Part shown: positions 1 through 64,000 of the stretch, piece after piece
Position numbering within the stretch: position 1 is the first letter of the stretch
How the letters are laid out: each line of letters starts with the position of its first letter
Made by a program: the position numbers and the translations under genes
The notes under the pieces: model-generated
Told to the model about the DNA's origin: nothing
The model's database searches: none
What the model saw: the letters and a program-made list of their open reading frames with translations, nothing else
NCBI GenBank assembly: GCA_024401695.1
Contig: JAKSKN010000012.1
Coordinates: forward strand, 1 to 64,000
Reading direction: 5' to 3'
Length of the DNA: 64,000 bases
Origin: Bacteroidales bacterium
GTDB taxonomy: Bacteria; Bacteroidota; Bacteroidia; Bacteroidales; UBA932

Positions 1-7
1 CGACTTC

Positions 8-316
8 TCAGCGGCAGGCTCCGGCATCTGAATCACGTCCAGCCGTGCCGCAAACAATCAGCTTCACATGCTTTCTGGCCAGACACCAGTCGTTGCAGAA
101 ATGTTCGAAGGCCGACAGAAAGTTTGCCCTTGGAGTGTCCATCCACGGCAATTCGTCAATGAAAATCACCTGCTTGTTTCCGTTATATTTCCTGTCAAGC
201 AACTCTTGAAGCAGGTGGAACACGGCTGCCCATAAAATAGAAGAAGCCAGAATCTTTATCATCCAAATATCCAACTCAGTTTTCTCCGGGATACCACGTC
301 CCGGATTTTTTTGCAA
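8..316 (-). pseudogene. Remnant of an AAA-family ATPase (DUF234-type archaeal-like ATPase)
   Basis: The translation contains AFHLLQ-like sequence followed by QVIFIDELPWMDTPR and HVKLIVCGTA. These are the Walker B strand and sensor region of the archaeal-type AAA ATPases common in Bacteroidales. The family is usually 350-500 residues; here only about 100 codons remain. No Walker A motif precedes the Walker B segment, and the reading frame runs into unrelated residues and a stop right after the CGTA segment. I read this as a decayed internal fragment. It lies downstream of the DUF4249 gene on the same strand and has no visible functional link to it. Confidence 0.6.
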
Positions 317-354
317 TACCGCTGAAAATGCGGAAATTAGCTGACGAGATTGTA

Positions 355-1194
355 TTACTTTATCAAAGGCTCGCAGACAAACTCCCGGACATCGATACCA
401 TAACCGGCCCAGTAACCGATTGCACCGGAGACATTTCCCTTGACATTTACCGGTGCTGTCACTGCCATTCCCGCAGAATTGGTATAATCGGCATATTCCT
501 TCCAGAAATTGAACATAGGCCGCTCAATCGTTGCAAGTTTGAGCGAGACCGTATCTCCGGGGTGAAAGAAATTATTCCCTATCCCCAGAGCCGCTATCGG
601 TTTCATAAAAGTTTCAACTACGACACTGTCAACAAGAGATCCGTCGAGAGTGGTGAAGGTTACGGCCTCATACGCATTGGATGCCGAACCGTACCTGCGG
701 AATGTCTGAAACAGTCTCCCGGCCTTCCGGTCGTTATGGAAGACCATCTTTGCCACATAGGAAGTATCATCGACCGCTTTTTCCATATAGACCGTATCTA
801 TGACGGGTGGTTCGGGGATGGTGCAGACTGCTGAAGCCTCAAAATCCAGCCATTTGACGTGCAGTTTGTATGTTTCTCCGGGAACGCCCCGCAATGAGGG
901 AGAGGTGAAATAATTTCCTATTACAAACCTGTCTGTAAGGCGTGCTGTGAGGTATTCCCGCTGGCCGCTATGTTCGATATAGACTTCGGCATAGCGGAGA
1001 ATATGTTCTGAGACGTTGGAGATGGGCTGTGGAGTGGAACTGACTGGCAGTGTGCCGGACACCAGTACGACTGGAGCATGCCCGTTTTCGATCCATCCTT
1101 CGACGACGAGTTCCTCGACGTTGTCAGATTCGAGGTAACTGTTGTCGCAGGCGGCAAAAATCAGCAAAGCAAGAATATACCAGAGTCTTTTCAT
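355..1194 (-). CDS. DUF4249-type outer-membrane-associated lipoprotein
   Basis: This 279-residue protein begins with a lipoprotein signal peptide (LLIFAAC, Cys about residue 16) and continues with a beta-rich domain typical of DUF4249. In that family an early VVEGWIENG segment is followed by YAEVYIE and GETYKLHVKW segments. DUF4249 proteins are usually encoded directly downstream of TonB-dependent receptors and are presumed surface or periplasmic partners of them; the substrate is unknown. The start codon overlaps the stop of the upstream receptor gene by one base (TGATG), so the two are very likely translationally coupled. The family assignment is from recognition, not a search. Confidence 0.75.
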   Translation of the reverse strand: MKRLWYILALLIFAACDNSYLESDNVEELVVEGWIENGHAPVVLVSGTLPVSSTPQPISNVSEHILRYAEVYIEHSGQREYLTARLTDRFVIGNYFTSPSLRGVPGETYKLHVKWLDFEASAVCTIPEPPVIDTVYMEKAVDDTSYVAKMVFHNDRKAGRLFQTFRRYGSASNAYEAVTFTTLDGSLVDSVVVETFMKPIAALGIGNNFFHPGDTVSLKLATIERPMFNFWKEYADYTNSAGMAVTAPVNVKGNVSGAIGYWAGYGIDVREFVCEPLIK

Positions 1195-3206
1195 CAGAAG
1201 GTGCAGAAATAATTGATTGACGGTATGACCGGAATGTGAAGCATAGTTGGAGCATAACTGTACTGTCCGTTCTTGACCTTCAGGATCGCAGCCATCTGGT
1301 TGCCCCGTGCGGTTGCGTTCTGGACGGAGACGTTGACCCCGTCACGGAAGCGTCCGGAATTGTGGATGTTGAAACTTACCGATATGTCAAGCCTGATATA
1401 AGGGGAGAGGTTCTTCGAATTCCTGTCCCCATATTTGACCATAAGTTTCTGGTTCAGGAAGTATACAGAAGAGACAGGCGTATAGGGCAATCCGGAAGCG
1501 AAGATGAAATTGCCGCCGAACTCCCACCTGCCCAGCTTGTAGGACGCAACTGCATTGACTTCGTGCTGACGTTCATATGAAGACGGATAGGTGTAGGGAA
1601 AATCCGGATTGTCGAACCGGCGCAGTGAACGGCCCCAGCTGTAACTGATCCATCCGGTGAGTTTGCCGCTGTTCTTCATCAGTTGGGCTGTGATGCCATA
1701 ATTGTATCCGTCCCCGTTGAGAAGCATATTCTGGAGATTGTAATTGCCGCCTATGATCTCTGACAGGAAGCCGGAATATTCGACCATATTCCACATCCTT
1801 TTCCCGTATGCCTGGAAGTTGACCGAAAGTGCATCGTTCAGCAGATTGACCGTGTAGGACAATGTCCCGAAAAAAGAGGCCTGCGGTTTGGAATATTTTC
1901 CACTGCCGAGCCAGAACTCCACAGGGAAGCCGCTGCTGGTCATTCCTGTCATAAACAGATATTGATGCTTGTAGCCGATATCCAGATTCAACCGGCCACC
2001 TCTGTGGAAATTGTATCCAGCGGACAGTTCCGGGTCGATGCGGGGGAAAATGGTCCCGTCGGAGATGTCTGAGTACAGGCTTGCGGCAAGACCCGGCTTC
2101 AGGGTGAAGTCGCCGGTCTGGAGATGATATGACGACCGTAATGTCGCAAGGACTGCCTGCTGTTTCGAAACCGGAGCCTCTTCCGGACCTGTGGATGACA
2201 GGTCGAGGATATTCTGAGGCTGGATGTCATAGTAGTCCGCTTCGGCGGCAAACTCCCACTCGCGCCACTTCGCCGCACTATGGAGACCTGCATTGACTAT
2301 GTAGTCATCGGCGTGTCCTGAATTGGCCCCCAGCATCAGATCCCCTTCCATAGAATAAGCGCTGGCATAAGCCTGAGATGTCAGATTGAGTTCATCCTTA
2401 TGGTGACGCCAGCGTACGTTGGCGACGGCGCTGCTCCATATTGCTCCGATATTCTCGCTGGCTTTGTCGGCCCCTGCCTTTCCGTCATCCCTTCCGAAGT
2501 AGGCATTGGCGTCAATGGTATTGAACTTGTCAGGAATATAGAGATAACTCGCGTTGATGTCATAGAACTTGTAGTTCATCTCGGCCCCGTCCATTTTCAG
2601 CAGCCCCTTGTAGAATATGTCGATGAAGGAGCGGCGGCCGGAAAGTGTAAGGGAAGATTCCTTCCCGACAGGAAAGGTGAAGGTGGCATATGCCGAGACA
2701 GGTCCCAGGTTGGCTTCACCGTGCAGCGCGTGGCAGAGTGTGTCTGCCGTTTCAAGTCCAAGTTCGCCTCCGATCCTGCGTGACGTCGTGGACGTGCTGA
2801 ACTTGATATTCTTGAAATGTCCTGGATTGAATACGGAAAACAGCCCCAGAATGCGTCCCTGGCCATAAACGGGCACGCCACACAACTTGATGATGCTCTG
2901 GCTGGCCTCACACCCCTGGATCTTCAATCCGCTTTCCCATTCGGAGTTTGTGGCGACGCCTGGCATCGTCTGGACGAATTTCAGAGGGTCGGCAACGCCG
3001 AGCATCTTGGGAAAAGCCTCCAGGGCGGACATCTTGATACTTAGCCCGTTTGCGACGCTGCCATTTATCCCGTTGGATCGCACGTTTGTGGATACCACGA
3101 TGCTGTCCAGCTCAAATACCGACGTGGAATCCGGCAGCACTTGAGAGTATGCTGCCAGAGAGGCCATAAGGCCTGAAATAAACAGTATGAACTTACTTGA
3201 AGACAT
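1194..3206 (-). CDS. TonB-dependent receptor with plug domain
   Basis: This 670-residue protein has a signal peptide (ILFISGLMASLAAYSQ). The plug-like N-terminal part starts around residue 33 (LDSIVVSTNVRSN) and includes FPKMLGVADPLKFVQTMPGV. The rest looks like a beta-barrel, ending with the aromatic C-terminus INYFCTF. It lacks the CarboxypepD-like extension of SusC proteins and is short for a TonB receptor. It should transport an unknown ligand across the outer membrane with energy from TonB. It sits between a small lipoprotein gene (14-nt overlap upstream) and a DUF4249 gene (1-nt overlap downstream), forming a three-gene operon. No iron- or vitamin-specific neighbour reveals the ligand. 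Confidence 0.85.
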   Translation of the reverse strand: MSSSKFILFISGLMASLAAYSQVLPDSTSVFELDSIVVSTNVRSNGINGSVANGLSIKMSALEAFPKMLGVADPLKFVQTMPGVATNSEWESGLKIQGCEASQSIIKLCGVPVYGQGRILGLFSVFNPGHFKNIKFSTSTTSRRIGGELGLETADTLCHALHGEANLGPVSAYATFTFPVGKESSLTLSGRRSFIDIFYKGLLKMDGAEMNYKFYDINASYLYIPDKFNTIDANAYFGRDDGKAGADKASENIGAIWSSAVANVRWRHHKDELNLTSQAYASAYSMEGDLMLGANSGHADDYIVNAGLHSAAKWREWEFAAEADYYDIQPQNILDLSSTGPEEAPVSKQQAVLATLRSSYHLQTGDFTLKPGLAASLYSDISDGTIFPRIDPELSAGYNFHRGGRLNLDIGYKHQYLFMTGMTSSGFPVEFWLGSGKYSKPQASFFGTLSYTVNLLNDALSVNFQAYGKRMWNMVEYSGFLSEIIGGNYNLQNMLLNGDGYNYGITAQLMKNSGKLTGWISYSWGRSLRRFDNPDFPYTYPSSYERQHEVNAVASYKLGRWEFGGNFIFASGLPYTPVSSVYFLNQKLMVKYGDRNSKNLSPYIRLDISVSFNIHNSGRFRDGVNVSVQNATARGNQMAAILKVKNGQYSYAPTMLHIPVIPSINYFCTF

Positions 3207-3849
3207 CAGAGAAGTTCTGTTTCATCAGGTTCGCAAACCCATTGTCGAATATCGTGAAAGTGCGCGGGTCATCATAATAATGCGCAACGAGATATGTGCC
3301 GGTGCTGTAGTCGGTATTCTCGAATTCGTCAAGTGTGAGGTAACCCACGCGGCGCCCTTCGTAAAGCAGGGGAGCTTGAAGGCTGCCTTCAAAGAGAAAA
3401 AACAAGGGGGCGATGACCTTGATTTTTGAAACAGTCAGGCTGGAACTGTCCTGGAGCTCCTTCTTAATTGCAATCTCCGTATCAAAGGCAAGAAGCTTGA
3501 TTTCGAGAGGACGGATATATCCGTTGACCACAACCCAGGTGCTGTCTTCTATTTTGAATGTGGCATCCAGGGCTGGGTCATCTTTGCCTCTGATGTCGAG
3601 TTCGTAATAGATGCCGTCCGGAGCTTTTCCCTTGTATATCCCCTGGGACAGCATCGTAGAGTAGAAATACTCCAAAGTATCGGAAAGGCTTTGCCAGTCC
3701 TTTGACAGAACGTCCGCCAATTCCTTCTCCACCTTCTCCGGGACGGATAACTCCCTTTCCGGAGGAGGCACCGGTTTGTCCAGCCCCTTGCTGCAGGAAA
3801 GGGCCAGGATGATGATGATCGTAGGAATGATTGGAACCGCTCGACTCAT
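3193..3849 (-). CDS. Uncharacterised lipoprotein, first gene of the TonB-receptor operon
   Basis: The protein has 218 residues from the ATG at 3849. An upstream in-frame ATG at 3873 is less likely because a promoter box (TATATTTG) lies between the two. A hydrophobic signal ends in the lipobox ALSC, followed by a proline/glutamate-rich stretch, so it is probably an outer-membrane lipoprotein. The body is acidic and beta-rich (STWVVVNGYIRPLEIKLLAFDTEI). I do not recognise the family. The gene overlaps the TonB receptor start by 14 nt, so the products probably act with the receptor and the DUF4249 protein, for example in ligand capture or plug control. That role is inferred only from position. 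Confidence 0.65.
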   Translation of the reverse strand: MSRAVPIIPTIIIILALSCSKGLDKPVPPPERELSVPEKVEKELADVLSKDWQSLSDTLEYFYSTMLSQGIYKGKAPDGIYYELDIRGKDDPALDATFKIEDSTWVVVNGYIRPLEIKLLAFDTEIAIKKELQDSSSLTVSKIKVIAPLFFLFEGSLQAPLLYEGRRVGYLTLDEFENTDYSTGTYLVAHYYDDPRTFTIFDNGFANLMKQNFSDVFK

Positions 3850-3860
3850 TGGCAAACGTA

Positions 3861-3868
3861 CAAATATA
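3861..3868 (-). promoter_or_regulatory. -7 promoter box TATATTTG of the TonB-receptor operon
   Basis: A perfect match to the Bacteroidetes -7 consensus TAnnTTTG lies 11 nt upstream of the ATG at 3849. Transcription would start only a few bases before that codon, which favours the downstream start for the lipoprotein gene. Confidence 0.6.
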
Positions 3869-3936
3869 AGCATTTTTTGAATGCGAAATCGTTATTTGTC
3901 TATTTCGACGGAGCTGATGGCAGGGGCATTCTGAAG

Positions 3937-3973
3937 AAAAGCGGCAGCGGACTCGGGGGAGTCGCTGCCGCTT
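3937..3973 (-). terminator. Rho-independent terminator of the fimbrillin operon
   Basis: About 15 base pairs form between 3939-3954 and 3959-3973 with one bulged base and a 4-nt loop. On the minus strand the hairpin is followed by TTTTCTT. It lies about 90 nt past the stop of the 1232-residue adhesin gene and closes the 20-kb fimbrillin locus. Confidence 0.8.
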
Positions 3974-4060
3974 CGCATATCATTTTTGAAATGTACCACC
4001 TGTGAGGATTTATTTTACCTGCGATCAAGTGGCTCTTGAATTAATATAGCCTATTATTTA

Positions 4061-7000
4061 TTATGGATGAATGATCTGTACTAGGGTTATTGTTGTTTGA
4101 TAATGTGATGGCATTACTACAAGTCCCCTAAATTGATGTGCATCATCCCAGAATTTAGATTTACTTGATGTGTCAAAGTGGAAATCATATGAAGGTTTAC
4201 TCCTATCAATATTAAAATCTCCGATAATGACATGTTGAGTCCAAGCAGGTGCAAGTTTAATGTTGTCGTTTACCGTTGCTGTATATGAAATTCTTATTAT
4301 TGTATTGTCATTGGCATCATTTATGGCTTTTTCAAGATCGCTGTTATTGAAGGATGGTCGTGAATCCGTTCCTTCCCACCACCAGGCAGCGGTCTTTCCG
4401 GAGGCGTTGCCGCTGTCGGAAGTCTCATAGCTGCTGTCGTTGCTGGTTGCCCGAACATACAGTGTATAGCTGGTATTCTTTGACAGATTACTCAAGGTAT
4501 ATGTTGTAACGTTCCCAACGTTTGTCCACGATGTGCCGTTTGTGCTCACCTGGTATCCGGAAGCATGTGATACAGCATTCCAAGTGAAGGTCAAGGAGTT
4601 CTTGAGGACTTCTTTAAATACGACCGTAGGCTTGTCGAGCTTGACTGAGTTCTTGGTGGTACCCTGGGCGCTGGCCTTGTCGGAGGTCAGGTATTCATCG
4701 CCGTCGCCATTGGCTACGACGGACAGAGTATGGGTGGTGCCCTTTGTCAGTCCGGTCGCCTTGTATGTATTGGTTTTCGCGGTGCTTACCTTGACGTTGT
4801 CCAGGTAGATGTCGTAGCTCTGTACGTGGCTTTCATCCTCGCAGGTCCAGTTGAAGGTGAGAGTGCTTGCTGATGCCGTCGACTCATCAAATGTGACCAC
4901 AGGGGTCTTGAGCTTCTTCTGTGAGTGAGTTGTGATAGACTTTGTACCAGGTACTGAGTCAACGTAATTGGAGTCGTCGCCCTTCGCAATCACGCAGATT
5001 GTGTACTCGTTTTCAGGGTCAAGTCCTTCGAACTTGTATGAAGTGACATTGCTGCCAAGGCTTACAGGAGCGCTGGCCACACCATTATGCAGGTAGTAAA
5101 CGTCATAGCCCTCCGCATTGGAAATTGCATTCCAGCTGACATTGATAGTCTTGGCTGTTACTGTGCCTTCACTGATAGTAGGTGCGGTAAGAGCCGGGAG
5201 CGGAGCAACACTTGACAGAAGCGGATTAGGGTCAGCGAAGTGGTCGGCTGAAACGCTGATGGTCACAGTTCCCCTCTCGACGGCAGTCAGCCTGATTGTC
5301 TGGGTAGCTGCTGCCACAGAAGCATTGTCTGTGCCGTAAGGGGCATAGTAATATGTGTTTGCCTGGCCAGGAACAGGCTTCAGGTGCGTTTCGTCCGATG
5401 CAGGCTTGGCGTTGCCAATGACTACGATGGCGCGTCCGATGCTGGCGCCGCTCTCTGCATAAGTCTGAGGGGCAGCGTTCATCTTGAATGTGAACATCAG
5501 TGCATCACCTGCGCTCATAGGCTTGCCGTTCCAGGCCGGATTGCTGAACTGGGCCTGAGAGATCTGAACGAGAGGACTGGTCGCCTCGGCATAATGGGTC
5601 GCGTTGAGGACGACCTTTGCATTGCCTTCATAATCATTGACGACAAGGCTGAGGGATACTGTGGAATTAGGATCAACCTCGACTTCGTAATCTACGGAGC
5701 CATCGCTGTTGGCCTTGAGTCTGGTCATCTTGGCTTCGGTTGCAGACGGTTCCAGATTGTAAAGCGTGGCGATTACGTTGCCGGATTCTGCAAGCTGTCC
5801 AACCTTGAAGGTAAATGTCTCAGGATCGGCCTCGTGGACATTCGATGTCTTGGAGAACCCGAGGTCAGTGAATCTCTGCAGGTCAAAATTGCCGAACTCC
5901 GTCCTGCCCAGATGGAAGTACGGGTTGTAAACATAAATCTTGCTGGCACTTATCGCTGTGTTGCTCTTCAATTTACATTCGAAAGTCTTGAATCCGTATT
6001 CGTCAACTTCCGCCGCTTCGTATTCAGCCCAGGTTATGGTCTTGAGGAACTGGAATGCGGGTTCGGTGTTGCCAGGAATGATGGACTTCTTGTTCCTGAC
6101 AGGCAGTTCGTCGGAAGTCAGGCTCAACTTTTCAGCTTCAAGATAGAAATCGAGGGAGAAGATTGATGATGAAAGTCCGTCTTCAATCTTGAGGAACACA
6201 CTGAGTTCCTGGCCAATTTCTTTCTGAATGTCGGCAGGGTTGCAGGAAACCTGCAGGGCAAGCGAATCCCTGAGCGTAAAGCTGATTGCTCTCTGAATCG
6301 GAGCAATATCGACCTTCTTGCCATCGTGCTCTGTCTGTCCTCCAGGGTATGAACCGACAATCTTTACGACACTTGACTTGATGGCATCCGTAATGTCAGT
6401 AGGGTGCACGGTCACCTTTCTGTAGCCATCTTCATCATCCGTCTCAGCCACGTCAAATACGTTGGTCAAGGCGTGCCCGTTGATACCCGGGTCTTCAAGT
6501 GATAAGGCGACATAATCATTGCCATTGAAGATTCTGGCCACACCATCCTCGTCGCCCCAGGACAAATCAGGGATGTACTTGTATCTGAAGACGCAGTCAT
6601 TGTTGCCGATAAGAATCATTTCGGTATAATCGACGAACATTCTGGAAGTACCGTCGGAGATGTTCGTCAGATCCTTTGCCTCGATTGATGTCGAGATATC
6701 CGCACTGCTACTTGCAGAATATGCCGCTTCTTCAGGTGTTGCATATCCGTCCTTGTTGACCTCGTAGATGTTGATCTGGTAATTGAAGTTGCGCAGGAAC
6801 GGGAAGTAGCTTCCCTTCTCATCACGGAGGTCAATCTTATAATATGTCGGACCGGTGATGCTTGGATCGTGCTTCTCGCCGGAATATTTGCCGGCAATGA
6901 TGACATAAGTAGGGTCGGCAGTGGGCTTTTCCCTTTCGAACAGGAAAGATGAACCGAATCCTGCTCCATCGACCTCAACAAGGGTGCTCAATCCGGTCTT

Positions 7001-7759
7001 AAGACTTGCTGTGATAGGGACGTTGGCATTATAAGACAGACTGTCAATAAGCTCTTCTGCAGAATAGTTCTGATAACTCTCGATGAACTTGCCGGTATTT
7101 CTGTTGTATGCAGCCGTCATACCCTTGTCCATCGTGTTCATCGTATAGAAGCCTACAAGGGTGAACTTTTTAGCATTTGCAGAAACGGTGATTTTTGCGA
7201 AATTCCTGATAAGGGCCACGTGGCTCAACAGGGCCTTGGTTGTTGCGTCAACCTCGCCCTCGATTTGTGCATCCTCCTTAATGCACGGAACCTGCACCCT
7301 CTGCCAATATCTGTCCTGGTCAATAGGATCGATGAAAGCTTTTGAATTGAGGACCTCGGCTTCAGAACCATAGGTCAATTCAGAAGGTTCGGGACCGTTT
7401 GCTATGAAATGAAGAGTGCAAGGGTAGTCGGAAACGCTCAGTTTTGCGGAATAAGTGAATTCCGTGCTTCCGATGCCGTTGGTGATGCTTGAGTTGACAT
7501 TGGCATAAGGATCTGACTCTGCCTTGACATATTCCGTAAGCATACCGCCCTTGTCAAAGACGGCGATGTACAGATTGTTGATGGTAGGAGTGTTGCCGAA
7601 TGCCTTGGTGCCATCCGGGGCATCAGGAAGTTGCACGCCGAAGGTCACGTTGACCTTGTCCTCGACCTTCAGGAGATCGGGGGACTGGTTCTCAACCCTG
7701 ACGCAGCCTGAGAGCATCAAAAGCGTAGCAAATATATATGAGAGTCTCTTCATTGTCAT
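4061..7759 (-). CDS. Giant fimbria-associated lipoprotein with three fibronectin type III domains
   Basis: At 1232 residues, this protein starts with a lipobox (LLMLSGC, Cys 19) and a T-K-A motif at 51-53 like the neighbouring fimbrillins. The N-terminal half resembles large Mfa-like/DUF4906 fimbrial proteins. Three FN3 domains follow at roughly 856-955, 951-1045 and 1041-1132, with repeated signatures such as LTFTWNAVSHASGYQVS and YTLYVRATSNDSSYE. The last 110 residues (from AAWWWEGTDSRP) are encoded by clearly more AT-rich DNA. It is the last gene of the array and overlaps its neighbour by 4 nt (ATGA). It is probably a tip or anchor adhesin of the fibre; binding target unknown. Confidence 0.7.
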   Translation of the reverse strand: MTMKRLSYIFATLLMLSGCVRVENQSPDLLKVEDKVNVTFGVQLPDAPDGTKAFGNTPTINNLYIAVFDKGGMLTEYVKAESDPYANVNSSITNGIGSTEFTYSAKLSVSDYPCTLHFIANGPEPSELTYGSEAEVLNSKAFIDPIDQDRYWQRVQVPCIKEDAQIEGEVDATTKALLSHVALIRNFAKITVSANAKKFTLVGFYTMNTMDKGMTAAYNRNTGKFIESYQNYSAEELIDSLSYNANVPITASLKTGLSTLVEVDGAGFGSSFLFEREKPTADPTYVIIAGKYSGEKHDPSITGPTYYKIDLRDEKGSYFPFLRNFNYQINIYEVNKDGYATPEEAAYSASSSADISTSIEAKDLTNISDGTSRMFVDYTEMILIGNNDCVFRYKYIPDLSWGDEDGVARIFNGNDYVALSLEDPGINGHALTNVFDVAETDDEDGYRKVTVHPTDITDAIKSSVVKIVGSYPGGQTEHDGKKVDIAPIQRAISFTLRDSLALQVSCNPADIQKEIGQELSVFLKIEDGLSSSIFSLDFYLEAEKLSLTSDELPVRNKKSIIPGNTEPAFQFLKTITWAEYEAAEVDEYGFKTFECKLKSNTAISASKIYVYNPYFHLGRTEFGNFDLQRFTDLGFSKTSNVHEADPETFTFKVGQLAESGNVIATLYNLEPSATEAKMTRLKANSDGSVDYEVEVDPNSTVSLSLVVNDYEGNAKVVLNATHYAEATSPLVQISQAQFSNPAWNGKPMSAGDALMFTFKMNAAPQTYAESGASIGRAIVVIGNAKPASDETHLKPVPGQANTYYYAPYGTDNASVAAATQTIRLTAVERGTVTISVSADHFADPNPLLSSVAPLPALTAPTISEGTVTAKTINVSWNAISNAEGYDVYYLHNGVASAPVSLGSNVTSYKFEGLDPENEYTICVIAKGDDSNYVDSVPGTKSITTHSQKKLKTPVVTFDESTASASTLTFNWTCEDESHVQSYDIYLDNVKVSTAKTNTYKATGLTKGTTHTLSVVANGDGDEYLTSDKASAQGTTKNSVKLDKPTVVFKEVLKNSLTFTWNAVSHASGYQVSTNGTSWTNVGNVTTYTLSNLSKNTSYTLYVRATSNDSSYETSDSGNASGKTAAWWWEGTDSRPSFNNSDLEKAINDANDNTIIRISYTATVNDNIKLAPAWTQHVIIGDFNIDRSKPSYDFHFDTSSKSKFWDDAHQFRGLVVMPSHYQTTITLVQIIHP

Positions 7760-10700
7760 TGGAAATAAAACAGTCTGTTCATCGTGTAACCTTCTCCAGT
7801 GAAGAGCAGGTTTTCACCATCCATATTTTTGATAACGTCCTGTTGGCCATTGAGATTTATTTCAAGATAGTAAGTGTTGTTGTTGATTTTATGGGTAATG
7901 CTGCTGTCAGGCCCATATGATACTCCACCCTTATTTGATCCGGTAGCGACGTATACATTGAACGATGTGCCGGTTGTTATCTCAATATAGAAGGTATTGT
8001 TCTTGAATATGTTCCAGGTGCTCTGGTCGAAAGTCGCGATACTATGACCGGTCCAGGTATTCTGAAGTGAGAATCGGTAAGGTCTGTAACCATTTTCAGG
8101 ATAGAAAGTATTGTGAGGATCTCCATATGATCCGTCATTCTTCCAGATATTCGTCTTGGCGAGCAGTTTATTACCCTGGCTTACCGAAGCGTCTGATGTA
8201 GTATAGTATGTGCCATCACCAACGGCACGCACATAAAGGGTGTATGTCGCACTGTCGTCATACAGTCCGTCCATCGTATAGCTGGTGGCTGTTCCGACGC
8301 TCTTCCATTCGCCGTTGGCGGAGGTACTTACCTCATAGCCCCGGGCACCGTTAACTGAATCCCAGTTGAAAGTAAGGTAGAAATTGCCGCTTGTGCAGGA
8401 AACGGTTCCCATAGTGAGTTTGGTTACCGGTATTGGATCCGGTGCGCTGGCACCTGCCCTCGGCATATCACCCCAGGTGAACTGGTTGTACTTTTCCTTC
8501 GGAAGCCGGCCGCCTGTCGTTGTCTGGACGGTCCCGTTCACCTTGCCGTTCACCTTGCTGTCAGTCTGCTCCCAATACCAGTCGTCATAGACACAACGCA
8601 CTGAGCGGGTCTTCTGATAGATCTCACCGGTGAAATTAAGTTCAGACTGGCCTTCAGGGAACTCGAAGTTGTCGGTCGCACAATAGTAGCCCTGGGTGTC
8701 GCCGGAGCCGTGCATAAAGATTTCAGGAATAAGTCCCAGTTTCTGGAGCGCGAAGATGTATGACACCTCCGCCTTCGTAGGCAGTCTCCAACGGCCTGCC
8801 GGGTAACCGGCCTCCTGATAAGTTGCACAACGGCGGACTATGTCATACCAGGTCGGGGCGATGTTACCCATACTGTTGAATCGTGACGCTATCCTGAACT
8901 TAGGCGCGATGAACTGCTCGCTCTCCTTGGTGGTCATAGCAGGATAGTAGTAACGCATCTTCCGCTTGTCAGTGCCGTTTTCGACGTGATAGTCGCCATC
9001 CTGTACAAACAGAGCCGGAGCATCTGAAAGGCCCGGCAAACCGGTTACATAAAGTTTCTGGTCGCTGGCATTGACATTAGGGTTGCTGTAATCAAAGAGG
9101 TTATATGTGTTTCCAATTCTGCCCGAATTCGGATCATCGGTTGCAGGTGGGGTAATCTTGTTCGGCGTGGTGGACCTAGGATCGGTGATGATATAGCCCT
9201 TGCCGCTCGGAACTATCTTGGTCTCGATTACGTACATATACTCGGCCCCCCTCAGGTCTCCATTGTCATTTCGAACATCACGTACGGTATTATACCAAGC
9301 CCAGTTGAAATTTCTTTCCTGACCGTTCACATATACGTCACCCCTTGTGCCGAGACCCGTATCGCCATTATCGTTTGCCTCGTTAAGCTCAGGTGTCACG
9401 ATGATTGCCGGGCTCTGCACGATATTGATTGCCTCGCTGAATGAGTGGTCATCCTTATGTGCAAGGACAAGCGTGATGTTGTATGGTGAAATATCGAGGT
9501 TGGTGTCGTCGATGTCATTGTTGAGTTCGTGCAGGAACTCGACGATATGGTTAGTGTTGTCAACTGTGAACCAGGACATTACGGTCTCTGAAGCTACATC
9601 GTTGCGCACGAATTTGCCCGAAGTGCTGTTGTACCTTGTGTTCCAGGCGCTGGCGGAAACGATTTCGCAGAAATGGCTCGCCGTGAATGAGATTGAAAGC
9701 GCCTCAAGGTTATCCATAACGCGCTCAGGCTCCGGTACCATAATGTATCGGGCCTCGCGTATTGCCGCTTCCACGTCGTGGTCCTGAGTGTGGAGGTCTT
9801 TCAGTGCGTCACGCCAGTCGAATACGAAATATGTGGCATCGGCATCGACCGTCGGCACCTTCGGTGAGAAGCTTCCGAGAATGCCAAGCACGAGGTTGAT
9901 ATGGTTCCAGGTGTTGCGGTCGAGATGATTGTCCTTGAGGAGGACCTTGTAGTAGCAGCTCCTGAACTGGTTGCCGTCGGTGACCGGAAGCTCCACAAGG
10001 AAATAAGGCTCGTCCCCGGAGTTGAATGACCATTCGTCAGGGTATGAATAGAACGGTGCAGGGGAGTAATATACCCTGGAGTCCAATGTCTGGGCTGTGC
10101 AGCCCCTGCCCTTCTCGTGAAGATTGTTGTCGGAGAACGGTACGATTTCAGGGGATTCGTTGTCTGAGAACAAGCCTGAGAGGGTTGCGTTCTTGACCGG
10201 GTTCACGAGGAGAACCTTCATATCCTTCGGCTGGGTTGTCCAGGTGCGCCCTTCGTCGTCAGGATAAGATTCATTGACGAATATCGCCAGCGTGTGCTTG
10301 GCAGCCACGCGCTGTACGTTGATCGAACCGGATGCGACAACCTTCGACATTCTGCTCGTAAGGGTAACGCTGCCAAGGCCTTCCATAACAAAGGAATTCT
10401 GAGGCGACGCCGTGACGTCCAGCTCGACAACCATCTTGCGAAGATTGCTGATCGAGGTCGTGTCAGGAAGGTCTTCAAGTTCGAAAGGGGCGTTGACGAC
10501 TATGTAGACATCACACTCGTCGGCCGGTTTCGGCATAAGCACGGAATTGAATACCGTCTCCTCGATGTTGATTCGGATCGTTTCGTTGCTCTGCTTGTAG
10601 TTAGGCCCCTGCTCTGTAATGCGCCCTGAAAGGTATGCGCCTTCATCGTCAGCGTGACCGGCCTTGTAGATGAAATAGTCGATGGTCTTTATGAGATTCT

Positions 10701-10890
10701 CGTTCAGATTGTTCACACCGTTCTCGTCGGCCTTGGTGACTTCAAGGTCGGTGGCGACTACCGACAGCTCGATAAAGCTGCCACCCTCGTCAACTATACT
10801 CGGAGTGATTTCCCTGATTGTACAGGATACACCTGAGAGAAAGAGGATTGCGGAAAGTATGATATATGTAAATGATCTTCTCATATTCAT
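7756..10890 (-). CDS. Giant fimbria-associated lipoprotein with lectin-like (FISUMP-like) and FN3 domains
   Basis: This 1044-residue protein has a lipobox (LSGVSC, Cys 23) and T-K-A at 52-54. The N-terminal region resembles Mfa-like/DUF4906 proteins (VELPVTDG, HINLVLGILG). Around residues 690-770 the sequence WRLPTKAEVSYI, then GYYCATDN, then TRSVRCVYDDW, resembles the FISUMP/DUF1566 fold, which is C-type-lectin-like. One FN3 domain follows at about 817-905 (LTFNWDSVNGARGYEVS). The C-terminal 130 residues are of unknown fold. The gene starts by a TAATG overlap with its upstream neighbour and ends in an ATGA overlap, so it is tightly coupled to the 1232-residue protein. A role as accessory or tip adhesin is inferred. 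Confidence 0.7.
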   Translation of the reverse strand: MNMRRSFTYIILSAILFLSGVSCTIREITPSIVDEGGSFIELSVVATDLEVTKADENGVNNLNENLIKTIDYFIYKAGHADDEGAYLSGRITEQGPNYKQSNETIRINIEETVFNSVLMPKPADECDVYIVVNAPFELEDLPDTTSISNLRKMVVELDVTASPQNSFVMEGLGSVTLTSRMSKVVASGSINVQRVAAKHTLAIFVNESYPDDEGRTWTTQPKDMKVLLVNPVKNATLSGLFSDNESPEIVPFSDNNLHEKGRGCTAQTLDSRVYYSPAPFYSYPDEWSFNSGDEPYFLVELPVTDGNQFRSCYYKVLLKDNHLDRNTWNHINLVLGILGSFSPKVPTVDADATYFVFDWRDALKDLHTQDHDVEAAIREARYIMVPEPERVMDNLEALSISFTASHFCEIVSASAWNTRYNSTSGKFVRNDVASETVMSWFTVDNTNHIVEFLHELNNDIDDTNLDISPYNITLVLAHKDDHSFSEAINIVQSPAIIVTPELNEANDNGDTGLGTRGDVYVNGQERNFNWAWYNTVRDVRNDNGDLRGAEYMYVIETKIVPSGKGYIITDPRSTTPNKITPPATDDPNSGRIGNTYNLFDYSNPNVNASDQKLYVTGLPGLSDAPALFVQDGDYHVENGTDKRKMRYYYPAMTTKESEQFIAPKFRIASRFNSMGNIAPTWYDIVRRCATYQEAGYPAGRWRLPTKAEVSYIFALQKLGLIPEIFMHGSGDTQGYYCATDNFEFPEGQSELNFTGEIYQKTRSVRCVYDDWYWEQTDSKVNGKVNGTVQTTTGGRLPKEKYNQFTWGDMPRAGASAPDPIPVTKLTMGTVSCTSGNFYLTFNWDSVNGARGYEVSTSANGEWKSVGTATSYTMDGLYDDSATYTLYVRAVGDGTYYTTSDASVSQGNKLLAKTNIWKNDGSYGDPHNTFYPENGYRPYRFSLQNTWTGHSIATFDQSTWNIFKNNTFYIEITTGTSFNVYVATGSNKGGVSYGPDSSITHKINNNTYYLEINLNGQQDVIKNMDGENLLFTGEGYTMNRLFYFQ

Positions 10891-12389
10891 TATTGCTTCT
10901 GGATGACGAATGAATAATCATATTCCATATTTGTCCCAAGTACAGGATTGTCGGCATCAACCGAGCGGCCGTCAGGAAGGCGGACAGAAAAATGCAGCTT
11001 GAGGATATAGTCTCTGGCTATGTCTCCTGAAACCAAAGGCCTTATCTGGAACTCCGCCCGTGTGCCGTCGATAGTACCGGAACCGTTGATTATCTCGAAC
11101 GCCTCGACGTCGCAGAGCTTTGATACCATCCAGGTGCTGCCCCTTGGCGTATCAAGCCAGAAATTGCACTTGATCGGCAGGACGCCGGTGAAGAACACTT
11201 TCTTGTTTTCGAGATCCTTGTAGCAGTTCGCATCCTGGACGGACAACTCGTTGCCGTCGTGGATCGAGAGCGTGCCTTCTTCAAAGTCGACGTCGGTCTC
11301 GGTGTAGTTCCAAGGAAGTACGGTAAGCTTGACTGAAATGACCTTGTCGGCAAAGGATATGCTGATGTGATTGTGGACGCCGGCTTTCCACGCACCTTCA
11401 GGAATAGGCAGCGGAATCGTGCTCTGGTATGCGTCCTCGCCGGTGCCGATGGAATATGTGACGACGATCAGAGGATTGTTGTCACCGCCGGTTACACATT
11501 CCCCCTTGTCGTCGACGTAATATTCTGCATTAGGCTCCAGATCAAGAGAATCCTGAGGCCAGATGAGGAAAGGAACCACGTGATCCGTGTCTGCGGTGAG
11601 GATATTCGATACGGATCCGCCTTCTTCAAGTGTGATGCCCGGTGTGGTGACCAGCTTGCCTCTGGTGCTGCCCTTGGTGTAGGTGACGGCTGTTTTCGCT
11701 CCGCTGAAATCAACAACTGCCTTCTGTGTGTTGTACAGGCCCTGAACCGTAACATTGTCAATCGTGATGTCGCTCTTGATATAGTTTTCTGCACCGATGC
11801 TGATTGCGGAGAACAGATGGTTCATTTTCAGGTCAACCGGCAGGTGGGATGTGCTCTGACCATCCATCGTGCGGCTTATGATGTCTGAATACAGGAAGTC
11901 AAACTGAGGCGTTCCGGTATCCATCGTAAGCATACCGCTTGCCGGAAGGGTCAGTGTCTTTTCGGTATCGTCCATTTCAGGATTTGCACCAAAAAGATCG
12001 ACTGGTTTCAGATAGGTGTTTGCATCGAATGTGAACCATCCGAAGAACTTGTGTTCGCCGGTCCTGGTCCATTCGTATTCCTTGTTGTCAGGGAATTGCC
12101 ATTTGACGGAAGACTCAACTGTGGTTGCAGTAATGAAGTCGTCGATATACTTGACTTCTTTCGAGTCATAGCTGAGGAAGTCATAGACGTGGAGCTTGTT
12201 TGCGACTTTGTCGAAGTCGCTCTCGTTGATCAGGGCCTTGGTTGCCGGACCCACGGAGATGCCGAAATCAATCGCTTCTCCGGTGGTCTCGGGACCTGCC
12301 GGAACAGGATTGTCTAAAACCACACGCGCGCAGCCCGTCAAAAGGACTGCGGCGACCGCCGTAAGTATGTGTAAACGTCTGACGTTCAT
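10890..12389 (-). CDS. Fimbrillin-family lipoprotein, divergent long form (499 aa)
   Basis: A lipobox (AVLLTGC, Cys 20) and T-K-A at 50-52 match the rest of the array. The middle keeps the fimbrillin pattern (HKFFGWFTF; LKMNHLFSAISI in place of the usual LFRHALAK). The C-terminus differs: after VLPWNYTETDVDFEEG there is an additional domain of about 130 residues (NFWLDTPRGSTW, then EYDYSFVIQKQ) instead of the terminal FDPxVxDW motif. This looks like a specialised subunit, such as an adaptor between shaft subunits and the two large downstream lipoproteins. That role is inferred from order and divergence. Confidence 0.75.
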   Translation of the reverse strand: MNVRRLHILTAVAAVLLTGCARVVLDNPVPAGPETTGEAIDFGISVGPATKALINESDFDKVANKLHVYDFLSYDSKEVKYIDDFITATTVESSVKWQFPDNKEYEWTRTGEHKFFGWFTFDANTYLKPVDLFGANPEMDDTEKTLTLPASGMLTMDTGTPQFDFLYSDIISRTMDGQSTSHLPVDLKMNHLFSAISIGAENYIKSDITIDNVTVQGLYNTQKAVVDFSGAKTAVTYTKGSTRGKLVTTPGITLEEGGSVSNILTADTDHVVPFLIWPQDSLDLEPNAEYYVDDKGECVTGGDNNPLIVVTYSIGTGEDAYQSTIPLPIPEGAWKAGVHNHISISFADKVISVKLTVLPWNYTETDVDFEEGTLSIHDGNELSVQDANCYKDLENKKVFFTGVLPIKCNFWLDTPRGSTWMVSKLCDVEAFEIINGSGTIDGTRAEFQIRPLVSGDIARDYILKLHFSVRLPDGRSVDADNPVLGTNMEYDYSFVIQKQ

Positions 12390-12401
12390 ATATTGTCTTG
12401 C

Positions 12402-13691
12402 TTAAATACCAATTACCGCCGGGATGTAGTCCTCCATAGTCGGATCGAATGTCACATACCCGCCTCCCATATCAGGATCTGTCGGATCGACAGGGTAGTC
12501 GGGTCGCAAAGGGTCGCCCGTCCCGTTGCCTCCGTTCCCGTCGCCGTAGGCAGGGGATACCATTATGTAATATATGGTATGCTGGTTGATCTGCCAGGCC
12601 TCGACCGAATCCTTGATTCTCAGGTCGATGGTCCTGTTGATCCGTTCGGTCCCCATAGGCTCTTCAGGGCCTCCTTCGCAGGACCGGAATGTCTTGATGG
12701 TTATGCCGAGCTTGAGTTGCTGGACTCCACTGTCAAGCAACTGAGGTATCATATAAGTGTCCGGCATAATGTCCTGGAATCCACCGGTCACATATCCTTG
12801 CTCATTTCGTGAGAGTATGTCAAGGCGAAGACCGCCTTCCGGTACAGGCAGCGGTTCGTCAAATTTCCTGCTCCCTACAGTCCATACCCTGAAGTCGGTA
12901 GGAACGTTTCCCGCCATCTTGAACTTCGTCGGTCTGGCCCAGGCGAGAAGGCCATTGATTATCGGCTGCTTTTCCAGGGTGAAAGTCGCGCTTCCGTTCG
13001 TGGCGGCGCCCACGAACTGTGCGCTTGTCACGGTCACCTCCCAACGGGTGGTGTAATTCTTGCCGTCGGCGCCCCTTTCACTCTTGAGACTGTAGGTCTG
13101 GGCGGCCTTTATGCCGACTTTTGCAAGTGCGTGGTTGAAGATTGTGGGTACGCTGGTGTACCCTGCTTCTTCTGCCTGGTCAGGAATGAAGCTGTAACCG
13201 ACAGCCTTGCTGGCGTACATCAGGTCAACCTGTCCGTCATAGCTGCCGGGGATGCCGGTTTTCTTGCTGGTGACGTCGAAATTGGTGTATCTGATGGTGC
13301 TTGGGTCGATATAAAGGTAACCCTCGTCGACGACTCTCGGATAGTAGCAGATGAAATCTACGGTACCTGTGCTTGGCCAATAGACGGTGGTGTCGCGCGG
13401 GCTCCAGGCAACATTGTCGTGAAGGATGACCTTCTTGATGATGTCGAGATTCTCCATAAAGTATCCCTCGCGTGAAGTGGCCCAGGCATAGGCACCGAAT
13501 GAAGATCCGGTGAACTCTGCCCTGCTGCTGCCGTCATCTGCCTTCGTGACATACTTGGCCGGAGTGAACTGCACGCCGCCGGTGCTTTCCTTAAGGGAAA
13601 CGGCATCGGCGGAGAGGTCCGCTTTCGTGCAGGCTGCCAGTGCGGTGAGCGTGGCAATTGCGAGAACCGATATGTGAGAACTTATTCTCAT
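12402..13691 (-). CDS. Fimbrillin family protein (429 aa)
   Basis: The signal ends in TALAAC (Cys 21) and T-K-A lies at 49-51. The three array signatures are present: VYWPSTGTVDFICYYP (position of YYWPKxGxLxF), VPTIFNHALAKVGIKA (LFRHALAKV), and near the C-terminus VTFDPTMEDYI in place of FDPxVxDW. The segment before that end is rich in Gly, Asn, Pro and Asp (GDGNGGNGTGDP), possibly a flexible extension. It belongs to the Mfa-like/fimbrillin superfamily of lipidated pilin precursors. Only 3 nt separate it from the preceding fimbrillin gene, so it is co-transcribed. Confidence 0.85.
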   Translation of the reverse strand: MRISSHISVLAIATLTALAACTKADLSADAVSLKESTGGVQFTPAKYVTKADDGSSRAEFTGSSFGAYAWATSREGYFMENLDIIKKVILHDNVAWSPRDTTVYWPSTGTVDFICYYPRVVDEGYLYIDPSTIRYTNFDVTSKKTGIPGSYDGQVDLMYASKAVGYSFIPDQAEEAGYTSVPTIFNHALAKVGIKAAQTYSLKSERGADGKNYTTRWEVTVTSAQFVGAATNGSATFTLEKQPIINGLLAWARPTKFKMAGNVPTDFRVWTVGSRKFDEPLPVPEGGLRLDILSRNEQGYVTGGFQDIMPDTYMIPQLLDSGVQQLKLGITIKTFRSCEGGPEEPMGTERINRTIDLRIKDSVEAWQINQHTIYYIMVSPAYGDGNGGNGTGDPLRPDYPVDPTDPDMGGGYVTFDPTMEDYIPAVIGI

Positions 13692-13694
13692 CTA

Positions 13695-14837
13695 TTAGTA
13701 AGTGATATCAAATCCGGCGCCGGTGGTATCCCAGTTGGCGACCGTCGGGTCGAATGTCACCTCGTTGGTGAATGGCGTGACGGTGATCAGGTAGTCGGTA
13801 TAATTACCCATTCCCCAGGCAGGTACACCTTGTATTTCGCTGAGTTTCTGACTCCTGGTGATGGTCTCCTTCTGGGTTGGGACTGGATTTTCCTTCTTGA
13901 GGTCTTCGGCCATATAGTACTCGATGGAAATCTCGAGATCGAGGATCTGGTCCGTCATAACCTGCGGGATGTACATACGGCTGGCGATGAAGGTGACAGG
14001 GTCCGTCGGAACCGTGACGATGCCGTCGATCTGATCGTCGATATCCTCCTTGTCTTCAGTGGTGTTCCAACCGCTCCCGGCGTTATTGCTCTGCCAGATC
14101 CTGGTGCTTGCCGTGCTGCCGGCCTTGTTGAGGAAGAGGGCCAGATCGCCTTCGTTGCGGATATTCCTCAGCGTAGCGCTCTTGAAAGTGACGCGGGCGT
14201 AGACTGTGCTGTCCTGGTTGAAGTATGCGTTGGACACGATGCGGAAGCTTGCCTTGGCGAGAGCGTGGCGGAAGATTACCGGCACGCCGTTGTAGGCATT
14301 GATGCCGTCTTCTGCCTCGTTGAGCAGGGAGTTCACACACTTGATGGCCTTGTCGGAGAAGAGCAGGTCTTCTGTGCTTTCAGTCACCTTGAGGTGGGAC
14401 GTGATCTTGTTGGCCATACCGTCGCTGGCCTCGTTTCCGGCATCGTCGAGAACCTTGTACCAGCAGACACCATTATTATATGGTGCGAAGCAGAGGAAGT
14501 CGAGCGGATGCTCCTTTGGCCAGTAGTATGGGGTGACAGGCTTCCAGACATATTTGCCTTCACTCAGTTGCCTGGTGATGTTGGCGGCTTTCATCCAGTA
14601 TTCGGACACCGGGTCGCCGGTGAACCACGCGAATGCGCCGAAGCCGTTCGGGTCGGTGAATTCTGCACCGTGGAACGTGTCATCCGCCTTTGTCGCAGAC
14701 AACGCCTTGGCTACGGTGAACTTGAGTTCCTGTTTTGCAAGGGATTCGGGCAGTGTCGGCTCGCCGACATTGACCTTGCTGCAGGCAACAAGGGCAACAG
14801 TTGCAAATGCTATAGCGAAACCTTTATTCATATGCAA
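13695..14837 (-). CDS. Fimbrillin family protein (380 aa)
   Basis: Lipobox ALVAC (Cys 19 from the first ATG; a second ATG two codons later at 14831 gives a more typical N-terminus) and T-K-A at 49-51. Signatures: YYWPKEHPLDFLCFAPYNNG, VPVIFRHALAKASFRI and VTFDPTVANWDTT at the C-terminus. It is close in motif wording to the next gene upstream (14906-16162), which suggests a tandem duplication. The product would be a lipidated pilin subunit exported to the surface and polymerised after proteolysis. A weak hairpin lies in the 68-nt gap before this gene. Confidence 0.88.
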   Translation of the reverse strand: MHMNKGFAIAFATVALVACSKVNVGEPTLPESLAKQELKFTVAKALSATKADDTFHGAEFTDPNGFGAFAWFTGDPVSEYWMKAANITRQLSEGKYVWKPVTPYYWPKEHPLDFLCFAPYNNGVCWYKVLDDAGNEASDGMANKITSHLKVTESTEDLLFSDKAIKCVNSLLNEAEDGINAYNGVPVIFRHALAKASFRIVSNAYFNQDSTVYARVTFKSATLRNIRNEGDLALFLNKAGSTASTRIWQSNNAGSGWNTTEDKEDIDDQIDGIVTVPTDPVTFIASRMYIPQVMTDQILDLEISIEYYMAEDLKKENPVPTQKETITRSQKLSEIQGVPAWGMGNYTDYLITVTPFTNEVTFDPTVANWDTTGAGFDITY

Positions 14838-14862
14838 GTGTTATCGTTGTTTGTAAATTGGT

Positions 14863-14892
14863 GACTATGGTCGCGGTCAGGTGGCCATAGTC
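14863..14892 (-). terminator. Hairpin between fimbrillin genes (weak terminator or processing stem)
   Basis: GACTATGG at 14863-14870 pairs perfectly with CCATAGTC at 14885-14892, and the stem can be extended by a wobble pair. On the minus strand only ACCAATTT follows, so termination would be partial at best. The layout, including a GCGGTCA in the loop region, parallels the hairpin at 18798-18823. Confidence 0.45.
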
Positions 14893-14905
14893 AAAAGGGT
14901 TGACA

Positions 14906-16162
14906 TTAGTCAGCAACTACGATAGTGCCGGCTGCTGTTGTTGTATCCCAGAGTGATACTGCAGGGTCGAAGTAAATCTCATCGGTGAATGGATTGATGG
15001 TGATGAGATAGTTGGTCTTTGTACCCATTTTCCAGTATGGAGTGTAAGGGATGGTGTCGGTTGTCTTAGGAGAGCTCTTCATAGTTGAGAGCTTTGCAGT
15101 CCTCTCGTAGTCGCTGTTTGAATATGGAACAGCATTCTCGATAAGGCATACGTCAGGAGTGCCGACATTCTGAAGCTGGTCGCCGTGGTAAAGCTTGACA
15201 TTGACCTTGATGTAGAACTGCTGGTCGGTGAAGCCGTTGGCGAGATCGCTTGCTGAATGGTCGGTAAGAGCCTGAGGAAGTACGAAACGCTCTGCAAGAA
15301 CGCTCTGAGCCTCCTTGGTGATGATGTTGTCAGCTACAGGCCAGGCACAAGCGAAATTGTCGATATCAGCTGAGGTAGGTACTGAAGAAGAATACTTCCA
15401 TACACCGTTGGCTGCAGTCCACTTCTTGGTGTTGTCGGTAGCACCTTCAGATGAGAGGCTCATACTGAGTTCGCCCTTCTTGTAGACGTTCTCAAGACGG
15501 CCGTCGATCCAGGTGATGACAGCGACATTGTCCATAGCGTCATTTACGAGGATAGCCTGAACGTTGACGCTGACCTTTGCAAGAGCGTGACGGAAGATAA
15601 CCGGAACGCCGTTGTATGAATTGGTTCCATCAACGACCTGGTTGGTCTCGTTGTTGATGCAATCGACAGCTTTGTCGGAGTAGAGGTAATCGGCATTGTC
15701 AGGTGCGATGTTGGTGACAGATGCGGTGATGTTGTTGAGTTCACCCGGCTCTACGCTGTTGACCTGGAACCAGCTGGTGCCATTGTTATATGGAGCGAAG
15801 CAGATGAAGTCGAGGGAACCGCTCTTTGGCCAGTAGTATGTTGCACCATTGGCTTTCCATACGGTCTTGCTGTTGACAGCCTGCTTGGTGATTTCCTGAC
15901 CAAGTGCGCTGGAACCCATGAAATAATTGATCACGTTGTTGGTCTTCACATAGCCGTTCGCGTCCTTCTGCCAAGCCCAGGCACCGAAGTTGCTGTCGGT
16001 GTAAACTGAGCCTTCGAAGTTGGCTTTTGTGGATGACACAGCGTTGGCAACCTGGAAATCAATTTCCTGATTGCCGTTGGAAACCAATGGGGCGCTAGGG
16101 CTGACCTTTGCGCAAGCTGCCAGCACTACAACGGCAGCTGCAAAAATGATACTTTTCTTCAT
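14906..16162 (-). CDS. Fimbrillin family protein (418 aa)
   Basis: Lipobox VVVLAAC (Cys 17) and T-K-A at 45-47 (AVSSTKAN). Signatures: YYWPKSGSLDFICFAPYNNG, VPVIFRHALAKVSVNVQ and IYFDPAVSLWDTTTA near the end. The wording matches the downstream 380-residue paralogue at many points, including YSDKAVDCINNE against FSDKAIKCVNSL. It is a pilin-type lipoprotein precursor of the Mfa-like superfamily. The gap to the upstream fimbrillin gene is 41 nt without a promoter box I can see, so it is probably read from upstream. Confidence 0.88.
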   Translation of the reverse strand: MKKSIIFAAAVVVLAACAKVSPSAPLVSNGNQEIDFQVANAVSSTKANFEGSVYTDSNFGAWAWQKDANGYVKTNNVINYFMGSSALGQEITKQAVNSKTVWKANGATYYWPKSGSLDFICFAPYNNGTSWFQVNSVEPGELNNITASVTNIAPDNADYLYSDKAVDCINNETNQVVDGTNSYNGVPVIFRHALAKVSVNVQAILVNDAMDNVAVITWIDGRLENVYKKGELSMSLSSEGATDNTKKWTAANGVWKYSSSVPTSADIDNFACAWPVADNIITKEAQSVLAERFVLPQALTDHSASDLANGFTDQQFYIKVNVKLYHGDQLQNVGTPDVCLIENAVPYSNSDYERTAKLSTMKSSPKTTDTIPYTPYWKMGTKTNYLITINPFTDEIYFDPAVSLWDTTTAAGTIVVAD

Positions 16163-16203
16163 AATTTTAACAATAAGTACTTATTTGTAATGATAGTGAT
16201 AAT

Positions 16204-17574
16204 TTATTCTGAATAGATGGTGTATGGGTCTGCAGTAACCTTGTCCCAATCGTTGATTGCAGGATCGAAGAGGATAGGCTCGCCGTAAGGGCTGATGAGA
16301 AGCCTGTAGGTGTAGAATCCATTGATCTTCCAGGTGTCGATAGGTTCGGCTATGTTGTTCTTGGTGAGGGTGATTTCGTTGAGCTGAACCTTTACGTCAT
16401 CGTATTCGGTAGAAGAAAGGATGTAACCATCTTCGTCAAGTGCGAATACTGTGTAGTCAACAAGGAGATTTGAAAGGTCGTCGATGTTCTGAGGGAGCAC
16501 ATAGTACTCATCTCCGAGGTCGAGATAGTCGTTTTCAGCCTTGGTCTTGTCGTTATCCTCGAAGAAGTAAGGAAGGGCGTAAGTCTCGTCGAACTTATAG
16601 AAGAGGATAGGATTTCCGCTCTCATCCTTTTTGCCGGAATCTTTCGTGTCGGTGAGCTTGCCGTCATTTGTCATATCTTCGACGAAGTTGCCGCTGTTCT
16701 TGTGTGCGGTTGTAGTGTTCGTAGCCGGGATGAGCTCGTCGCCTGCAGTCCATACGATGGCAGTTGCATCGGCTGACTTGTAGCTTCCCTTGAGGTGGAT
16801 GTTGTCAACGGAAATGTCGTTGATGATGATTCTGAAGTCACCTGGAACAACGCCTTTTTCAGGCTTCTTGGCCTGCTTTGCCTGAAGCTTTACTTTAGCA
16901 AGCTTGTGACGGAAGAGCATAGGAACGCCCTTGGTGTAATAGGTGTCCTTCTTGTTTGCGGTCTGGTCGAACTGAGGATCGGCAACGAGGATGTCGTTGA
17001 GGTCGTTGGTGATACCGGTAGTGGTGGTATAGCCTTCAGTGCCAGGGAATTTGCCGTTCTCGTCAACGACGTTGCCGGTGGTGATGCGGCCGGAAGCGTG
17101 CTGGGCCTCTACGGTCTCAAGAACGGAATAGTCGGTGAACTTGACGCCTTCTGACTTCTTCTCAACAGCTGCGTAAGCGGCTACAGCGGATGGGTAGTAT
17201 GCATAGAATGAAAGCGTACCGGCCTTTGGCCAATAGTATGTATCATCTGTACGCCAAGCATTGGCGGTGATTTCCTGATTTGCTTCACGCCATGCTACAA
17301 TGTCGCCATAGATGAACCTTGAGTTTTCAGGGAGTGCGTCAGCAAGGTCCTTCCATTCTGTTGCTGAATAGAAGGAGAATACCTTGAACTCGCCACCGAG
17401 GTAGAAACGGAGCTCGTTTGCGCCTGCCTTGGTGCTGCTTACATAATTGTAGGCCTCGAAGGAAATAGGAGTGTCGATGTTCTGCTCCTGGTTTTTGACG
17501 GTGTCGTCAACATTGACTTTTGCGCAGGATGCCATTGCGAGGGCGGCTGCAGCAATAATAAGGGCTTTTTTCAT
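16204..17574 (-). CDS. Fimbrillin family protein (456 aa)
   Basis: Lipobox LAMASC (Cys 17) and T-K-A at 48-50. Signatures: YYWPKAGTLSFYAYYPSA, VPMLFRHKLAKVKLQAK and ILFDPAINDWDKV. The region between the second and third signatures is longer than in its neighbours and very rich in Asp, Lys and Thr (TNDGKLTDTKDSGKKDES), possibly a surface-exposed variable loop. It is separated by only 19 nt from the upstream fimbrillin and is presumably co-transcribed. Confidence 0.88.
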   Translation of the reverse strand: MKKALIIAAAALAMASCAKVNVDDTVKNQEQNIDTPISFEAYNYVSSTKAGANELRFYLGGEFKVFSFYSATEWKDLADALPENSRFIYGDIVAWREANQEITANAWRTDDTYYWPKAGTLSFYAYYPSAVAAYAAVEKKSEGVKFTDYSVLETVEAQHASGRITTGNVVDENGKFPGTEGYTTTTGITNDLNDILVADPQFDQTANKKDTYYTKGVPMLFRHKLAKVKLQAKQAKKPEKGVVPGDFRIIINDISVDNIHLKGSYKSADATAIVWTAGDELIPATNTTTAHKNSGNFVEDMTNDGKLTDTKDSGKKDESGNPILFYKFDETYALPYFFEDNDKTKAENDYLDLGDEYYVLPQNIDDLSNLLVDYTVFALDEDGYILSSTEYDDVKVQLNEITLTKNNIAEPIDTWKINGFYTYRLLISPYGEPILFDPAINDWDKVTADPYTIYSE

Positions 17575-17593
17575 GATACTGAATTATTGTTAT

Positions 17594-18736
17594 TTATATT
17601 TCACGTTCTGCTTCGTCTGCTTCTTCCCAGTCTACCACGGCAGGGTCGAAGGTGATCTTGTCAGGAGAATTAGGGTCCACAATGACGGTGTAGTTGTAAA
17701 CCTTGTTCTGTTTCCACTCGTCCAGAGGAGTTGTGGTGCCGGATAACTTGAAGGTGTTGAGCTTGAATTTTTCATTATTGCCTTCGTAGATATCAAGAAT
17801 AGTACCTTTGTCATTGCAGAAATAAATCACATAACTGAGCTCAACTACAGCAGAGTCTGTCAGCTTCTGAGGAAGAACCGACATTCCGCCTTCGATGTTG
17901 AGAAGACTGGATGCTTCAGTGGTTGACAGTTCGCTTTCGGTAGCGCTGTGTTTTGCCCCGATTTTCTGCAAAGCCGTTGAATTTGTATAGAGTCCGCTTC
18001 GGTCGACCGGATCTCCGGTAGTAGTCCAGGCGCCATTAAGCGTTGTATTTGCAGATGCATCGAAAATGAATTTGCCCGTTGTGTATATCTGTTTTATGGA
18101 CATTGACTTGATAAATGCATAGTGCTTTATGTTATCGGTCGATACGTTAGGCTTGAGCTTGGCGTTGAAATTAATCTTTGAGAGCACGTGGTGGAACAGC
18201 ATGGGAACGCCTTCTGTCACGTGTTGCTTGTCCTTGGCGTTGGCGCCTGTCTTGTCTATGGTGATATCTGAAACAAGAAGGTCGTCATCGATGTCAGATT
18301 TTACCTCATAATCCTTTATCTGGAAAAATTGGCTGCGGTCATTCTGATCAGTCATTAGGTAGGCATTACCTCTGCTCGTAGATGCCCAGCCAACGAAGGA
18401 GAGCTTGCCGGTCTTTGGCCAGTAGTACTCTGTTTTCGGGTTCCAGGAATCTTCTTGTTTCTGAACCTCCACATCGTGCATATATTCTACCGCTTCAGCC
18501 AAATCTATATCTTCCCAGCCTTCGTCTCCGGTGTAAAACGCTGTTACTCTGAATGTGCTTACGGGCATCTTCTGGTGTCCGTCAAGATCCGGGTCTGCCT
18601 TTGTCGCATTTTTGTATGTCGCAGCCTCGAAATTGATGAGCTGGTCGGACTCATCATCTGGGGCGCTGGCATTGAACTTCGCACAACCGGTGATTGCGAG
18701 AAGTGCGGCCAGGATTGTGAGTGAATACTTCTTCAT
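17594..18736 (-). CDS. Fimbrillin family protein (380 aa), first gene of an internal transcription unit
   Basis: Lipobox LAITGC (Cys 18) and T-K-A at 45-47. Signatures: YYWPKTGKLSFVGWAS, VPMLFHHVLSKINFNAK and ITFDPAVVDWEEAD. The acidic C-terminal tail (EEADEAEREI) resembles the tail of the DUF5119 protein upstream. Its start lies 7 nt after a TAACTTTG promoter box, and a terminator-like hairpin stands between that box and the preceding gene, so it probably begins its own transcript as well as receiving readthrough. Confidence 0.88.
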   Translation of the reverse strand: MKKYSLTILAALLAITGCAKFNASAPDDESDQLINFEAATYKNATKADPDLDGHQKMPVSTFRVTAFYTGDEGWEDIDLAEAVEYMHDVEVQKQEDSWNPKTEYYWPKTGKLSFVGWASTSRGNAYLMTDQNDRSQFFQIKDYEVKSDIDDDLLVSDITIDKTGANAKDKQHVTEGVPMLFHHVLSKINFNAKLKPNVSTDNIKHYAFIKSMSIKQIYTTGKFIFDASANTTLNGAWTTTGDPVDRSGLYTNSTALQKIGAKHSATESELSTTEASSLLNIEGGMSVLPQKLTDSAVVELSYVIYFCNDKGTILDIYEGNNEKFKLNTFKLSGTTTPLDEWKQNKVYNYTVIVDPNSPDKITFDPAVVDWEEADEAEREI

Positions 18737-18743
18737 AATAACT

Positions 18744-18789
18744 CAAAGTTAAAATAAATAATCGGTACTCGAGTTTTTAAATCGTAAAA
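18744..18789 (-). promoter_or_regulatory. Internal fimbrillin promoter with upstream box II
   Basis: On the minus strand TAACTTTG (18744-18751) matches the TAnnTTTG consensus 7 nt before the ATG at 18736. Twenty-four nt further upstream, 18776-18789 reads TTTAAATCGTAAAA on the plus strand. It differs by one base from the box at 24316-24329 and by two from the one at 21261-21274. Box I of those two promoters is absent here. Confidence 0.55.
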
Positions 18790-18797
18790 ACTTGTGA

Positions 18798-18823
18798 CCA
18801 GAAGCGCGGTCAAGCGCTTCTGG
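18798..18823 (-). terminator. Intra-operon terminator/attenuator hairpin
   Basis: A perfect 10-bp stem, CCAGAAGCGC (18798-18807) with GCGCTTCTGG (18814-18823), encloses a 6-nt loop. On the minus strand TCACAAGTTTTT follows. It lies 25 nt beyond the stop of the 410-residue fimbrillin gene and just before the promoter of the next one, so it probably limits readthrough into the distal genes. Confidence 0.6.
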
Positions 18824-18848
18824 CCTAAAAGACTATTGGCTGATATTA

Positions 18849-20081
18849 TTATTCGCCATGGTCTGTGTCCTTGTAGATAATCTCAGGGTCAGCATCAACC
18901 TTGCTCCAGTCTTCCATACAAGGGTCGAAGTAAATCTCGCCTTCGAACGGATCGATGATGAAACTGTAGTTGTAAACTGTGTTGATCTTCCACTCATCAA
19001 TGGCGGTGTCACCAGTTGAAGTTGTTGTTGTTTTGAACTCACCGAGCTTCATGGTGAATGCAGGATGGCTGTCAGCAGCACCGTCGTATGCGGTCTTGCT
19101 GATGACCTTGCCTGTCTTGTCGTAAGCGTAAACAGTGAACTTGACAGTGATTGTGGCATCAGTGTTAGGATTGCTGTTAGTGACAGGGAGCTCCTGAGGG
19201 AGTACGTAGTACTCTTCCTCGAATTTTGTCCAACCTTCACCTGTAAGACCGTTATCCGTGACTTCAGTACCTATAACAAAGCCTTCGCCTTTTGCAGGAG
19301 AGTACTTCATATCTACAATCTTGCCGCTGTTATCCTTGTCTCCTGATGGAGTCCAGGCATATTCGTTCGAAGAGTCGAGCGCGAGCTTACCCTTGCCATA
19401 AATGTTTGAAATGGAAATCTCATCGATGACAGCTGAGAAATAGACGTCGCCAACCTTGACTACCTTATTAGTTGAATCGTAGTTCTTTTCGTACAGTTTT
19501 GCAGAGAACTTCACCTTTGCAAGTTCGTGATGGAAAAGAAGCGGAACACCATCGGTGAAGTGCTTGTCTGTATCTTTATCGCAGTTCTGGTCAAGGGTCT
19601 GGGCAAGCATAAGGTCTTCCGATACGGTGGCAACTTTCTGAGTAGCGTATGGAACGGTTACCGCGTACTCGTCGAAAGTGAAGCCATTGGTGGCGTCATA
19701 CGTGGCCTTGCCTGCAGGATATACTGCGTAGAAAGAAAGCATACCGGTCTTTGGCCAGTAATAAGTGCCGTTCTGTGTCTTCCATACCCATTCAGTAGGT
19801 TCGTCAGATGTCTCTGAATTAGCCACAATGTCATTGAAATAAAGGAACTTCGAAGTACCGCTGGCGGCAATTTCGCCATCAGTGAAATAGGCAAGGATGT
19901 CAAACTGGGCATCCTTAGGTAAAGCGATGTGCTCGTGGTCAGCCTTCGTCTGAGAGACGTAGCTGAGAGCCTGGAAGGAGATAGGGGTCTCCTCATCCTG
20001 AGCACTCTGGTCGAGATTGACCTTGCTGCAACCTACGATTGCGAGGGTTGCGAGCGCGATGATTGATAAATACTTTTTCAT
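18849..20081 (-). CDS. Fimbrillin family protein (410 aa)
   Basis: Lipobox LAIVGC (Cys 18) and T-K-A at 45-47 (YVSQTKAD). Signatures: YYWPKTGMLSFYAVYPAG, VPLLFHHELAKVKFSAK and IYFDPCMEDWSKV. The cysteine in the last signature is unusual for the array. It is the second fimbrillin gene after the strong candidate promoter at 21209, and a hairpin follows its stop, so it and the 346-residue gene could form the most highly expressed pair. Product: lipidated pilin precursor of the Mfa-like superfamily. Confidence 0.88.
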   Translation of the reverse strand: MKKYLSIIALATLAIVGCSKVNLDQSAQDEETPISFQALSYVSQTKADHEHIALPKDAQFDILAYFTDGEIAASGTSKFLYFNDIVANSETSDEPTEWVWKTQNGTYYWPKTGMLSFYAVYPAGKATYDATNGFTFDEYAVTVPYATQKVATVSEDLMLAQTLDQNCDKDTDKHFTDGVPLLFHHELAKVKFSAKLYEKNYDSTNKVVKVGDVYFSAVIDEISISNIYGKGKLALDSSNEYAWTPSGDKDNSGKIVDMKYSPAKGEGFVIGTEVTDNGLTGEGWTKFEEEYYVLPQELPVTNSNPNTDATITVKFTVYAYDKTGKVISKTAYDGAADSHPAFTMKLGEFKTTTTSTGDTAIDEWKINTVYNYSFIIDPFEGEIYFDPCMEDWSKVDADPEIIYKDTDHGE

Positions 20082-20142
20082 AATAACTGTACAGTGTGTT
20101 AAAATTTGTCGTTAGTTAATATTATCTGTTTGTTATTCTCGA

Positions 20143-21183
20143 TTACATTGAAGCCTGTGAGCTGTTGGTCATCCAGTTGACTACTGAAGGAGCGAATGTG
20201 ATGACGTCGTTGCTGAGAGGGTTGATGGTTATGTTGTAGATGTAGCAGTAACCGCTTGCCCAGGCTGTGATGTCGTTGATGCTGAGGGAAACGGTCTCTG
20301 TGATTGTGGTGGTGTCAAGTTCGGTCTCACCTTTCTTGGTTACGATTGTGAAGTTGACGGTGAGCTCGATATTTCCGTTGGAGTTGCTGAGGCTCTGTGG
20401 AAGAACGATCGCGTTGCTGCCGAGAGTAGCGAACTCGGTGGTGAGTTCGGTCTCTTCGCTGCTGACGTTGATGACCTGTGCGTTTTTCTGGTTGCTCCAG
20501 CTGATCTTGTTGTTGGTGCTGTTCCAGTTGAGGTCTGCAGTGTTGCATACGCTGGAAACCTTGGCTGAGTTTACAGTAACCTCGAAGTCAAGTCCGTTTG
20601 CGCTGAGGGTCTTGGCCTTGAAGTTGAACATCAGCTGTGAGAGAGCGTGGCGGAAGAGAACGCTTACCTTACCGTTGCTCTGGGTCTTGTTGGCTGCGAG
20701 GTCAGCGATGAGGAGGTCGGTGCCGTCGTTTACGTAACCGGTCTTGTTGAGGAGGTTCTCTCTGGTGTTGCCGATTGCGAGGTCTGCAGATACAGGTGAG
20801 TAGCTTGCGAAAGAAAGCTTGCCGCTCTTAGGCCAGCAGTAATCTACTGCGGTGCTCCACTCTGAACCCTTCTTGGAAACTTCGTCACCGTTGATGTACT
20901 TTACCATATCGGAAATCTCGAGGCTGCTGTTCCAGTCGAAGTCGCCGGTATAGAAAGCGTAGGTGCGGAAGCTTGACTCAAGTTCTGAGTAGTCAGACTT
21001 TGTCTGCTGTGAGTAGAGATTGGCGTCGAAGGAGATGGCCTTCTGTGCAGGGGTCTTGATTTCTGACTTTGAAGAAGATGAAGAAGAAGTCTGAACTGAA
21101 GGAACCTCGACGTCAACCTTGGAGCAGCCTGCGAGGACTGCTGTCAGGGTGAGGAGGAGAGTTATGTTCAAATTCTTTTTCAT
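20143..21183 (-). CDS. Fimbrillin family protein (346 aa), promoter-proximal subunit
   Basis: This is the shortest fimbrillin of the array. Lipobox AVLAGC (Cys 20), then a serine-rich linker (TSSSSSSKSE, 32-41) not seen in the others, and T-K-S at 61-63 in place of T-K-A. Signatures: CWPKSGKLSFASYSP, VLFRHALSQLMFNFK and ITFAPSVVNW. Codon use looks more uniform than in the downstream genes. It directly follows a candidate promoter with two upstream boxes, so it is the best candidate for the major shaft subunit; that is inference from position only. Confidence 0.87.
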   Translation of the reverse strand: MKKNLNITLLLTLTAVLAGCSKVDVEVPSVQTSSSSSSKSEIKTPAQKAISFDANLYSQQTKSDYSELESSFRTYAFYTGDFDWNSSLEISDMVKYINGDEVSKKGSEWSTAVDYCWPKSGKLSFASYSPVSADLAIGNTRENLLNKTGYVNDGTDLLIADLAANKTQSNGKVSVLFRHALSQLMFNFKAKTLSANGLDFEVTVNSAKVSSVCNTADLNWNSTNNKISWSNQKNAQVINVSSEETELTTEFATLGSNAIVLPQSLSNSNGNIELTVNFTIVTKKGETELDTTTITETVSLSINDITAWASGYCYIYNITINPLSNDVITFAPSVVNWMTNSSQASM

Positions 21184-21208
21184 TCGCCGTTTGATCTTTT
21201 CGACATTG

Positions 21209-21274
21209 CAAAGATACGGCGCATTTATATATATAAATTGTCTATTTGTCAGTAGTGTTTTTCAAAACGTAAAA
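21209..21274 (-). promoter_or_regulatory. Main fimbrillin promoter with box I and box II
   Basis: On the minus strand TATCTTTG (21209-21216) is a perfect -7 box 25 nt before the ATG at 21183. Read on the plus strand, 20 nt separate it from box I, ATTGTCTATTTGT (21237-21249). Exactly 11 nt then lead to box II, TTCAAAACGTAAAA (21261-21274). The same order and spacing occur at 24263-24329. Box I covers the -33 region; box II would be an activator or repressor site. Confidence 0.65.
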
Positions 21275-21347
21275 ACCTATGCGTTTAAAAGGTTAAAACG
21301 TCAATGAAATTGTGATTTTTACAAAAATCCATTTTCAAAACGTAAAT
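21259..21347. repeat. Helically phased AAAACGT repeats upstream of the main fimbrillin promoter
   Basis: The 15-nt sequence TTTTCAAAACGTAAA occurs exactly at 21259-21273 and 21332-21346. A partial copy (TTAAAACGTCAA) starts at 21293. The AAAACGT cores start at 21264, 21295 and 21337, spacings of 31 and 42 nt, close to three and four helical turns. This suggests several sites for one DNA-binding protein on the same face of the helix in the 178-nt gap between the DUF5119 and fimbrillin genes. Confidence 0.6.
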
Positions 21348-21361
21348 AACGCGGATTTTGA

Positions 21362-22468
21362 CTAAATGACAACCTCTCCTTCCTGGTCCTCCCAGTCTTC
21401 GACTTCGGGGTTGAATCCACCGCCTCCGCCGCCCTGCGGATCGACCTCCGGCTTAGGGATGTCGATGATCGCATCAATGAGCAACCAGTGGCGTTTGAGC
21501 GCGTTTTCGGTCATAAATATGTCGTTCATATTTATCTCGAAGTCGAACGCCTTGCCGTCGGTGCGGATTACGTTGAAGGTGACGCGGAGATCGGAGTCTT
21601 CAGGGGCGATATCATCATCGGCCTTTGTTCCGTCGCCTTTGCGGCTGTCCGCGGCCCCGTTGTCTATATTGTGATAAATCTTTCCGAAGGTGTTGAAGGT
21701 GGTGCAGAGGACGTCCTTGTTCTCTTCCCGGATGTTGAGGTCCTGGCTCTTCTGCATATTGAAATAAACGGCGCTGGGATTGTCAACCTCGCGCTCTGCA
21801 AGACCGAAGTAGTTGGACGGGCTCATACCCGACAGGATGGCGCTTGCGTCGCTCGCGTATTGCGCGCCCTGTATGCGCACCTGTATATAATATGTATCGA
21901 CGATGGTGGTGGCCTCTGTCTCAATGACGAGGAGGCCGGTATGAGGGACTATCTCGAGGCCTATGTCCCTGGCCACGATCACGTGGTCCGGCTCATAGAG
22001 GACATCGGTGTCTTCTAGTCCCTTGTATTTCGCTTTGATTGAAGCGGGCACCTCGCTGGTGTAGGCTTCAAGCGTGGTGATGTCGTTTTCCCCTCGTATG
22101 AACGTGTCCGGCGTGTCGAAGTTGTAGCAGATCATATCGTACTTGCCGACACTTATGTTCACGTCGCCACCCAGGCACGGGACGCGCTTGCCCTCGTCAT
22201 CGTATCTCTCGGTCTTTTCAGAAAGGAAGGCCTGGCTCACGAGCTTGTGGCTGTCGGGGTCATAGAACATAACGCGTATCATATCCGTCTCGATCTTCGG
22301 GACAGGTATGAGCTCGTTGTAGACGCTGACGTTGACGTTAAGCACGGCTTTCAGCTCGACGACCACTGCCAGCTCGATGGATGGACTCGGGTCTTCAAGC
22401 GGTCGCCATTCGCAGGACGTCGCCAGAAGCGCAAGCGCTGAAAATACTATGAGGGGTCTTCTGAACAT
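21362..22468 (-). CDS. DUF5119-type lipoprotein of the fimbrial locus
   Basis: This 368-residue protein has a lipobox (LALLATSC, Cys 19), then EWRPLEDP. It matches the DUF5119 group that accompanies DUF3575/DUF3868 proteins in Bacteroidales fimbrial loci (VMFYDPDSHKLVSQAF; YDMICYNFDT). The C-terminus is striking: six glycines, then FNPEVEDWEDQEGEVVI, which imitates the terminal FDPxVxDW motif of the fimbrillins. There is no T-K-A motif. Its start overlaps the stop of the DUF3575 gene by one base, so both are co-expressed. An assembly, capping or anchoring role is inferred. Confidence 0.75.
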   Translation of the reverse strand: MFRRPLIVFSALALLATSCEWRPLEDPSPSIELAVVVELKAVLNVNVSVYNELIPVPKIETDMIRVMFYDPDSHKLVSQAFLSEKTERYDDEGKRVPCLGGDVNISVGKYDMICYNFDTPDTFIRGENDITTLEAYTSEVPASIKAKYKGLEDTDVLYEPDHVIVARDIGLEIVPHTGLLVIETEATTIVDTYYIQVRIQGAQYASDASAILSGMSPSNYFGLAEREVDNPSAVYFNMQKSQDLNIREENKDVLCTTFNTFGKIYHNIDNGAADSRKGDGTKADDDIAPEDSDLRVTFNVIRTDGKAFDFEINMNDIFMTENALKRHWLLIDAIIDIPKPEVDPQGGGGGGFNPEVEDWEDQEGEVVI

Positions 22469-24258
22469 TATTTGTCCTCGGAATGCGTCTCGGCATATCT
22501 TGCTGCACGCTTGGTCGCGAAATTGATCGGTATCACGAGGCTGACCTTAAGCTTGGTAGGTCCGAAGTATGTAACCTGGCCGGCGTTGTAAGGGTCGCGG
22601 ATAAGGCAGCTGTAGTCTGCCGCAGGCTGATAGTGCTGGTAGTTCGCACGGAGCCAGCCGGCGCTGAGGCTGAATTCCATATTGCCCCAGTGCTTCTTCT
22701 TGCCGAGAGGGATTACGAATCCGCCTGACAGACCGGCGCTGAGGTAGGTGGCCTGATAGCAGAGGTCCTTGTCCCACTGGATATCACCCTTGCCGCTCAT
22801 TCCGTAAGGGCCTACGAAGAATCCGAGCAGTTTCCTGTCGTCGTTGCCCCATTTCTTGAACCAGAAACGCGGCTCTACGCCGATCTCCCAGTTCTGGAGG
22901 GCATATTTGTTCTTCTGGAATTCCCACCAAGGGAACACGTCTTCGACCATAATGCTGAAGCGCTTGCCGATAGGAACCTCTATCTCGGCGTTGACCATTG
23001 TGACAACGTCGTAAAGAAGGTTGGTCTTGAGCGCGAAGATGGTCTCCTTGGCTTTCTTCTTGACTTCCTCGACAGGTTCTTCAATAGGAGCGACCTGCTC
23101 GACTACGACCTGTTCTTCCTTGACAACCGGGGTCTCCACAGGGACTATGACCACTTCCTGCGGCTCCGGTTCTTCAACCTGCTGCGGCTTGAGATAGAAC
23201 GAGAGCATCGTGGATCCGCGGAGTGAAGGGTAGTGGTTCTTCAGGACGTACTGGTAGACGTTGCCCACCATAGGGTCGTTAGGTATCTTCTTGAGGAGCG
23301 CCTTCTTGGTGTTGGCGTCGACGTAGTTGTTCTCGATGATGTCGAGGAGCTGGTACCTGGTCGAATTCGTGATGTTGCGGTCTTGTTCGACAAGCTGGCG
23401 GAGTCCGTCCCAGGATTCGCCGCGGCCTTCGTGGCTGATGCGGTTCCTGAGTTCAGGATATTGCTTGAGGATGAACCACTTGGAATCGATGGCGCGCTTT
23501 TCGGCGAGGAAGAGGTTGTGCTCGACGGTTCCTTCCGGAGACGCGTAGGAAACTACGAGGACAGAATCGATGTTGTCGATGCCGACTTCGTCGATGGCTC
23601 TGTCGAGGGCACGGAGGACGTACCGGTTGCTCATATAGTCGGGATCGAAGGTGTAGTCGTTGACCTTGTAGTCGAGGTGGGCCTCGAGGGCGTAAACGTC
23701 AGGGTTGTCGGTGCGGACGTCCTTGAACATGTCGCCGGTGGTGGAGGTTATGTCGAGAGGGAGGGACTTGACAGTCCTTCTCCTTGATGCCTGATGGCGT
23801 GACGGGGTGGATGGGGTGTTGGCGAGCGTGAAGGTCTTGCGCTCCATCTCATTCTTGAGACGGACGGTGACGATGGAGACATCGCCTTCGCGGCTGCTTC
23901 TCCTGGTCTCGTAAATCACGCGGCCCTGGAGTTTCGGAAATTTTTCTGCGATGAGCCATTTGGTGTCGACTGCGCGCTTCTCGGCAAGGGCGAGGTCGTT
24001 TTCCTCGCTGGACGTCGGGGTGACATAGGTCACGATGCGCACGAAATCGATGTTATCTTCGCCGGCGCTCTGGATTGCGCGGGTGATTGACCTTGAAGCT
24101 GTGGCATTCTCACCGAAACCGGCATCGAAGCTATACTGGTTCTTGCGGTACTGGATGCGGGATTCGGCATTCTGTGCGGATGCCTGAGCAATGTGGCTTT
24201 CTGCTCCGGCCAGGATGGCCAGAGAAAGCAGAAGAAATATTTTGGTCATAGTTTTCAT
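22468..24258 (-). CDS. DUF3575 outer-membrane protein with two OmpA-like repeat domains
   Basis: This 596-residue protein has a signal peptide and two repeats of an OmpA-related module: about 50-130 (VRIVTYVTPTSSEENDLALAEKRAVDTKW) and about 230-355 (VLVVSYASPEGTVEHNLFLAEKRAIDSKW, split here only by eye). A Glu/Val/Pro-rich linker spans about 356-405. The C-terminal DUF3575 beta-barrel-like domain (FALKTNLLYDVVTMVNAEIE) reaches about 590. Such proteins occur with fimbrillin clusters and probably form the outer-membrane base of the fibre. A -7 box only 4 nt before this ATG raises the possibility that the ATG at 24249 is used instead. Confidence 0.8.
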   Translation of the reverse strand: MKTMTKIFLLLSLAILAGAESHIAQASAQNAESRIQYRKNQYSFDAGFGENATASRSITRAIQSAGEDNIDFVRIVTYVTPTSSEENDLALAEKRAVDTKWLIAEKFPKLQGRVIYETRRSSREGDVSIVTVRLKNEMERKTFTLANTPSTPSRHQASRRRTVKSLPLDITSTTGDMFKDVRTDNPDVYALEAHLDYKVNDYTFDPDYMSNRYVLRALDRAIDEVGIDNIDSVLVVSYASPEGTVEHNLFLAEKRAIDSKWFILKQYPELRNRISHEGRGESWDGLRQLVEQDRNITNSTRYQLLDIIENNYVDANTKKALLKKIPNDPMVGNVYQYVLKNHYPSLRGSTMLSFYLKPQQVEEPEPQEVVIVPVETPVVKEEQVVVEQVAPIEEPVEEVKKKAKETIFALKTNLLYDVVTMVNAEIEVPIGKRFSIMVEDVFPWWEFQKNKYALQNWEIGVEPRFWFKKWGNDDRKLLGFFVGPYGMSGKGDIQWDKDLCYQATYLSAGLSGGFVIPLGKKKHWGNMEFSLSAGWLRANYQHYQPAADYSCLIRDPYNAGQVTYFGPTKLKVSLVIPINFATKRAARYAETHSEDK

Positions 24259-24262
24259 GCTG

Positions 24263-24329
24263 CAAATATACTTCGTATAATCTCCAAAAAGATTGTCAGT
24301 TTGAAATAAATTCAGTTCAAATCGTAAAA
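24263..24329 (-). promoter_or_regulatory. Promoter of the DUF3575-DUF5119 unit with box I and box II
   Basis: On the minus strand TATATTTG (24263-24270) matches TAnnTTTG. Read on the plus strand, 21 nt then lead to box I ATTGTCAGTTTGA (24292-24304), and exactly 11 nt to box II TTCAAATCGTAAAA (24316-24329). Order and spacing equal those of the promoter at 21209-21274. The -7 box ends 4 nt before the annotated ATG, so the transcript would be leaderless or start at the next ATG (24249). Confidence 0.65.
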
Positions 24330-24374
24330 TTTCCCTTGCGCGCCCGATATTTTCACGGGCAAAATGGCGATTTC

Positions 24375-24417
24375 GACAATTTTTATTGTTTGTTTGACAA
24401 TTTTATTGTTTATTTGT
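24375..24417 (+). promoter_or_regulatory. Tandem 20-21-nt operator-like repeats before the AraC-type regulator
   Basis: Two head-to-tail copies of GACAATTTT(T)ATTGTTTRTTT lie at 24375-24395 and 24396-24415. Each contains a box I match: ATTGTTTGTTTGA at 24385-24397 and ATTGTTTATTTGT at 24405-24417. AraC-family proteins commonly bind direct repeats spaced by about two helical turns. The second copy overlaps TTTATTTG (24409-24416), a one-mismatch -7 box for the regulator gene, which would fit autoregulation. Confidence 0.5.
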
Positions 24418-24446
24418 ATGTTTTATTATAAAAGACCTATTGTCCC

Positions 24447-25652
24447 ATGTTGAATTTTGCGGCCTTGTTCCTGCCTTGCTTTGTCTGCCTCATCTGGGGT
24501 GGAATGCTGGTGTTCACGCCGCACAGGGGCACGGCGAGGAATGTTTTCATGATCCTGCTGTTCATTTCTGCGGTCTATTTTTTCGTCGATGCCTTCTATG
24601 TCGGGCAGATCGAGAGTGCTTCCGACTATTCACTGCTCGTGCGGCTTGATGCCGTGTCCCAGTTCGTGACGATGGCGCTTATACCGTTTATGGTGCTGTA
24701 CATCATTGTGGCGCAGGGCAAGATGTTCAGCTGGCCGGTAACGTATCTGTCTCTGGTTCCGTGCATTTGCCAGGGTGTCGCTTCTTTTGTCATCTATATG
24801 ATTCTGGGCAATGCCAATGCGGTCGGGTTCCTTCAGGCCTTTGATATGCTCGGGGGCTTCCCTCCGCAATATGACATCCCGATATATCACGCCTATTATG
24901 CCATCAACCACACGATCTACAATGTAGTGCTCGCCGCAGAAGTGCTCGGCGGAATGGGTTATCTGGTATATGTGTTCGTGAGGCGCAAGGACAACAAGGA
25001 GATATCCTCTTTTGTCTCCCTGATGTTTATCCTGCTGGTTATCACGATATTCCGCATCCTTCTCGGCAGATTGTTCCTCATTTCCCACTCCGGTGTGTCT
25101 TCGGTGCTGTCTGCGCTTATGGCTCTCGATATGTTCTTCGCGTGCCACATTGCGGTGGGTATGCGCAGCGTCGAGGGTGACAAGAGGGCCGGCCTCCTGT
25201 CCGACGCCCTGGAGAAAATCAACTCTCCTTTCGTGTCCGACAAGGATGATACCGACCAGCCGGTGGTGCTGGAGTACGCCGCTTCGCATGCTCCGAACGT
25301 GATCCTGGCGCCTACCAAGCCGAAGAACCTTCTGGAATCCTTCATCGTCTATATGGCCAAGGAGCGGCCTTATCTTAATCCGGAACTCACCGTTCAGGAG
25401 GTGTGCGAAGAACTGCATACCAACAGAACGTATATCTCTGAACTTATGTCGGAGAATTTCAAGATGTCGTTCCGCGACTACATCGGTCTCCTGCGCATCA
25501 GTGCGGCAAAGAGGCTTCTCCGTGAGGATTCTACCCGTACCCTTGAAGACATTGCGGCCGATTCCGGCTTTGCCAGCTCTTCCCAGTTCGTGAAGAAATT
25601 CAAGGAACTCACCGGCACCACTCCGCGTGCCTGGCTGGCAGATCAGTCCTAG
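24447..25652 (+). CDS. Membrane-bound AraC-family transcriptional regulator (multi-TM sensor plus HTH)
   Basis: In this 401-residue protein, about seven hydrophobic segments occupy residues 4-23, 32-52, 73-90, 96-120, 150-177, 188-213 and 215-238. A soluble linker precedes a C-terminal AraC-type double helix-turn-helix at about 295-398 (LTVQEVCEELHTNRTYISELM; LEDIAADSGFASSSQFVKKFKELTGTTPRAW). It is a one-component membrane regulator: the membrane part would sense a signal and the C-terminus bind DNA near the membrane. It is divergent from the fimbrillin locus, with tandem repeats in the shared intergenic region, so it is the prime candidate controller of that locus. The signal is unknown. Confidence 0.85.
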   Translation: MLNFAALFLPCFVCLIWGGMLVFTPHRGTARNVFMILLFISAVYFFVDAFYVGQIESASDYSLLVRLDAVSQFVTMALIPFMVLYIIVAQGKMFSWPVTYLSLVPCICQGVASFVIYMILGNANAVGFLQAFDMLGGFPPQYDIPIYHAYYAINHTIYNVVLAAEVLGGMGYLVYVFVRRKDNKEISSFVSLMFILLVITIFRILLGRLFLISHSGVSSVLSALMALDMFFACHIAVGMRSVEGDKRAGLLSDALEKINSPFVSDKDDTDQPVVLEYAASHAPNVILAPTKPKNLLESFIVYMAKERPYLNPELTVQEVCEELHTNRTYISELMSENFKMSFRDYIGLLRISAAKRLLREDSTRTLEDIAADSGFASSSQFVKKFKELTGTTPRAWLADQS

Positions 25653-25683
25653 CCGTTTCCCCGAACTTTTGTCAGTGGTCCCG

Positions 25684-25717
25684 TTTTTGCAGATATAGCG
25701 GGAAATCACTATATTTG
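25684..25717 (+). promoter_or_regulatory. secA promoter
   Basis: TATATTTG at 25710-25717 matches the -7 consensus, and a TTTTTG at 25684-25689 sits 20 nt upstream in the -33 position. The leader before the ATG at 25788 is about 64 nt and contains a GC-rich stretch near 25721-25745 that may fold. Confidence 0.6.
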
Positions 25718-25787
25718 CACGATTGCGCCCAAGCGCGCACGTAGCGAAATTGTTTCATCATTCTTTAAAACGCACTATACTGACATT

Positions 25788-28700
25788 ATGGCACTGGCAG
25801 ATGTGATCAAAGCGCTGTTCGGCTCGAAGGCAGACAGGGACTACAAGGCTGTGAAGCCTGTCCTTCAGAAAATCCTTTCGGTTTATCCGGAGATCGATGC
25901 CCTCGACAACGATGCTCTCCGAGCCCGTTCGGAAGCGCTTAAGGCTAAGTTGAGAGATGTAGAGGCTCCTTTTGAGAACCGCATCAACGAAATAAAGGCT
26001 GAACTGGACGCGGATATCCCCATTTCTGAAAAGGAAAAGCTGGCCAATGAATCCGACAAGCTTGTGAAGGACGAAGACGAGGCCATTGAGAAATGCCTCA
26101 ACGAGATACTCCCTGAAGCGTTTGCGATTATGAAATCGACTGCACGCCGCCTCAAGGAGAATGAATTCATCGAGGTTACCGCGACCCAGTTCGACAAGGA
26201 CCTGTCGGTCAACCACGATTTCGTGAGGATCGAAGGTGACAAGGCGATATGGCAGAACCATTGGGTTGCCGGCGGCAATGACCTGAAGTGGGATATGGTC
26301 CACTATGATGTGCAGCTCATCGGCGGTATCGCCCTGCATCAGGGCAAGATCGCGGAGATGGCCACCGGTGAGGGAAAGACCCTCGTGGCGACCCTTCCGG
26401 TATTCCTCAATGCACTTGCAGGCAAGGGCGTACACGTGGTCACCGTCAACGACTACCTCTCCAAGCGTGACTCCGAGTGGATGGGCCCTCTGTATATGTT
26501 CCACGGCCTTTCCGTCGATTGCATCGACAAACACCAGCCGAACTCCGAGCCGCGCAAGCGCGCCTACGACTGCGACATCACCTTCGGTACCAACAACGAG
26601 TTCGGTTTCGACTACCTCCGTGACAATATGGCCATCGGCCAGGAGGACCTTGTGCAGCGCAAGCACCATTACGCCATTGTCGATGAGGTTGACTCCGTTC
26701 TCATTGACGATGCCCGTACCCCTCTCATCATCTCCGGTCCTGTCCAGAAGGCAAAGGAGGAGGACCAGCAGTATCAGGAGTACAAGCCGTATGTGGAGAG
26801 ACTCTACCAGGCGCAGCGCACCCTCGTCAACCAGACTCTCAACGACGCCAAGAAACTTATCGCCGCTGGCGACGAGGCCGAAGGTGGAAAACTCCTTCTC
26901 CGTGCCCACAAGGGCTTGCCTAAGTACTCTCCGCTCATCAAATATCTCTCGGAGCCCGGCATCAAGGTCATCCTGCAGAAGAGCGAGAACTTCTATATGC
27001 AGGATAACGAAAAAGAGATGCCTGTCGTCACCGACCCTCTGTATTTCGTCATCAACGAACAGCTCAATTCCGTAGTGAAGACCGACAAGGGCGATGCAAT
27101 GCTTGCGCAGTCCGTCGGCGCTGACGATTTCTTCGTCCTGCCGGACGTCGGTTCGCTCATTGCTGAAATCGAACACTCAGACCTTTCCCTTGCCGAGAAG
27201 CAGGAGAAAAAGGATGCCCTGATGACCGACTTCTCGACGAAGAGCGAGCGCGTGCACGTCGTTGAGCAGCTTCTCAAGGCCTACACTATGTTCGAGAAGG
27301 ACGTGGACTATGTCATTATGGAGGGCAAAGTCAAGATCGTCGACGAATCGACCGGCCGTATAATGGAGGGACGCCGCTGGAGCGACGGACTGCATCAGGC
27401 GGTCGAGGCTAAGGAGAGCGTGAAGGTTGAAGCCGCCACCCAGACGTTTGCGACCATCACCCTTCAGAACTATTTCAGAATGTATCACAAGCTCGCCGGT
27501 ATGACGGGTACGGCAGAGACCGAGGCCGGTGAATTCTGGAGCATATACAAGCTTGACGTGATGGTCATCCCTACCAATCGTCCGGTTCTCCGCGACGACC
27601 AGGATGATCTGATCTATAAGACCAAGAAGGCCAAGTACGCCGCCGTGATCGAGCGCATCGTGAAGCTCTCCGAAGCCGGACGTCCGGTTCTGGTGGGTAC
27701 GACCGATGTCGAGACATCCGAGCTCCTCAGCCGAATGCTCAAGCTCCGCGGCATCAAGCATAACGTCCTGAATGCGAAGGAGCACGCCCGCGAAGCTGAA
27801 ATCGTGGCCCAGGCCGGACAGAGTTCCACCGTCACCATCGCGACCAATATGGCGGGACGTGGTACCGATATCAAGCTTTCCGATGAGGTGAAGGCCGCCG
27901 GCGGTCTTGCAATCATCGGCACCGAGCGTCACGACTCCCGCCGTGTCGACAGGCAGCTCCGAGGCCGTGCCGGCCGTCAGGGTGACCCGGGCTCATCGAC
28001 GTTCTATATCTCGCTCGAAGACAAGCTGATGCGCCTCTTCGGCTCTGAACGCATAGCCGGTATGGTCGACAAGCTTGGTATGGCGGATGACGAGGCCCTT
28101 GAGAGCTCGATGCTTTCAAGCGCCATCGAGAAGGCCCAGAAGAAGGTGGAGGAGAACAACTTCGGTGTCCGCAAGCGCCTCATCGAATATGATGACGTGA
28201 TGAATTACCAGCGCGAGGCCATCTATTCCCGCCGCCGCAACGCAATCAGCGGTGAGAAGATTGAGATCGACCTCCAGAATATGATGGTTGACACCGCCTC
28301 CCTCCTTCTTGAAAAATGCAAGGGGTATTCTTTCGATGACTTCGAGGAGACGCTTATGGCACTTCTCTCCATTGACTCGGGCATAGACAGGGAACTGTGG
28401 GAGAAAGGTCACGACCGCGACATCGCAGCGAAGCTTTGCGGCCATATGGTGGAGGTCTACAGACGCCGTATGGATGTGCTTGTGGAAAAGCTTTCACCTA
28501 TCATCAAGGAAGTCTATGAGAAGCAGGGGCAGATGTATCAGAACATCGCCATCCCGGTCTCAGACGGGCGCAAGCAGATAAACCTCAGCGTCAATCTCGA
28601 GAAGGCATATCAGAGCGAAGGACGCGAGATCGCCAAGACCCTCAGCAAGAATATTATCCTCTATCAGATCGATGAACATTGGAAGGAGCATCTGCGTGAG

Positions 28701-29063
28701 ATGGATGACCTCAAGCAGAGCGTTCAGAATGCGACTTACGAGCAGAAGGACCCTGTCGTCGTATATAAGCTCGAGAGTTACAACCTCTTCGCTGAGATGC
28801 TTGATTCTCTCAACCGCGACGTGCTTTCGTTCCTCTTCAGGGCATCGGTTCCGCTCCGCGACAGGAACGAGCAGCCGACCCGCGCAATGCGCCGCCAGAC
28901 AGATATGAGCCAGATGCAGGCGCAGCATTCAGATCTGAGCATAAACGGTGAACCTCAGTCACGCGGCCCTGTCAAGGTCGATAAGCAGATTGGAAGAAAT
29001 GACCCTTGCCCGTGCGGCAGCGGTAAAAAATACAAGAATTGTCATGGAAAAGGTATTGTCTAG
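25788..29063 (+). CDS. secA: Protein translocase ATPase SecA
   Basis: At 1091 residues it has the long Bacteroidetes form. Walker A GEGKT is at 194-198 and the Walker B box DEVD at 299-302. Other helicase landmarks are [27 protein letters not shown] and [11 protein letters not shown], then [14 protein letters not shown]. The last 20 residues carry the zinc-binding SEC-C motif [17 protein letters not shown]. SecA drives unfolded preproteins through SecYEG, the route all the lipoproteins here would take out of the cytoplasm. The 3' end overlaps the bactofilin gene by 20 nt. Confidence 0.98.
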
Positions 29064-29499
29064 CTTCAAGTCATTAGCGACTAAAGCTCCAGAAGTAGTA
29101 AACGTAAACGAGGTCAGCCGTGTTGCACTGGGCGCGTCAATCAAGGGCGATCTCTCTTCCCGTACGGATATCCGCGTTGACGGCAATGTTGACGGAATCC
29201 TTTATTCAGAAGGGCGCATCGTTGTCGGTGAGTCCGCCCTCCTTTCCGGCAGTCTCCTTTGCCGTGACCTCGACCTCTGGGGAAAGATGGACGGAGACCT
29301 CTATATCCGCGACATCCTCTCGCTCAAGAGCTCGGCGGTTGTCAACGGCAACATCTTCGTCCGCAAGATGCAGATTGAGATGGGTGCCCAGCTCAACGGC
29401 TCCTGCAAGATGATTTCCGAAGAGGAGTTTGACAAGCTCGTCGCTTCGGTCGTCAAGAACCCTATCCCTCGCAAGGGCGCTGCGGCAGACAAGAAGTAA
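29044..29499 (+). CDS. Bactofilin (polymer-forming cytoskeletal protein)
   Basis: The protein has 151 residues from the ATG at 29044. Longer in-frame extensions inside secA are unlikely because the bactofilin core starts soon after this ATG. The core is the regular beta-helix pattern of the family: [20 protein letters not shown], then [30 protein letters not shown] and [16 protein letters not shown]. Flanking tails are short and the C-terminus is Lys-rich ([10 protein letters not shown]). Bactofilins self-assemble into filaments that organise envelope growth or appendages. The 20-nt overlap with secA implies translational coupling. Confidence 0.9.
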
Positions 29500-29504
29500 G
29501 CCGT

Positions 29505-29888
29505 CTACGGTTCACCTATATCCGGTCCGATTCTATGGATATTGTATATCCTGGAGTCGGACCGGTTGTATCTTATATCGAAGCATCCGTACTCGTCCCG
29601 GGGATACTTTTTCCTGTGATATGTCGAATAGTTCGGGCTGAAGCCGCGTGGCGTGATCTTTTCCACCGCGACTGTCAGCTGACGGTTTTTCAGAAGGTCG
29701 TCGAGTATGGCATAATTGACTTCGATGGCCGCCATTACGCTTTTGCGGTACCTCCTTGAACGCTCGGTCTCCCCGTTGTGATAAGCGTTCTTGCATCTTG
29801 TATCACAGAATTTCTTGTCGGAGCGTCCGTACATCTCGGTGCCGCAGTGAAGGCAGCGTGACTTTATTGCAACAGGTTCATCAAACAT
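29505..29888 (-). CDS. Small zinc-ribbon protein
   Basis: The protein has 127 residues from the ATG at 29888; an upstream ATG at 29936 adds 16 residues with no recognised features. Near the N-terminus a treble-clef-like motif C12-x2-C15-x12-C28-x3-C32-x4-H37 (KKFCDTRCKNAYH) should bind zinc. The remainder is basic, with many Arg, Tyr and Lys residues (STYHRKKYPRDEYGCFDIRYN), consistent with nucleic-acid binding. Proteins of this type are widespread in Bacteroidales without a known role. The gene converges on the secA-bactofilin unit, and its 3' end contains a long hairpin. Confidence 0.75.
   Translation of the reverse strand: MFDEPVAIKSRCLHCGTEMYGRSDKKFCDTRCKNAYHNGETERSRRYRKSVMAAIEVNYAILDDLLKNRQLTVAVEKITPRGFSPNYSTYHRKKYPRDEYGCFDIRYNRSDSRIYNIHRIGPDIGEP
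29522..29565. other. Nested hairpin between convergent genes, inside the zinc-ribbon coding end
   Basis: CCGGTCCGA (29522-29530) pairs with TCGGACCGG (29557-29565). Inside it, GGATAT (29537-29542) pairs with ATATCC (29546-29551). It lies 23 nt past the bactofilin stop and within the last codons of the opposite gene. No T-tract follows on either strand, so it may act as a processing or stabilising stem rather than a classical terminator. Confidence 0.5.
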
Positions 29889-30146
29889 AGTACTTCGGTT
29901 TTTGCCAAAGGTGGTCAGGAGTTTTCCAATGTCCAAGAAACCCTCGGAAATATTTGAAGATTTATGTAAATTTTTCTAGAAAGAATTAATTTTTATGCAT
30001 AACGATTCTTCAATTGTCATACTGATTCATATATTTCGCACCATCTCTCATCTCTGCCTGTTTTAGATTTGAAATATTTGGCCCTACTTTGCAACACCTC
30101 GGACACCGCGGGTCTGATGTGAGATATTAAATAATTATGCAAAAGT

Positions 30147-30494
30147 ATGGAACAATTGAATCGAATCGAGCTGAGAGGAACAGTGGGGAGTGTACGGCTC
30201 CAGACTTTCAACGACACACAGGTCGCGCGCCTCTCCATCGCAACAAATGTCGCGTATCGCGACAGGGAGGGATCTGCCGTAATCGAAACCACCTGGCACA
30301 ACGTCAACGCCTGGGAGGGAAAGGAGATCAGGGATCTTTCAAAGATTGAAAAAGGAACCAAGCTTTATGTCGAAGGCCGGATCAGAAACACGCGCAGCGT
30401 GGGCCCTGACGGCATTGACCGCACCTATTATGAAATTCAGGCAAACCGTCTTGTCATAATCGACGGCAATGAGCCTTTGCAGTATGAAATGTAG
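30147..30494 (+). CDS. ssb: Short single-stranded DNA-binding protein
   Basis: The 115-residue protein has an OB-fold SSB pattern (NRIELRGTVGSVRL, VARLSIATNVAYRD, TTWHNVNAWEGKEI, KLYVEGRIRNTRS, YYEIQANRLVII). It lacks the long glycine-rich linker and the acidic DDDIPF-type tip of housekeeping SSBs, ending instead in EPLQYEM. A short SSB of this form exists in other Bacteroidales, so it is probably an accessory SSB whose genome also encodes a full-length one. The downstream lipoprotein gene overlaps its 3' end by 11 nt, an odd pairing with no functional explanation visible. Confidence 0.85.
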   Translation: MEQLNRIELRGTVGSVRLQTFNDTQVARLSIATNVAYRDREGSAVIETTWHNVNAWEGKEIRDLSKIEKGTKLYVEGRIRNTRSVGPDGIDRTYYEIQANRLVIIDGNEPLQYEM

Positions 30495-32412
30495 GTGCCG
30501 ATACAGGGTTCTGCTTGCTTCAGCGCTTGTGCTGGCCTGCGTGGGATGCGCACAGTCGCGCAAGCTCTCAGAAATCCGTGACCGCGAACTCGGCGTGGAC
30601 CTCCAGTTGCCGGCGAAGAATACCCCGCCGAAACTGGACTCCACGCGCCGGGCTCCGGTGCACGATACCATCCGCATCACCGGTCTCGATGGACGCGAGG
30701 TGCTGCTGATGAGAGCGATACGTGATGATGAGACCGGCGATATGGTCGCAACGGAGGAACTCGATGCCGCATATGTGGTCGCGCGTTTCAGAAATGTCGC
30801 GGAGAGGCACGGAAAGATAGACTTGGAGTTCCAGGTAATCGTGCCCAGGGAACTTCACGATTCGCACTGGCAGCTGCGCTTTCATCCGGAGATGTATGTC
30901 CTTGGGGATTCCCTGCGGCTTGATGACGTCGTCATAACCGGCACGGAATACCGCAGGGCGCAGCTTCAGGGACTCCGGCAATATGAAAGGTATGCCGGAC
31001 GTATCGTAAGTGATTCGATGGAATTCGTGGACCGGCGTTCGCTCGGGATTTTCCTTGCGAGGAACACGAAGGACAGCGAGCGCGAGGCGGAATATCATTA
31101 TACTGACCACTTTGCCAAATATCTTAACGGCGTGCGCATCAGCCGCAAGCCGGAGATGTGGCGCAAGTATGTCAAGGCACCTATTGTCACCGAGGGCGTA
31201 CGGCTTGACACTGTGATGCAGGATATCAAGGGTAAATGTTTCATTTACAATTATGTACAGACAATCAACACCAGGCCGAAGCTTCGAAAGGTAGATGTTG
31301 TCCTGTCCGGCGCGATATTCGAAAGCGACCGCCGCCTGTACACCATCCCGGTGTCGGAGCCGCTGTCGTTCTATGTATCTTCCCTCAATGCATTCGCCGA
31401 CGGCACGGAAAGGTACAAGACACAGGTCGTCCACCGTGCCGTAAGTGCCAATGCTTCGGCGGAGATTGCCTTCCGGGCCGGAAGGTCGGAGATTGAGGAG
31501 TCACTGTCGGACAACAGTCGCGAAATCGGTTTCATAAAGTCGAAACTCCGGCTTCTGGCAAACAATGATGAGTTCGACATCGACTCGATAATCATCACCT
31601 CCTTCGCTTCGCCGGAAGGCAGTGCCGCTTCCAATGTGTCCTTGACATACCGTCGCGCCAAATCCGCTTCGGACTATTTCAGCAATTTCCTGAGCCGGAT
31701 CCGCGATTCCATCCGCCGCGAGGAGGGGTTCTTCGTCTCTGTCGGAGATGACTTCTCGGAAGGGATGATGAGACGCGCAGATGCGGCCCCCGAACCGATA
31801 CGCTTCCTTTCCCGTTCAGGAGGGGAGAACTGGTCCGCCCTCGAAGCCCTCGTGCTGGCCGACACGGTCCTTACGGAATCTGAGAAGAACGAGTACCTCC
31901 TTCTTGCCCGTAATCCCGATCCGGATGCCAGGGAACGAGCTGTCAGGCAGTTGGGGTTCCAGTCGCGGCTTTACGGTGAGATGTATCCGAAGCTGCGCAG
32001 CGTGAGGTTCGATTTCCACCTGCACAGAAAGGGGATGGTGAAGGATACGGTGCATACGAATGTGCTCGACACCGTGTATATGGACGGCGTACAGGCCATC
32101 CGGGACCACGATTATGAACGAGCGCTCGAACTTCTGTCGCCGTATCAGGATTTCAATACGGCGGTGGCATATCTGGCAATGGACCGCAACCGCTCGGCGC
32201 TGTCGATCCTGAAGGACTGTCCGAAAGATGCGAAAGTGAATTATATGCTTGCCCTGGTCTATCAGCGCCTGGGCGAGGAGAGGGATGCAGTGGAGTGTTA
32301 TGTCCGCTCCTGCGAACAGGACCCGTCGTACGTGTACAGAGGCAACCTTGACCCTGAAATTTCAGAGCTGATAAGAAAATACAATATCAACAAAGAAGAT
32401 GAAGAAATCTAA
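30484..32412 (+). CDS. OmpA/TPR-like lipoprotein heading the second fimbrial locus
   Basis: The protein has 642 residues from the ATG at 30484. The signal ends in LACVGC. The central part (about 360-480) repeats the module of the DUF3575 protein at 22468: IIITSFASPEGSAASNVSLTYRRAKSASDYF, here cited only by its position and key YASPEG-like FASPEG. The region after it includes GGENWSALEAL, matching ESWDGLRQL in the paralogue. The last 110 residues look like tetratricopeptide repeats (AIRDHDYERALELLS; LALVYQRLGEERDAVECY). There is no DUF3575 barrel. It is probably a periplasmic/outer-membrane assembly lipoprotein for the FimA/Mfa1-like subunit encoded next, with a 14-nt overlap. Confidence 0.65.
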   Translation: MKCRCRYRVLLASALVLACVGCAQSRKLSEIRDRELGVDLQLPAKNTPPKLDSTRRAPVHDTIRITGLDGREVLLMRAIRDDETGDMVATEELDAAYVVARFRNVAERHGKIDLEFQVIVPRELHDSHWQLRFHPEMYVLGDSLRLDDVVITGTEYRRAQLQGLRQYERYAGRIVSDSMEFVDRRSLGIFLARNTKDSEREAEYHYTDHFAKYLNGVRISRKPEMWRKYVKAPIVTEGVRLDTVMQDIKGKCFIYNYVQTINTRPKLRKVDVVLSGAIFESDRRLYTIPVSEPLSFYVSSLNAFADGTERYKTQVVHRAVSANASAEIAFRAGRSEIEESLSDNSREIGFIKSKLRLLANNDEFDIDSIIITSFASPEGSAASNVSLTYRRAKSASDYFSNFLSRIRDSIRREEGFFVSVGDDFSEGMMRRADAAPEPIRFLSRSGGENWSALEALVLADTVLTESEKNEYLLLARNPDPDARERAVRQLGFQSRLYGEMYPKLRSVRFDFHLHRKGMVKDTVHTNVLDTVYMDGVQAIRDHDYERALELLSPYQDFNTAVAYLAMDRNRSALSILKDCPKDAKVNYMLALVYQRLGEERDAVECYVRSCEQDPSYVYRGNLDPEISELIRKYNINKEDEEI

Positions 32413-33403
32413 GATACTTATGCTCGCGGCGGCTTTGGCCGCAGTTGCGTGCGATCCTGCCGGCCCGGGAATGATTACAGTTGAATCCGGGGCGTGCGAC
32501 CTTGTCGTAAACTGCTCGTATGGAGCGACAAAGGCGGTCGGCCAGTCCCAGACTGCAGAAATCAAAATCAACAATCTGTCAGTTTTCGTGTTCAGGACGG
32601 ACAGCGGTCATAAACTGGATGCGAGCGCCTGGTCGGGCAGCGGTGAGTCAAGTCTGCAGATCAGATGCACGATCGGTGAGAAAATCGTGTATGTGCTTGC
32701 GAATGCCGCCGCTGACTATACTTACCAGATACGATGCGAGGCCGACCTGCTCGCCCTCAGCTCATCGCTGACGGACAACGGTCTTTCCAATCTGTTTATG
32801 ATGGGCAAGGTGACGCAGACGCTTTCCGGGACATCGTGTGCCTTGACAGTGCCGGTGATGCGCCTTGTCTCGTCGGTGCGGCTGGAGAAGATTTCAAATA
32901 TGATGGAGGCGAACGGATACAGGGCGGACAACCTTTTCACCGTGAACGCCGTCTATCTGACCAATGTGGTCGGGACCTGGGCGCTCGATGGATCGACGGA
33001 TCCCCGTACCCTCGGTGAGTCCGGCTGGCTGGCCAGGCTGGAAAAGCAGCCGGGAAGCCTGATCTGCGACGAAGCTGTCAACAGGGTGGTGAACTACGGA
33101 CAGGAGCTGAACGAGCCGCATACTTTCTATGCATTCCCGAATGCCTGCGAGCTGAAGGAGGACCCTGTGTGGTCGCAGCGGTCGACGATGCTTGTCGTCG
33201 AAGCGACGCTGGATGGCGTGAAGTACTATTATCCCGTGGCGGTGGGTCCCCTTGACGCAAACAAGCAGTATGTCATAAATAATTTCATCATACGCCGTCC
33301 CGGCTCGAACCATCCGTGGGAAGTCGTCCATAAGACGGACGTGACCGTCCAGATCGAGGTTATGCCTTGGTCGGAGCCGCGTAATGTAAACGAAGACATT
33401 TAG
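32399..33403 (+). CDS. FimA/Mfa1-like major fimbrial subunit
   Basis: This 334-residue lipoprotein precursor has a lipobox (LAAVAC, Cys 18) and T-K-A at 44-46, the position where FimA-type pilins are cleaved. Features of the FimA/Mfa1 group include IKINNLSVFVFRTDSG, KIVYVLANAA, VMRLVSSVRLEKI and the end VTVQIEVMPWSEPRNVNEDI. It differs from the array fimbrillins, which have YYWPK and LFRHALAK signatures. It is probably the shaft subunit of a second, simple fimbria. It sits between the OmpA/TPR-like gene and an Mfa2-like anchor gene. Confidence 0.8.
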   Translation: MKKSKILMLAAALAAVACDPAGPGMITVESGACDLVVNCSYGATKAVGQSQTAEIKINNLSVFVFRTDSGHKLDASAWSGSGESSLQIRCTIGEKIVYVLANAAADYTYQIRCEADLLALSSSLTDNGLSNLFMMGKVTQTLSGTSCALTVPVMRLVSSVRLEKISNMMEANGYRADNLFTVNAVYLTNVVGTWALDGSTDPRTLGESGWLARLEKQPGSLICDEAVNRVVNYGQELNEPHTFYAFPNACELKEDPVWSQRSTMLVVEATLDGVKYYYPVAVGPLDANKQYVINNFIIRRPGSNHPWEVVHKTDVTVQIEVMPWSEPRNVNEDI

Positions 33404-33404
33404 G

Positions 33405-34202
33405 ATGAAGCGCCTTGTATTATCGATTCTGGTTCCTTTTCTGCTGTGTGCGTCCTGCGTGAAGGAGGAAAGAGGGGACTGCCCGTGTTATCTTATCCTG
33501 GATTTCGACGAGCTGATTGACCAGGGCGCATACAGCGAGGCAATCGCGACTCTCTCCCCAAGTACCGACAGAGTGCTGTACCAGCAGAAAATCAGCATCG
33601 GGGAATATGAGGGGCGGGGATATGAGATCAGGGTGCCGAAGGATGTTGTGAAAGCCTCGGTCATCTGCGGATTCAAGAACGTCAATTTTGCCGGAGACAG
33701 GATCACCGTGCCATATAATGAGCAGTCGGACCCCGTGATGGCGTTCGGTGTGGAGAGAGTGGTGACGGGTGAGAGGGATACCCTGCAGGTGGCCCTTCAC
33801 AAGCAGTTCTGCAATGTCGATTTCAGGATTTCCGGGCTTGATACGCGTACGGAATTCCCATACGAGCTGCGTGTCTGCGCCGAATGCAGCGGGCTGAGAT
33901 TGCCGGACCTCTCTCCGCTGGCGGGCGGCTTTTCGGCGATGGCTGTCGAGGACGACACCCAAAATCTGTCCTTAAGGGTGCCCAGGCAGCAGAGGAATAT
34001 AATGAGTATGGAGGTGCTTGACAAAAGGGACGGCCATATCTATTCTGTCAATCTCGGAGAGATGCTTGATGATTTGAATTACGACTGGAACAAGGCCGAC
34101 CTTGATGACATTGAACTCATAGTGGACTTCGTGCAGATGACCATCGAGGTGGTGCTGGTTCCCTGGGATAAAAATTATGATTATGAAACGATTGATATTT
34201 AG
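33405..34202 (+). CDS. FimB/Mfa2-family fimbrial anchor subunit
   Basis: This 265-residue lipoprotein has the lipobox LLCASC (Cys 18) followed by VKEERGDCPCYLILDFDE, matching the family hallmark of a Cys-Pro pair before Y-L-x-L-D-F. The C-terminal part MTIEVVLVPWDKNYDYETIDI ends like other Mfa2-type proteins. In Porphyromonas, FimB and Mfa2 hold the fibre to the outer membrane and limit its length; the same role is inferred here. It starts 1 nt after the FimA/Mfa1-like gene, and the tip-like gene overlaps its end by 20 nt. Confidence 0.85.
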   Translation: MKRLVLSILVPFLLCASCVKEERGDCPCYLILDFDELIDQGAYSEAIATLSPSTDRVLYQQKISIGEYEGRGYEIRVPKDVVKASVICGFKNVNFAGDRITVPYNEQSDPVMAFGVERVVTGERDTLQVALHKQFCNVDFRISGLDTRTEFPYELRVCAECSGLRLPDLSPLAGGFSAMAVEDDTQNLSLRVPRQQRNIMSMEVLDKRDGHIYSVNLGEMLDDLNYDWNKADLDDIELIVDFVQMTIEVVLVPWDKNYDYETIDI

Positions 34203-37068
34203 CATTGCCGTTGCCCTGACGGCTGTTGCGTGCGATTTTGAGGGCCCCGTCGAGCGGCCGGCCAAGGTCGTGGTCAACTTCGAAAAGGATTATATGAGGG
34301 AGACGACGAAGAGCAGTGTGTTCGGCGCAGGCATCGAAAGCGTTGAAACCGGAGCCGTGGTTGCATTCTATGATGCCGAAACCCGACGGCTGGATTCGCA
34401 GTGCAGCGTGGAGAGTCTTGACGCGCCTATGCGCGTCGCTCTGCCGATGCGCAGGATGGATGTCTATGTCCTTGGGAATCTGTGGTTTGTGAATGCTTCT
34501 GGAGCGAAATGCGCCCCCGTCTTCCCCGTTTCGGAGGATGATGTGCCGTCTATGACATACCATCTTGGGGGAGCCTCCGTCGACGGCCTGCGGCCGGAAA
34601 CCTTTGCGGAGGTGGCCGGTTGCGGCATTCCGGTATGCGGCTCTCTGAAGGGGGTGCAGATAAGCAGCGGCAGTGTCTTGAATGTCAGGATGGAACGGCT
34701 GTTCGCCAAATTGCTGGTGAGTGTCGACCATTCGGGGATGAGCACCACGGCGGGTGTGTTCCGCAACGAGAAGCTGTATCTGCGCCAGGCTAACGGGACC
34801 CTTGCTCCATTTGCCGAAGGCGGGGCCAGGGCCGAGACGGTCTCCGATGTGCTGGCGACCTCCGACTATGAATCGCCGATGGCGGACGGCACCTGTGAGA
34901 CCTTTGTCTTTTATGTGCCTGAAAACCGTATGGGGACGCTTCTGGCAGGGAATGCCGATCCTGCGGGGAAGACCTGGGATGCGCTCAGGGCCGCCGCGGG
35001 GGATGCTGCTGACAGGGCCACCTATGTCGAATTCTCGGCGGACATAGACAGGTCTGCCGGGGGATATGGCGGAAGCGTGACGTATCGTTTCTATCCCGGA
35101 GCCGACAACGTCGCGAATTTTGACATCGTGAGGAACAAGCCGTACAACGTCAATCTTTCCTTCAATGTCGATTCCGTGTTTGAACCGACCTGGAAAGTGG
35201 ACCCGGGCGATGACTTTGAAGACAGGAGGCTGTTCTGCGTCACGAAGGATGCCGGATTTTCGGACAGGCTTCCGGAGAACCAGCCTGTGGTGGTCAGGAA
35301 AAACCGGGCGGGGAACGTATATGTGTATATGAACAGGACCGGGGCGTTGGGCTCCAACGATATTCTCGGAAAGCCGCAGGTGACCGGATATGTCGCGGAC
35401 GGCTTGTCTGACTGCGCGTGGGGATGTGACTTCTCCGCACTTGCAGCGAATGGAATGAGTGCCTCCTATTCGTTGTCTTCGGGCAGGATAAGCATAAGCG
35501 TGACGGATCCTTCACGTTTTGTGGCAGGACGGGACATACCGCTGACGCTGAGGTTGTATCCGGGTGGGAAGACTTGCACTATGACGGTGAGGACAAGTGA
35601 GAATCAGGAGCTTGTGATGGACAGGTCCGATTTTTATATGGGAATGAAGCGGCATATCGAACTGCGCGGATTCGCCGGTGGCGCCAGGGTGGTGCGCGCT
35701 CTGGGGGCGCAGTCCCAGAACCTGCTGCGCACGGCACCTTCCACCGCACAGGGTTTCCTGTCATCCTCGCCGTCGGCCTTGTCCGGAACCGGCCTGGACA
35801 TATACGCATACGGTATCAGCGAGGAAGGGGAGGCTGAGCTGCAGTTCAGCTCGGACGATACCTTCAATGACGATGCAGTCAGCTTGAAATTCAAGGTCTT
35901 CAAGCCGGAATACCGACCTGAGAGAAAGAACCTGAAACTGTATGTCGACGGCACAGGCGTGCCGGTTTCGACCACTTTTTACGACAGGACCGGCCGTGCG
36001 ATGGAAAAATCTTCCTTCGACCCTTCGCTGTATGACCAGCTTCTGGCCTTGAAAGCCGTTTTCGAATCCGAGGCAGGAGACAAGTTCGCCGGCTTTAACG
36101 GTTCTGAATTCTTCGTGGATTATCTGGGCGGGCCTTCCGATCCGGAGAGGCTGGAAAAACTGATAAATTCCGGAAATGTCAACAACAGCCGGCCGGATTG
36201 CCTGGGCTCCGCTACGGTAAAACCCGCTTCGCCGTTATATGACGGGTCAAGCAGATATTCGTTCCTGATCTATTATCCATATGTCAAGGTCCGTATCCCT
36301 GAGGAAGTGACCACGGAGTATTTCAATGAATTCAACGGCTCGGAATTGGACCTCCACGCCGATATCGCTCTTTTTGGAAATAAGAGGGTGTCGTTCAGCT
36401 CGTTCAGGAATGAAGGCCGGAAAACCTATGGATACAGGAGGGAGCACCTGGATGAAGACGTCGTCCGCTACAGCCTGGTCGTCCCTGAAGGACACCCGAT
36501 GGATATCCCTGTCGGTCTGTTGTCGATGCAGGTGACGTGGGACAATCCGCGTGTGAGGGAAGGCGTCATGGCGGTATCAATGGCCAGGCAGTCGCTGATC
36601 CAGCACAATGCGACCCTCGGCCCGGTCGCCTTCATAACGCCTGGCAGTCCCGTTATGACCGTGAGGATGATGACGCCGAAGGCGGCGTGGCTGATCAGGC
36701 AGTCGCCGTCGATGCTTTATTCTGAGCCCGAGTGGAAGGAACTTTGCGGCTACAGCCTTTTCTACAATTACATCAAGTTCGAGAGCCCGAGAGCCACGGG
36801 ACCCGGGCAGCAGGTGATTGAAAACCGGGGCGGTTCGAATTCCGTCGGCCTGCTGTATGCCGACGTGTTCCCGGAGTCGTATCCGGGAGGGGGCGTGTTT
36901 GATGCAAATGCAGCTGAAAGGGCCCTCAGCCGCCCCTGGGTGTTCGAACCTCACTTCGAGTTCAACGGTGCTTCCTACTATGGGGAGATCCCGCTTTCAA
37001 TGTCCGGAAACGCCTATCTTCACATCAGTCCGTCCAGTCGGAACATAGGATATGTTCTAATTGAGTAA
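34183..37068 (+). CDS. Large tip-like fimbrial lipoprotein (DUF4906-type)
   Basis: The protein has 961 residues from the ATG at 34183; an ATG two codons earlier (34177) is possible. Lipobox LTAVAC (Cys 17) and T-K-S at 42-44. The N-terminal third follows the FimD/Mfa-like accessory pattern (VVAFYDAETRRL, VYVLGNLWF, ERLFAKLLVSVDHSGM, VNLSFNVDSVFEPTWKVDPGDDFEDRR). The remaining 600 residues are beta-rich without a domain I can name. By size and position it is probably the tip or accessory adhesin of the second fimbria. It ends shortly before a promoter for rmlB. Confidence 0.7.
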   Translation: MKRLIFSIAVALTAVACDFEGPVERPAKVVVNFEKDYMRETTKSSVFGAGIESVETGAVVAFYDAETRRLDSQCSVESLDAPMRVALPMRRMDVYVLGNLWFVNASGAKCAPVFPVSEDDVPSMTYHLGGASVDGLRPETFAEVAGCGIPVCGSLKGVQISSGSVLNVRMERLFAKLLVSVDHSGMSTTAGVFRNEKLYLRQANGTLAPFAEGGARAETVSDVLATSDYESPMADGTCETFVFYVPENRMGTLLAGNADPAGKTWDALRAAAGDAADRATYVEFSADIDRSAGGYGGSVTYRFYPGADNVANFDIVRNKPYNVNLSFNVDSVFEPTWKVDPGDDFEDRRLFCVTKDAGFSDRLPENQPVVVRKNRAGNVYVYMNRTGALGSNDILGKPQVTGYVADGLSDCAWGCDFSALAANGMSASYSLSSGRISISVTDPSRFVAGRDIPLTLRLYPGGKTCTMTVRTSENQELVMDRSDFYMGMKRHIELRGFAGGARVVRALGAQSQNLLRTAPSTAQGFLSSSPSALSGTGLDIYAYGISEEGEAELQFSSDDTFNDDAVSLKFKVFKPEYRPERKNLKLYVDGTGVPVSTTFYDRTGRAMEKSSFDPSLYDQLLALKAVFESEAGDKFAGFNGSEFFVDYLGGPSDPERLEKLINSGNVNNSRPDCLGSATVKPASPLYDGSSRYSFLIYYPYVKVRIPEEVTTEYFNEFNGSELDLHADIALFGNKRVSFSSFRNEGRKTYGYRREHLDEDVVRYSLVVPEGHPMDIPVGLLSMQVTWDNPRVREGVMAVSMARQSLIQHNATLGPVAFITPGSPVMTVRMMTPKAAWLIRQSPSMLYSEPEWKELCGYSLFYNYIKFESPRATGPGQQVIENRGGSNSVGLLYADVFPESYPGGGVFDANAAERALSRPWVFEPHFEFNGASYYGEIPLSMSGNAYLHISPSSRNIGYVLIE

Positions 37069-37076
37069 AAAATGAT

Positions 37077-37084
37077 TATCTTTG
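37077..37084 (+). promoter_or_regulatory. -7 promoter box TATCTTTG upstream of rmlB
   Basis: A perfect TAnnTTTG match ends 6 nt before the ATG at 37091, so a transcript starting 6-7 nt downstream would be leaderless or nearly so. It separates the rhamnose genes from the fimbrial locus upstream. Confidence 0.55.
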
Positions 37085-37090
37085 TCTATT

Positions 37091-38227
37091 ATGAAGAAAT
37101 CTGTCATCATAACCGGCGGAGCGGGCTTCATCGGAAGCCACGTGGTCCGCTTGTTCGTAAACAAGTATCCGGAGTATAGGATTATCAATTTAGACAAGTT
37201 GACATACGCGGGTAACCTCGCGAATCTCAAGGACATAGAGGATAAGCCGAACTACAGGTTCGTACGTGCGGACATCTGCGACTTCGACGGCGTCCTCAAG
37301 TTGATGCATGAGGAGAAGGTGGACGGGATCATCCATCTGGCTGCCGAGTCTCACGTCGACCGCAGCATCAAGGATCCGTTCACGTTCGCCCAGACGAACG
37401 TTATGGGAACGTTGAGCCTGCTGCAGGCAGCGAAGCTGTATTGGGAGAGTTTGCCGGAGAAATACGACGGCAAGCTCTTCTATCATATATCTACGGACGA
37501 GGTGTACGGCGCCCTCCAGATGACTCATCCGGAAGGGGTTGAACCGCCGTTCTCGACCAGGGCCTCCAGCGGTAAGAACCACCTTGCCTACGGCGAGAAG
37601 TTCTTCACCGAAGACCTGAAGTACCAGCCACACAGCCCGTACAGCGCCGCCAAGGCCAGCTCGGACCATTTCGTGAGGGCATTCCACGACACGTACGGGA
37701 TGCCGACCATCGTGACGAACTGCTCCAACAACTACGGCCCATACCAGTTCCCTGAGAAGCTCATCCCTCTGTTCATCAACAACATCCGTCACCGCAAGCC
37801 TCTGCCGGTCTATGGCAAGGGGGAGAACGTGCGTGACTGGTTGTACGTGGTGGACCACGCAAGGGCGATAGACACGATATTCCACAACGGGAAGGTGGCC
37901 GAGACCTACAACATCGGCGGCTTCAACGAGTGGAAGAACATAGACATCATCAAGGTCCTCATCAACACCGTTGACCGTCTTCTGGGCCGTCCGGAGGGCG
38001 CTGACCTGGACCTCATCACCTACGTGACCGACCGCGCGGGCCACGACCTGCGCTATGCGATAGACTCATCGAAACTCCAGCGCGAACTCGGCTGGGAGCC
38101 GTCCCTGCAGTTCGAGGAAGGTATCGAGGAGACCGTGAAATGGTATCTGGACAACCAGGAGTGGATGGACAACGTCACATCCGGCGAATACCAGAAATAC
38201 TACGAATCAATGTACAATAACCGATAA
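37091..38227 (+). CDS. rmlB: dTDP-glucose 4,6-dehydratase
   Basis: The protein has 378 residues from the ATG at 37091; a TTG nine bases earlier is within the promoter region and unlikely. The N-terminal NAD-binding motif is GGAGFIGSH (9-17). Catalytic landmarks of the extended short-chain dehydrogenase family follow: STDEVYG, then YSAAKASSDH with the Tyr-x3-Lys pair, and NNYGPYQFPEKLIPL. It converts dTDP-glucose to dTDP-4-keto-6-deoxyglucose, the second step to dTDP-L-rhamnose for surface polysaccharide. The other three pathway genes lie 3.3 kb downstream. Confidence 0.95.
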   Translation: MKKSVIITGGAGFIGSHVVRLFVNKYPEYRIINLDKLTYAGNLANLKDIEDKPNYRFVRADICDFDGVLKLMHEEKVDGIIHLAAESHVDRSIKDPFTFAQTNVMGTLSLLQAAKLYWESLPEKYDGKLFYHISTDEVYGALQMTHPEGVEPPFSTRASSGKNHLAYGEKFFTEDLKYQPHSPYSAAKASSDHFVRAFHDTYGMPTIVTNCSNNYGPYQFPEKLIPLFINNIRHRKPLPVYGKGENVRDWLYVVDHARAIDTIFHNGKVAETYNIGGFNEWKNIDIIKVLINTVDRLLGRPEGADLDLITYVTDRAGHDLRYAIDSSKLQRELGWEPSLQFEEGIEETVKWYLDNQEWMDNVTSGEYQKYYESMYNNR

Positions 38228-38242
38228 ACCAATTATTTGATT

Positions 38243-39205
38243 ATGACACCGGAAGCAATGCACGCCCTTGATTCGGTCAACGTTACCTTGAACGTGGGCG
38301 GTATGAATACCATCAACATCGTGCTCGCATTCGTGATGTACGGCGTGGCCCTCGGCATAAAGCCGAAGATGTTCGTCGAAATTTTCAGCAAGCCTAAATC
38401 CGTGATACTGGGAATGTGCTGCCAGCTTATCCTGCTGCCTCTTTTTACATTCCTGCTGACGCTGGCTCTTGGGTCCAATATCTCCTGGACAATGGCTATG
38501 GGTATGATACTGGTGGCTTCCTGCCCTGGCGGGAACATCTCCAATTTCATGAGTTCGCTTTCAAAGGCAAACATCGAACTCTCGGTCAGCCTGACGGCGA
38601 TCAGCACCGCCCTTGCCGTATTGATGACACCGTTCAACTTCTGGCTCTACGGCAACCTCTATCTCAAGTATGCTGAAGTCGCAAGTGAAGTCCCTCAGCT
38701 GGTGATACCTCTCTGGGATGTATTCAAGACCATTTTCATCCTTCTCGGTATTCCGCTTACGCTCGGCGTCCTCACTTCGCAGTATCTGCCAAAGCTTGCC
38801 GAGAAGCTCAAGAAACCGCTCCAGTGGTTCAGCCTGGTGTTCTTCATCATAATGGTCGTCCTGTCGTTTATGGGCAACATCTCGGTATTCCTTGAATATT
38901 TCAAATATTTCTTCCTCGTGGTGCTGATCCACAACCTGCTTGCCCTCGGCATCGGATTCGCCACCGGAACTGTCTTCAAGGTCTCCAAACCTGACAGGCG
39001 CACCCTCACCATCGAGACGGGTATCCAGAACAGCGGCCTCGGCCTTGTCCTCCTTCTCGGCACCCAGATATTCAGCGGGCTTCCGCCTCACGGAGGAATG
39101 CTGGTGATCACCGCGTGGTGGGGTGTCTGGCATATAATCAGCGGCCTCTGCGTTAGCACGTCATTCCTGCTTTACGACCGCAGGCAGGCCAAGAAAAATC
39201 TGTAG
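38243..39205 (+). CDS. Bile acid:sodium symporter family (SBF) transporter
   Basis: The protein has 320 residues from the ATG at 38243. It has about nine or ten hydrophobic segments and the family signatures MGMILVASCPGGNISNFMSSLS and LTIETGIQNSGLGLVLL, with the conserved Gly-Asn and Glu-x-Gly-x-Gln-Asn residues of the sodium sites. The bacterial SBF family transports bile acids, pantoate or other organic anions with sodium; the substrate here is unknown. It sits 15 nt after rmlB and 2 nt before a plsC-type gene. Confidence 0.88.
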   Translation: MTPEAMHALDSVNVTLNVGGMNTINIVLAFVMYGVALGIKPKMFVEIFSKPKSVILGMCCQLILLPLFTFLLTLALGSNISWTMAMGMILVASCPGGNISNFMSSLSKANIELSVSLTAISTALAVLMTPFNFWLYGNLYLKYAEVASEVPQLVIPLWDVFKTIFILLGIPLTLGVLTSQYLPKLAEKLKKPLQWFSLVFFIIMVVLSFMGNISVFLEYFKYFFLVVLIHNLLALGIGFATGTVFKVSKPDRRTLTIETGIQNSGLGLVLLLGTQIFSGLPPHGGMLVITAWWGVWHIISGLCVSTSFLLYDRRQAKKNL

Positions 39206-39207
39206 CC

Positions 39208-40143
39208 ATGGCAAAGTTCTGGGAGACCACGAACGGTTACATCGCGCTGCACGAGTATGTGGGTGCCTGTACCCGTATGAGCTTCTCCAAGATGACTCTC
39301 GAAGGTCTGGAGAAGATTCCTGATTATGATAAATACGCAGTGATCCTGGCGCCTAACCATTGCGCCGCGATGATTGACCCGATACTTGTGCTGCAGGTAC
39401 GTCGTCACGCTCCGGTAGGCTTCGGCGCCCGCTCCGACATCTTTGCAAATCCCAGGACGGCGAAGATCCTCCGCTGGCTCCGCATCCTTCCGATTGCGCG
39501 CGAACGCAACGGCACTGCTGAACTGATGAAGAATTACGCCATCTTCGACGAGGCTGTCGAATGTATGGACCACGGTACTCCGTTCTGTCTTTTCGCTGAA
39601 GGCACGCACAGGGCTGAACGGGGGATGATGCCTGTGAAGAAGGGTATATTCCGCATTGCAAAGATTGCGATCGACAAGCTTGACAAGCCGGTATGTGTAG
39701 TGCCTGTAGGCATTGATTACGAGTATTTCTTCCTTGAGCACGGCCGCGTCGCCCTCCGCATAGGAGACCCTATCAATGTCAGCCAGTTCTTCCAGGACCA
39801 TTCGGATATGCCGGAAGGCGATATCTACCGGCTGCTCTGCGACGAACTTCACGAACGTGACCTCGGCCTGATAGGCCGCATCCCAGAACACCGCCACGAC
39901 CTGAAGGCTCTCCGCCTTCTCGGCGCCGTGGCTTCTCTTCCACTTTTCCTGGCCTGCAGTGCGATCTCCATTCCTGTGTGGCTCCCTGCCACCATCATAA
40001 TGCGGACCTTCGAGGACAAGGCCTGGACGCATACCGTCCATTTCGTCCTACGTTTCATATTCCCTGTTTTCTGGCCGTTCCAGTGGATCGCAGGGGTGCT
40101 TTTCATATTCTATCACGATTTGATCAAGGATTTTAAAAAATGA
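39208..40143 (+). CDS. 1-acyl-glycerol-3-phosphate acyltransferase family protein
   Basis: The 311-residue protein has the PlsC motifs NHCAAMIDP (NHx4D, catalytic His/Asp) near residue 50 and FAEGTHR near 130, followed by VCVVPVGIDYEYF. The C-terminus has two hydrophobic segments (AVASLPLFLACSAISIPVW; FIFPVFWPFQWIAGVLFIFYH). It probably acylates lysophosphatidic acid or a related lipid at the inner membrane. Located between an SBF transporter and an outer-membrane barrel gene, it overlaps the latter by 4 nt (ATGA), which suggests one envelope-related operon. Confidence 0.88.
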   Translation: MAKFWETTNGYIALHEYVGACTRMSFSKMTLEGLEKIPDYDKYAVILAPNHCAAMIDPILVLQVRRHAPVGFGARSDIFANPRTAKILRWLRILPIARERNGTAELMKNYAIFDEAVECMDHGTPFCLFAEGTHRAERGMMPVKKGIFRIAKIAIDKLDKPVCVVPVGIDYEYFFLEHGRVALRIGDPINVSQFFQDHSDMPEGDIYRLLCDELHERDLGLIGRIPEHRHDLKALRLLGAVASLPLFLACSAISIPVWLPATIIMRTFEDKAWTHTVHFVLRFIFPVFWPFQWIAGVLFIFYHDLIKDFKK

Positions 40144-41519
40144 AAAAGACTATTTTCTTGACAGCGCTTCTCGCCGCTTCAGCCCTCTTTGCCGGTGCAC
40201 AGGAGAAGAAGGATATCATCAAGACCGGTTGGAACATCGGCCCGCTCCCTGCTATTGCCTACGATGCTGACAAGGGACTTCAGCTCGGCGCCATCATACA
40301 GCTCTTCGACTACGGCGACGGGCACAATTATCCGAACTATGACAACAAGGTATATGCTGAGGTGTCATACTTCACCAAGGGAAGCTGGCTTATCCAGACG
40401 ATGTACGATGCAAAGGAACTCATCCCGAACGTACGCTGGACGACAGCCTGCATCGTAGCCCTCGACAAGGGTATGGATTTCTTCGGCTTCAACGGTTACG
40501 GCTCATACTACAATTATGAGAGGATTGCTGCCGGCAATGACAAGAGCAGCAGCGACATCATCTACACTCCGTTCTACAAGATGAAGAGGAATTCGGTGCT
40601 TTTCAAGTCTGATTTCGTAGGTAACATCACGGACCGCTTCAAATGGGCTGTGGGCTATCACGCAAGCTATTTTGACCAGGGCGCGATCGATTACGACAAC
40701 ATCAACAGGGGCAAGGCCGAGGAGAAGAAGTTCCCTCAGTCCGAGAGCACTCTCTACGAAGACTTCGTCAACTGGGGCCTCATCTCTGCAGATGAAGCGA
40801 ATGGCGGTTTCGTGAGCTCCATCCGTGCCGGCCTCTCATACGACTCCCGCGACAAGGAAGGCGCCCCTTCAAGAGGCATCTGGGCCGAGGGGCACGTCAC
40901 TCTCGCACCGAAGTGGCTCGGCACCAAGAACCCGTTCGCGCGCTACTCCCTGACATTCCGTCACTATGTCCCTATCGTCAAGAACGATGTCCTCACATTT
41001 GCATATCGTCTTAACTATGAGGGCACTTTCGGCAACGAAGCACCATACTATGTCCTTCCATATATGACCGTCCAGGGTGAGAACTGGGACCGCGACGGTA
41101 TGGGCGGATACAGAACCACGCGAGGAATTATGCGCAACCGTGCGGTAGGTCTCGATATGTTCACGTACAATGCCGAATTCCGCTGGCGCTTCACCAAGTT
41201 CCACATCGGCAGGCAGAATATCGCCCTCGCACTTTCTGCATTCAGCGACGGCACGACCGTCACCCGCGGCCGCGATATGAGCTACAAGGGCGTCAACTCG
41301 ATCTCCAGCATTGCAAGATATGAGGAGTTTATGGCAAACAGCCAGCAGAAGGACAGCTTCCATATCACTGCGGGAGCAGGCTTCCGTTTCATTATGAACG
41401 AGAATTTCATCGTTGCCGCCGAGTATGGTATGCCTATTTCCCATCTTTCCAAGAACAGCTCCGTATATAACCAGGATGGCACCGGCGCTTTCTATCTCAA
41501 CGTAGGTTATCTCTTCTAG
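40140..41519 (+). CDS. BamA/TamA-like outer-membrane beta-barrel protein
   Basis: This 459-residue protein has a cleavable signal ([12 protein letters not shown]). The remainder reads as transmembrane beta-strands with aromatic girdles. The C-terminal half has Omp85-type surface-antigen features: [23 protein letters not shown] near 225, then LRGYRTTRG-like [16 protein letters not shown], and the C-terminal aromatic [10 protein letters not shown]-like end (FYLNVGYLF). No POTRA domains fit in the N-terminus, so it is a short, barrel-only member. Function unknown; its 4-nt overlap with the acyltransferase suggests a lipid or envelope connection. Confidence 0.75.
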
Positions 41520-41523
41520 CAAT

Positions 41524-42438
41524 ATGAAAGGAATAGTTCTCGCCGGAGGTTCCGGCACCCGTCTTTACCCGATTACGAAGGGCGTGTCAAAGCAGCTCCT
41601 TCCCGTGTATGACAAGCCGATGGTGTATTACCCGATCAGCGCCCTTATGCTGGCAGGAATCAGGGACATACTCATCATCTCGACTCCGCAGGACCTGCCG
41701 GGATTCAAGCGTCTTCTCGGTGACGGCTCCGATTATGGCGTGAACTTCACCTATGCCGAGCAGCCGTCACCGGACGGCCTTGCACAGGCTTTCATCATCG
41801 GTGAGGAGTTCATCGGCAACGACAGCGCCTGCCTTGTGCTTGGCGACAATATCTTCTACGGCAATGGCTTTACTGCCATGCTCCGTGAGGCGGTGCGCAC
41901 CGCCGAGGAAGACAATAAGGCCACCGTATTCGGCTACTGGGTCAGTGACCCGGAGCGTTATGGTGTGGCCGAATTCGACAAGCAGGGCAACTGCCTGTCG
42001 ATAGAGGAGAAACCGGCGCAGCCAAAGAGCAACTATGCGGTGGTAGGTCTCTATTTCTATCCGAACAAGGTCGTGGATGTGTCGAAGCATATCAAGCCTT
42101 CCGCCCGCGGCGAACTTGAAATCACCACCGTCAACCAGGTTTTCCTCGCCGACAAGGAGTTGAAGGTCCAGACGCTGGGCCGCGGTTTCGCCTGGCTTGA
42201 TACAGGGACCCACGACTCGCTGAGCGAAGCTTCGACCTTCGTCGAGGTGATCGAGAAGCGTACCGGTCTCAAGGTCGCCTGTCTTGAGGGCATTGCATTC
42301 AGGCGTGGCTGGATAGACGAGAACCGTATGCGTGAACTCGCCAAGCCTATGCTGAAGAATCAGTATGGCCAGTATCTGCTTAAGGTCATTGAAGAGATGA
42401 AGAGGGACGTGACCTCTTCGAAGTTTGACGGACAGTAG
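41524..42438 (+). CDS. rmlA: Glucose-1-phosphate thymidylyltransferase
   Basis: At 304 residues it has the usual RmlA length. The nucleotide-binding start is [13 protein letters not shown] (7-19), followed by [23 protein letters not shown] and VVGLYFYPN. It makes dTDP-glucose from glucose-1-phosphate and dTTP, the first step to dTDP-L-rhamnose. It starts 4 nt after the outer-membrane barrel gene, with rmlC beginning 4 nt after its stop. Confidence 0.96.
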
Positions 42439-42442
42439 CGGG

Positions 42443-42985
42443 ATGGAAGTTATCAGGACAGATATTGACGGAGTTTTGATACTCGAGCCGCGCGTATTCT
42501 CCGACGCGCGCGGTTATTTCTTCGAAAGTTTCTCCCAGAGGGAGTTCGACGTGAAGGTTGCTCCGCTTATGGGCGGCCCGGTCTCGTTTGTCCAGGACAA
42601 TGAATCGCGTTCCACCTATGGCGTGGTGCGGGGCCTCCATTTCCAGAAGGCGCCTTATGCCCAGAGCAAGATTGTCCGCTGCGTGCTTGGCAAGGTGCTT
42701 GACGTGGCCCTTGACCTCCGTCCCGGTTCACCCACATATCTCAAGCACGTGGCAGTGGAACTCTCTCAGGAAAATCACCGCCAGGTGTTCATCCCGAAAG
42801 GTTTCGCCCACGGTTTTGCAGTACTGTCCGAATCGGCCGTGTTCCAGTACAAATGCGATGTGCCGTATCATCCGGAAGCCGAATCAGGCATCTACCCGCT
42901 TGACGGAAGCCTTGGCATAGACTGGGGGATACCTGCCGACAAGATTATACTTTCCGACAAGGACAGAAACCGAGCTTCATTATGA
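42443..42985 (+). CDS. rmlC: dTDP-4-dehydrorhamnose 3,5-epimerase
   Basis: The protein has 180 residues from the ATG at 42443, just after the rmlA stop; an earlier in-frame ATG lies inside rmlA. The cupin fold signatures are present: FSDARGYFFESFSQREFD, RGLHFQKAPYAQSK with the catalytic His, VLGKVLDVALDLRPGSPTY, and IPKGFAHGFAVLSE. It performs the third step of dTDP-L-rhamnose synthesis. The stop overlaps the rmlD start by 4 nt. Confidence 0.95.
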   Translation: MEVIRTDIDGVLILEPRVFSDARGYFFESFSQREFDVKVAPLMGGPVSFVQDNESRSTYGVVRGLHFQKAPYAQSKIVRCVLGKVLDVALDLRPGSPTYLKHVAVELSQENHRQVFIPKGFAHGFAVLSESAVFQYKCDVPYHPEAESGIYPLDGSLGIDWGIPADKIILSDKDRNRASL

Positions 42986-43860
42986 ATATCCTGGTCACAG
43001 GCGCCTGCGGCCAGCTTGGTCGCGAAATACAGATTGTCAGCCGGGATTCAGCTGACAATTTCTTCTTCACCGATGTCTGCGACGGATGTGAGAAACTCGA
43101 CATCACCGATTCCGATGCCGTCAGGGCCTATGTGTCCGCCCACGGTATCGATGTCATCCTGAACTGTGCGGCCTGGACCAATGTCGATGCCGCCGAAGAT
43201 CCCGTGAACCGCGGATTTGTGGAGGCTCTCAACTCGACCGCCCCGGGAATCCTTGCAGGTGCAATGCAGGAGACGGACGGCCTGCTCGTCCATATTTCAA
43301 CTGATTATGTATTCTGCCCCGATGCGGGCGGCAACGTGCCGCTGGGAGAGGATGAGGCGACAGCTCCGGCAAGTGTGTATGGGATCACGAAGCTGGAAGG
43401 GGAGCAGGCGATTCAGAAGAGCGGGTGCCGCTATCTGATCATCCGCACGGCGTGGCTTTACAGCGAATACGGCAGGAATTTCGTCAAGACTATGCTGAAC
43501 CTGACGTCTTCGAAACCTGCGATATCTGTGGTGAACGACCAGAAGGGAACTCCGACGTATGCGCTGGACCTCGCAAAGGCCATACTGAAAATCGTCCCTC
43601 AGTTCAAGGAAAGCGGGATCTATCATTTCAGCGACGAAGGGGAGTGCACGTGGTTCGAGTTCGCGACTGCGATTGCCGGACTTGCCGGACACAAAAACTG
43701 CAAGGTGTTGCCTTGCAGTTCCGAAGATTTTCCGAGCAGGGTCCACCGCCCGGCGTATTCTGTGCTGGACAAGACCAGGATCAAGGCTGAATTTGCGGTT
43801 GAAGTGCCTCAGTGGCTTGATTCCCTCAAGGTCTGCCTCAAGAATCTTAACGTTCTTTAA
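42982..43860 (+). CDS. rmlD: dTDP-4-dehydrorhamnose reductase
   Basis: The 292-residue protein has the NAD(P)-binding start VTGACGQLGREIQ and NCAAWTNVDAAE. It also has STDYVF, YGITKLEGEQ with the Tyr-x3-Lys pair, IIRTAWLYSEYGRNFVKTM and ISVVNDQKGTPTYALDLA. It makes dTDP-L-rhamnose, completing the pathway. The gene converges on gltA with a 14-nt overlap of coding ends, so no terminator fits between them. Confidence 0.95.
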   Translation: MNILVTGACGQLGREIQIVSRDSADNFFFTDVCDGCEKLDITDSDAVRAYVSAHGIDVILNCAAWTNVDAAEDPVNRGFVEALNSTAPGILAGAMQETDGLLVHISTDYVFCPDAGGNVPLGEDEATAPASVYGITKLEGEQAIQKSGCRYLIIRTAWLYSEYGRNFVKTMLNLTSSKPAISVVNDQKGTPTYALDLAKAILKIVPQFKESGIYHFSDEGECTWFEFATAIAGLAGHKNCKVLPCSSEDFPSRVHRPAYSVLDKTRIKAEFAVEVPQWLDSLKVCLKNLNVL

Positions 43861-45211
43861 TAGGGATGTATCCGTTCTCATCGGTCACGCATCTGTATGC
43901 GGGACGGATGATGCGTCTGCCTTCGAAATTCAATTCCTCGTTGCGGTGTGCGCACCAGCCGACGATTCTCGCCATTGCGAAGAGAGGGGTGTAGATCTCG
44001 CGTGGTATTCCTATGCAGTCATATACGAATCCTGAGTAGAAATCGACATTGGCGCAGAGTATCTTGTGCTTGTAGCCCTTGACCTTGTAGATGGTGTCGA
44101 TGGCGACGCGTTCCACGCGCTCCATGAACTCGAATTCCTTGAGACGGCCTTTTTCTACGGCAAGCTCACGTGCCATTTCCTTGAGAAGGACGGCGCGCGG
44201 GTCTGACTTGGTATAGACGGCGTGACCGATTCCGTACACGAGACCCGCCTTGTCGAATACCTCCTTGCTCAGAAGGCGCTTGATGCAGCCTTCTATCTGG
44301 CTGTCATCCTCCCAGTCCTGGACGGCGTCCTTGATATATGAAAGCATATCGCAGACCTTGAGGTTCGCACCACCGTGCTTGGGGCCTTTCAGTGAGCCGA
44401 TGCCGGCTGCGATGGAAGAGTATGTATCCGTGCCCGACGAAGATGTGACGCGTACCGTGAAGGTGGAGTTGTTACCGCCGCCGTGCTCTGAATGAAGGAT
44501 GAGAAGGAGGTCGAGCGTACGTGCGTCCAGCTTGGTGTACTCGTTGCCCTTGATCATATAAAGGAAGTTCTCGGCGATGGACAGTCCTTCCTGAGGGTAG
44601 CGGAGGTGCAGCGTGCGGCCGTACTCCTTGTGGCGGAGCATATTGTATGCATACGCGATGATGGTCGGGAACTTTGAGATGAGCTCTATGCTCTGGCGCA
44701 TCAGGTTGTCACGTGACGTGTCGTCCGGGTTGGAATCGTAGGTGTAGAATTCCATTACCGAGCGGGCGAGGATGTTCATTATGTCGTAGCCCTCCATCTC
44801 GATGATGTGGAGGATGGTCTTCTGCTCGAGAGGCATATTGTCGAAGACCAGATCCTTGAAGGAATCAAGTTCCTCCTTGTCAGGAAGACGGCCTGAAAGC
44901 AGCAGAAAGGCGATCTCCTCGAAACCGAAGCGGTCTTCCTTCATGATGGCGTGGACGAGGTCCTTGACTTCGTAGCCACGGAAGAAGAGCTTTCCTTCGA
45001 CCGCCTCGAGGGAACCGTCGTCCTTGCGTTCGTAGCCGACGACGTTGCCGATATTGGTGAGACCTACCAACACGCCGGAGCCATCCTCGTTGCGGAGGCC
45101 GCGCTTGACGTCCAGCTTCTTGAAGAGGTCTGCATCGATCTTGGTGCAGCTCTTCATTTCATCTGAGAGCTTGAATACCAGATATTCCTTTTTTGTGCTT
45201 TTCGGACTCAT
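43847..45211 (-). CDS. gltA: Citrate synthase
   Basis: This 454-residue protein carries the catalytic landmarks of type II-like citrate synthase: [13 protein letters not shown] with active-site His, [14 protein letters not shown] with the second His, and the Asp-containing [15 protein letters not shown]. It condenses acetyl-CoA and oxaloacetate. It is last in acn-icd-gltA, starting with a 4-nt overlap with icd. This operon gives the oxidative branch of the TCA cycle to 2-oxoglutarate, typically for glutamate supply in anaerobes of this group. Confidence 0.95.
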
Positions 45212-46347
45212 AATATTGAAATCAGGTGTTTTGTGAATTCTGTTGTTGAAAGTGACTTGCCTTCCGGCATGAACCGGGCGAGGTCAGCAGTGGCGAAGCC
45301 TTCGCTGAAAGAGCGCTCAAGCGCTGCGTAGATGAGGCTCGCGGCCTCGTTCCATCCGAGGTGCTCGAGCATCATCACGCCGCTGAGGATATTGGAGCAA
45401 GGATTGACGATGTCCTTCCCGGCAATGTCCGGCGCGATGCCGTGGGTGGCTTCGAATATGGCGCGGCCTGTGGCGTAGTTGATGTTCGCCCCGGGAGCGA
45501 TGCCGATCCCGCCTACCTGTGCGGCCAGTTGGTCGGAGATGTAGTCGCCGTTGAGGTTGAGGGTGGCCACGACGCTGTAGTCCTCAGGCTTGAGGAGGGC
45601 GTTCTGGAGGAATGCATCGCAGATGCAGTCCTTGATGACCAGTCTGCCGGATGCGAGGGCGTCGCCGAATTCGCGTTCTGCAAGCTCGTAGCCCCATTTC
45701 TTGAAACCTCCCTCGGTGAATTTCATAATGTTGCCCTTGTGCACGAGGGTCACTGACGGACGGTTGTGGTCGAGGGCGTATTGTATCGCGGCGCGGATGA
45801 GCCGCTCGGAGCCTTCCTTTGAGACAGGCTTCACGCCGAAGGCGGAAGTCTCAGGGAAGCGGACCTTGGTCACGCCCATCTCGTCCTGCAGGAATTTGCA
45901 GAATTTCTGAGCCTCGGGGCTGCCGCTCTCCCATTCGATGCCGGCATAGATGTCTTCGGTGTTCTCGCGGAAGATCACCATATCGACATTCTCCGGATGC
46001 TTGACGGGGGATTCCACGCCCTTGAACCAGCGGACCGGGCGCAGGCATACGAAAAGGTCCAGCGTCTGACGCAGATAGACGTTCAGGGAACGGATCCCGC
46101 CGCCTACCGGGGTCATAAGAGGGCCCTTGATTCCGATGCCGTATTTCTTGAAGGCCTCTACGGTCTGGTCCGGCATATAGCTGCCGTATTTTTCGAACGC
46201 GGACCCGCCGGCGGGAACTTCCAGCCAGTCGATCTTTTTGTCGGAATATGCCTTTGCAACGGCTGCGTCAAGCACCTGCTGCATCGCAGATGTGACCTCG
46301 GGGCCGACGCCGTCACCTTTTATGAATGGAATTGTTACTGTCTGCAT
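45208..46347 (-). CDS. icd: Isocitrate dehydrogenase (NADP-type)
   Basis: The 379-residue protein has the substrate loop [20 protein letters not shown], followed by [27 protein letters not shown], here split across the conserved phosphorylatable-Ser region. [18 protein letters not shown] supplies the catalytic Lys, and [21 protein letters not shown] is the coenzyme segment of the bacterial type (last two quoted by key residues). It oxidatively decarboxylates isocitrate to 2-oxoglutarate. Its start overlaps the acn stop by 13 nt. NADP use is inferred from similarity to the E. coli-type sequence. Confidence 0.93.
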
Positions 46348-48434
46348 AAGCTGTTCAAAGCTGAGCCTGCGCGGAACCAGGCGATTTGCTGTTCATTATA
46401 GGTATGCGTCGCGTAGATGGTTTCGCGGGAACCGTCGGCGTGACGGAGTTCAACGGCGAGGGAGTGCCCCGGCGCGATCTTGGCGCAGCGGATGGTGATC
46501 CTGTCGCCGGAAAGGATCCTGTTGTAGCAGAGCGGGTCTGCAAATGTGAGGGCAAGTACGCCCTGTTTCTTGAGATTGGTCTCGTGGATGCGGGCGAAAC
46601 TCTTGGCAAGCACTACCTTCACGCCAAGGAAACGCGGCTCCATTGCGGCGTGCTCGCGGCTGGAACCCTCGCCGTAGTTGTCTTCGGCAACGATTATGCT
46701 CTGCCCGAGCTCCTTTGCGCGGGGTGCGACCGGACCTGATTCCCCGGTGAATGCGTCAACGGCACCCAGAAGCAGGTTCTCGGAGATGTTCTGGAGATGG
46801 CCGCGGTATTTGAGCCAGGGACCTGCCATAGAGATATGGTCGGTCGTGCATTTGCCTTTGACCTTGATGAGGAGAGGCAGGTCGATGAAGTCTTCGCCGT
46901 TCCACGGCTCGAAAGGCTTCAGTTTCTGGAGACGCTCGCTGGACTGGCTGATCACCGGCTCCGGACTGCCCGGCTTAGGGGAGGTCATTCCGCTGTCGCA
47001 GGTTGCGAAACCTTCCGGAGGAAGCTCCGGACCCTCCGGCGCGTTGAGACCGGCCGGGATTTCGAATCTGCCGCTGAAAGCGAATGCGACCGCGACTGCC
47101 GGGGACACGATGAATGCGTGCGTGTTCGGATTGCCGTCAGCGCGCTTCGCGAAATTTCTGTTGAATGAGGTCACAATGGAGTTGCGGCGGGTGTTGTCAT
47201 CCGTCTGGCGCTTCCACTGGCCGATGCACGGTCCGCAGGCGTTTGTCATTATGACGGCGCCGGCTTCGCGGAGCGTGGCGAGGATGCCGTCGCGCTCGGC
47301 TGTGGCCTTGATACGCTCGCTGCCCGGGTTGACGATGAGTTTTGCCTTCGGCTCAAGGCCGAGGTCAAGTGCTGCGCGGGCTACTGCTGCTGCTCGGGCG
47401 AGGTCCTGGTAGGATGAGTTCGTGCACGAACCTATGAGGCTTACCTCCACGTCGGCCGGGAAATCGTTTTCCGTAACCCGGCTCTGCATCTGGCTGAGAG
47501 GGCAGGCTGCATCGGGTGTGAACGGGCCGTTGACGTATGGTTCAAGCTCCGAGAGGTTGATGTCGATCACCCTGTCGTAGTATTTCTCCGGCTCGGCGAG
47601 CACTTCCGGGTCGGCCTGCAGGTCTGCGCTGTTGGCGCGGGCCTTTGCAGCCTCCTTTGCGCGGCCTGTGGCCTCGAGGTACTGCGCCATCTTCTCGTCG
47701 AACGGGAAGACCGAGCAGGTGGCGCCCACTTCGGCGCCCATATTGCAGATGGTGGCCTTGCCGGTGCAGGAGATGCTTTCCGCGCCGGGGCCGAAATATT
47801 CGATGATCGCGTTGGTGCCGCCCTTGACGGTGAGTATGCCGGCGAGCTTGAGGATCACGTCCTTCGGGGACGCCCAGCCGCCGAGTTCGCCTGTGAGGTG
47901 GACACCGATGATCTTGGGAACCTTGAGCTCCCATTCCATACCGGTCATCACATCCACGGCATCGGCACCGCCGACACCGATCGCAAGCATTCCTAGACCG
48001 CCTGCGTTGGGGGTGTGGGAGTCGGTCCCGACCATCATCCCGCCCGGGAAGGCGTAGTTTTCGAGCACGATCTGATGTATGATGCCTGCGCCGGGTTTCC
48101 AGAAGTCCATACCGTAACGGGCTGCGGCGCTGCCGAGGAAGTCGTACACTTCCTTATTCGTCTTCATCGCTTCGGGCAGGTCCTTCTCCACGCCGCATTT
48201 GGCGCAGATGAGGTGGTCGCAGTGTATGCTTGTAGGCACGCTGGTGGATTGCTTTCCGGCGTTCATGAATTGAAGGACGGCCATCTGTGCCGTGGCGTCC
48301 TGCATTGCTACGCGATCCGGACGGAAAGTGGCGTAACGCCCCCTTTCCGGAAGTTCGGATTTCTTGTGATAGAGGTGATTGCGGAGAATCTTTTCGGCCA
48401 ATGTGCTTGGCCGGTTCTTCACTTCTGGGTCCAT
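46335..48434 (-). CDS. acn: Aconitate hydratase
   Basis: At 699 residues it is shorter than many aconitases because the N-terminus starts directly at [16 protein letters not shown]. The iron-sulfur cysteines lie in [13 protein letters not shown] and in [10 protein letters not shown] (CxxC). The substrate motifs [21 protein letters not shown], represented by its TDSHTPN core, and the C-terminal [18 protein letters not shown] are present. It isomerises citrate to isocitrate and is first gene of the TCA operon. Confidence 0.95.
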
Positions 48435-48464
48435 ACTAACTAACCAAATTTTACTAACCGGAGT

Positions 48465-48492
48465 GCAATATAAACATTTTTTCGTATATTCG
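48465..48492. promoter_or_regulatory. Divergent promoters between acn and the aminotransferase/fucose operon
   Basis: The 83-nt gap holds two imperfect -7 boxes. TATATTCG at 48485-48492 (plus) lies 25 nt before the aminotransferase ATG. TATATTGC on the minus strand at 48465-48472 lies 30 nt before the acn ATG. Each departs from TAnnTTTG by one or two bases. Confidence 0.4.
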
Positions 48493-48517
48493 CAATGTTA
48501 GTAGTAATTCAACCGTT

Positions 48518-49729
48518 ATGTTAAGTATTTCTCAAAAAGCTCAGACAATGCCGGCTTCCGCTATCAGAAAGCTGGTGCCGTTCTCTGACAAGGCAGAGGC
48601 GGAAGGAATCAAAGTGTACCATCTCAATGTCGGCGCTCCTGATATAAAGTCCCCGGACTGCGCGATCAACGCAGTCGTAGACAAGTGCAAGAATATGCAC
48701 CATCTCTCCTATACCAATTCGGCGGGCCTTATGGAACTCAGGAAGGGTATGGTCGAGAAGTACTATAAGAAGATAGGTATCGACGTCGAGGTCCCGGAGC
48801 TTCTCATTGACGTAGCGGGCAGCGAAGCCTTCGCCGTAGCTATGCAGATCGCCGCTGACAAGGGCGACGAGATCATCGTCATCGAGCCGTTCTACACAAA
48901 TTACCAGACTTTCGCCTTCCTCAATGGAATAACCCTCAGGACTGTCCATACCGATATCCGTCAGGGATTCGACATCCCGGGCATCGAGGAGTTCGAGAAG
49001 GTTTACAATCCGGGCAAGACCAAGGCTGTCCTCATCAGCAACCCTTGCAACCCTTCAGGCAAGCTCTTCTCAAAGCAGGAGATGCTCCAGATCGGCGAGT
49101 TCTGCAGGAAGCACGACCTGTTCCTCATCTCCGACGAGGTCTATCGTGAGTTCTGCTACACCGACGAGCCTCACTTCAGCGCGATGAATATCCCCGGCTG
49201 TGAGCAGAATGTCATTCTGGTTGATTCAGTATCAAAACGTTATAATCTTTGCGGTGCACGTATCGGCTGCATCGTCTCACACAACAAGGATGTAATGGCT
49301 GCCGCCCTCAAGTTCGCGCAGTCACGCCTCTGTCCGCCAGTCCTCGGCCAGTACGCTTCCATCGGCGCACTTGACACCCCTCAAAGTTACTTCGACGCCG
49401 TGAAGGAGGAGTATATCCGCCGCCGCGACACTGCAGTCGAGGCTTTGAATGCCATGCCTGGCGTCTTCGCCCCGAAACCTCTCGGCGCATTCTACACCGT
49501 CGTCGAACTTCCTATCGACAATGCGGAGAATTTCGCCAAGTGGCTTCTCACCGAATTCCGCATCGACGGCGAGACGGTGATGGTTACTCCTGCCGCTTCA
49601 TTCTACCGCACACCGGGCTGCGGCCTCAATCAGGTCCGTATTGCCTATGTGCTTGAAGTTCCGCTCCTTAAACGTGCGATGGCGATTCTTGCCGAGGCCC
49701 TCAAGGCTTATCCGGGCAGGACAATATGA
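48518..49729 (+). CDS. PLP-dependent aminotransferase (class I/II), fucose-operon copy
   Basis: The 403-residue fold-type I aminotransferase has pyridine-ring Asp206 (ISDEVYREF), NPCNPSG at 175-181, the PLP lysine 240 in DSVSKRYNLCG, and a C-terminal LNQVRIAYV with the conserved Arg. The family covers aspartate, tyrosine and related aminotransferases; the specific substrate is unclear. Its stop overlaps the amidohydrolase start by 4 nt, so it is part of the sugar-acid operon. A paralogue with the same N-terminal wording is at 54726. Confidence 0.88.
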   Translation: MLSISQKAQTMPASAIRKLVPFSDKAEAEGIKVYHLNVGAPDIKSPDCAINAVVDKCKNMHHLSYTNSAGLMELRKGMVEKYYKKIGIDVEVPELLIDVAGSEAFAVAMQIAADKGDEIIVIEPFYTNYQTFAFLNGITLRTVHTDIRQGFDIPGIEEFEKVYNPGKTKAVLISNPCNPSGKLFSKQEMLQIGEFCRKHDLFLISDEVYREFCYTDEPHFSAMNIPGCEQNVILVDSVSKRYNLCGARIGCIVSHNKDVMAAALKFAQSRLCPPVLGQYASIGALDTPQSYFDAVKEEYIRRRDTAVEALNAMPGVFAPKPLGAFYTVVELPIDNAENFAKWLLTEFRIDGETVMVTPAASFYRTPGCGLNQVRIAYVLEVPLLKRAMAILAEALKAYPGRTI

Positions 49730-50622
49730 CAATAATCGACGCACATTCGCATCTCTGGCTGCGCCAGGATACTACGGTTGACGGACAGAGAATATACCCG
49801 ATGGGACGGGGCAGGGCGATGTTCTTCGGAGAAGAACGTCAGATGCTCCCTCCCTTTATGATTGACGGCACCAATACCGCTGAAGTATTCCTTGCAAATA
49901 TGGATTACGCTCAGGTGGGCGGTGCCGTCGTCGTTCAGGAAATCATCGACGGCAACCAGGATACCTACCTTGCATCCGTCCGGGAGAAGTATCCGGACAG
50001 GTTCTTCTGTTGCGCCCTGCTTGACCTCGATGCCTGCGTGAAGGCGGGGGGCAGGTTGGACTGCGGCTCTTTCCGTGGCGTTGCCATCCCCGGGCACCGC
50101 GCCCATACCAGTCTGCTTGACCCGACGGCGGTCGCCATCTTCAAGGAGATCGAGAAGCGCGGGCTGATACTGTCGATGTGCCTTGCCGACGACGCCCGCC
50201 AGATCGCCGAATTCCGCGAGGTCATCCAGGAGTGTCCTCGCCTCAAGGTGGCGGTGGGCCATTTCGGAATGGTTACCGGAGAGCACTGGATGGAGCAGAT
50301 AAGGCTGGCGCATTTCCCGAACGTCTCGGTTGAGGCCGGGGGGATCACCTGGCTGTTCAACAGCGAGTTCTATCCGTACCCGTCGGCGGTGCGCGCAATC
50401 CGTCAGGCGGCCGACGAGGTGGGAATCGGCAAGTTGATGTGGGGAAGCGACTATCCGCGCACGATCTGCGCCATCACATACAGGATGAGTTATGATTTCG
50501 TGCTGAAGTCCGATCTCCTGACCACAGATGAGAAATCTGCTTTTCTGGGAGGGAATGCGGTCCGTTTCTATGGTTTCCGCAACCTTCCCGAACTGCCGTA
50601 CATTAAAAATATGTCTGAATGA
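49726..50622 (+). CDS. Amidohydrolase-family protein, probable L-fuconolactonase
   Basis: This 298-residue TIM-barrel amidohydrolase has metal ligands H7 and H9 (DAHSHLW), H179 (VAVGHFG) and D242 (WGSDYPR). This is the amidohydrolase-2 group that includes sugar lactonases such as L-fucono-1,5-lactonase. Next to a FucP-like permease and two sugar-type dehydrogenases, hydrolysis of a sugar lactone to the aldonate is the likely reaction. It overlaps its neighbours on both sides by 4 nt, so it is translationally coupled to both. Confidence 0.75.
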   Translation: MTIIDAHSHLWLRQDTTVDGQRIYPMGRGRAMFFGEERQMLPPFMIDGTNTAEVFLANMDYAQVGGAVVVQEIIDGNQDTYLASVREKYPDRFFCCALLDLDACVKAGGRLDCGSFRGVAIPGHRAHTSLLDPTAVAIFKEIEKRGLILSMCLADDARQIAEFREVIQECPRLKVAVGHFGMVTGEHWMEQIRLAHFPNVSVEAGGITWLFNSEFYPYPSAVRAIRQAADEVGIGKLMWGSDYPRTICAITYRMSYDFVLKSDLLTTDEKSAFLGGNAVRFYGFRNLPELPYIKNMSE

Positions 50623-51869
50623 AAACTGATAACAAAAACCGCAACCTTCTGCCTCTGGTGCTGATCTTTTCGCTCTTCTTCCTGTGGGCGATCAGCAACA
50701 ACCTCCTGTCTTCGATGGTCAAGAAGATGATGACGATCTTCGAGATGAACCAGGCAAGCGCCGAGCTTGTCGAGACTTCCTATTGGCTTGCTTATTTCCT
50801 GATCCCTATCCCGATAGCGATCTTTATGAAACGCTTCAGCTACAAGGCCGGCATTGTGCTGGGACTGCTTGTGGCGGCGGTCGGCGGACTTATGTTCCTG
50901 CCTGCTGCGGCGGCAAACAGCTTCCCGCTGTATCTGTGCGTCTTCTTCATTGTAGCCATCGGTATGTGCGTCCTGGAAACCGCTGCCAATCCGTATGTCA
51001 CGGAACTCGGAGACCCGGCCACCGCGCCGCGCCGCCTGAACCTGGCGCAGGCCTTCAACGGCCTCGGCGGCTTCATAGCTGCGATGGTGCTCAGCAAGGT
51101 TGTCCTCGGAGAGGACTTCACCAAGGCGAACCTGCCGGCCGATTACCCGGGAGGATGGGACGGCTTCGTGCAGACCGAGAGTCATAACTTCAAGGTCACC
51201 TATGTTGTCTTCGGTATCCTGCTTATTGTGATCGCCTTGATTTTCATATTCTCGAAGCTCCCGAAGATCCAGGAAGAGGATGAACAGGGGAACGGCAAGC
51301 TGCTTTCCTTCGACGTGCTCAGACGCAGGCATCTGCGCAATGGCGTGATAGCCCAGTTCTTCTACAATGGCGGTCAGACCGCTGTCAACAGCCTTTTCCT
51401 CGTGTATTGCATAAACTATACGGGTATGACCGTGAGCCAGGCTACGACTTTCTTCGGCTTCTATATGCTGAGCTTCCTTCTGGGACGATGGATAGGGACA
51501 ACGCTTATGGTCAAGTTCAAACCTCAGAACATGCTGGTGTTCTATGCTCTTGCGAACGTGCTGCTGTGCCTTTTCGTCTGCGTGATAGGAGGACGTGCGG
51601 CAGTTTATGCGATGCTTGGCATATCTTTCTTCATGTCAATCATTTACCCGACTCAGTTCTCGCTTGCCGTGCGTGACCTCAAGGGTGACACGAAGAGCGG
51701 TTCGGCCTTCCTTGTCATGGCCATCGTCGGAAATTCAGTCATCCCTCTGCTCACCGCGTATGTCCAGAAGTCGCTGGAGAATCCGAGCCTCTCATATTTC
51801 ATTCCTTTGATTTGTTTTGCCGTCTGTGCCTGGTACGGATGGCGTGGATATAAACTTGAAAAATGCTAG
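50619..51869 (+). CDS. fucP: L-fucose:H+ symporter family permease (MFS)
   Basis: The 416-residue major-facilitator permease has about 12 membrane segments. FucP/NagP signatures include LFFLWAISNNLLSSMVKK, SYWLAYFLIPIP and, in helix 4-5, LETAANPYVTELGDP followed by LNLAQAFNGLGGFI. The subfamily imports L-fucose or related sugars with protons. Its neighbours support L-fucose or a close 6-deoxy or galacto-configured sugar. It overlaps the preceding gene by 4 nt and the next by 7 nt. Glucose/galactose specificity cannot be excluded. Confidence 0.85.
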   Translation: MKTDNKNRNLLPLVLIFSLFFLWAISNNLLSSMVKKMMTIFEMNQASAELVETSYWLAYFLIPIPIAIFMKRFSYKAGIVLGLLVAAVGGLMFLPAAAANSFPLYLCVFFIVAIGMCVLETAANPYVTELGDPATAPRRLNLAQAFNGLGGFIAAMVLSKVVLGEDFTKANLPADYPGGWDGFVQTESHNFKVTYVVFGILLIVIALIFIFSKLPKIQEEDEQGNGKLLSFDVLRRRHLRNGVIAQFFYNGGQTAVNSLFLVYCINYTGMTVSQATTFFGFYMLSFLLGRWIGTTLMVKFKPQNMLVFYALANVLLCLFVCVIGGRAAVYAMLGISFFMSIIYPTQFSLAVRDLKGDTKSGSAFLVMAIVGNSVIPLLTAYVQKSLENPSLSYFIPLICFAVCAWYGWRGYKLEKC

Positions 51870-52849
51870 CTGTCAAGATTTATGAGCCGGGCAAAGCCGG
51901 CGTATGTGAAGTTGGGGCACCTGTCTGCGGGGCGGACGAGGTGCTTGTGAAAATACATTATGCAGGCTTCTGCGGATCGGATCTGAACACCTTCCGCGGT
52001 GCAAACGGGATGGTCTCATATCCCCGCATTCCGGGGCACGAGATCGGTGCCACCATTGCGGAGATAGGTTCCGGCGTCCCTGCCGGCTTCACGGTAGGGC
52101 AGAGCGTCACTCTCAATCCCTACACGAACTGCGGCCACTGTGCGTCCTGCCGGCGTGGGAGGGTGAATGCCTGCGAGAATAACGAGACCCTTGGCGTTCA
52201 GCGTGATGGCGCGATGAAGGAATTCATCGCCGTACCGTGGAAGAAAGTCATTCCCTGTGACGGGGTGAGCCTCCGCGATGCTGCGCTTATCGAGCCTATG
52301 AGCGTGGGATTCCACGCCGTTGACCGCGGTCGTGTGACCGATACCGACGTCGTGATGGTTATAGGTTGCGGAATGGTGGGCCTCGGTGCTGTCGTGCGTG
52401 CCGTGCTGCGTGGCGCGACGGTGATCGCCGCTGACCTTGATGACGAGAAACTTGCCCTTGCAAGGAAGCTTGGTGCCGCCTATACGTACAATACGGCATC
52501 AGAGTGGGCGGGCCTGCCTGATCCTGATGTCGTCATCGAGGCTGTAGGTGCCGTGCCTACGTATCAGCTGGCGGTCAACCGCGTGGCATTCACCGGACGC
52601 ATCGTATGCATCGGCTATGCCAAGTCCGACGTCGCGCTGCCGACTGGACTCTTTGTCAAGAAGGAACTGGACATCATGGGGTCGCGCAATGCGAATCCGT
52701 CTGATTTCGAGGCTGTGGTCAAGTATGTCCGCAGCCACGACGTGTCTCAGTTCGTTTCCGGAATCATAAAGCCTTCGGAGGCGCAGAAAGCGCTTTCAGA
52801 CTGGGCTGCCGCTCCCGGAAAGGTGTTCAGGATACTGGTCGAATTTTAG
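51863..52849 (+). CDS. Zinc-dependent medium-chain alcohol/polyol dehydrogenase
   Basis: The 328-residue protein has a catalytic zinc site in CGSDLNTFRG (near residue 37) and PGHEIGA. A structural zinc site, CGHCASCRRGRVNAC, follows, and the Rossmann motif is VIGCGMVGLGAV near residue 170. It resembles threonine/sorbitol/galactitol-type dehydrogenases. In this operon it probably oxidises a sugar acid or polyol intermediate, for example a deoxy-fuconate hydroxyl; substrate unproven. It overlaps fucP by 7 nt and precedes the aldo-keto reductase by 28 nt. Confidence 0.82.
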   Translation: MLAVKIYEPGKAGVCEVGAPVCGADEVLVKIHYAGFCGSDLNTFRGANGMVSYPRIPGHEIGATIAEIGSGVPAGFTVGQSVTLNPYTNCGHCASCRRGRVNACENNETLGVQRDGAMKEFIAVPWKKVIPCDGVSLRDAALIEPMSVGFHAVDRGRVTDTDVVMVIGCGMVGLGAVVRAVLRGATVIAADLDDEKLALARKLGAAYTYNTASEWAGLPDPDVVIEAVGAVPTYQLAVNRVAFTGRIVCIGYAKSDVALPTGLFVKKELDIMGSRNANPSDFEAVVKYVRSHDVSQFVSGIIKPSEAQKALSDWAAAPGKVFRILVEF

Positions 52850-52877
52850 TTACTCTTAATTAATATACTGATAACCA

Positions 52878-53810
52878 ATGGAATACAGAGAATTGGGCAA
52901 GACAGGCCTCAAACTGTCGGCGCTTGCCTTCGGCGCATCCAGCCTCGGGGGTGTCTTCCACTCCCTGAAGGAGGAGGATGGCATAAAGGCGGTTCACACT
53001 GCCGTTGACAACGGAATCAATTTCATTGACGTTTCGCCATATTATGGTCATCTGAAGGCCGAGATGGTGCTTGGCAAGGCCTTGCGTGAGATACCCCGCG
53101 ACAAGTACATCCTTTCGACCAAGGTGGGCCGCTACGGAAAGGACGGTGTCAACACCTGGGATTACTCTGCCGCCCGTGCGCGTGCATCGGTGTTTGAGAG
53201 TATGGAAAGACTGGGTGTCGATTACATTGACCTGATCAATGTCCACGATATTGAATTCGCCGACCTTGAGCAGGTTGCTTATGAGACTCTGCCTGCCTTG
53301 GTGGAACTCCGCGAGAAAGGTTTCGTGGGCCATGTGGGCATTACTGACCTGCAGCTCCCGAATTTGAAGTGGGTAATTGAACACGTTCCGGCCGGTACTG
53401 TCGAGAGCGTGCTGAATTTCTGCCATTATTGCCTCTGTGACGATGCTTTGATGGATGACATCGACTTCTTCCTCAGCCGTGGCATAGGCGTCATCAATGC
53501 CAGCCTGCTGTCAATGGGCCTGCTTTCGCAGCGCGGTGCTCCTGACTGGCATCCGGCCCCTGCAGCCCTTCACGAGGCCTGCCGCAAGGCCTGCGAGTAT
53601 TGCGACAGCATCGGATATCCGATAGAGAAGCTTGCCATCCAGTATTCTGTAGGCGAGCCGAGGATCAGCGCCAACCTCTTCAGCAGTTCCAGCCCGGCCA
53701 ACGTGCTCAAGAATATAGAGTATGCCTCCGAACCGGCTGACCCTGAGGTCGTGGCCAAGGTCCGCTCGATCATCGGCGATGCATTCCGCCTGACCTGGAA
53801 GAACAGCTGA
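52878..53810 (+). CDS. Aldo/keto reductase, probable L-fucose/L-galactose dehydrogenase
   Basis: The 310-residue AKR has the tetrad D51, Y56, K82 and H123 (INFIDVSPYYG, LSTKVGRYG, INVHDIEF). The wording DVSPYYG together with the GxTD segment (VGHVGITDLQL) resembles plant-type L-galactose dehydrogenases and bacterial L-fucose dehydrogenases, which oxidise the sugar C1 to the lactone. It would feed the lactonase encoded at 49726. It is the last gene of the operon and is followed by a bidirectional terminator. Confidence 0.8.
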   Translation: MEYRELGKTGLKLSALAFGASSLGGVFHSLKEEDGIKAVHTAVDNGINFIDVSPYYGHLKAEMVLGKALREIPRDKYILSTKVGRYGKDGVNTWDYSAARARASVFESMERLGVDYIDLINVHDIEFADLEQVAYETLPALVELREKGFVGHVGITDLQLPNLKWVIEHVPAGTVESVLNFCHYCLCDDALMDDIDFFLSRGIGVINASLLSMGLLSQRGAPDWHPAPAALHEACRKACEYCDSIGYPIEKLAIQYSVGEPRISANLFSSSSPANVLKNIEYASEPADPEVVAKVRSIIGDAFRLTWKNS

Positions 53811-53843
53811 TCCCTCTCGGTCAGAGGCAACGGAATAAAGAAG

Positions 53844-53867
53844 AAAGGACGGTTCGTGCCGTCCTTT
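53844..53867. terminator. Bidirectional terminator between the fucose operon and tRNA-Val
   Basis: AAAGGACGG (53844-53852) pairs with CCGTCCTTT (53859-53867) around a 6-nt loop. T-rich sequence follows on both strands (TTTCTCTTT on plus, TTTCTTC on minus). It serves the operon ending at 53810 and the convergent tRNA. Confidence 0.75.
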
Positions 53868-53874
53868 CTCTTTG

Positions 53875-53949
53875 TGAGGCTTAGCAGATTTGAACTGCTG
53901 ACCTCTTGCCTGTCAAGCAAGCGCTCTAAACCAACTGAGCTAAAGCCTC
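53875..53949 (-). tRNA. tRNA-Val (anticodon GAC)
   Basis: A 75-nt cloverleaf folds on the minus strand. The acceptor stem GAGGCTT pairs perfectly with AAGCCTC, the D stem is GCTC/GAGC, and the anticodon stem CTTGC/GCAAG holds the loop TTGACAG, giving anticodon GAC. The T arm is AGCAG/CTGCT with loop TTCAAAT. The discriminator base is A and CCA is not encoded. Confidence 0.92.
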
Positions 53950-53962
53950 GTTTTTGCGGTGA

Positions 53963-53970
53963 CAAAGATA
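53963..53970 (-). promoter_or_regulatory. tRNA-Val promoter -7 box
   Basis: TATCTTTG on the minus strand is a perfect TAnnTTTG match 13 nt upstream of the mature tRNA 5' end. It is back to back with the plus-strand box at 53985. Confidence 0.65.
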
Positions 53971-53984
53971 GGAAGAAAATTTGT

Positions 53985-53992
53985 TATATTTG
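53985..53992 (+). promoter_or_regulatory. -7 promoter box of the TapB/DUF3108-like gene
   Basis: TATATTTG is a perfect TAnnTTTG match 17 nt before the ATG at 54010. Confidence 0.6.
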
Positions 53993-54009
53993 TATGTTGG
54001 TAGATTCTT

Positions 54010-54696
54010 ATGACGAAGTTTTCGAAACTATGTACGCTTTTGCTTGCCTTCGGGCTGGCGGCATTCCCGCTGAATGCCGCGCAGCCGTTTTTCTGCAGCT
54101 CCCAGGGACGCGTCCTCAATTATGTCAGGCGCGGGCCGGATGGCGGGAAAGTCAGGTGGAAATACTCTGTCACGTTTGACAGGATCTCGAAAGGTCCTTC
54201 TGGAAGTGCGGTTGAATACACATATGATTTCCGCAAGCCGGGTGGGGCGCAGATGTATGGCGGGCCGATTGCCCTGCATGCGCAGATTGCTGAAAACGGT
54301 GACGTTACGCTGGACCTCGCCGCAACTATGCTGTCCATCTTCAGGAATATGTTTCCGCGTTCGTCGTTCAGCTCTGAAGGAGGCCGTACGGTCCTTCCTG
54401 CAGACCTGGCCCCGGGACATACGCTGCCGGATGCTTCTGCCGAGGTCAGGGTTGGGGCGCTCAGGTACAATGTGGTCGTGACGGAACGCAAGGTTCTGCG
54501 CGAGGAGAGGCTGACAACGCCTGCGGGGGAGTTTGACTGCGTGGTGGTCTCTGAGCATAAGGTTGAGTCCGGAATGCGCTCGCGCGAGGTCCGCACCCTC
54601 ACGTGGTATGCCCGCGGAGTGGGGGAGGTGCGGCACGACACGATGGATAAAAACGGAAAACTTCAGACCTCGGAGGTGCTGGAATCGATAGAATAG
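54010..54696 (+). CDS. Exported TapB/DUF3108-like protein
   Basis: The 228-residue protein has a signal peptide (LLAFGLAAFPLNAAQ) without a lipobox. It reads as a single beta-rich domain ending with VVVTERKVLREERLTTPAGEFDC, TLTWYARGVGEVRHDT and DKNGKLQTSEVLESI. The T-P-A-G-x-F-x-C and W-Y-A-x-G-V-G-x-V/E-R elements are typical of DUF3108/TapB-type periplasmic proteins. Molecular function unknown. It is a separate unit with its own promoter, and the next gene has its own promoter box immediately after this stop. Confidence 0.65.
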   Translation: MTKFSKLCTLLLAFGLAAFPLNAAQPFFCSSQGRVLNYVRRGPDGGKVRWKYSVTFDRISKGPSGSAVEYTYDFRKPGGAQMYGGPIALHAQIAENGDVTLDLAATMLSIFRNMFPRSSFSSEGGRTVLPADLAPGHTLPDASAEVRVGALRYNVVVTERKVLREERLTTPAGEFDCVVVSEHKVESGMRSREVRTLTWYARGVGEVRHDTMDKNGKLQTSEVLESIE

Positions 54697-54698
54697 AT

Positions 54699-54706
54699 TA
54701 TATTTG
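54699..54706 (+). promoter_or_regulatory. -7 promoter box of the second aminotransferase
   Basis: TATATTTG matches TAnnTTTG, begins 2 nt after the preceding stop codon and lies 19 nt before the ATG at 54726. Confidence 0.6.
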
Positions 54707-54725
54707 CAGAATAGTCAGAAATAAA

Positions 54726-55922
54726 ATGGAAATCAGTCAAAGGGCGCAGAATATGCCGAGCTCGCCTATCCGCAAGCTCGCTCCGTATGCCGAAGCTGCA
54801 AAACGCAACGGTGTGCACGTGTATCATCTCAACATCGGCCAGCCGGACATCAAGACCCCGGAGTGCGGTCTCGAAGCACTCCGCAACGTCGACCGTTCCA
54901 TCCTGGAATACTCTCCGTCGGACGGCTACCTCAGCCTTCGCACCAAGATGGTCAAGTATTATGCCGAGTACGGAATCTTTCTCAGCCCTTCGGACATAAT
55001 AGTGACTACCGGAGGCTCCGAGGCGGTGCTTTTCGCATTCCTTGCCTGTCTCAGCCCGGGCGATGAGATCATCGTCACTGACCCGTTCTACGCCAACTAT
55101 ATGGCCTTCGCCATTTCCGTAGGCGCTGTGATCAAGAGTGTCAAGACTTCAATCGAAGACGGGTTCCGCCTGCCTTCCATCGAGGCATTCGAACAGCAGA
55201 TCACCGAGCGCACCAAGGCCATCCTGATCTGCAACCCCAACAACCCGACGGGCTACCTCTACACCCGTGAGGAGATGTACCGCCTCCGCGACATCGTCAA
55301 GAAGCACAATCTCTTCCTGTTCAGCGATGAGGTCTATCGCGAGTTCATCTATACCGGTATGCCTTACATCTCTGCGTTCCATCTGGAAGGCATAGAGGAG
55401 AATGTCGTTCTTTTTGACTCTGTATCAAAACGTTATAGCGAGTGCGGCATACGCATCGGCTGCCTCTGCACAAAGAACAGGAAGGTGCGCGATGCCGTGA
55501 TGAAATTCTGCCAGGCCAGGCTCAGTCCGCCGCTCATCGGCCAGATAGTTGCCGAGGCTTCCATCGATGTCCAGAAGACCTATCTGCAGAGCGTGTACGA
55601 GGAGTATCTTGACCGCAGGAATTTCCTCATCGACGGCTTGAACAAGATCCCGGGAGTGTATTCTCCGATCCCTATGGGTGCGTTCTACACGGTGGCGAAG
55701 CTTCCGGTCGACGATGCTGAGAAATTCTGCATCTGGTGCCTCCGCGATTTCCAGTATGAGGGCTCTACCGTGATGATGGCCCCGGCAAGCGGTTTCTATA
55801 CGGAACCGGGCGAAGGAAAACAGGAAGTCCGCATCGCGTATGTACTTAATAAAGAGGATCTTGGCAAGGCGCTGAAATGCCTGGCCGAAGCTTTGAAACA
55901 GTATAATTCCCTTAATCGTTAG
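54726..55922 (+). CDS. PLP-dependent aminotransferase (class I/II), second copy
   Basis: The 398-residue protein is a paralogue of the one at 48518. It has NPNNPTG (170-176), FSDEVYREF with D201, PLP lysine 235 in DSVSKRYSECG, and QEVRIAYV. Unlike the first copy it has the canonical NPNNPTG and GGSEAV. It is the more likely housekeeping aspartate-type aminotransferase, while the fucose-operon copy looks specialised. It is followed 2 nt later by a YjbH-like gene. Confidence 0.9.
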   Translation: MEISQRAQNMPSSPIRKLAPYAEAAKRNGVHVYHLNIGQPDIKTPECGLEALRNVDRSILEYSPSDGYLSLRTKMVKYYAEYGIFLSPSDIIVTTGGSEAVLFAFLACLSPGDEIIVTDPFYANYMAFAISVGAVIKSVKTSIEDGFRLPSIEAFEQQITERTKAILICNPNNPTGYLYTREEMYRLRDIVKKHNLFLFSDEVYREFIYTGMPYISAFHLEGIEENVVLFDSVSKRYSECGIRIGCLCTKNRKVRDAVMKFCQARLSPPLIGQIVAEASIDVQKTYLQSVYEEYLDRRNFLIDGLNKIPGVYSPIPMGAFYTVAKLPVDDAEKFCIWCLRDFQYEGSTVMMAPASGFYTEPGEGKQEVRIAYVLNKEDLGKALKCLAEALKQYNSLNR

Positions 55923-55924
55923 GA

Positions 55925-57130
55925 GTGTTTTTCCGGCGCATAAATATCATTCGGGCCGCTGCGCTTCCGGCGCTGCTGGCTTTTTGTGCGCCCGCCTTCT
56001 CACAGGAGACCGATGTCGACGGAATCCTTGAGGACCTGAAGTATGAGGGGTATATGAACCTCCGCGCCGCAGAGGATAGCTCAGCCCTTCTTCTTACGCT
56101 GGAAAATGATGCCTACAAGATTGAGCCCGAGGGCTTTGCCCACGCTGTCGAGGTGATCGGGAACCGGGGCCTCCCTCTTGACAAACCGACCAGGATCATC
56201 GCCACATCCCGCGGCGTGCCGCAGGTGACGATGACATATGATCCGGCGCTTGGCTCGTGGAAGACCACGGGACGTGTCAGGGATTGGGACAAGGTCAGAA
56301 AAATCAAGCCGTTGAACAGCTCCTTCGGCAAGGTTGATATAGTGGTTTATCCGCAGGTGTCGCTGATGAACCTCATCATCACCCAGGTTTATCAGTCCCT
56401 GTGGCAGATAAGCCCCGCGCTTGAGGTTACGCTGTGGCCCGGGGCCAAATTCTCGTATCAGATCAAGATTCCGGTCTTCAATGACGGATACGGCCTCTAC
56501 GAGAGCAGCATCCATCCCGGGTTGATAACCCTCAGCCAGACCTTCAGGGACCCGTGGAACCTGAACATAACCGGACGCCTGACACTTGGCGCGTTCAGCA
56601 ACTCCCGCTTCGGCGCCGCGCTTGACCTCAAGTATGCTTTTCCGAACGAAAGGTTCTGGATAGAAGGACAGGTGTCGATGCTTAACCCATGCTACTTCGA
56701 GGGGTTCAAGATGCATTATGACCTGGATCCTGATTTCTACTGGGCCCTTGCCGGGAATTTCTACTGGCCTTACGCAAAGACCCAGTTCACTCTGAAGGCT
56801 CAGAAATTCATCTACGGCGATGTCGGGTATAAGTTTGAAATGATACGTCATTTCCGCCATTGTTCGGTGGGCTTCTATGCCGAAAAGACCAGGTATGGTC
56901 ATACCAACGGCGGGTTCCGCTTCCAGGTCGCACTCCCTCCATACCGTTTCAAACGTACTGGCAGGCTGCCGAGGGTGACGACCTCCGGTCAGATGGGGCT
57001 CGTCTATAATGCTAATAATGAGCAGTATTATTATCGCGAATGCAAAATTGAGGCGTCTGACAACATAATGCAGTCGAACAGTTTCAATCCGTTCTATATC
57101 GACTCTGAAATCAGGGCTTTGACGCGCTGA
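55925..57130 (+). CDS. YjbH-like outer-membrane protein (exopolysaccharide-associated family)
   Basis: This 401-residue protein starts at GTG; no in-frame ATG precedes the signal peptide (ALPALLAFCAPAFSQ). The N-terminal part (residues 30-110) resembles a small periplasmic domain. The rest reads as beta-barrel strands, with the C-terminal segment HCSVGFYAEKTRYGHTNGGFRFQVALP, quoted here by its YGHTNGGFRF core, matching YjbH-type proteins. YjbH proteins belong to polysaccharide-linked envelope systems, but no glycan export genes are adjacent. Located 2 nt after the aminotransferase, it is probably co-transcribed. Confidence 0.65.
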   Translation: MFFRRINIIRAAALPALLAFCAPAFSQETDVDGILEDLKYEGYMNLRAAEDSSALLLTLENDAYKIEPEGFAHAVEVIGNRGLPLDKPTRIIATSRGVPQVTMTYDPALGSWKTTGRVRDWDKVRKIKPLNSSFGKVDIVVYPQVSLMNLIITQVYQSLWQISPALEVTLWPGAKFSYQIKIPVFNDGYGLYESSIHPGLITLSQTFRDPWNLNITGRLTLGAFSNSRFGAALDLKYAFPNERFWIEGQVSMLNPCYFEGFKMHYDLDPDFYWALAGNFYWPYAKTQFTLKAQKFIYGDVGYKFEMIRHFRHCSVGFYAEKTRYGHTNGGFRFQVALPPYRFKRTGRLPRVTTSGQMGLVYNANNEQYYYRECKIEASDNIMQSNSFNPFYIDSEIRALTR

Positions 57131-57168
57131 TTTTTCCCCTATTTCTTGCACATTTCAAATAAAGTCAC

Positions 57169-57176
57169 TACTTTTG
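57169..57176 (+). promoter_or_regulatory. Promoter of the lipoprotein-OmpA unit
   Basis: TACTTTTG matches TAnnTTTG. About 85 nt of leader separate it from the ATG at 57267; the GC-rich stretch near 57198-57225 (GGCG to CGCC) may fold into a 5' stem that stabilises the mRNA. Confidence 0.55.
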
Positions 57177-57266
57177 TGCGCTCGTCATATGCATTATGGC
57201 GTGTGCGCGTCGGGAACGTGCGCCAAATGAAAGTTTAATTAATGTTATCATAATCCAAAAAAAGAA

Positions 57267-58232
57267 ATGAAAAAGTTTTTTTCTCTTCTCGCGTTAGTAG
57301 GTGTACTTGCTGCTTGTCAGAAGGAAGACCTTAAGACTGCGTTCAAAGTAGATCCGGGTGTAGCAACCGTTCATGCTACAGCTTTGTCTATCGACGGTAG
57401 CGATATTACCGCTGATGTGACTTTCAGTTTCAACGGCCAGGCCGGCAGCACCTCACAGACTTTCTACAGCACTGAGTATGAGGCTTTCGATCAGGAAGTT
57501 TCAGTATCCGCTACATGGGCAGGCTATGACGGCACAAGGAGCTTCTCAGATGAGAAGAAGGTCCGCGTACACGTTCTCCCTGGTGGAAAGGCTGAGTACA
57601 ATGTCGTTCTTACCCTTGGTGAGTTCATCGAAGGTGACTACTCATACTCTATCCTTGACGAGATCGACTATGACGAATTCACAACTGAATTCTTCTATCT
57701 CGCTCAGAGCCACAACCAGGCTCCTACCCACTCTGCACCGCTTCTCTATCACGACGGCAAGGAGTATGACGCAACTTATCTTATGAACCCTTCAGAGTTC
57801 ATCCTCCGCGGTACTCTCAACTACACCACAAAGGAAGGCCGGGTTCCTAACACTCCTATTATGTGGAACTCAGGTGTTGAGCCTATCACTTTCATGACCG
57901 ACTATGTTGATTCAGCTTTTGCTGATGGCATCACCTATACCGATGCTTCCCTTGACTTCACCGTTTCAGGTTTTGCAATGTACTGCGCATACCACGCTGT
58001 TTACAGCTCAGTTGGTACAATCTCTCTCGAGCGCACCAACAGCCTTGGCAAGAAGGAAACTGTCGCTACCTGCCTTTATACCGAATACTGGGGCAATGAG
58101 GCCGGTGTCATCGAGGACGCTTGCGTAGGTCACGAGGCACACTATGTACCTGGCCACGGTACCGAGGATCCTTCACACAGCCACGGTCACGGCACAAGCA
58201 ACGCTGGTGGTGGTATCGTTTACGCTGACTAA
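57267..58232 (+). CDS. DUF3869-like lipoprotein with histidine-rich tail
   Basis: The 321-residue lipoprotein has the lipobox GVLAAC (Cys 17) followed by QKEDLKTA. The N-terminal region (about 25-125) reads as an immunoglobulin-like beta domain (VTFSFNGQAGSTSQTFYS). The middle is typical of DUF3869 proteins found next to OmpA in Bacteroides relatives. The tail is unusual: six histidines within about 25 residues (HEAHYVPGHG, SHSHGHG), a candidate metal-binding segment. The promoter leader and uniform codon use suggest high expression together with the downstream ompA gene. Confidence 0.65.
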   Translation: MKKFFSLLALVGVLAACQKEDLKTAFKVDPGVATVHATALSIDGSDITADVTFSFNGQAGSTSQTFYSTEYEAFDQEVSVSATWAGYDGTRSFSDEKKVRVHVLPGGKAEYNVVLTLGEFIEGDYSYSILDEIDYDEFTTEFFYLAQSHNQAPTHSAPLLYHDGKEYDATYLMNPSEFILRGTLNYTTKEGRVPNTPIMWNSGVEPITFMTDYVDSAFADGITYTDASLDFTVSGFAMYCAYHAVYSSVGTISLERTNSLGKKETVATCLYTEYWGNEAGVIEDACVGHEAHYVPGHGTEDPSHSHGHGTSNAGGGIVYAD

Positions 58233-58275
58233 TCACTAGTACCTATTATAATAGAAATAATAAAAGAAATATCAT

Positions 58276-59430
58276 ATGAAACTCAAAGCTTTTGCATTGT
58301 CTGTAGCACTCGTGGCTGGTATCTTCTCAGCTAACGCTCAGACAGCCAAGTGCGGCAAAGACGTATTCCTTGGCGCCGGTATCGGTATCAATTCAGTGAT
58401 GACCCCTGGTTTCAATGGCCCTTCATTCTACGCCAACATTATGGTCGGTAAGTATATTACTCCTGTAATCGGTTTCCGTGGCGTTATCGGTGGTCCTTTC
58501 CAGTCAGTTGCTGCTGAGAACCTCACTTTCAACGATTCATTCCCTACCAACTGGAACCACAACAAGCTCTTCGGCGAACTCAATGGTGATTTCCTCATCG
58601 ATTTCTCCAACATCGGCCGCAGCGACCTTGCAGACGTTGATTTCTACGGTTTCGTAGGTCCTACCCTCAACTTCTCATCAGCCGGTTCAAAGTTCAATGG
58701 CAAGGCATTTGACGGTGGCCTCATCGTTGAAGAGGATGCTACTTTGAAGGTTCGCGCCGGTATCACCGCCGGTCTCGGTCTCGGCTTCAACTTCAGCAAG
58801 ACTTTCGCTCTTGCACTCGAAGGCCGCTGGGGCCTCACCCCTTCAATCTGGGGCGACGCTTCAACCTACAGGAAGGCAGAGAGCACAACCCGCTTCACCA
58901 TCAACGGTATCTGGACCCTCGGTGGCAAGAACAGCAAGGACGAGCGCCTCGCTTGCGCAGCAGCTGCAGCTGGTTATCTTTCAGCAGCTGAGGCAGCAGC
59001 AGCTATCGCCAAGGCTCTTGACGAGAATCCAAAGATCGTCGAGAAGGTCGTAGAGAAGGAAGTTGTCAAGGAAGTCATCAAGGAAGTCGGCAAGAACGTT
59101 CCTGCTTCAACAGCTGTGTTCTTCCCAATCAATGTTACCAAGCTCACCGCTGCTGACAAGGCCCGCATCCAGCTCTACGCTGAGGATATCAAGGCTGGCA
59201 GCCCTGACCAGGTATATGTTGTTACCGGTTACGCTGACAAGGCTACTGGTTCTGCCAAGATCAACCAGACTCTCTCAGAGAAGCGTGCTAAGGCTGTTTA
59301 CGATGCTCTCATCGCTGAGGGTATTCCAGCAAGCCAGCTCGAGGTTGAAGCAGAAGGTGGCGTAGGTCCTCTCTTCTTCAACAACATCGCTCTCTCTCGT
59401 ACCGTCATCGTTACTCCTAAGACAAAGTAA
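58276..59430 (+). CDS. ompA: Major OmpA-family outer-membrane protein
   Basis: The 384-residue protein has a signal peptide (LVAGIFSANAQ) and an N-terminal eight-strand-type barrel (about 25-225). An Ala-rich stretch and a Val/Lys/Glu heptad-like linker (VEKVVEKEVVKEVIKEV) follow, then the C-terminal OmpA peptidoglycan-binding domain from about 285 (AVFFPINVTKLTAADKARI; VTGYADKATGSAKINQTLSEKRAKAV cited by its NQTLSEKRA core). It ties the outer membrane to peptidoglycan and is probably abundant, judging by uniform codon use and a strong terminator. Confidence 0.92.
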   Translation: MKLKAFALSVALVAGIFSANAQTAKCGKDVFLGAGIGINSVMTPGFNGPSFYANIMVGKYITPVIGFRGVIGGPFQSVAAENLTFNDSFPTNWNHNKLFGELNGDFLIDFSNIGRSDLADVDFYGFVGPTLNFSSAGSKFNGKAFDGGLIVEEDATLKVRAGITAGLGLGFNFSKTFALALEGRWGLTPSIWGDASTYRKAESTTRFTINGIWTLGGKNSKDERLACAAAAAGYLSAAEAAAAIAKALDENPKIVEKVVEKEVVKEVIKEVGKNVPASTAVFFPINVTKLTAADKARIQLYAEDIKAGSPDQVYVVTGYADKATGSAKINQTLSEKRAKAVYDALIAEGIPASQLEVEAEGGVGPLFFNNIALSRTVIVTPKTK

Positions 59431-59450
59431 TTCTTTCGAGAATATATAGA

Positions 59451-59485
59451 GTGTCCCGGGCTTTATAACCCGGGACACTTTTTTT
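59451..59485 (+). terminator. Rho-independent terminator of the ompA unit
   Basis: GTGTCCCGGG (59451-59460) pairs with CCCGGGACAC (59469-59478) around an 8-nt loop, followed by TTTTTTT. Confidence 0.92.
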
Positions 59486-59507
59486 ATGACATTAACCATA
59501 ATATTAT

Positions 59508-59515
59508 TATATTTG
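59508..59515 (+). promoter_or_regulatory. -7 promoter box of the coiled-coil/zapA unit
   Basis: TATATTTG matches TAnnTTTG 29 nt before the ATG at 59545 and follows the ompA terminator. Confidence 0.6.
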
Positions 59516-59544
59516 TACTGATGTAAATTAGGGTTAATCCGAAG

Positions 59545-59814
59545 ATGCTCGAAGAAATAAGAAACAATTTCCAAAAGCTTGTATCAATGTATGAGACCGA
59601 AAAGCAACGCGCTGATGCGTTGGCTGAGAAGCTTGTACACTGTGAGGAGAAATCCAAACTTTACAAAGAGCAGATTACTGAGTTAAACCAACAGATAGAC
59701 AATCTCAAGTTGCGGAGTGCTTTCACTGCAGGTGGCGACAATTCCGTAGCAAAGGCAAGTATAGACAAGCTTATCAGAGAGATTGACAAGTGTATCAAGG
59801 CACTCGAGAAGTAG
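59545..59814 (+). CDS. Small coiled-coil protein upstream of zapA (ZapB-like by position)
   Basis: The 89-residue protein is almost entirely heptad-like (LEEIRNNFQKLVSMYETEKQ; KLYKEQITELNQQIDNLKLR) with a short break at SAFTAGGDNSV and a final helix. It is the same small coiled-coil protein type found before zapA in other Bacteroidales. By analogy with the ZapA-ZapB pair it may assist Z-ring assembly; there is no direct evidence beyond adjacency (1 nt between its stop and the zapA ATG). Confidence 0.75.
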   Translation: MLEEIRNNFQKLVSMYETEKQRADALAEKLVHCEEKSKLYKEQITELNQQIDNLKLRSAFTAGGDNSVAKASIDKLIREIDKCIKALEK

Positions 59815-59815
59815 T

Positions 59816-60106
59816 ATGGACCAGAGCATCAATCTTATCATCGAAGGCAGAAAGTATCCTCTCAAGGTGTCAAGCCCTGAGATGGAGGAGATTTTGCGCT
59901 CTGCTGCAGAGGATATGACAGCGATGCTTGGCCGCTACACGGAAAAGTTTCACGACAAGACTCTTGAGGACAAACTTGTGTTTGTGACGCTTCAGGAGAC
60001 AGTCCAGAAAATCATTGCACAGCGTAAGCTTCAGGCACTTTCCGAGGAGGCGTCCGGCCTTTCGAGTGATATGGCTGCATATCTGAAGGAGGCTGAAAAA
60101 TTGTAG
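59816..60106 (+). CDS. zapA: Cell division protein ZapA
   Basis: The 96-residue protein starts at the ATG at 59816; an earlier frame start lies within the preceding gene. ZapA pattern: INLIIEGRKYPLKVSSPEME, ILRSAAEDMTAMLGRY and an amphipathic C-terminal coiled coil with LQETVQKIIAQRKLQ. It binds and bundles FtsZ at the division site. Its stop codon overlaps the closing stem of the 6S-like RNA. Confidence 0.88.
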   Translation: MDQSINLIIEGRKYPLKVSSPEMEEILRSAAEDMTAMLGRYTEKFHDKTLEDKLVFVTLQETVQKIIAQRKLQALSEEASGLSSDMAAYLKEAEKL

Positions 60107-60260
60107 CCGTCAGGCCCATCTTCTGAAAACAACAGAGTTCTTCGGAACCGGGTCAACTCGCACTGAGGAAGGCAAGCCCGCTATGACGGGAAGCCCGAGA
60201 CGGATCGGAGCCCAAATCTTATTCAGAGGCTTTCTGAAAAATCGGCTGACGGCTTTTTTA
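60105..60260 (+). ncRNA. ssrS: 6S-like regulatory RNA (SsrS type) between zapA and rny
   Basis: The 140-nt non-coding gap and the zapA stop fold into a rod. The closing stem is AGCCGTCAG (60105-60113) with CTGACGGCT (60246-60254), followed by TTTTTT. Further in, CTTCTGA pairs with TCAGAGG, then comes a large open region containing a GTTC-TTCG-GAAC hairpin. The tip is GGC-AAG-CCCG-loop-CGGG-AA-GCC. A closed end, a central bubble and a terminal stem describe 6S RNA, which sequesters RNA polymerase. 6S RNA next to zapA is also known in enterobacteria. I see no promoter box just before it, so it may be processed from the zapA transcript. Confidence 0.62.
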
Positions 60261-60262
60261 TA

Positions 60263-60296
60263 ACAGTATCTGCACTTTGACAGATACTGTTTTTTT
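60263..60296 (+). terminator. Second terminator downstream of the 6S-like RNA
   Basis: ACAGTATCTG (60263-60272) pairs perfectly with CAGATACTGT (60281-60290) around an 8-nt loop, followed by TTTTTT. With the U-tract of the RNA itself this forms a tandem terminator. Confidence 0.88.
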
Positions 60297-60320
60297 GTGC
60301 AACTTATAATTATATATATT

Positions 60321-61859
60321 ATGTTATTGTATTATTTAATTGCGGCTGTAGCCGGTGCTGTCATCGCGCTCGCCATTTATATAGCTGTCACGAGAGCCAC
60401 ATCAAAAGGCCGTGCCAATGCCATAATCGAAAAAGCTTCTCTTGAGGCCGAAAACATCAAGCAGCAGAAAATGCTCCAGGCCAAGGAGAAATTCCTTCAG
60501 ATGAAGAGCGATCACGAGAATTACGTCAACAACAAGAACAACGAGCTTCGTGAGAGGGAAAACAATATCAAGTCCCGTGAGGGCCAGCTCAATCAGCAGG
60601 CCAGCGAGCTCGGGCGCAAGCAGCACGATATTGATTCCCAGAAGGGTCAGTTGAATGCACAGAAGGCTCAATTGGAGACAAAACTCCAGGAATGCGACCG
60701 TCTGACCGCCCAGGTCAACAAGGAACTTGAATCCATTGCCGGTATGACAGCTGACGAAGCGAAGAAGATGCTTGTCGAGAATATGAAGGCCGAGGCCCGC
60801 ACCGAAGCCCAGGCGTATATCAACGACACTATGGATGAGGCACGTCTCAATGCGGCAAAGGAAGCCAAGCGTATTGTCATCAATACAATACAGAGGACTG
60901 CGACCGAGACTGCCATTGAGAATGCTGTCACCACTTTCCCTATCGACAATGATGAAGTGAAAGGCCGTATCATCGGACGTGAGGGACGCAATATCCGCGC
61001 ACTCGAGGCTGCTACGGGAGTGGAGATCGTGGTGGACGATACACCTGATGCAATCCTCCTTTCTGCATTCGACCCGGTACGCAGGGAAGTTGCCCGCCTC
61101 TCCCTTCACCAGCTTGTAATCGATGGCCGTATCCATCCGGCACGTATCGAGGAAGTCGTGGCCAAGGTCAGCAAGCAACTTGAGGATGAAATACTCGAGA
61201 CAGGCAAGCGTACCTGCATCGATATGGGTATCCATGGACTCAACATTGAGCTTGTCAAACTCATAGGCCGTATGAAATACCGTTCAAGCTATGGTCAGAA
61301 CCTTCTCCAGCACTCCCGTGAGGTTGCTAATATCTGCGCCATCATGGCATCGGAACTTGGGCTTAACCCTAAGGTCGCACGTCGCGCCGGACTCCTTCAC
61401 GATATCGGCAAGGTGAGCGAGAACGAGCCTGAACTTCCTCACGCAATTCTCGGTGCCAAGCTTGCCGAGCAGTACAAGGAGCGTCCGGAGGTTTGCAACG
61501 CTATCGGTGCCCACCACGAGGAAATGGAGATGACATCGATCTATTCTCCGCTCGTACTGGTAGGTGATGCCATCTCAGGCGCACGTCCGGGTGCACGCCG
61601 CGAGGTGATCGAGTCTTACATCAAGAGGCTCAAGGGTATGGAAGAACTCGCCGCGTCATATCCGGGCGTTACGAAGTCCTATGCAATCCAGGCTGGACGC
61701 GAGCTTCGCGTGATTGTCGGTGCAGAGGAAGTTTCCGACGACCAGGCGGCACGTCTGTCAACGGATATCGCACAGCGCATCCAGGATGAGATGACTTATC
61801 CGGGTCAGGTTAAGATCACCGTCATCCGTGAGACGCGGTCTGTAGCTATTGCGAAGTAG
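60321..61859 (+). CDS. rny: Ribonuclease Y
   Basis: The protein has 512 residues from the ATG at 60321; an in-frame GTG at 60297 lies inside the terminator and is unlikely. One N-terminal transmembrane helix ([20 protein letters not shown]) is followed by a long Lys/Glu/Gln coiled coil to about 190. A KH domain ([20 protein letters not shown]) and an HD domain with catalytic HD in [14 protein letters not shown] and HHEEMEM follow. It is the membrane-bound endonuclease that starts mRNA decay. Confidence 0.95.
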
Positions 61860-61862
61860 CTG

Positions 61863-62690
61863 CTACAAAGAAGAAATCATCCGGCTGAAGAGCTCGGACA
61901 TACGATCGGCGGCGAGGTTGGCTTGAATGACAACGTCGTCGCCGTCGTTTAGATTGCGCTCGATGTTGCGTGTGTTGGAGAGATTGGTGACAACCGACAT
62001 TCCGAAGACGCGGATGCCGCAATGGCGTGCGACAATCACTTCTGGAATTGTGCTCATTCCGAGCAGGTCAGCGCCGATTGTGCGGAAATAGCGGACTTCT
62101 GCCGGTGTCTCATAGGTAGGACCGGTGCTGCCAAGATATACTCCCTTGTGCATACGCAGGTCCATCTCGAGGGCTAGACTTTCGGCTTTTGATATGAGTT
62201 CCAGGTCATAAGGGCAGGTCATATCGGGGAAACGAGGTCCGAAATCGTCCATATTCGGACCGATAAGAGGGTTGGGCAGCAGGTTGATATGGTCCTTGAT
62301 GATTACGAGGTCTCCGACTTCATAGTCAATGTTGCAGGCACCTGCGGCATTGGAGACGAAAAGGAATTTTATCCCCAGCTTGCTCATCACCCTGATGCCC
62401 ATTGTAACCTGTTCCATCGAATAGCCTTCGTAATAGTGGAAACGGCCCTGCATCGCAATGACGAATTTGCCACCAAGCTTGCCATATATAAAATTGCCCT
62501 TGTGACCGACGGCAGTTGAGATCGGGAGCTCCGGGACTTCCTTGTATGGGATGGTGACGGGGTCTTCAATCTTTTCGGCCAGTCGTCCCAGGCCGCTGCC
62601 AAGAACTATTCCAACTACGGGGGCTTCAGCACCGATCCTGCTCTTGACAAAATCGGCCGCAGTCTGGATGCGATAAATTCTGTTGTCCAT
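61863..62690 (-). CDS. punA: Purine-nucleoside phosphorylase
   Basis: The 275-residue protein is of the trimeric PNP family. It has the phosphate-binding start VLGSGLGRLAEKI, QGRFHYYEGYSMEQVTMGIR with the catalytic His, VSNAAGACN, and TGPTYETPAEVRYFRTIGADLLGMST with the base-binding Glu (long segments cited by position near 175-215). It splits inosine/guanosine-type nucleosides. It lies 8 nt downstream of an MTA/SAH-type deaminase gene, consistent with a purine or S-adenosyl by-product salvage pair, and converges on rny with 3 nt between stops. Confidence 0.92.
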   Translation of the reverse strand: MDNRIYRIQTAADFVKSRIGAEAPVVGIVLGSGLGRLAEKIEDPVTIPYKEVPELPISTAVGHKGNFIYGKLGGKFVIAMQGRFHYYEGYSMEQVTMGIRVMSKLGIKFLFVSNAAGACNIDYEVGDLVIIKDHINLLPNPLIGPNMDDFGPRFPDMTCPYDLELISKAESLALEMDLRMHKGVYLGSTGPTYETPAEVRYFRTIGADLLGMSTIPEVIVARHCGIRVFGMSVVTNLSNTRNIERNLNDGDDVVIQANLAADRMSELFSRMISSL

Positions 62691-62698
62691 TTCGAAAG

Positions 62699-63976
62699 TT
62701 ATTTGCTGATTTTTGACATAACCTTGCGGGCTTCATTGAGAATCTCGCGTTCTCCCTTGATCTCACGGTGCCTCATCACGAATTTTCCGTCGCATATCAA
62801 TGAATCGATGCAGTCGGAGTGGGCGGAATAAACCAGGTTGGCAAGGAATGGGGCGGGGGACAGGAAGAAGGTGTTGTCGGTATCAATTATCATAATGTCG
62901 GCGACTGCGCCTTCTGCGAGACGCCCGCCGTTGAAATTCAATGCTTTGGCACCATTGACGGTGGCCATGTCCAGAAGTTCCGGCAAAGGTAGTGCGGAAG
63001 GGTCGTCACGCCAGGCTTTCTGGAATATGGCTGAAGTCTTCATCGCTTCAAGGATGTCGAGATTGTTGGATGAACCGCAGCCGTCGGTGCCTATGCAGAT
63101 GTTTACGCCTGCGTCGCGGAGTTCGTTATACAGGAATCTGTAACCGGATGCGAGTTTCGTGTTGGAATTGACGTTGTGCACGCAATGGACGCCGCGGGCG
63201 GCGAGGATCTCGATGTCGTGCGGAGAAAGCCACAACGTATGCGCAGCGATCACCCGCGGGGAAAGAAGCCCCAGACTGTCGAAATATTCGACCGGAGTGA
63301 GCCCGCCGTGGGCCGCCTTGCAGTCTTCAACTTCCTTGCGGGTCTCGCAGAGGTGGATGTGCAGACGCAGGCCGTTCTGCTCGGAATAGTCGCGTATCCA
63401 GTTGAGGGAGCGTTCGCTCACGGTATAGACTGCGTGGAATGCGAGCTGATACATTGTCAGTCTGTAGCCGGCATCCCTGGCTGCCGCGGTCTGAAGCTGG
63501 CACTGTGCTATCTGGCGTTCGGCTTCTTCCGGGTCGAAACGGTCAAGGAAATCATAGCCGGAGGCTATTCGTATGCCCATCTCCTCCGCTGCTTTTATGG
63601 AGGCGGAATGATACCAGTACTGGTCGTTGAAGGTGGTGGTGCCCGTCCTGATCATTTCGAGACAGGCGACTTTGGTGGCCCAGTAGACGTATTCGCTGTC
63701 TATGCCTTCCTCGATCTTCCAGATCTTGTTTATCCAGTCGTGGAATACGAGGTCTTCGCCGACACCGCGCATCATCGACATGCCGGCGTGGGTGTGCATA
63801 TTCACGAATCCCGGCAGCGCGACCTTGCCGGCGCACTGCATAATCTCCATATCACCGGCAAGCTGCCAGTGAGCGCACGACCCTGCGGGCTCGATCCTGC
63901 AGATCAGACCTTTGTCTATGAGTATGTCTTTCTGAGAGTCGTTTACAGTGATGTTCTTGAGAAGGATGGCTCCCAT
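62699..63976 (-). CDS. mtaD: Amidohydrolase of the MTA/SAH/5'-deoxyadenosine deaminase family
   Basis: This 425-residue amidohydrolase has metal ligands in NMHTHAGMSMMRGVGEDL (HxH near 62-64), LHIHLCETRKE, AAHTLWLS and IGTDGCGSSNNLD. The ending GRLAEGAVADIMIID is typical of the family. It deaminates adenosine-containing by-products such as S-adenosylhomocysteine, methylthioadenosine or 5'-deoxyadenosine to the inosyl form, which the adjacent phosphorylase could cleave. Exact substrate unproven; chlorohydrolase-like members are an alternative. Its ATG overlaps the upstream stop by one base. Confidence 0.88.
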   Translation of the reverse strand: MGAILLKNITVNDSQKDILIDKGLICRIEPAGSCAHWQLAGDMEIMQCAGKVALPGFVNMHTHAGMSMMRGVGEDLVFHDWINKIWKIEEGIDSEYVYWATKVACLEMIRTGTTTFNDQYWYHSASIKAAEEMGIRIASGYDFLDRFDPEEAERQIAQCQLQTAAARDAGYRLTMYQLAFHAVYTVSERSLNWIRDYSEQNGLRLHIHLCETRKEVEDCKAAHGGLTPVEYFDSLGLLSPRVIAAHTLWLSPHDIEILAARGVHCVHNVNSNTKLASGYRFLYNELRDAGVNICIGTDGCGSSNNLDILEAMKTSAIFQKAWRDDPSALPLPELLDMATVNGAKALNFNGGRLAEGAVADIMIIDTDNTFFLSPAPFLANLVYSAHSDCIDSLICDGKFVMRHREIKGEREILNEARKVMSKISK

Positions 63977-64000
63977 CAGAGTTCGTCGAAATCAACATCT
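63976..64000 (-). CDS. 3' end of an upstream gene cut by the window edge
   Basis: A minus-strand frame ends in the residues DVDFDEL and a TGA stop that overlaps the deaminase ATG by one base (TGATG). Too little remains to identify it; the overlap suggests it belongs to the same operon. Confidence 0.5.

Follow-up and report, generated by a model that had tools for sequence, protein, structure and literature searches.

The fimbrial locus in the window, the whole stretch of 64,000 nucleotides from an uncultured Bacteroidales bacterium analyzed here, carries a conserved element, box II, before three transcription units (A, B, and C), and a second element, box I, before the first two of these. Box II is the mark of the gene set, since it is found without box I at the third unit and at a locus on another contig (C12), while box I is confined to two promoters. 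We consider it reasonably probable that these boxes are putative binding sites of one AraC-type factor that coordinates the fimbrial transcription units, most likely the protein encoded at 24447-25652.

The fimbrial genes lie on the minus strand. Unit A comprises a gene with a Pfam DUF3575 domain (22468..24258; its OmpA match is below the cutoff) and a DUF5119 gene (21362..22468). Unit B begins with a fimbrillin-like gene with Mfa_like_1 in Pfam (20143..21183), followed by a gene lacking a Pfam match, the product of which has BLAST similarity to the neighboring fimbrillin-like proteins (18849..20081), and unit C begins with a further Mfa_like_1 fimbrillin-like gene (17594..18736). Among 20 relative loci compared as a source for the B promoter, 15 have a called DUF5119 gene; the next same-strand gene follows it at 4 to 109 nt in 11 cases, overlaps it in 1, and is separated by a large gap in 3, these gaps being in part failures of the ORF caller, which keeps whichever frames are longest and calls some antisense ones as genes.

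The preliminary description had placed a -7 box, box I, an 11-nt gap, and box II in the same order at two promoters, and the positions and spacings match the sequence in both cases. At unit A, the -7 box (24263..24270, minus strand; CAAATATA on the plus strand, read as TATATTTG) lies 4 nt upstream of the first ATG of the DUF3575 gene; box I (24292..24304, minus strand; ATTGTCAGTTTGA on the plus strand, TCAAACTGACAAT in the direction of transcription) occupies the place of the -33 element, and box II (24316..24329, minus strand; TTCAAATCGTAAAA and TTTTACGATTTGAA, respectively) is separated from the -7 box by 45 nt. The corresponding elements of unit B, also on the minus strand, are a -7 box at 21209..21216 (CAAAGATA on the plus strand, read as TATCTTTG), box I at 21237..21249 (ATTGTCTATTTGT on the plus strand, ACAAATAGACAAT in the direction of transcription), and box II at 21261..21274 (TTCAAAACGTAAAA on the plus strand, read as TTTTACGTTTTGAA), the last being 44 nt from the -7 box. 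The distance from the -7 box to box I is 21 nt at unit A and 20 nt at unit B, and the boxes are 11 nt apart at both. A -7 box of the form TAnnTTTG precedes units A, B, and C both here and in the sister species, G304. The excess of this motif in sense over antisense orientation is weak (63 versus 50).

Box II is also found beyond these two promoters. At unit C, the copy at 18776..18789 (minus strand; TTTTACGATTTAAA) is 24 nt from the -7 box (18744..18751, minus strand; TAACTTTG, kept in G304), and a distal second copy in region B (21334..21347, minus strand; one mismatch) lies 73 nt from the first and forms part of a 15-nt direct repeat; both copies were overlooked in the first reading. On C12, box II takes the form of a perfect inverted repeat, kept in G304, that precedes a second fimbrillin-like gene and, after it, a gene for a small AraC-type protein (HTH_AraC). 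The nearest TAnnTTTG is about 183 nt from this repeat, and the geometry is therefore unlike that of A and B. Box I is absent from unit C and the C12 locus, although box II is present at both, so that the two elements do not behave throughout as the paired unit that had been proposed.

Scans of the genome and of relatives, which had been suggested as a check, revealed no spread of the spaced pair to many unrelated promoters and so favor a fimbrial set. With up to 3 mismatches, the pair occurs at 2 places in the 2.65 Mb of the organism's own genome (G000), namely, A and B, compared with none for a reversed-pattern control. A slightly looser form (ATTGTYNNTTTG, N12, TTYAAANCGTAAA), again with up to 3 mismatches allowed, matched 32 places spread over 29 of 400 sampled genomes of the genus; the 4 perfect matches are 2 in the own genome and 2 in G304, so that the perfect pair is restricted, within this sample, to the two sister species, and the remaining 28 all have exactly 3 mismatches, similar to the reversed control (33, a table count). 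The 13 letters of box II, without mismatch, occur at 5 places in the own genome and at 7 in G304 (controls, 0 in each). Outside the fimbrial genes, one copy with a single mismatch in the own genome (C65) precedes a Peptidase_C13-type gene. Among relatives, box II stands apart from fimbrial genes in G383, G166, G253, and G127, preceding unrelated genes in the last three, and it was not found at 13 letters in the genomes of the nearer kin G187 and G112.

These distributions bear on the idea that the boxes are simply standard core promoter or upstream elements that serve many genes of the organism. Box I does stand at the -33 place, where A and B have its GACAAT and lack a TTG, and similar words are common, the window holding 65 within 2 mismatches of box I where 55 are expected. 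Nevertheless, the own-genome scans found few copies of the pair or of box II, and sampled promoters of the organism have just a weak TTG at -33; we regard this explanation as quite improbable, and a generic core promoter was rejected on the basis of the scans together with the promoter comparison.

Conservation provides further evidence. Relative to G304, 1 of the 58 fixed box and -7 positions has changed, versus 44 of the 308 other positions in both regions (P = 0.003). No fixed position differs in either copy of box I (0/10 each), in box II of unit A (0/13), or in the distal copy at 21334..21347 (0/13), and the one change, in box II of unit B (1/13), yields the form found at 18776. The -7 box of unit B is the same in G304, and that of unit A reads TATCTTTG there, the change falling on a free base. 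Since region B has changed little over its whole length (13 of 178 positions), the conservation of its boxes is less telling than that of A. From box II to the -7 box, units A, B, and C measure 45, 44, and 45 nt in G304 and 45, 44, and 24 nt here. The equal distances claimed earlier thus hold for A and B and, at unit C, for the sister species but not for the window.

It is extremely improbable that the boxes are shared simply because AT-rich promoter regions happen to look alike. When the whole intergenic regions A and B are aligned without gaps, the best score does fall within the shuffled range (18.6, against a mean of 13.5, a standard deviation of 1.8, and a maximum of 23.4 in 300 shuffles), and with a looser mismatch penalty the best alignment falls outside the register of the box pair. 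The genome and genus scans, the conservation, and, in G304, the equal distances at all three units argue against chance, however, and exclude it in practice for box II, the exclusion being weaker for box I alone.

Likewise, we judge it very improbable that the boxes are remnants of recombination or mobile repeats, or duplicated promoter pieces, without a regulatory role. Fimbrial and capsule promoters of Bacteroidales are able to invert, and the direct repeat in region B might point in this direction. However, the four box II copies of the locus share a single orientation and are therefore unable to bound an inversion; regions B and C yielded no inverted repeats, and the single imperfect pair, in A, joins GACAAT words. 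Furthermore, the 11-nt spacers of A and B agree at just 3 of 11 letters and are therefore unrelated, as had been claimed, and the boxes are better conserved than their surroundings. An invertible promoter or mobile repeat was rejected, as flanking inverted repeats were not found at the A, B, and C promoters. A leader RNA element was also rejected: no Rfam family reaches the gathering score in 16000-26000, and boxes I and II precede the -7 boxes.

The gene at 24447..25652 (plus strand), divergent to unit A, encodes a protein with seven hydrophobic segments, which by hydropathy alone are candidate transmembrane segments, and a C-terminal AraC-type helix-turn-helix (HTH) domain (Pfam HTH_18, 1.2e-18; HTH_AraC, 9.5e-14; both over the cutoff). 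In NCBIfam, its AraC-type matches were far under the cutoff, and four other proteins tried gave none. This protein is the likeliest reader of box II, its binding and activating role being putative: the gene for its G383 relative is itself preceded by a perfect box II, which stands 27 nt upstream of that gene's -7 box. When the regions of ten homologues were shuffled as a set, 3 of 300 rounds produced such a match by chance, and G383 alone, of the ten homologues not belonging to G000 or G304, has a perfect copy; the G218 homologue has a two-mismatch box II that alone is not significant (38/300 shuffles), and the best boxes of the other eight have 3 to 5 mismatches. The closest box II to the regulator gene itself is the shared one, at a distance of 131 nt, and TAnnTTTG was not found in the 260 nt upstream. 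A conserved block before the gene (24365..24428, plus strand), in which 21 nt separate two GACAATTTT words, has changed at 3 of 64 positions relative to G304, compared with 20 of the adjoining 35. We do not claim autoregulation through the GACAAT words before this gene, which may be core promoter.

A rather unlikely but serious alternative is that the boxes are operators of the fimbrial set read by another protein, e.g., the small one of AraC type encoded at C12, or that they serve repression. An HTH_AraC gene does adjoin the C12 repeat, box II precedes further AraC-type genes in G383 (on C15) and G166, and the own genome holds nine matches to the regulator query; the divergent position of 24447 next to unit A and the box II in the promoter of its G383 relative speak for 24447 instead.

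If 24447-25652 is the reader, box II (TTTTACGNTTTRAA in the direction of transcription), 44 to 45 nt upstream of the -7 box, would be its main site, while box I would substitute for the TTG of the -33 element and probably bind the second half of a dimer. Box I agrees with reversed box II at 8 to 10 of 14 letters across four copies, in a register and direction picked by eye (among intergenic 14-mers, 0.4% attain 9 matching letters and 0.1% attain 10). The factor on boxes I and II may then contact RNA polymerase and turn the promoter on, acting as an activator rather than a repressor, such that the base unit, its DUF5119 partner, and the pilins would be switched together in response to a signal received by its predicted membrane part. 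A dedicated fimbrial regulon had been proposed, and the tie of the set to fimbrial genes is upheld by the rarity of the pair, its retention in the sister species, and the two more box II places before fimbrillin-like genes (18776 and C12). One site precedes several units of one function, is rare elsewhere, and is conserved, with C65 as the exception. Because the tags are common to these genes, mostly equally spaced, and kept in the sister species, the fimbrial genes probably form one switchable unit under a putatively membrane-bound neighboring candidate regulator.

In the tree, the regulator of the window clusters with regulators encoded next to pyruvate phosphate dikinase genes (96/93). We tentatively put forward, as possible, that a membrane-embedded AraC-type regulator was recruited to the fimbrial locus, replacing the usual clade; the operator would subsequently have been gained by three pilus units and by a fimbrillin-like gene far from them, and a membrane signal would set base unit and pilins jointly. 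The lineage of such a recruited regulator adjoins pyruvate phosphate dikinase genes elsewhere, and one species has the operator in the regulator's own promoter. The literature searched gives no DNA site for AraC-type proteins beside Bacteroidales fimbrial loci, and an element pair of this kind was not found in the open-license papers covered by the search. Here, a defined and conserved putative operator, a candidate reader, three promoters of near-equal geometry, and a natural variant in unit C, two helical turns shorter than in the sister, come together, so that the regulator-operator pair is directly testable for such fimbriae.

AraC of Escherichia coli is an activator with paired half-sites, araI1 and araI2. 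Our candidate resembles it in its C-terminal AraC-type HTH, in a pair of putative sites separated by roughly two helical turns, and in the nearer site lying at the -35/-33 place. It differs in its predicted membrane domain and its putative binding, in sites that face one another rather than standing head to tail, and in belonging to a phylum with another promoter type. AggR and similar proteins are AraC-type activators of enterobacterial fimbriae and are likewise linked to fimbrial genes; these are soluble regulators of other fimbriae, and the relation was compared at the HTH domain only. Transcriptional control of a Bacteroidales fimbrillin gene is also seen in Porphyromonas gingivalis, where mfa1 is controlled by RprY, a different regulator, with no such boxes described in the portion of that report considered here (PMC9862357). 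A further comparison is with the regulators of 14 other loci of the genus labeled fimbrial; in 3 of these loci no DUF3575 gene was called, despite their having been fetched around DUF3575 matches, and 1 regulator lies 6.8 kb away. Like the window's regulator, these 14 are HTH_AraC proteins of similar length near DUF3575 or pilin genes, but they form a separate clade from it (split 100/99).

Our analysis bore out the box positions claimed for both promoters in the preliminary description. On the minus strand, in the direction of transcription, the promoters of fimbrial units A and B read TTTTACGNTTTGAA, 11 nt, NCAAANNGACAAT, 20-21 nt, and TAnnTTTG (the -7 box), with box II at 24316 and 21261, respectively. 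In unit A, a DUF3575 gene comes first and a DUF5119 gene second, and the first gene of unit B is fimbrillin-like. A third fimbrillin-like unit, C, has a box II upstream (18776) and its own -7 box. The distance from box II to the -7 box is 45 nt (A), 44 nt (B), and 24 nt (C) in the window versus 45, 44, and 45 nt in the sister species, G304, so that unit C of the window is off by about two helical turns. A G+C-rich, terminator-like hairpin with a T run (18790-18826, minus strand) adjoins the unit C box II and is unchanged in G304. In the G304 unit C locus (L172, G304:C47, near 66701), the box II region exceeds its window counterpart by 21 nt, the stretch from gene to -7 box is about 80 nt longer, and the presumed leader holds a half-site-like word. 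Elsewhere in the window (3862-3906), ahead of gene 3193-3873, the minus strand carries TATATTTG and, some 25 nt farther upstream, TTTGTCTATTTC; here a word resembling box I stands with no box II. The DUF3575 protein of the window (22468-24258) has about 195 extra N-terminal residues relative to most relatives, whose matches begin near residue 195; repeated matches in this N-terminal region were seen with some relatives.

The own-genome scan for the spaced pair proposed in that description, allowing up to three mismatches, found no place besides A and B. Among 400 genus genomes, a looser pair, again with up to three mismatches, matched 32 times in 29 genomes. Only the two matches in the own genome and the two in G304 are perfect; the remaining 28 carry exactly three mismatches each, about as many as for the reversed control (33, our count). 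The exact box II 14-mer matched 10 times in 9 of 250 genomes, twice in the own genome, and was rarer than its reversed control (29, our count); it is thus no general element of the genus. The eight foreign matches comprise four inside long reading frames (L085, L086, L087, and L089), two intergenic copies (L088 and L090), and two (L091 and L092) whose short reading frames, of 110 and 93 aa, might not be real genes. Box II precedes an AraC-type gene without a long N-terminal part in L088 and adjoins a lactate/malate dehydrogenase-type gene in L091; in L090 (G253) and L092 (G127), it lies near 1501 and precedes the same 243-aa gene, which has no Pfam match and adjoins a dapF-like gene. L092 also has the word GTTGATTTGAAAG upstream of box II in the same direction.

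With up to one mismatch, box II occurs at six places in the own genome, versus three for the reversed control. Four of the six (24316, 21261, the distal copy at 21334, and 18776) lie in the fimbrial locus, all intergenic and in one orientation; the others are C12:239912 and C65:38978. A 13-letter query (TTYAAANCGTAAA, no mismatch allowed, reversed control alongside) gave match and control counts of 5/0 in the own genome (G000), 7/0 in G304, 2/1 in G383, 0/0 in G187, 0/2 in G112, and 0/1 in G218, the last four being relatives. Outside the fimbrial locus, G304 has a counterpart of the C12 copy and two others, one inside a reading frame (C16:19256) and one upstream of a transposase gene (C21:11608). 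The copy at C12, 228 nt upstream of a gene that matches Mfa_like_1 (1.6e-8), forms an arm of a perfect inverted repeat (L097, 9885-9926; 12-nt arms, 18-nt center) that is unchanged in G304 (C47:46851). An HTH_AraC gene comes after the Mfa_like_1 gene. The TAnnTTTG nearest to the repeat is about 183 nt away, a geometry unlike that of A and B. Beyond the AraC-type gene, this locus has an OmpA-type gene and encodes two large coiled-coil proteins. The C65 copy, which has lost the CG, lies 22 nt upstream of a Peptidase_C13-type gene and may be either an exception or chance.

Over 9 kb, the G304 contig (JAUNNZ010000050.1, identified as G304:C36 by its coordinates) and the window share 86.9% identity; in the DUF3575 gene, 195 of 596 third codon positions are changed. 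Of the 58 fixed box and -7 positions in the two intergenic regions, 1 is changed, compared with 44 of the 308 remaining positions (Fisher p 0.003). The -7 box and box I of A each carry a change at a free base, box II of B is TTTAAATCGTAAAA in G304, the form found at 18776 in the window, and the G304 counterpart of 18776 is TTCAAATCGTAAAA; these changes fit the proposed reading. Both 11-nt spacers are identical (0 of 22 positions changed), as if a complex covered the stretch, although region B is conserved throughout (13 of 178 positions changed, compared with 32 of 188 in region A).

For core promoter context, we sampled 20 own-genome stretches (398,000 of 2,650,927 bases) plus the window, whose 170 intergenic regions hold 65 TAnnTTTG sites upstream of genes. 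C is favored as the following base (46%), and TTG is weakly frequent 22-23 nt upstream (15 of 65). At A and B, this position holds the GACAAT of box I, without TTG, which fits promoters that require an activator. The TATATTTG box of unit A (24256-24270) ends 4 nt 5' of the first ATG of the DUF3575 gene, and that of the related G383 regulator (L143, 9765-9779) ends 4 nt before its GTG start; thus, both messages may be nearly leaderless, or other starts may be used. In Bacteroides thetaiotaomicron, 5' leaders shorter than 10 nt make up only about 3.7%, according to one study (PMC7366714).

The best candidate for a reader of the boxes, though not a proven one, is the gene at 24447-25652, which is divergent to unit A; its product combines seven hydrophobic segments with an AraC-type domain at its C terminus and is 88-89% identical to the G304 counterpart. 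A tree built from 26 regulators separates the 14 encoded at relatives' fimbrial loci by one branch (100/99); 24447 lies outside this group and joins regulators of G383, G187, G112 (C81), and G218 (96/93). The genes of the first three adjoin pyruvate phosphate dikinase genes. Support comes from G383, where a perfect box II lies 27 nt upstream of the -7 box of the related regulator gene, a match that arose in 3 of 300 shuffled sets of the ten homologue regions (sister pair excluded). The G218 copy, with two mismatches, lies at nearly the same place and is not significant alone (38/300); the best box II in the other eight regions has three to five mismatches. Another G383 box II lies upstream of a second AraC-type gene. 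Many fimbrial loci of relatives (L065-L082) carry, beside the AraC-type gene, genes for a lipoprotein-like and a small receiver-like protein (MDLSRYNVLAVDDVP...), which are absent beside 24447.

In four copies, box I and reversed box II share 8-10 of 14 letters; among 64,666 intergenic 14-mers, at least 9 letters agree in 0.4% and at least 10 in 0.1%. Since register and direction were chosen by eye, facing half-sites are suggested only. Unit C of G304 has a mixed form, ATTGTTGATTTGAA, next to box II and pointing the same way. We propose that a signal at the predicted membrane part of the factor would alter its DNA binding, that the factor would occupy the near half-site together with box II, and that polymerase would be recruited to the base-unit and pilin promoters together.

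One paper mentions that bile alters AraC-family regulators, with effects on biofilm, and makes no connection to pili (PMC11078008); the literature consulted also includes PMC12040651 and PMC9862357. Our search of open-licence literature found no such operator element, and given that confinement, its absence is weak evidence. The two papers found to contain a box word deal with Epstein-Barr virus work and have no bearing on the element. AraC-type control of fimbriae is itself familiar in enterobacteria.
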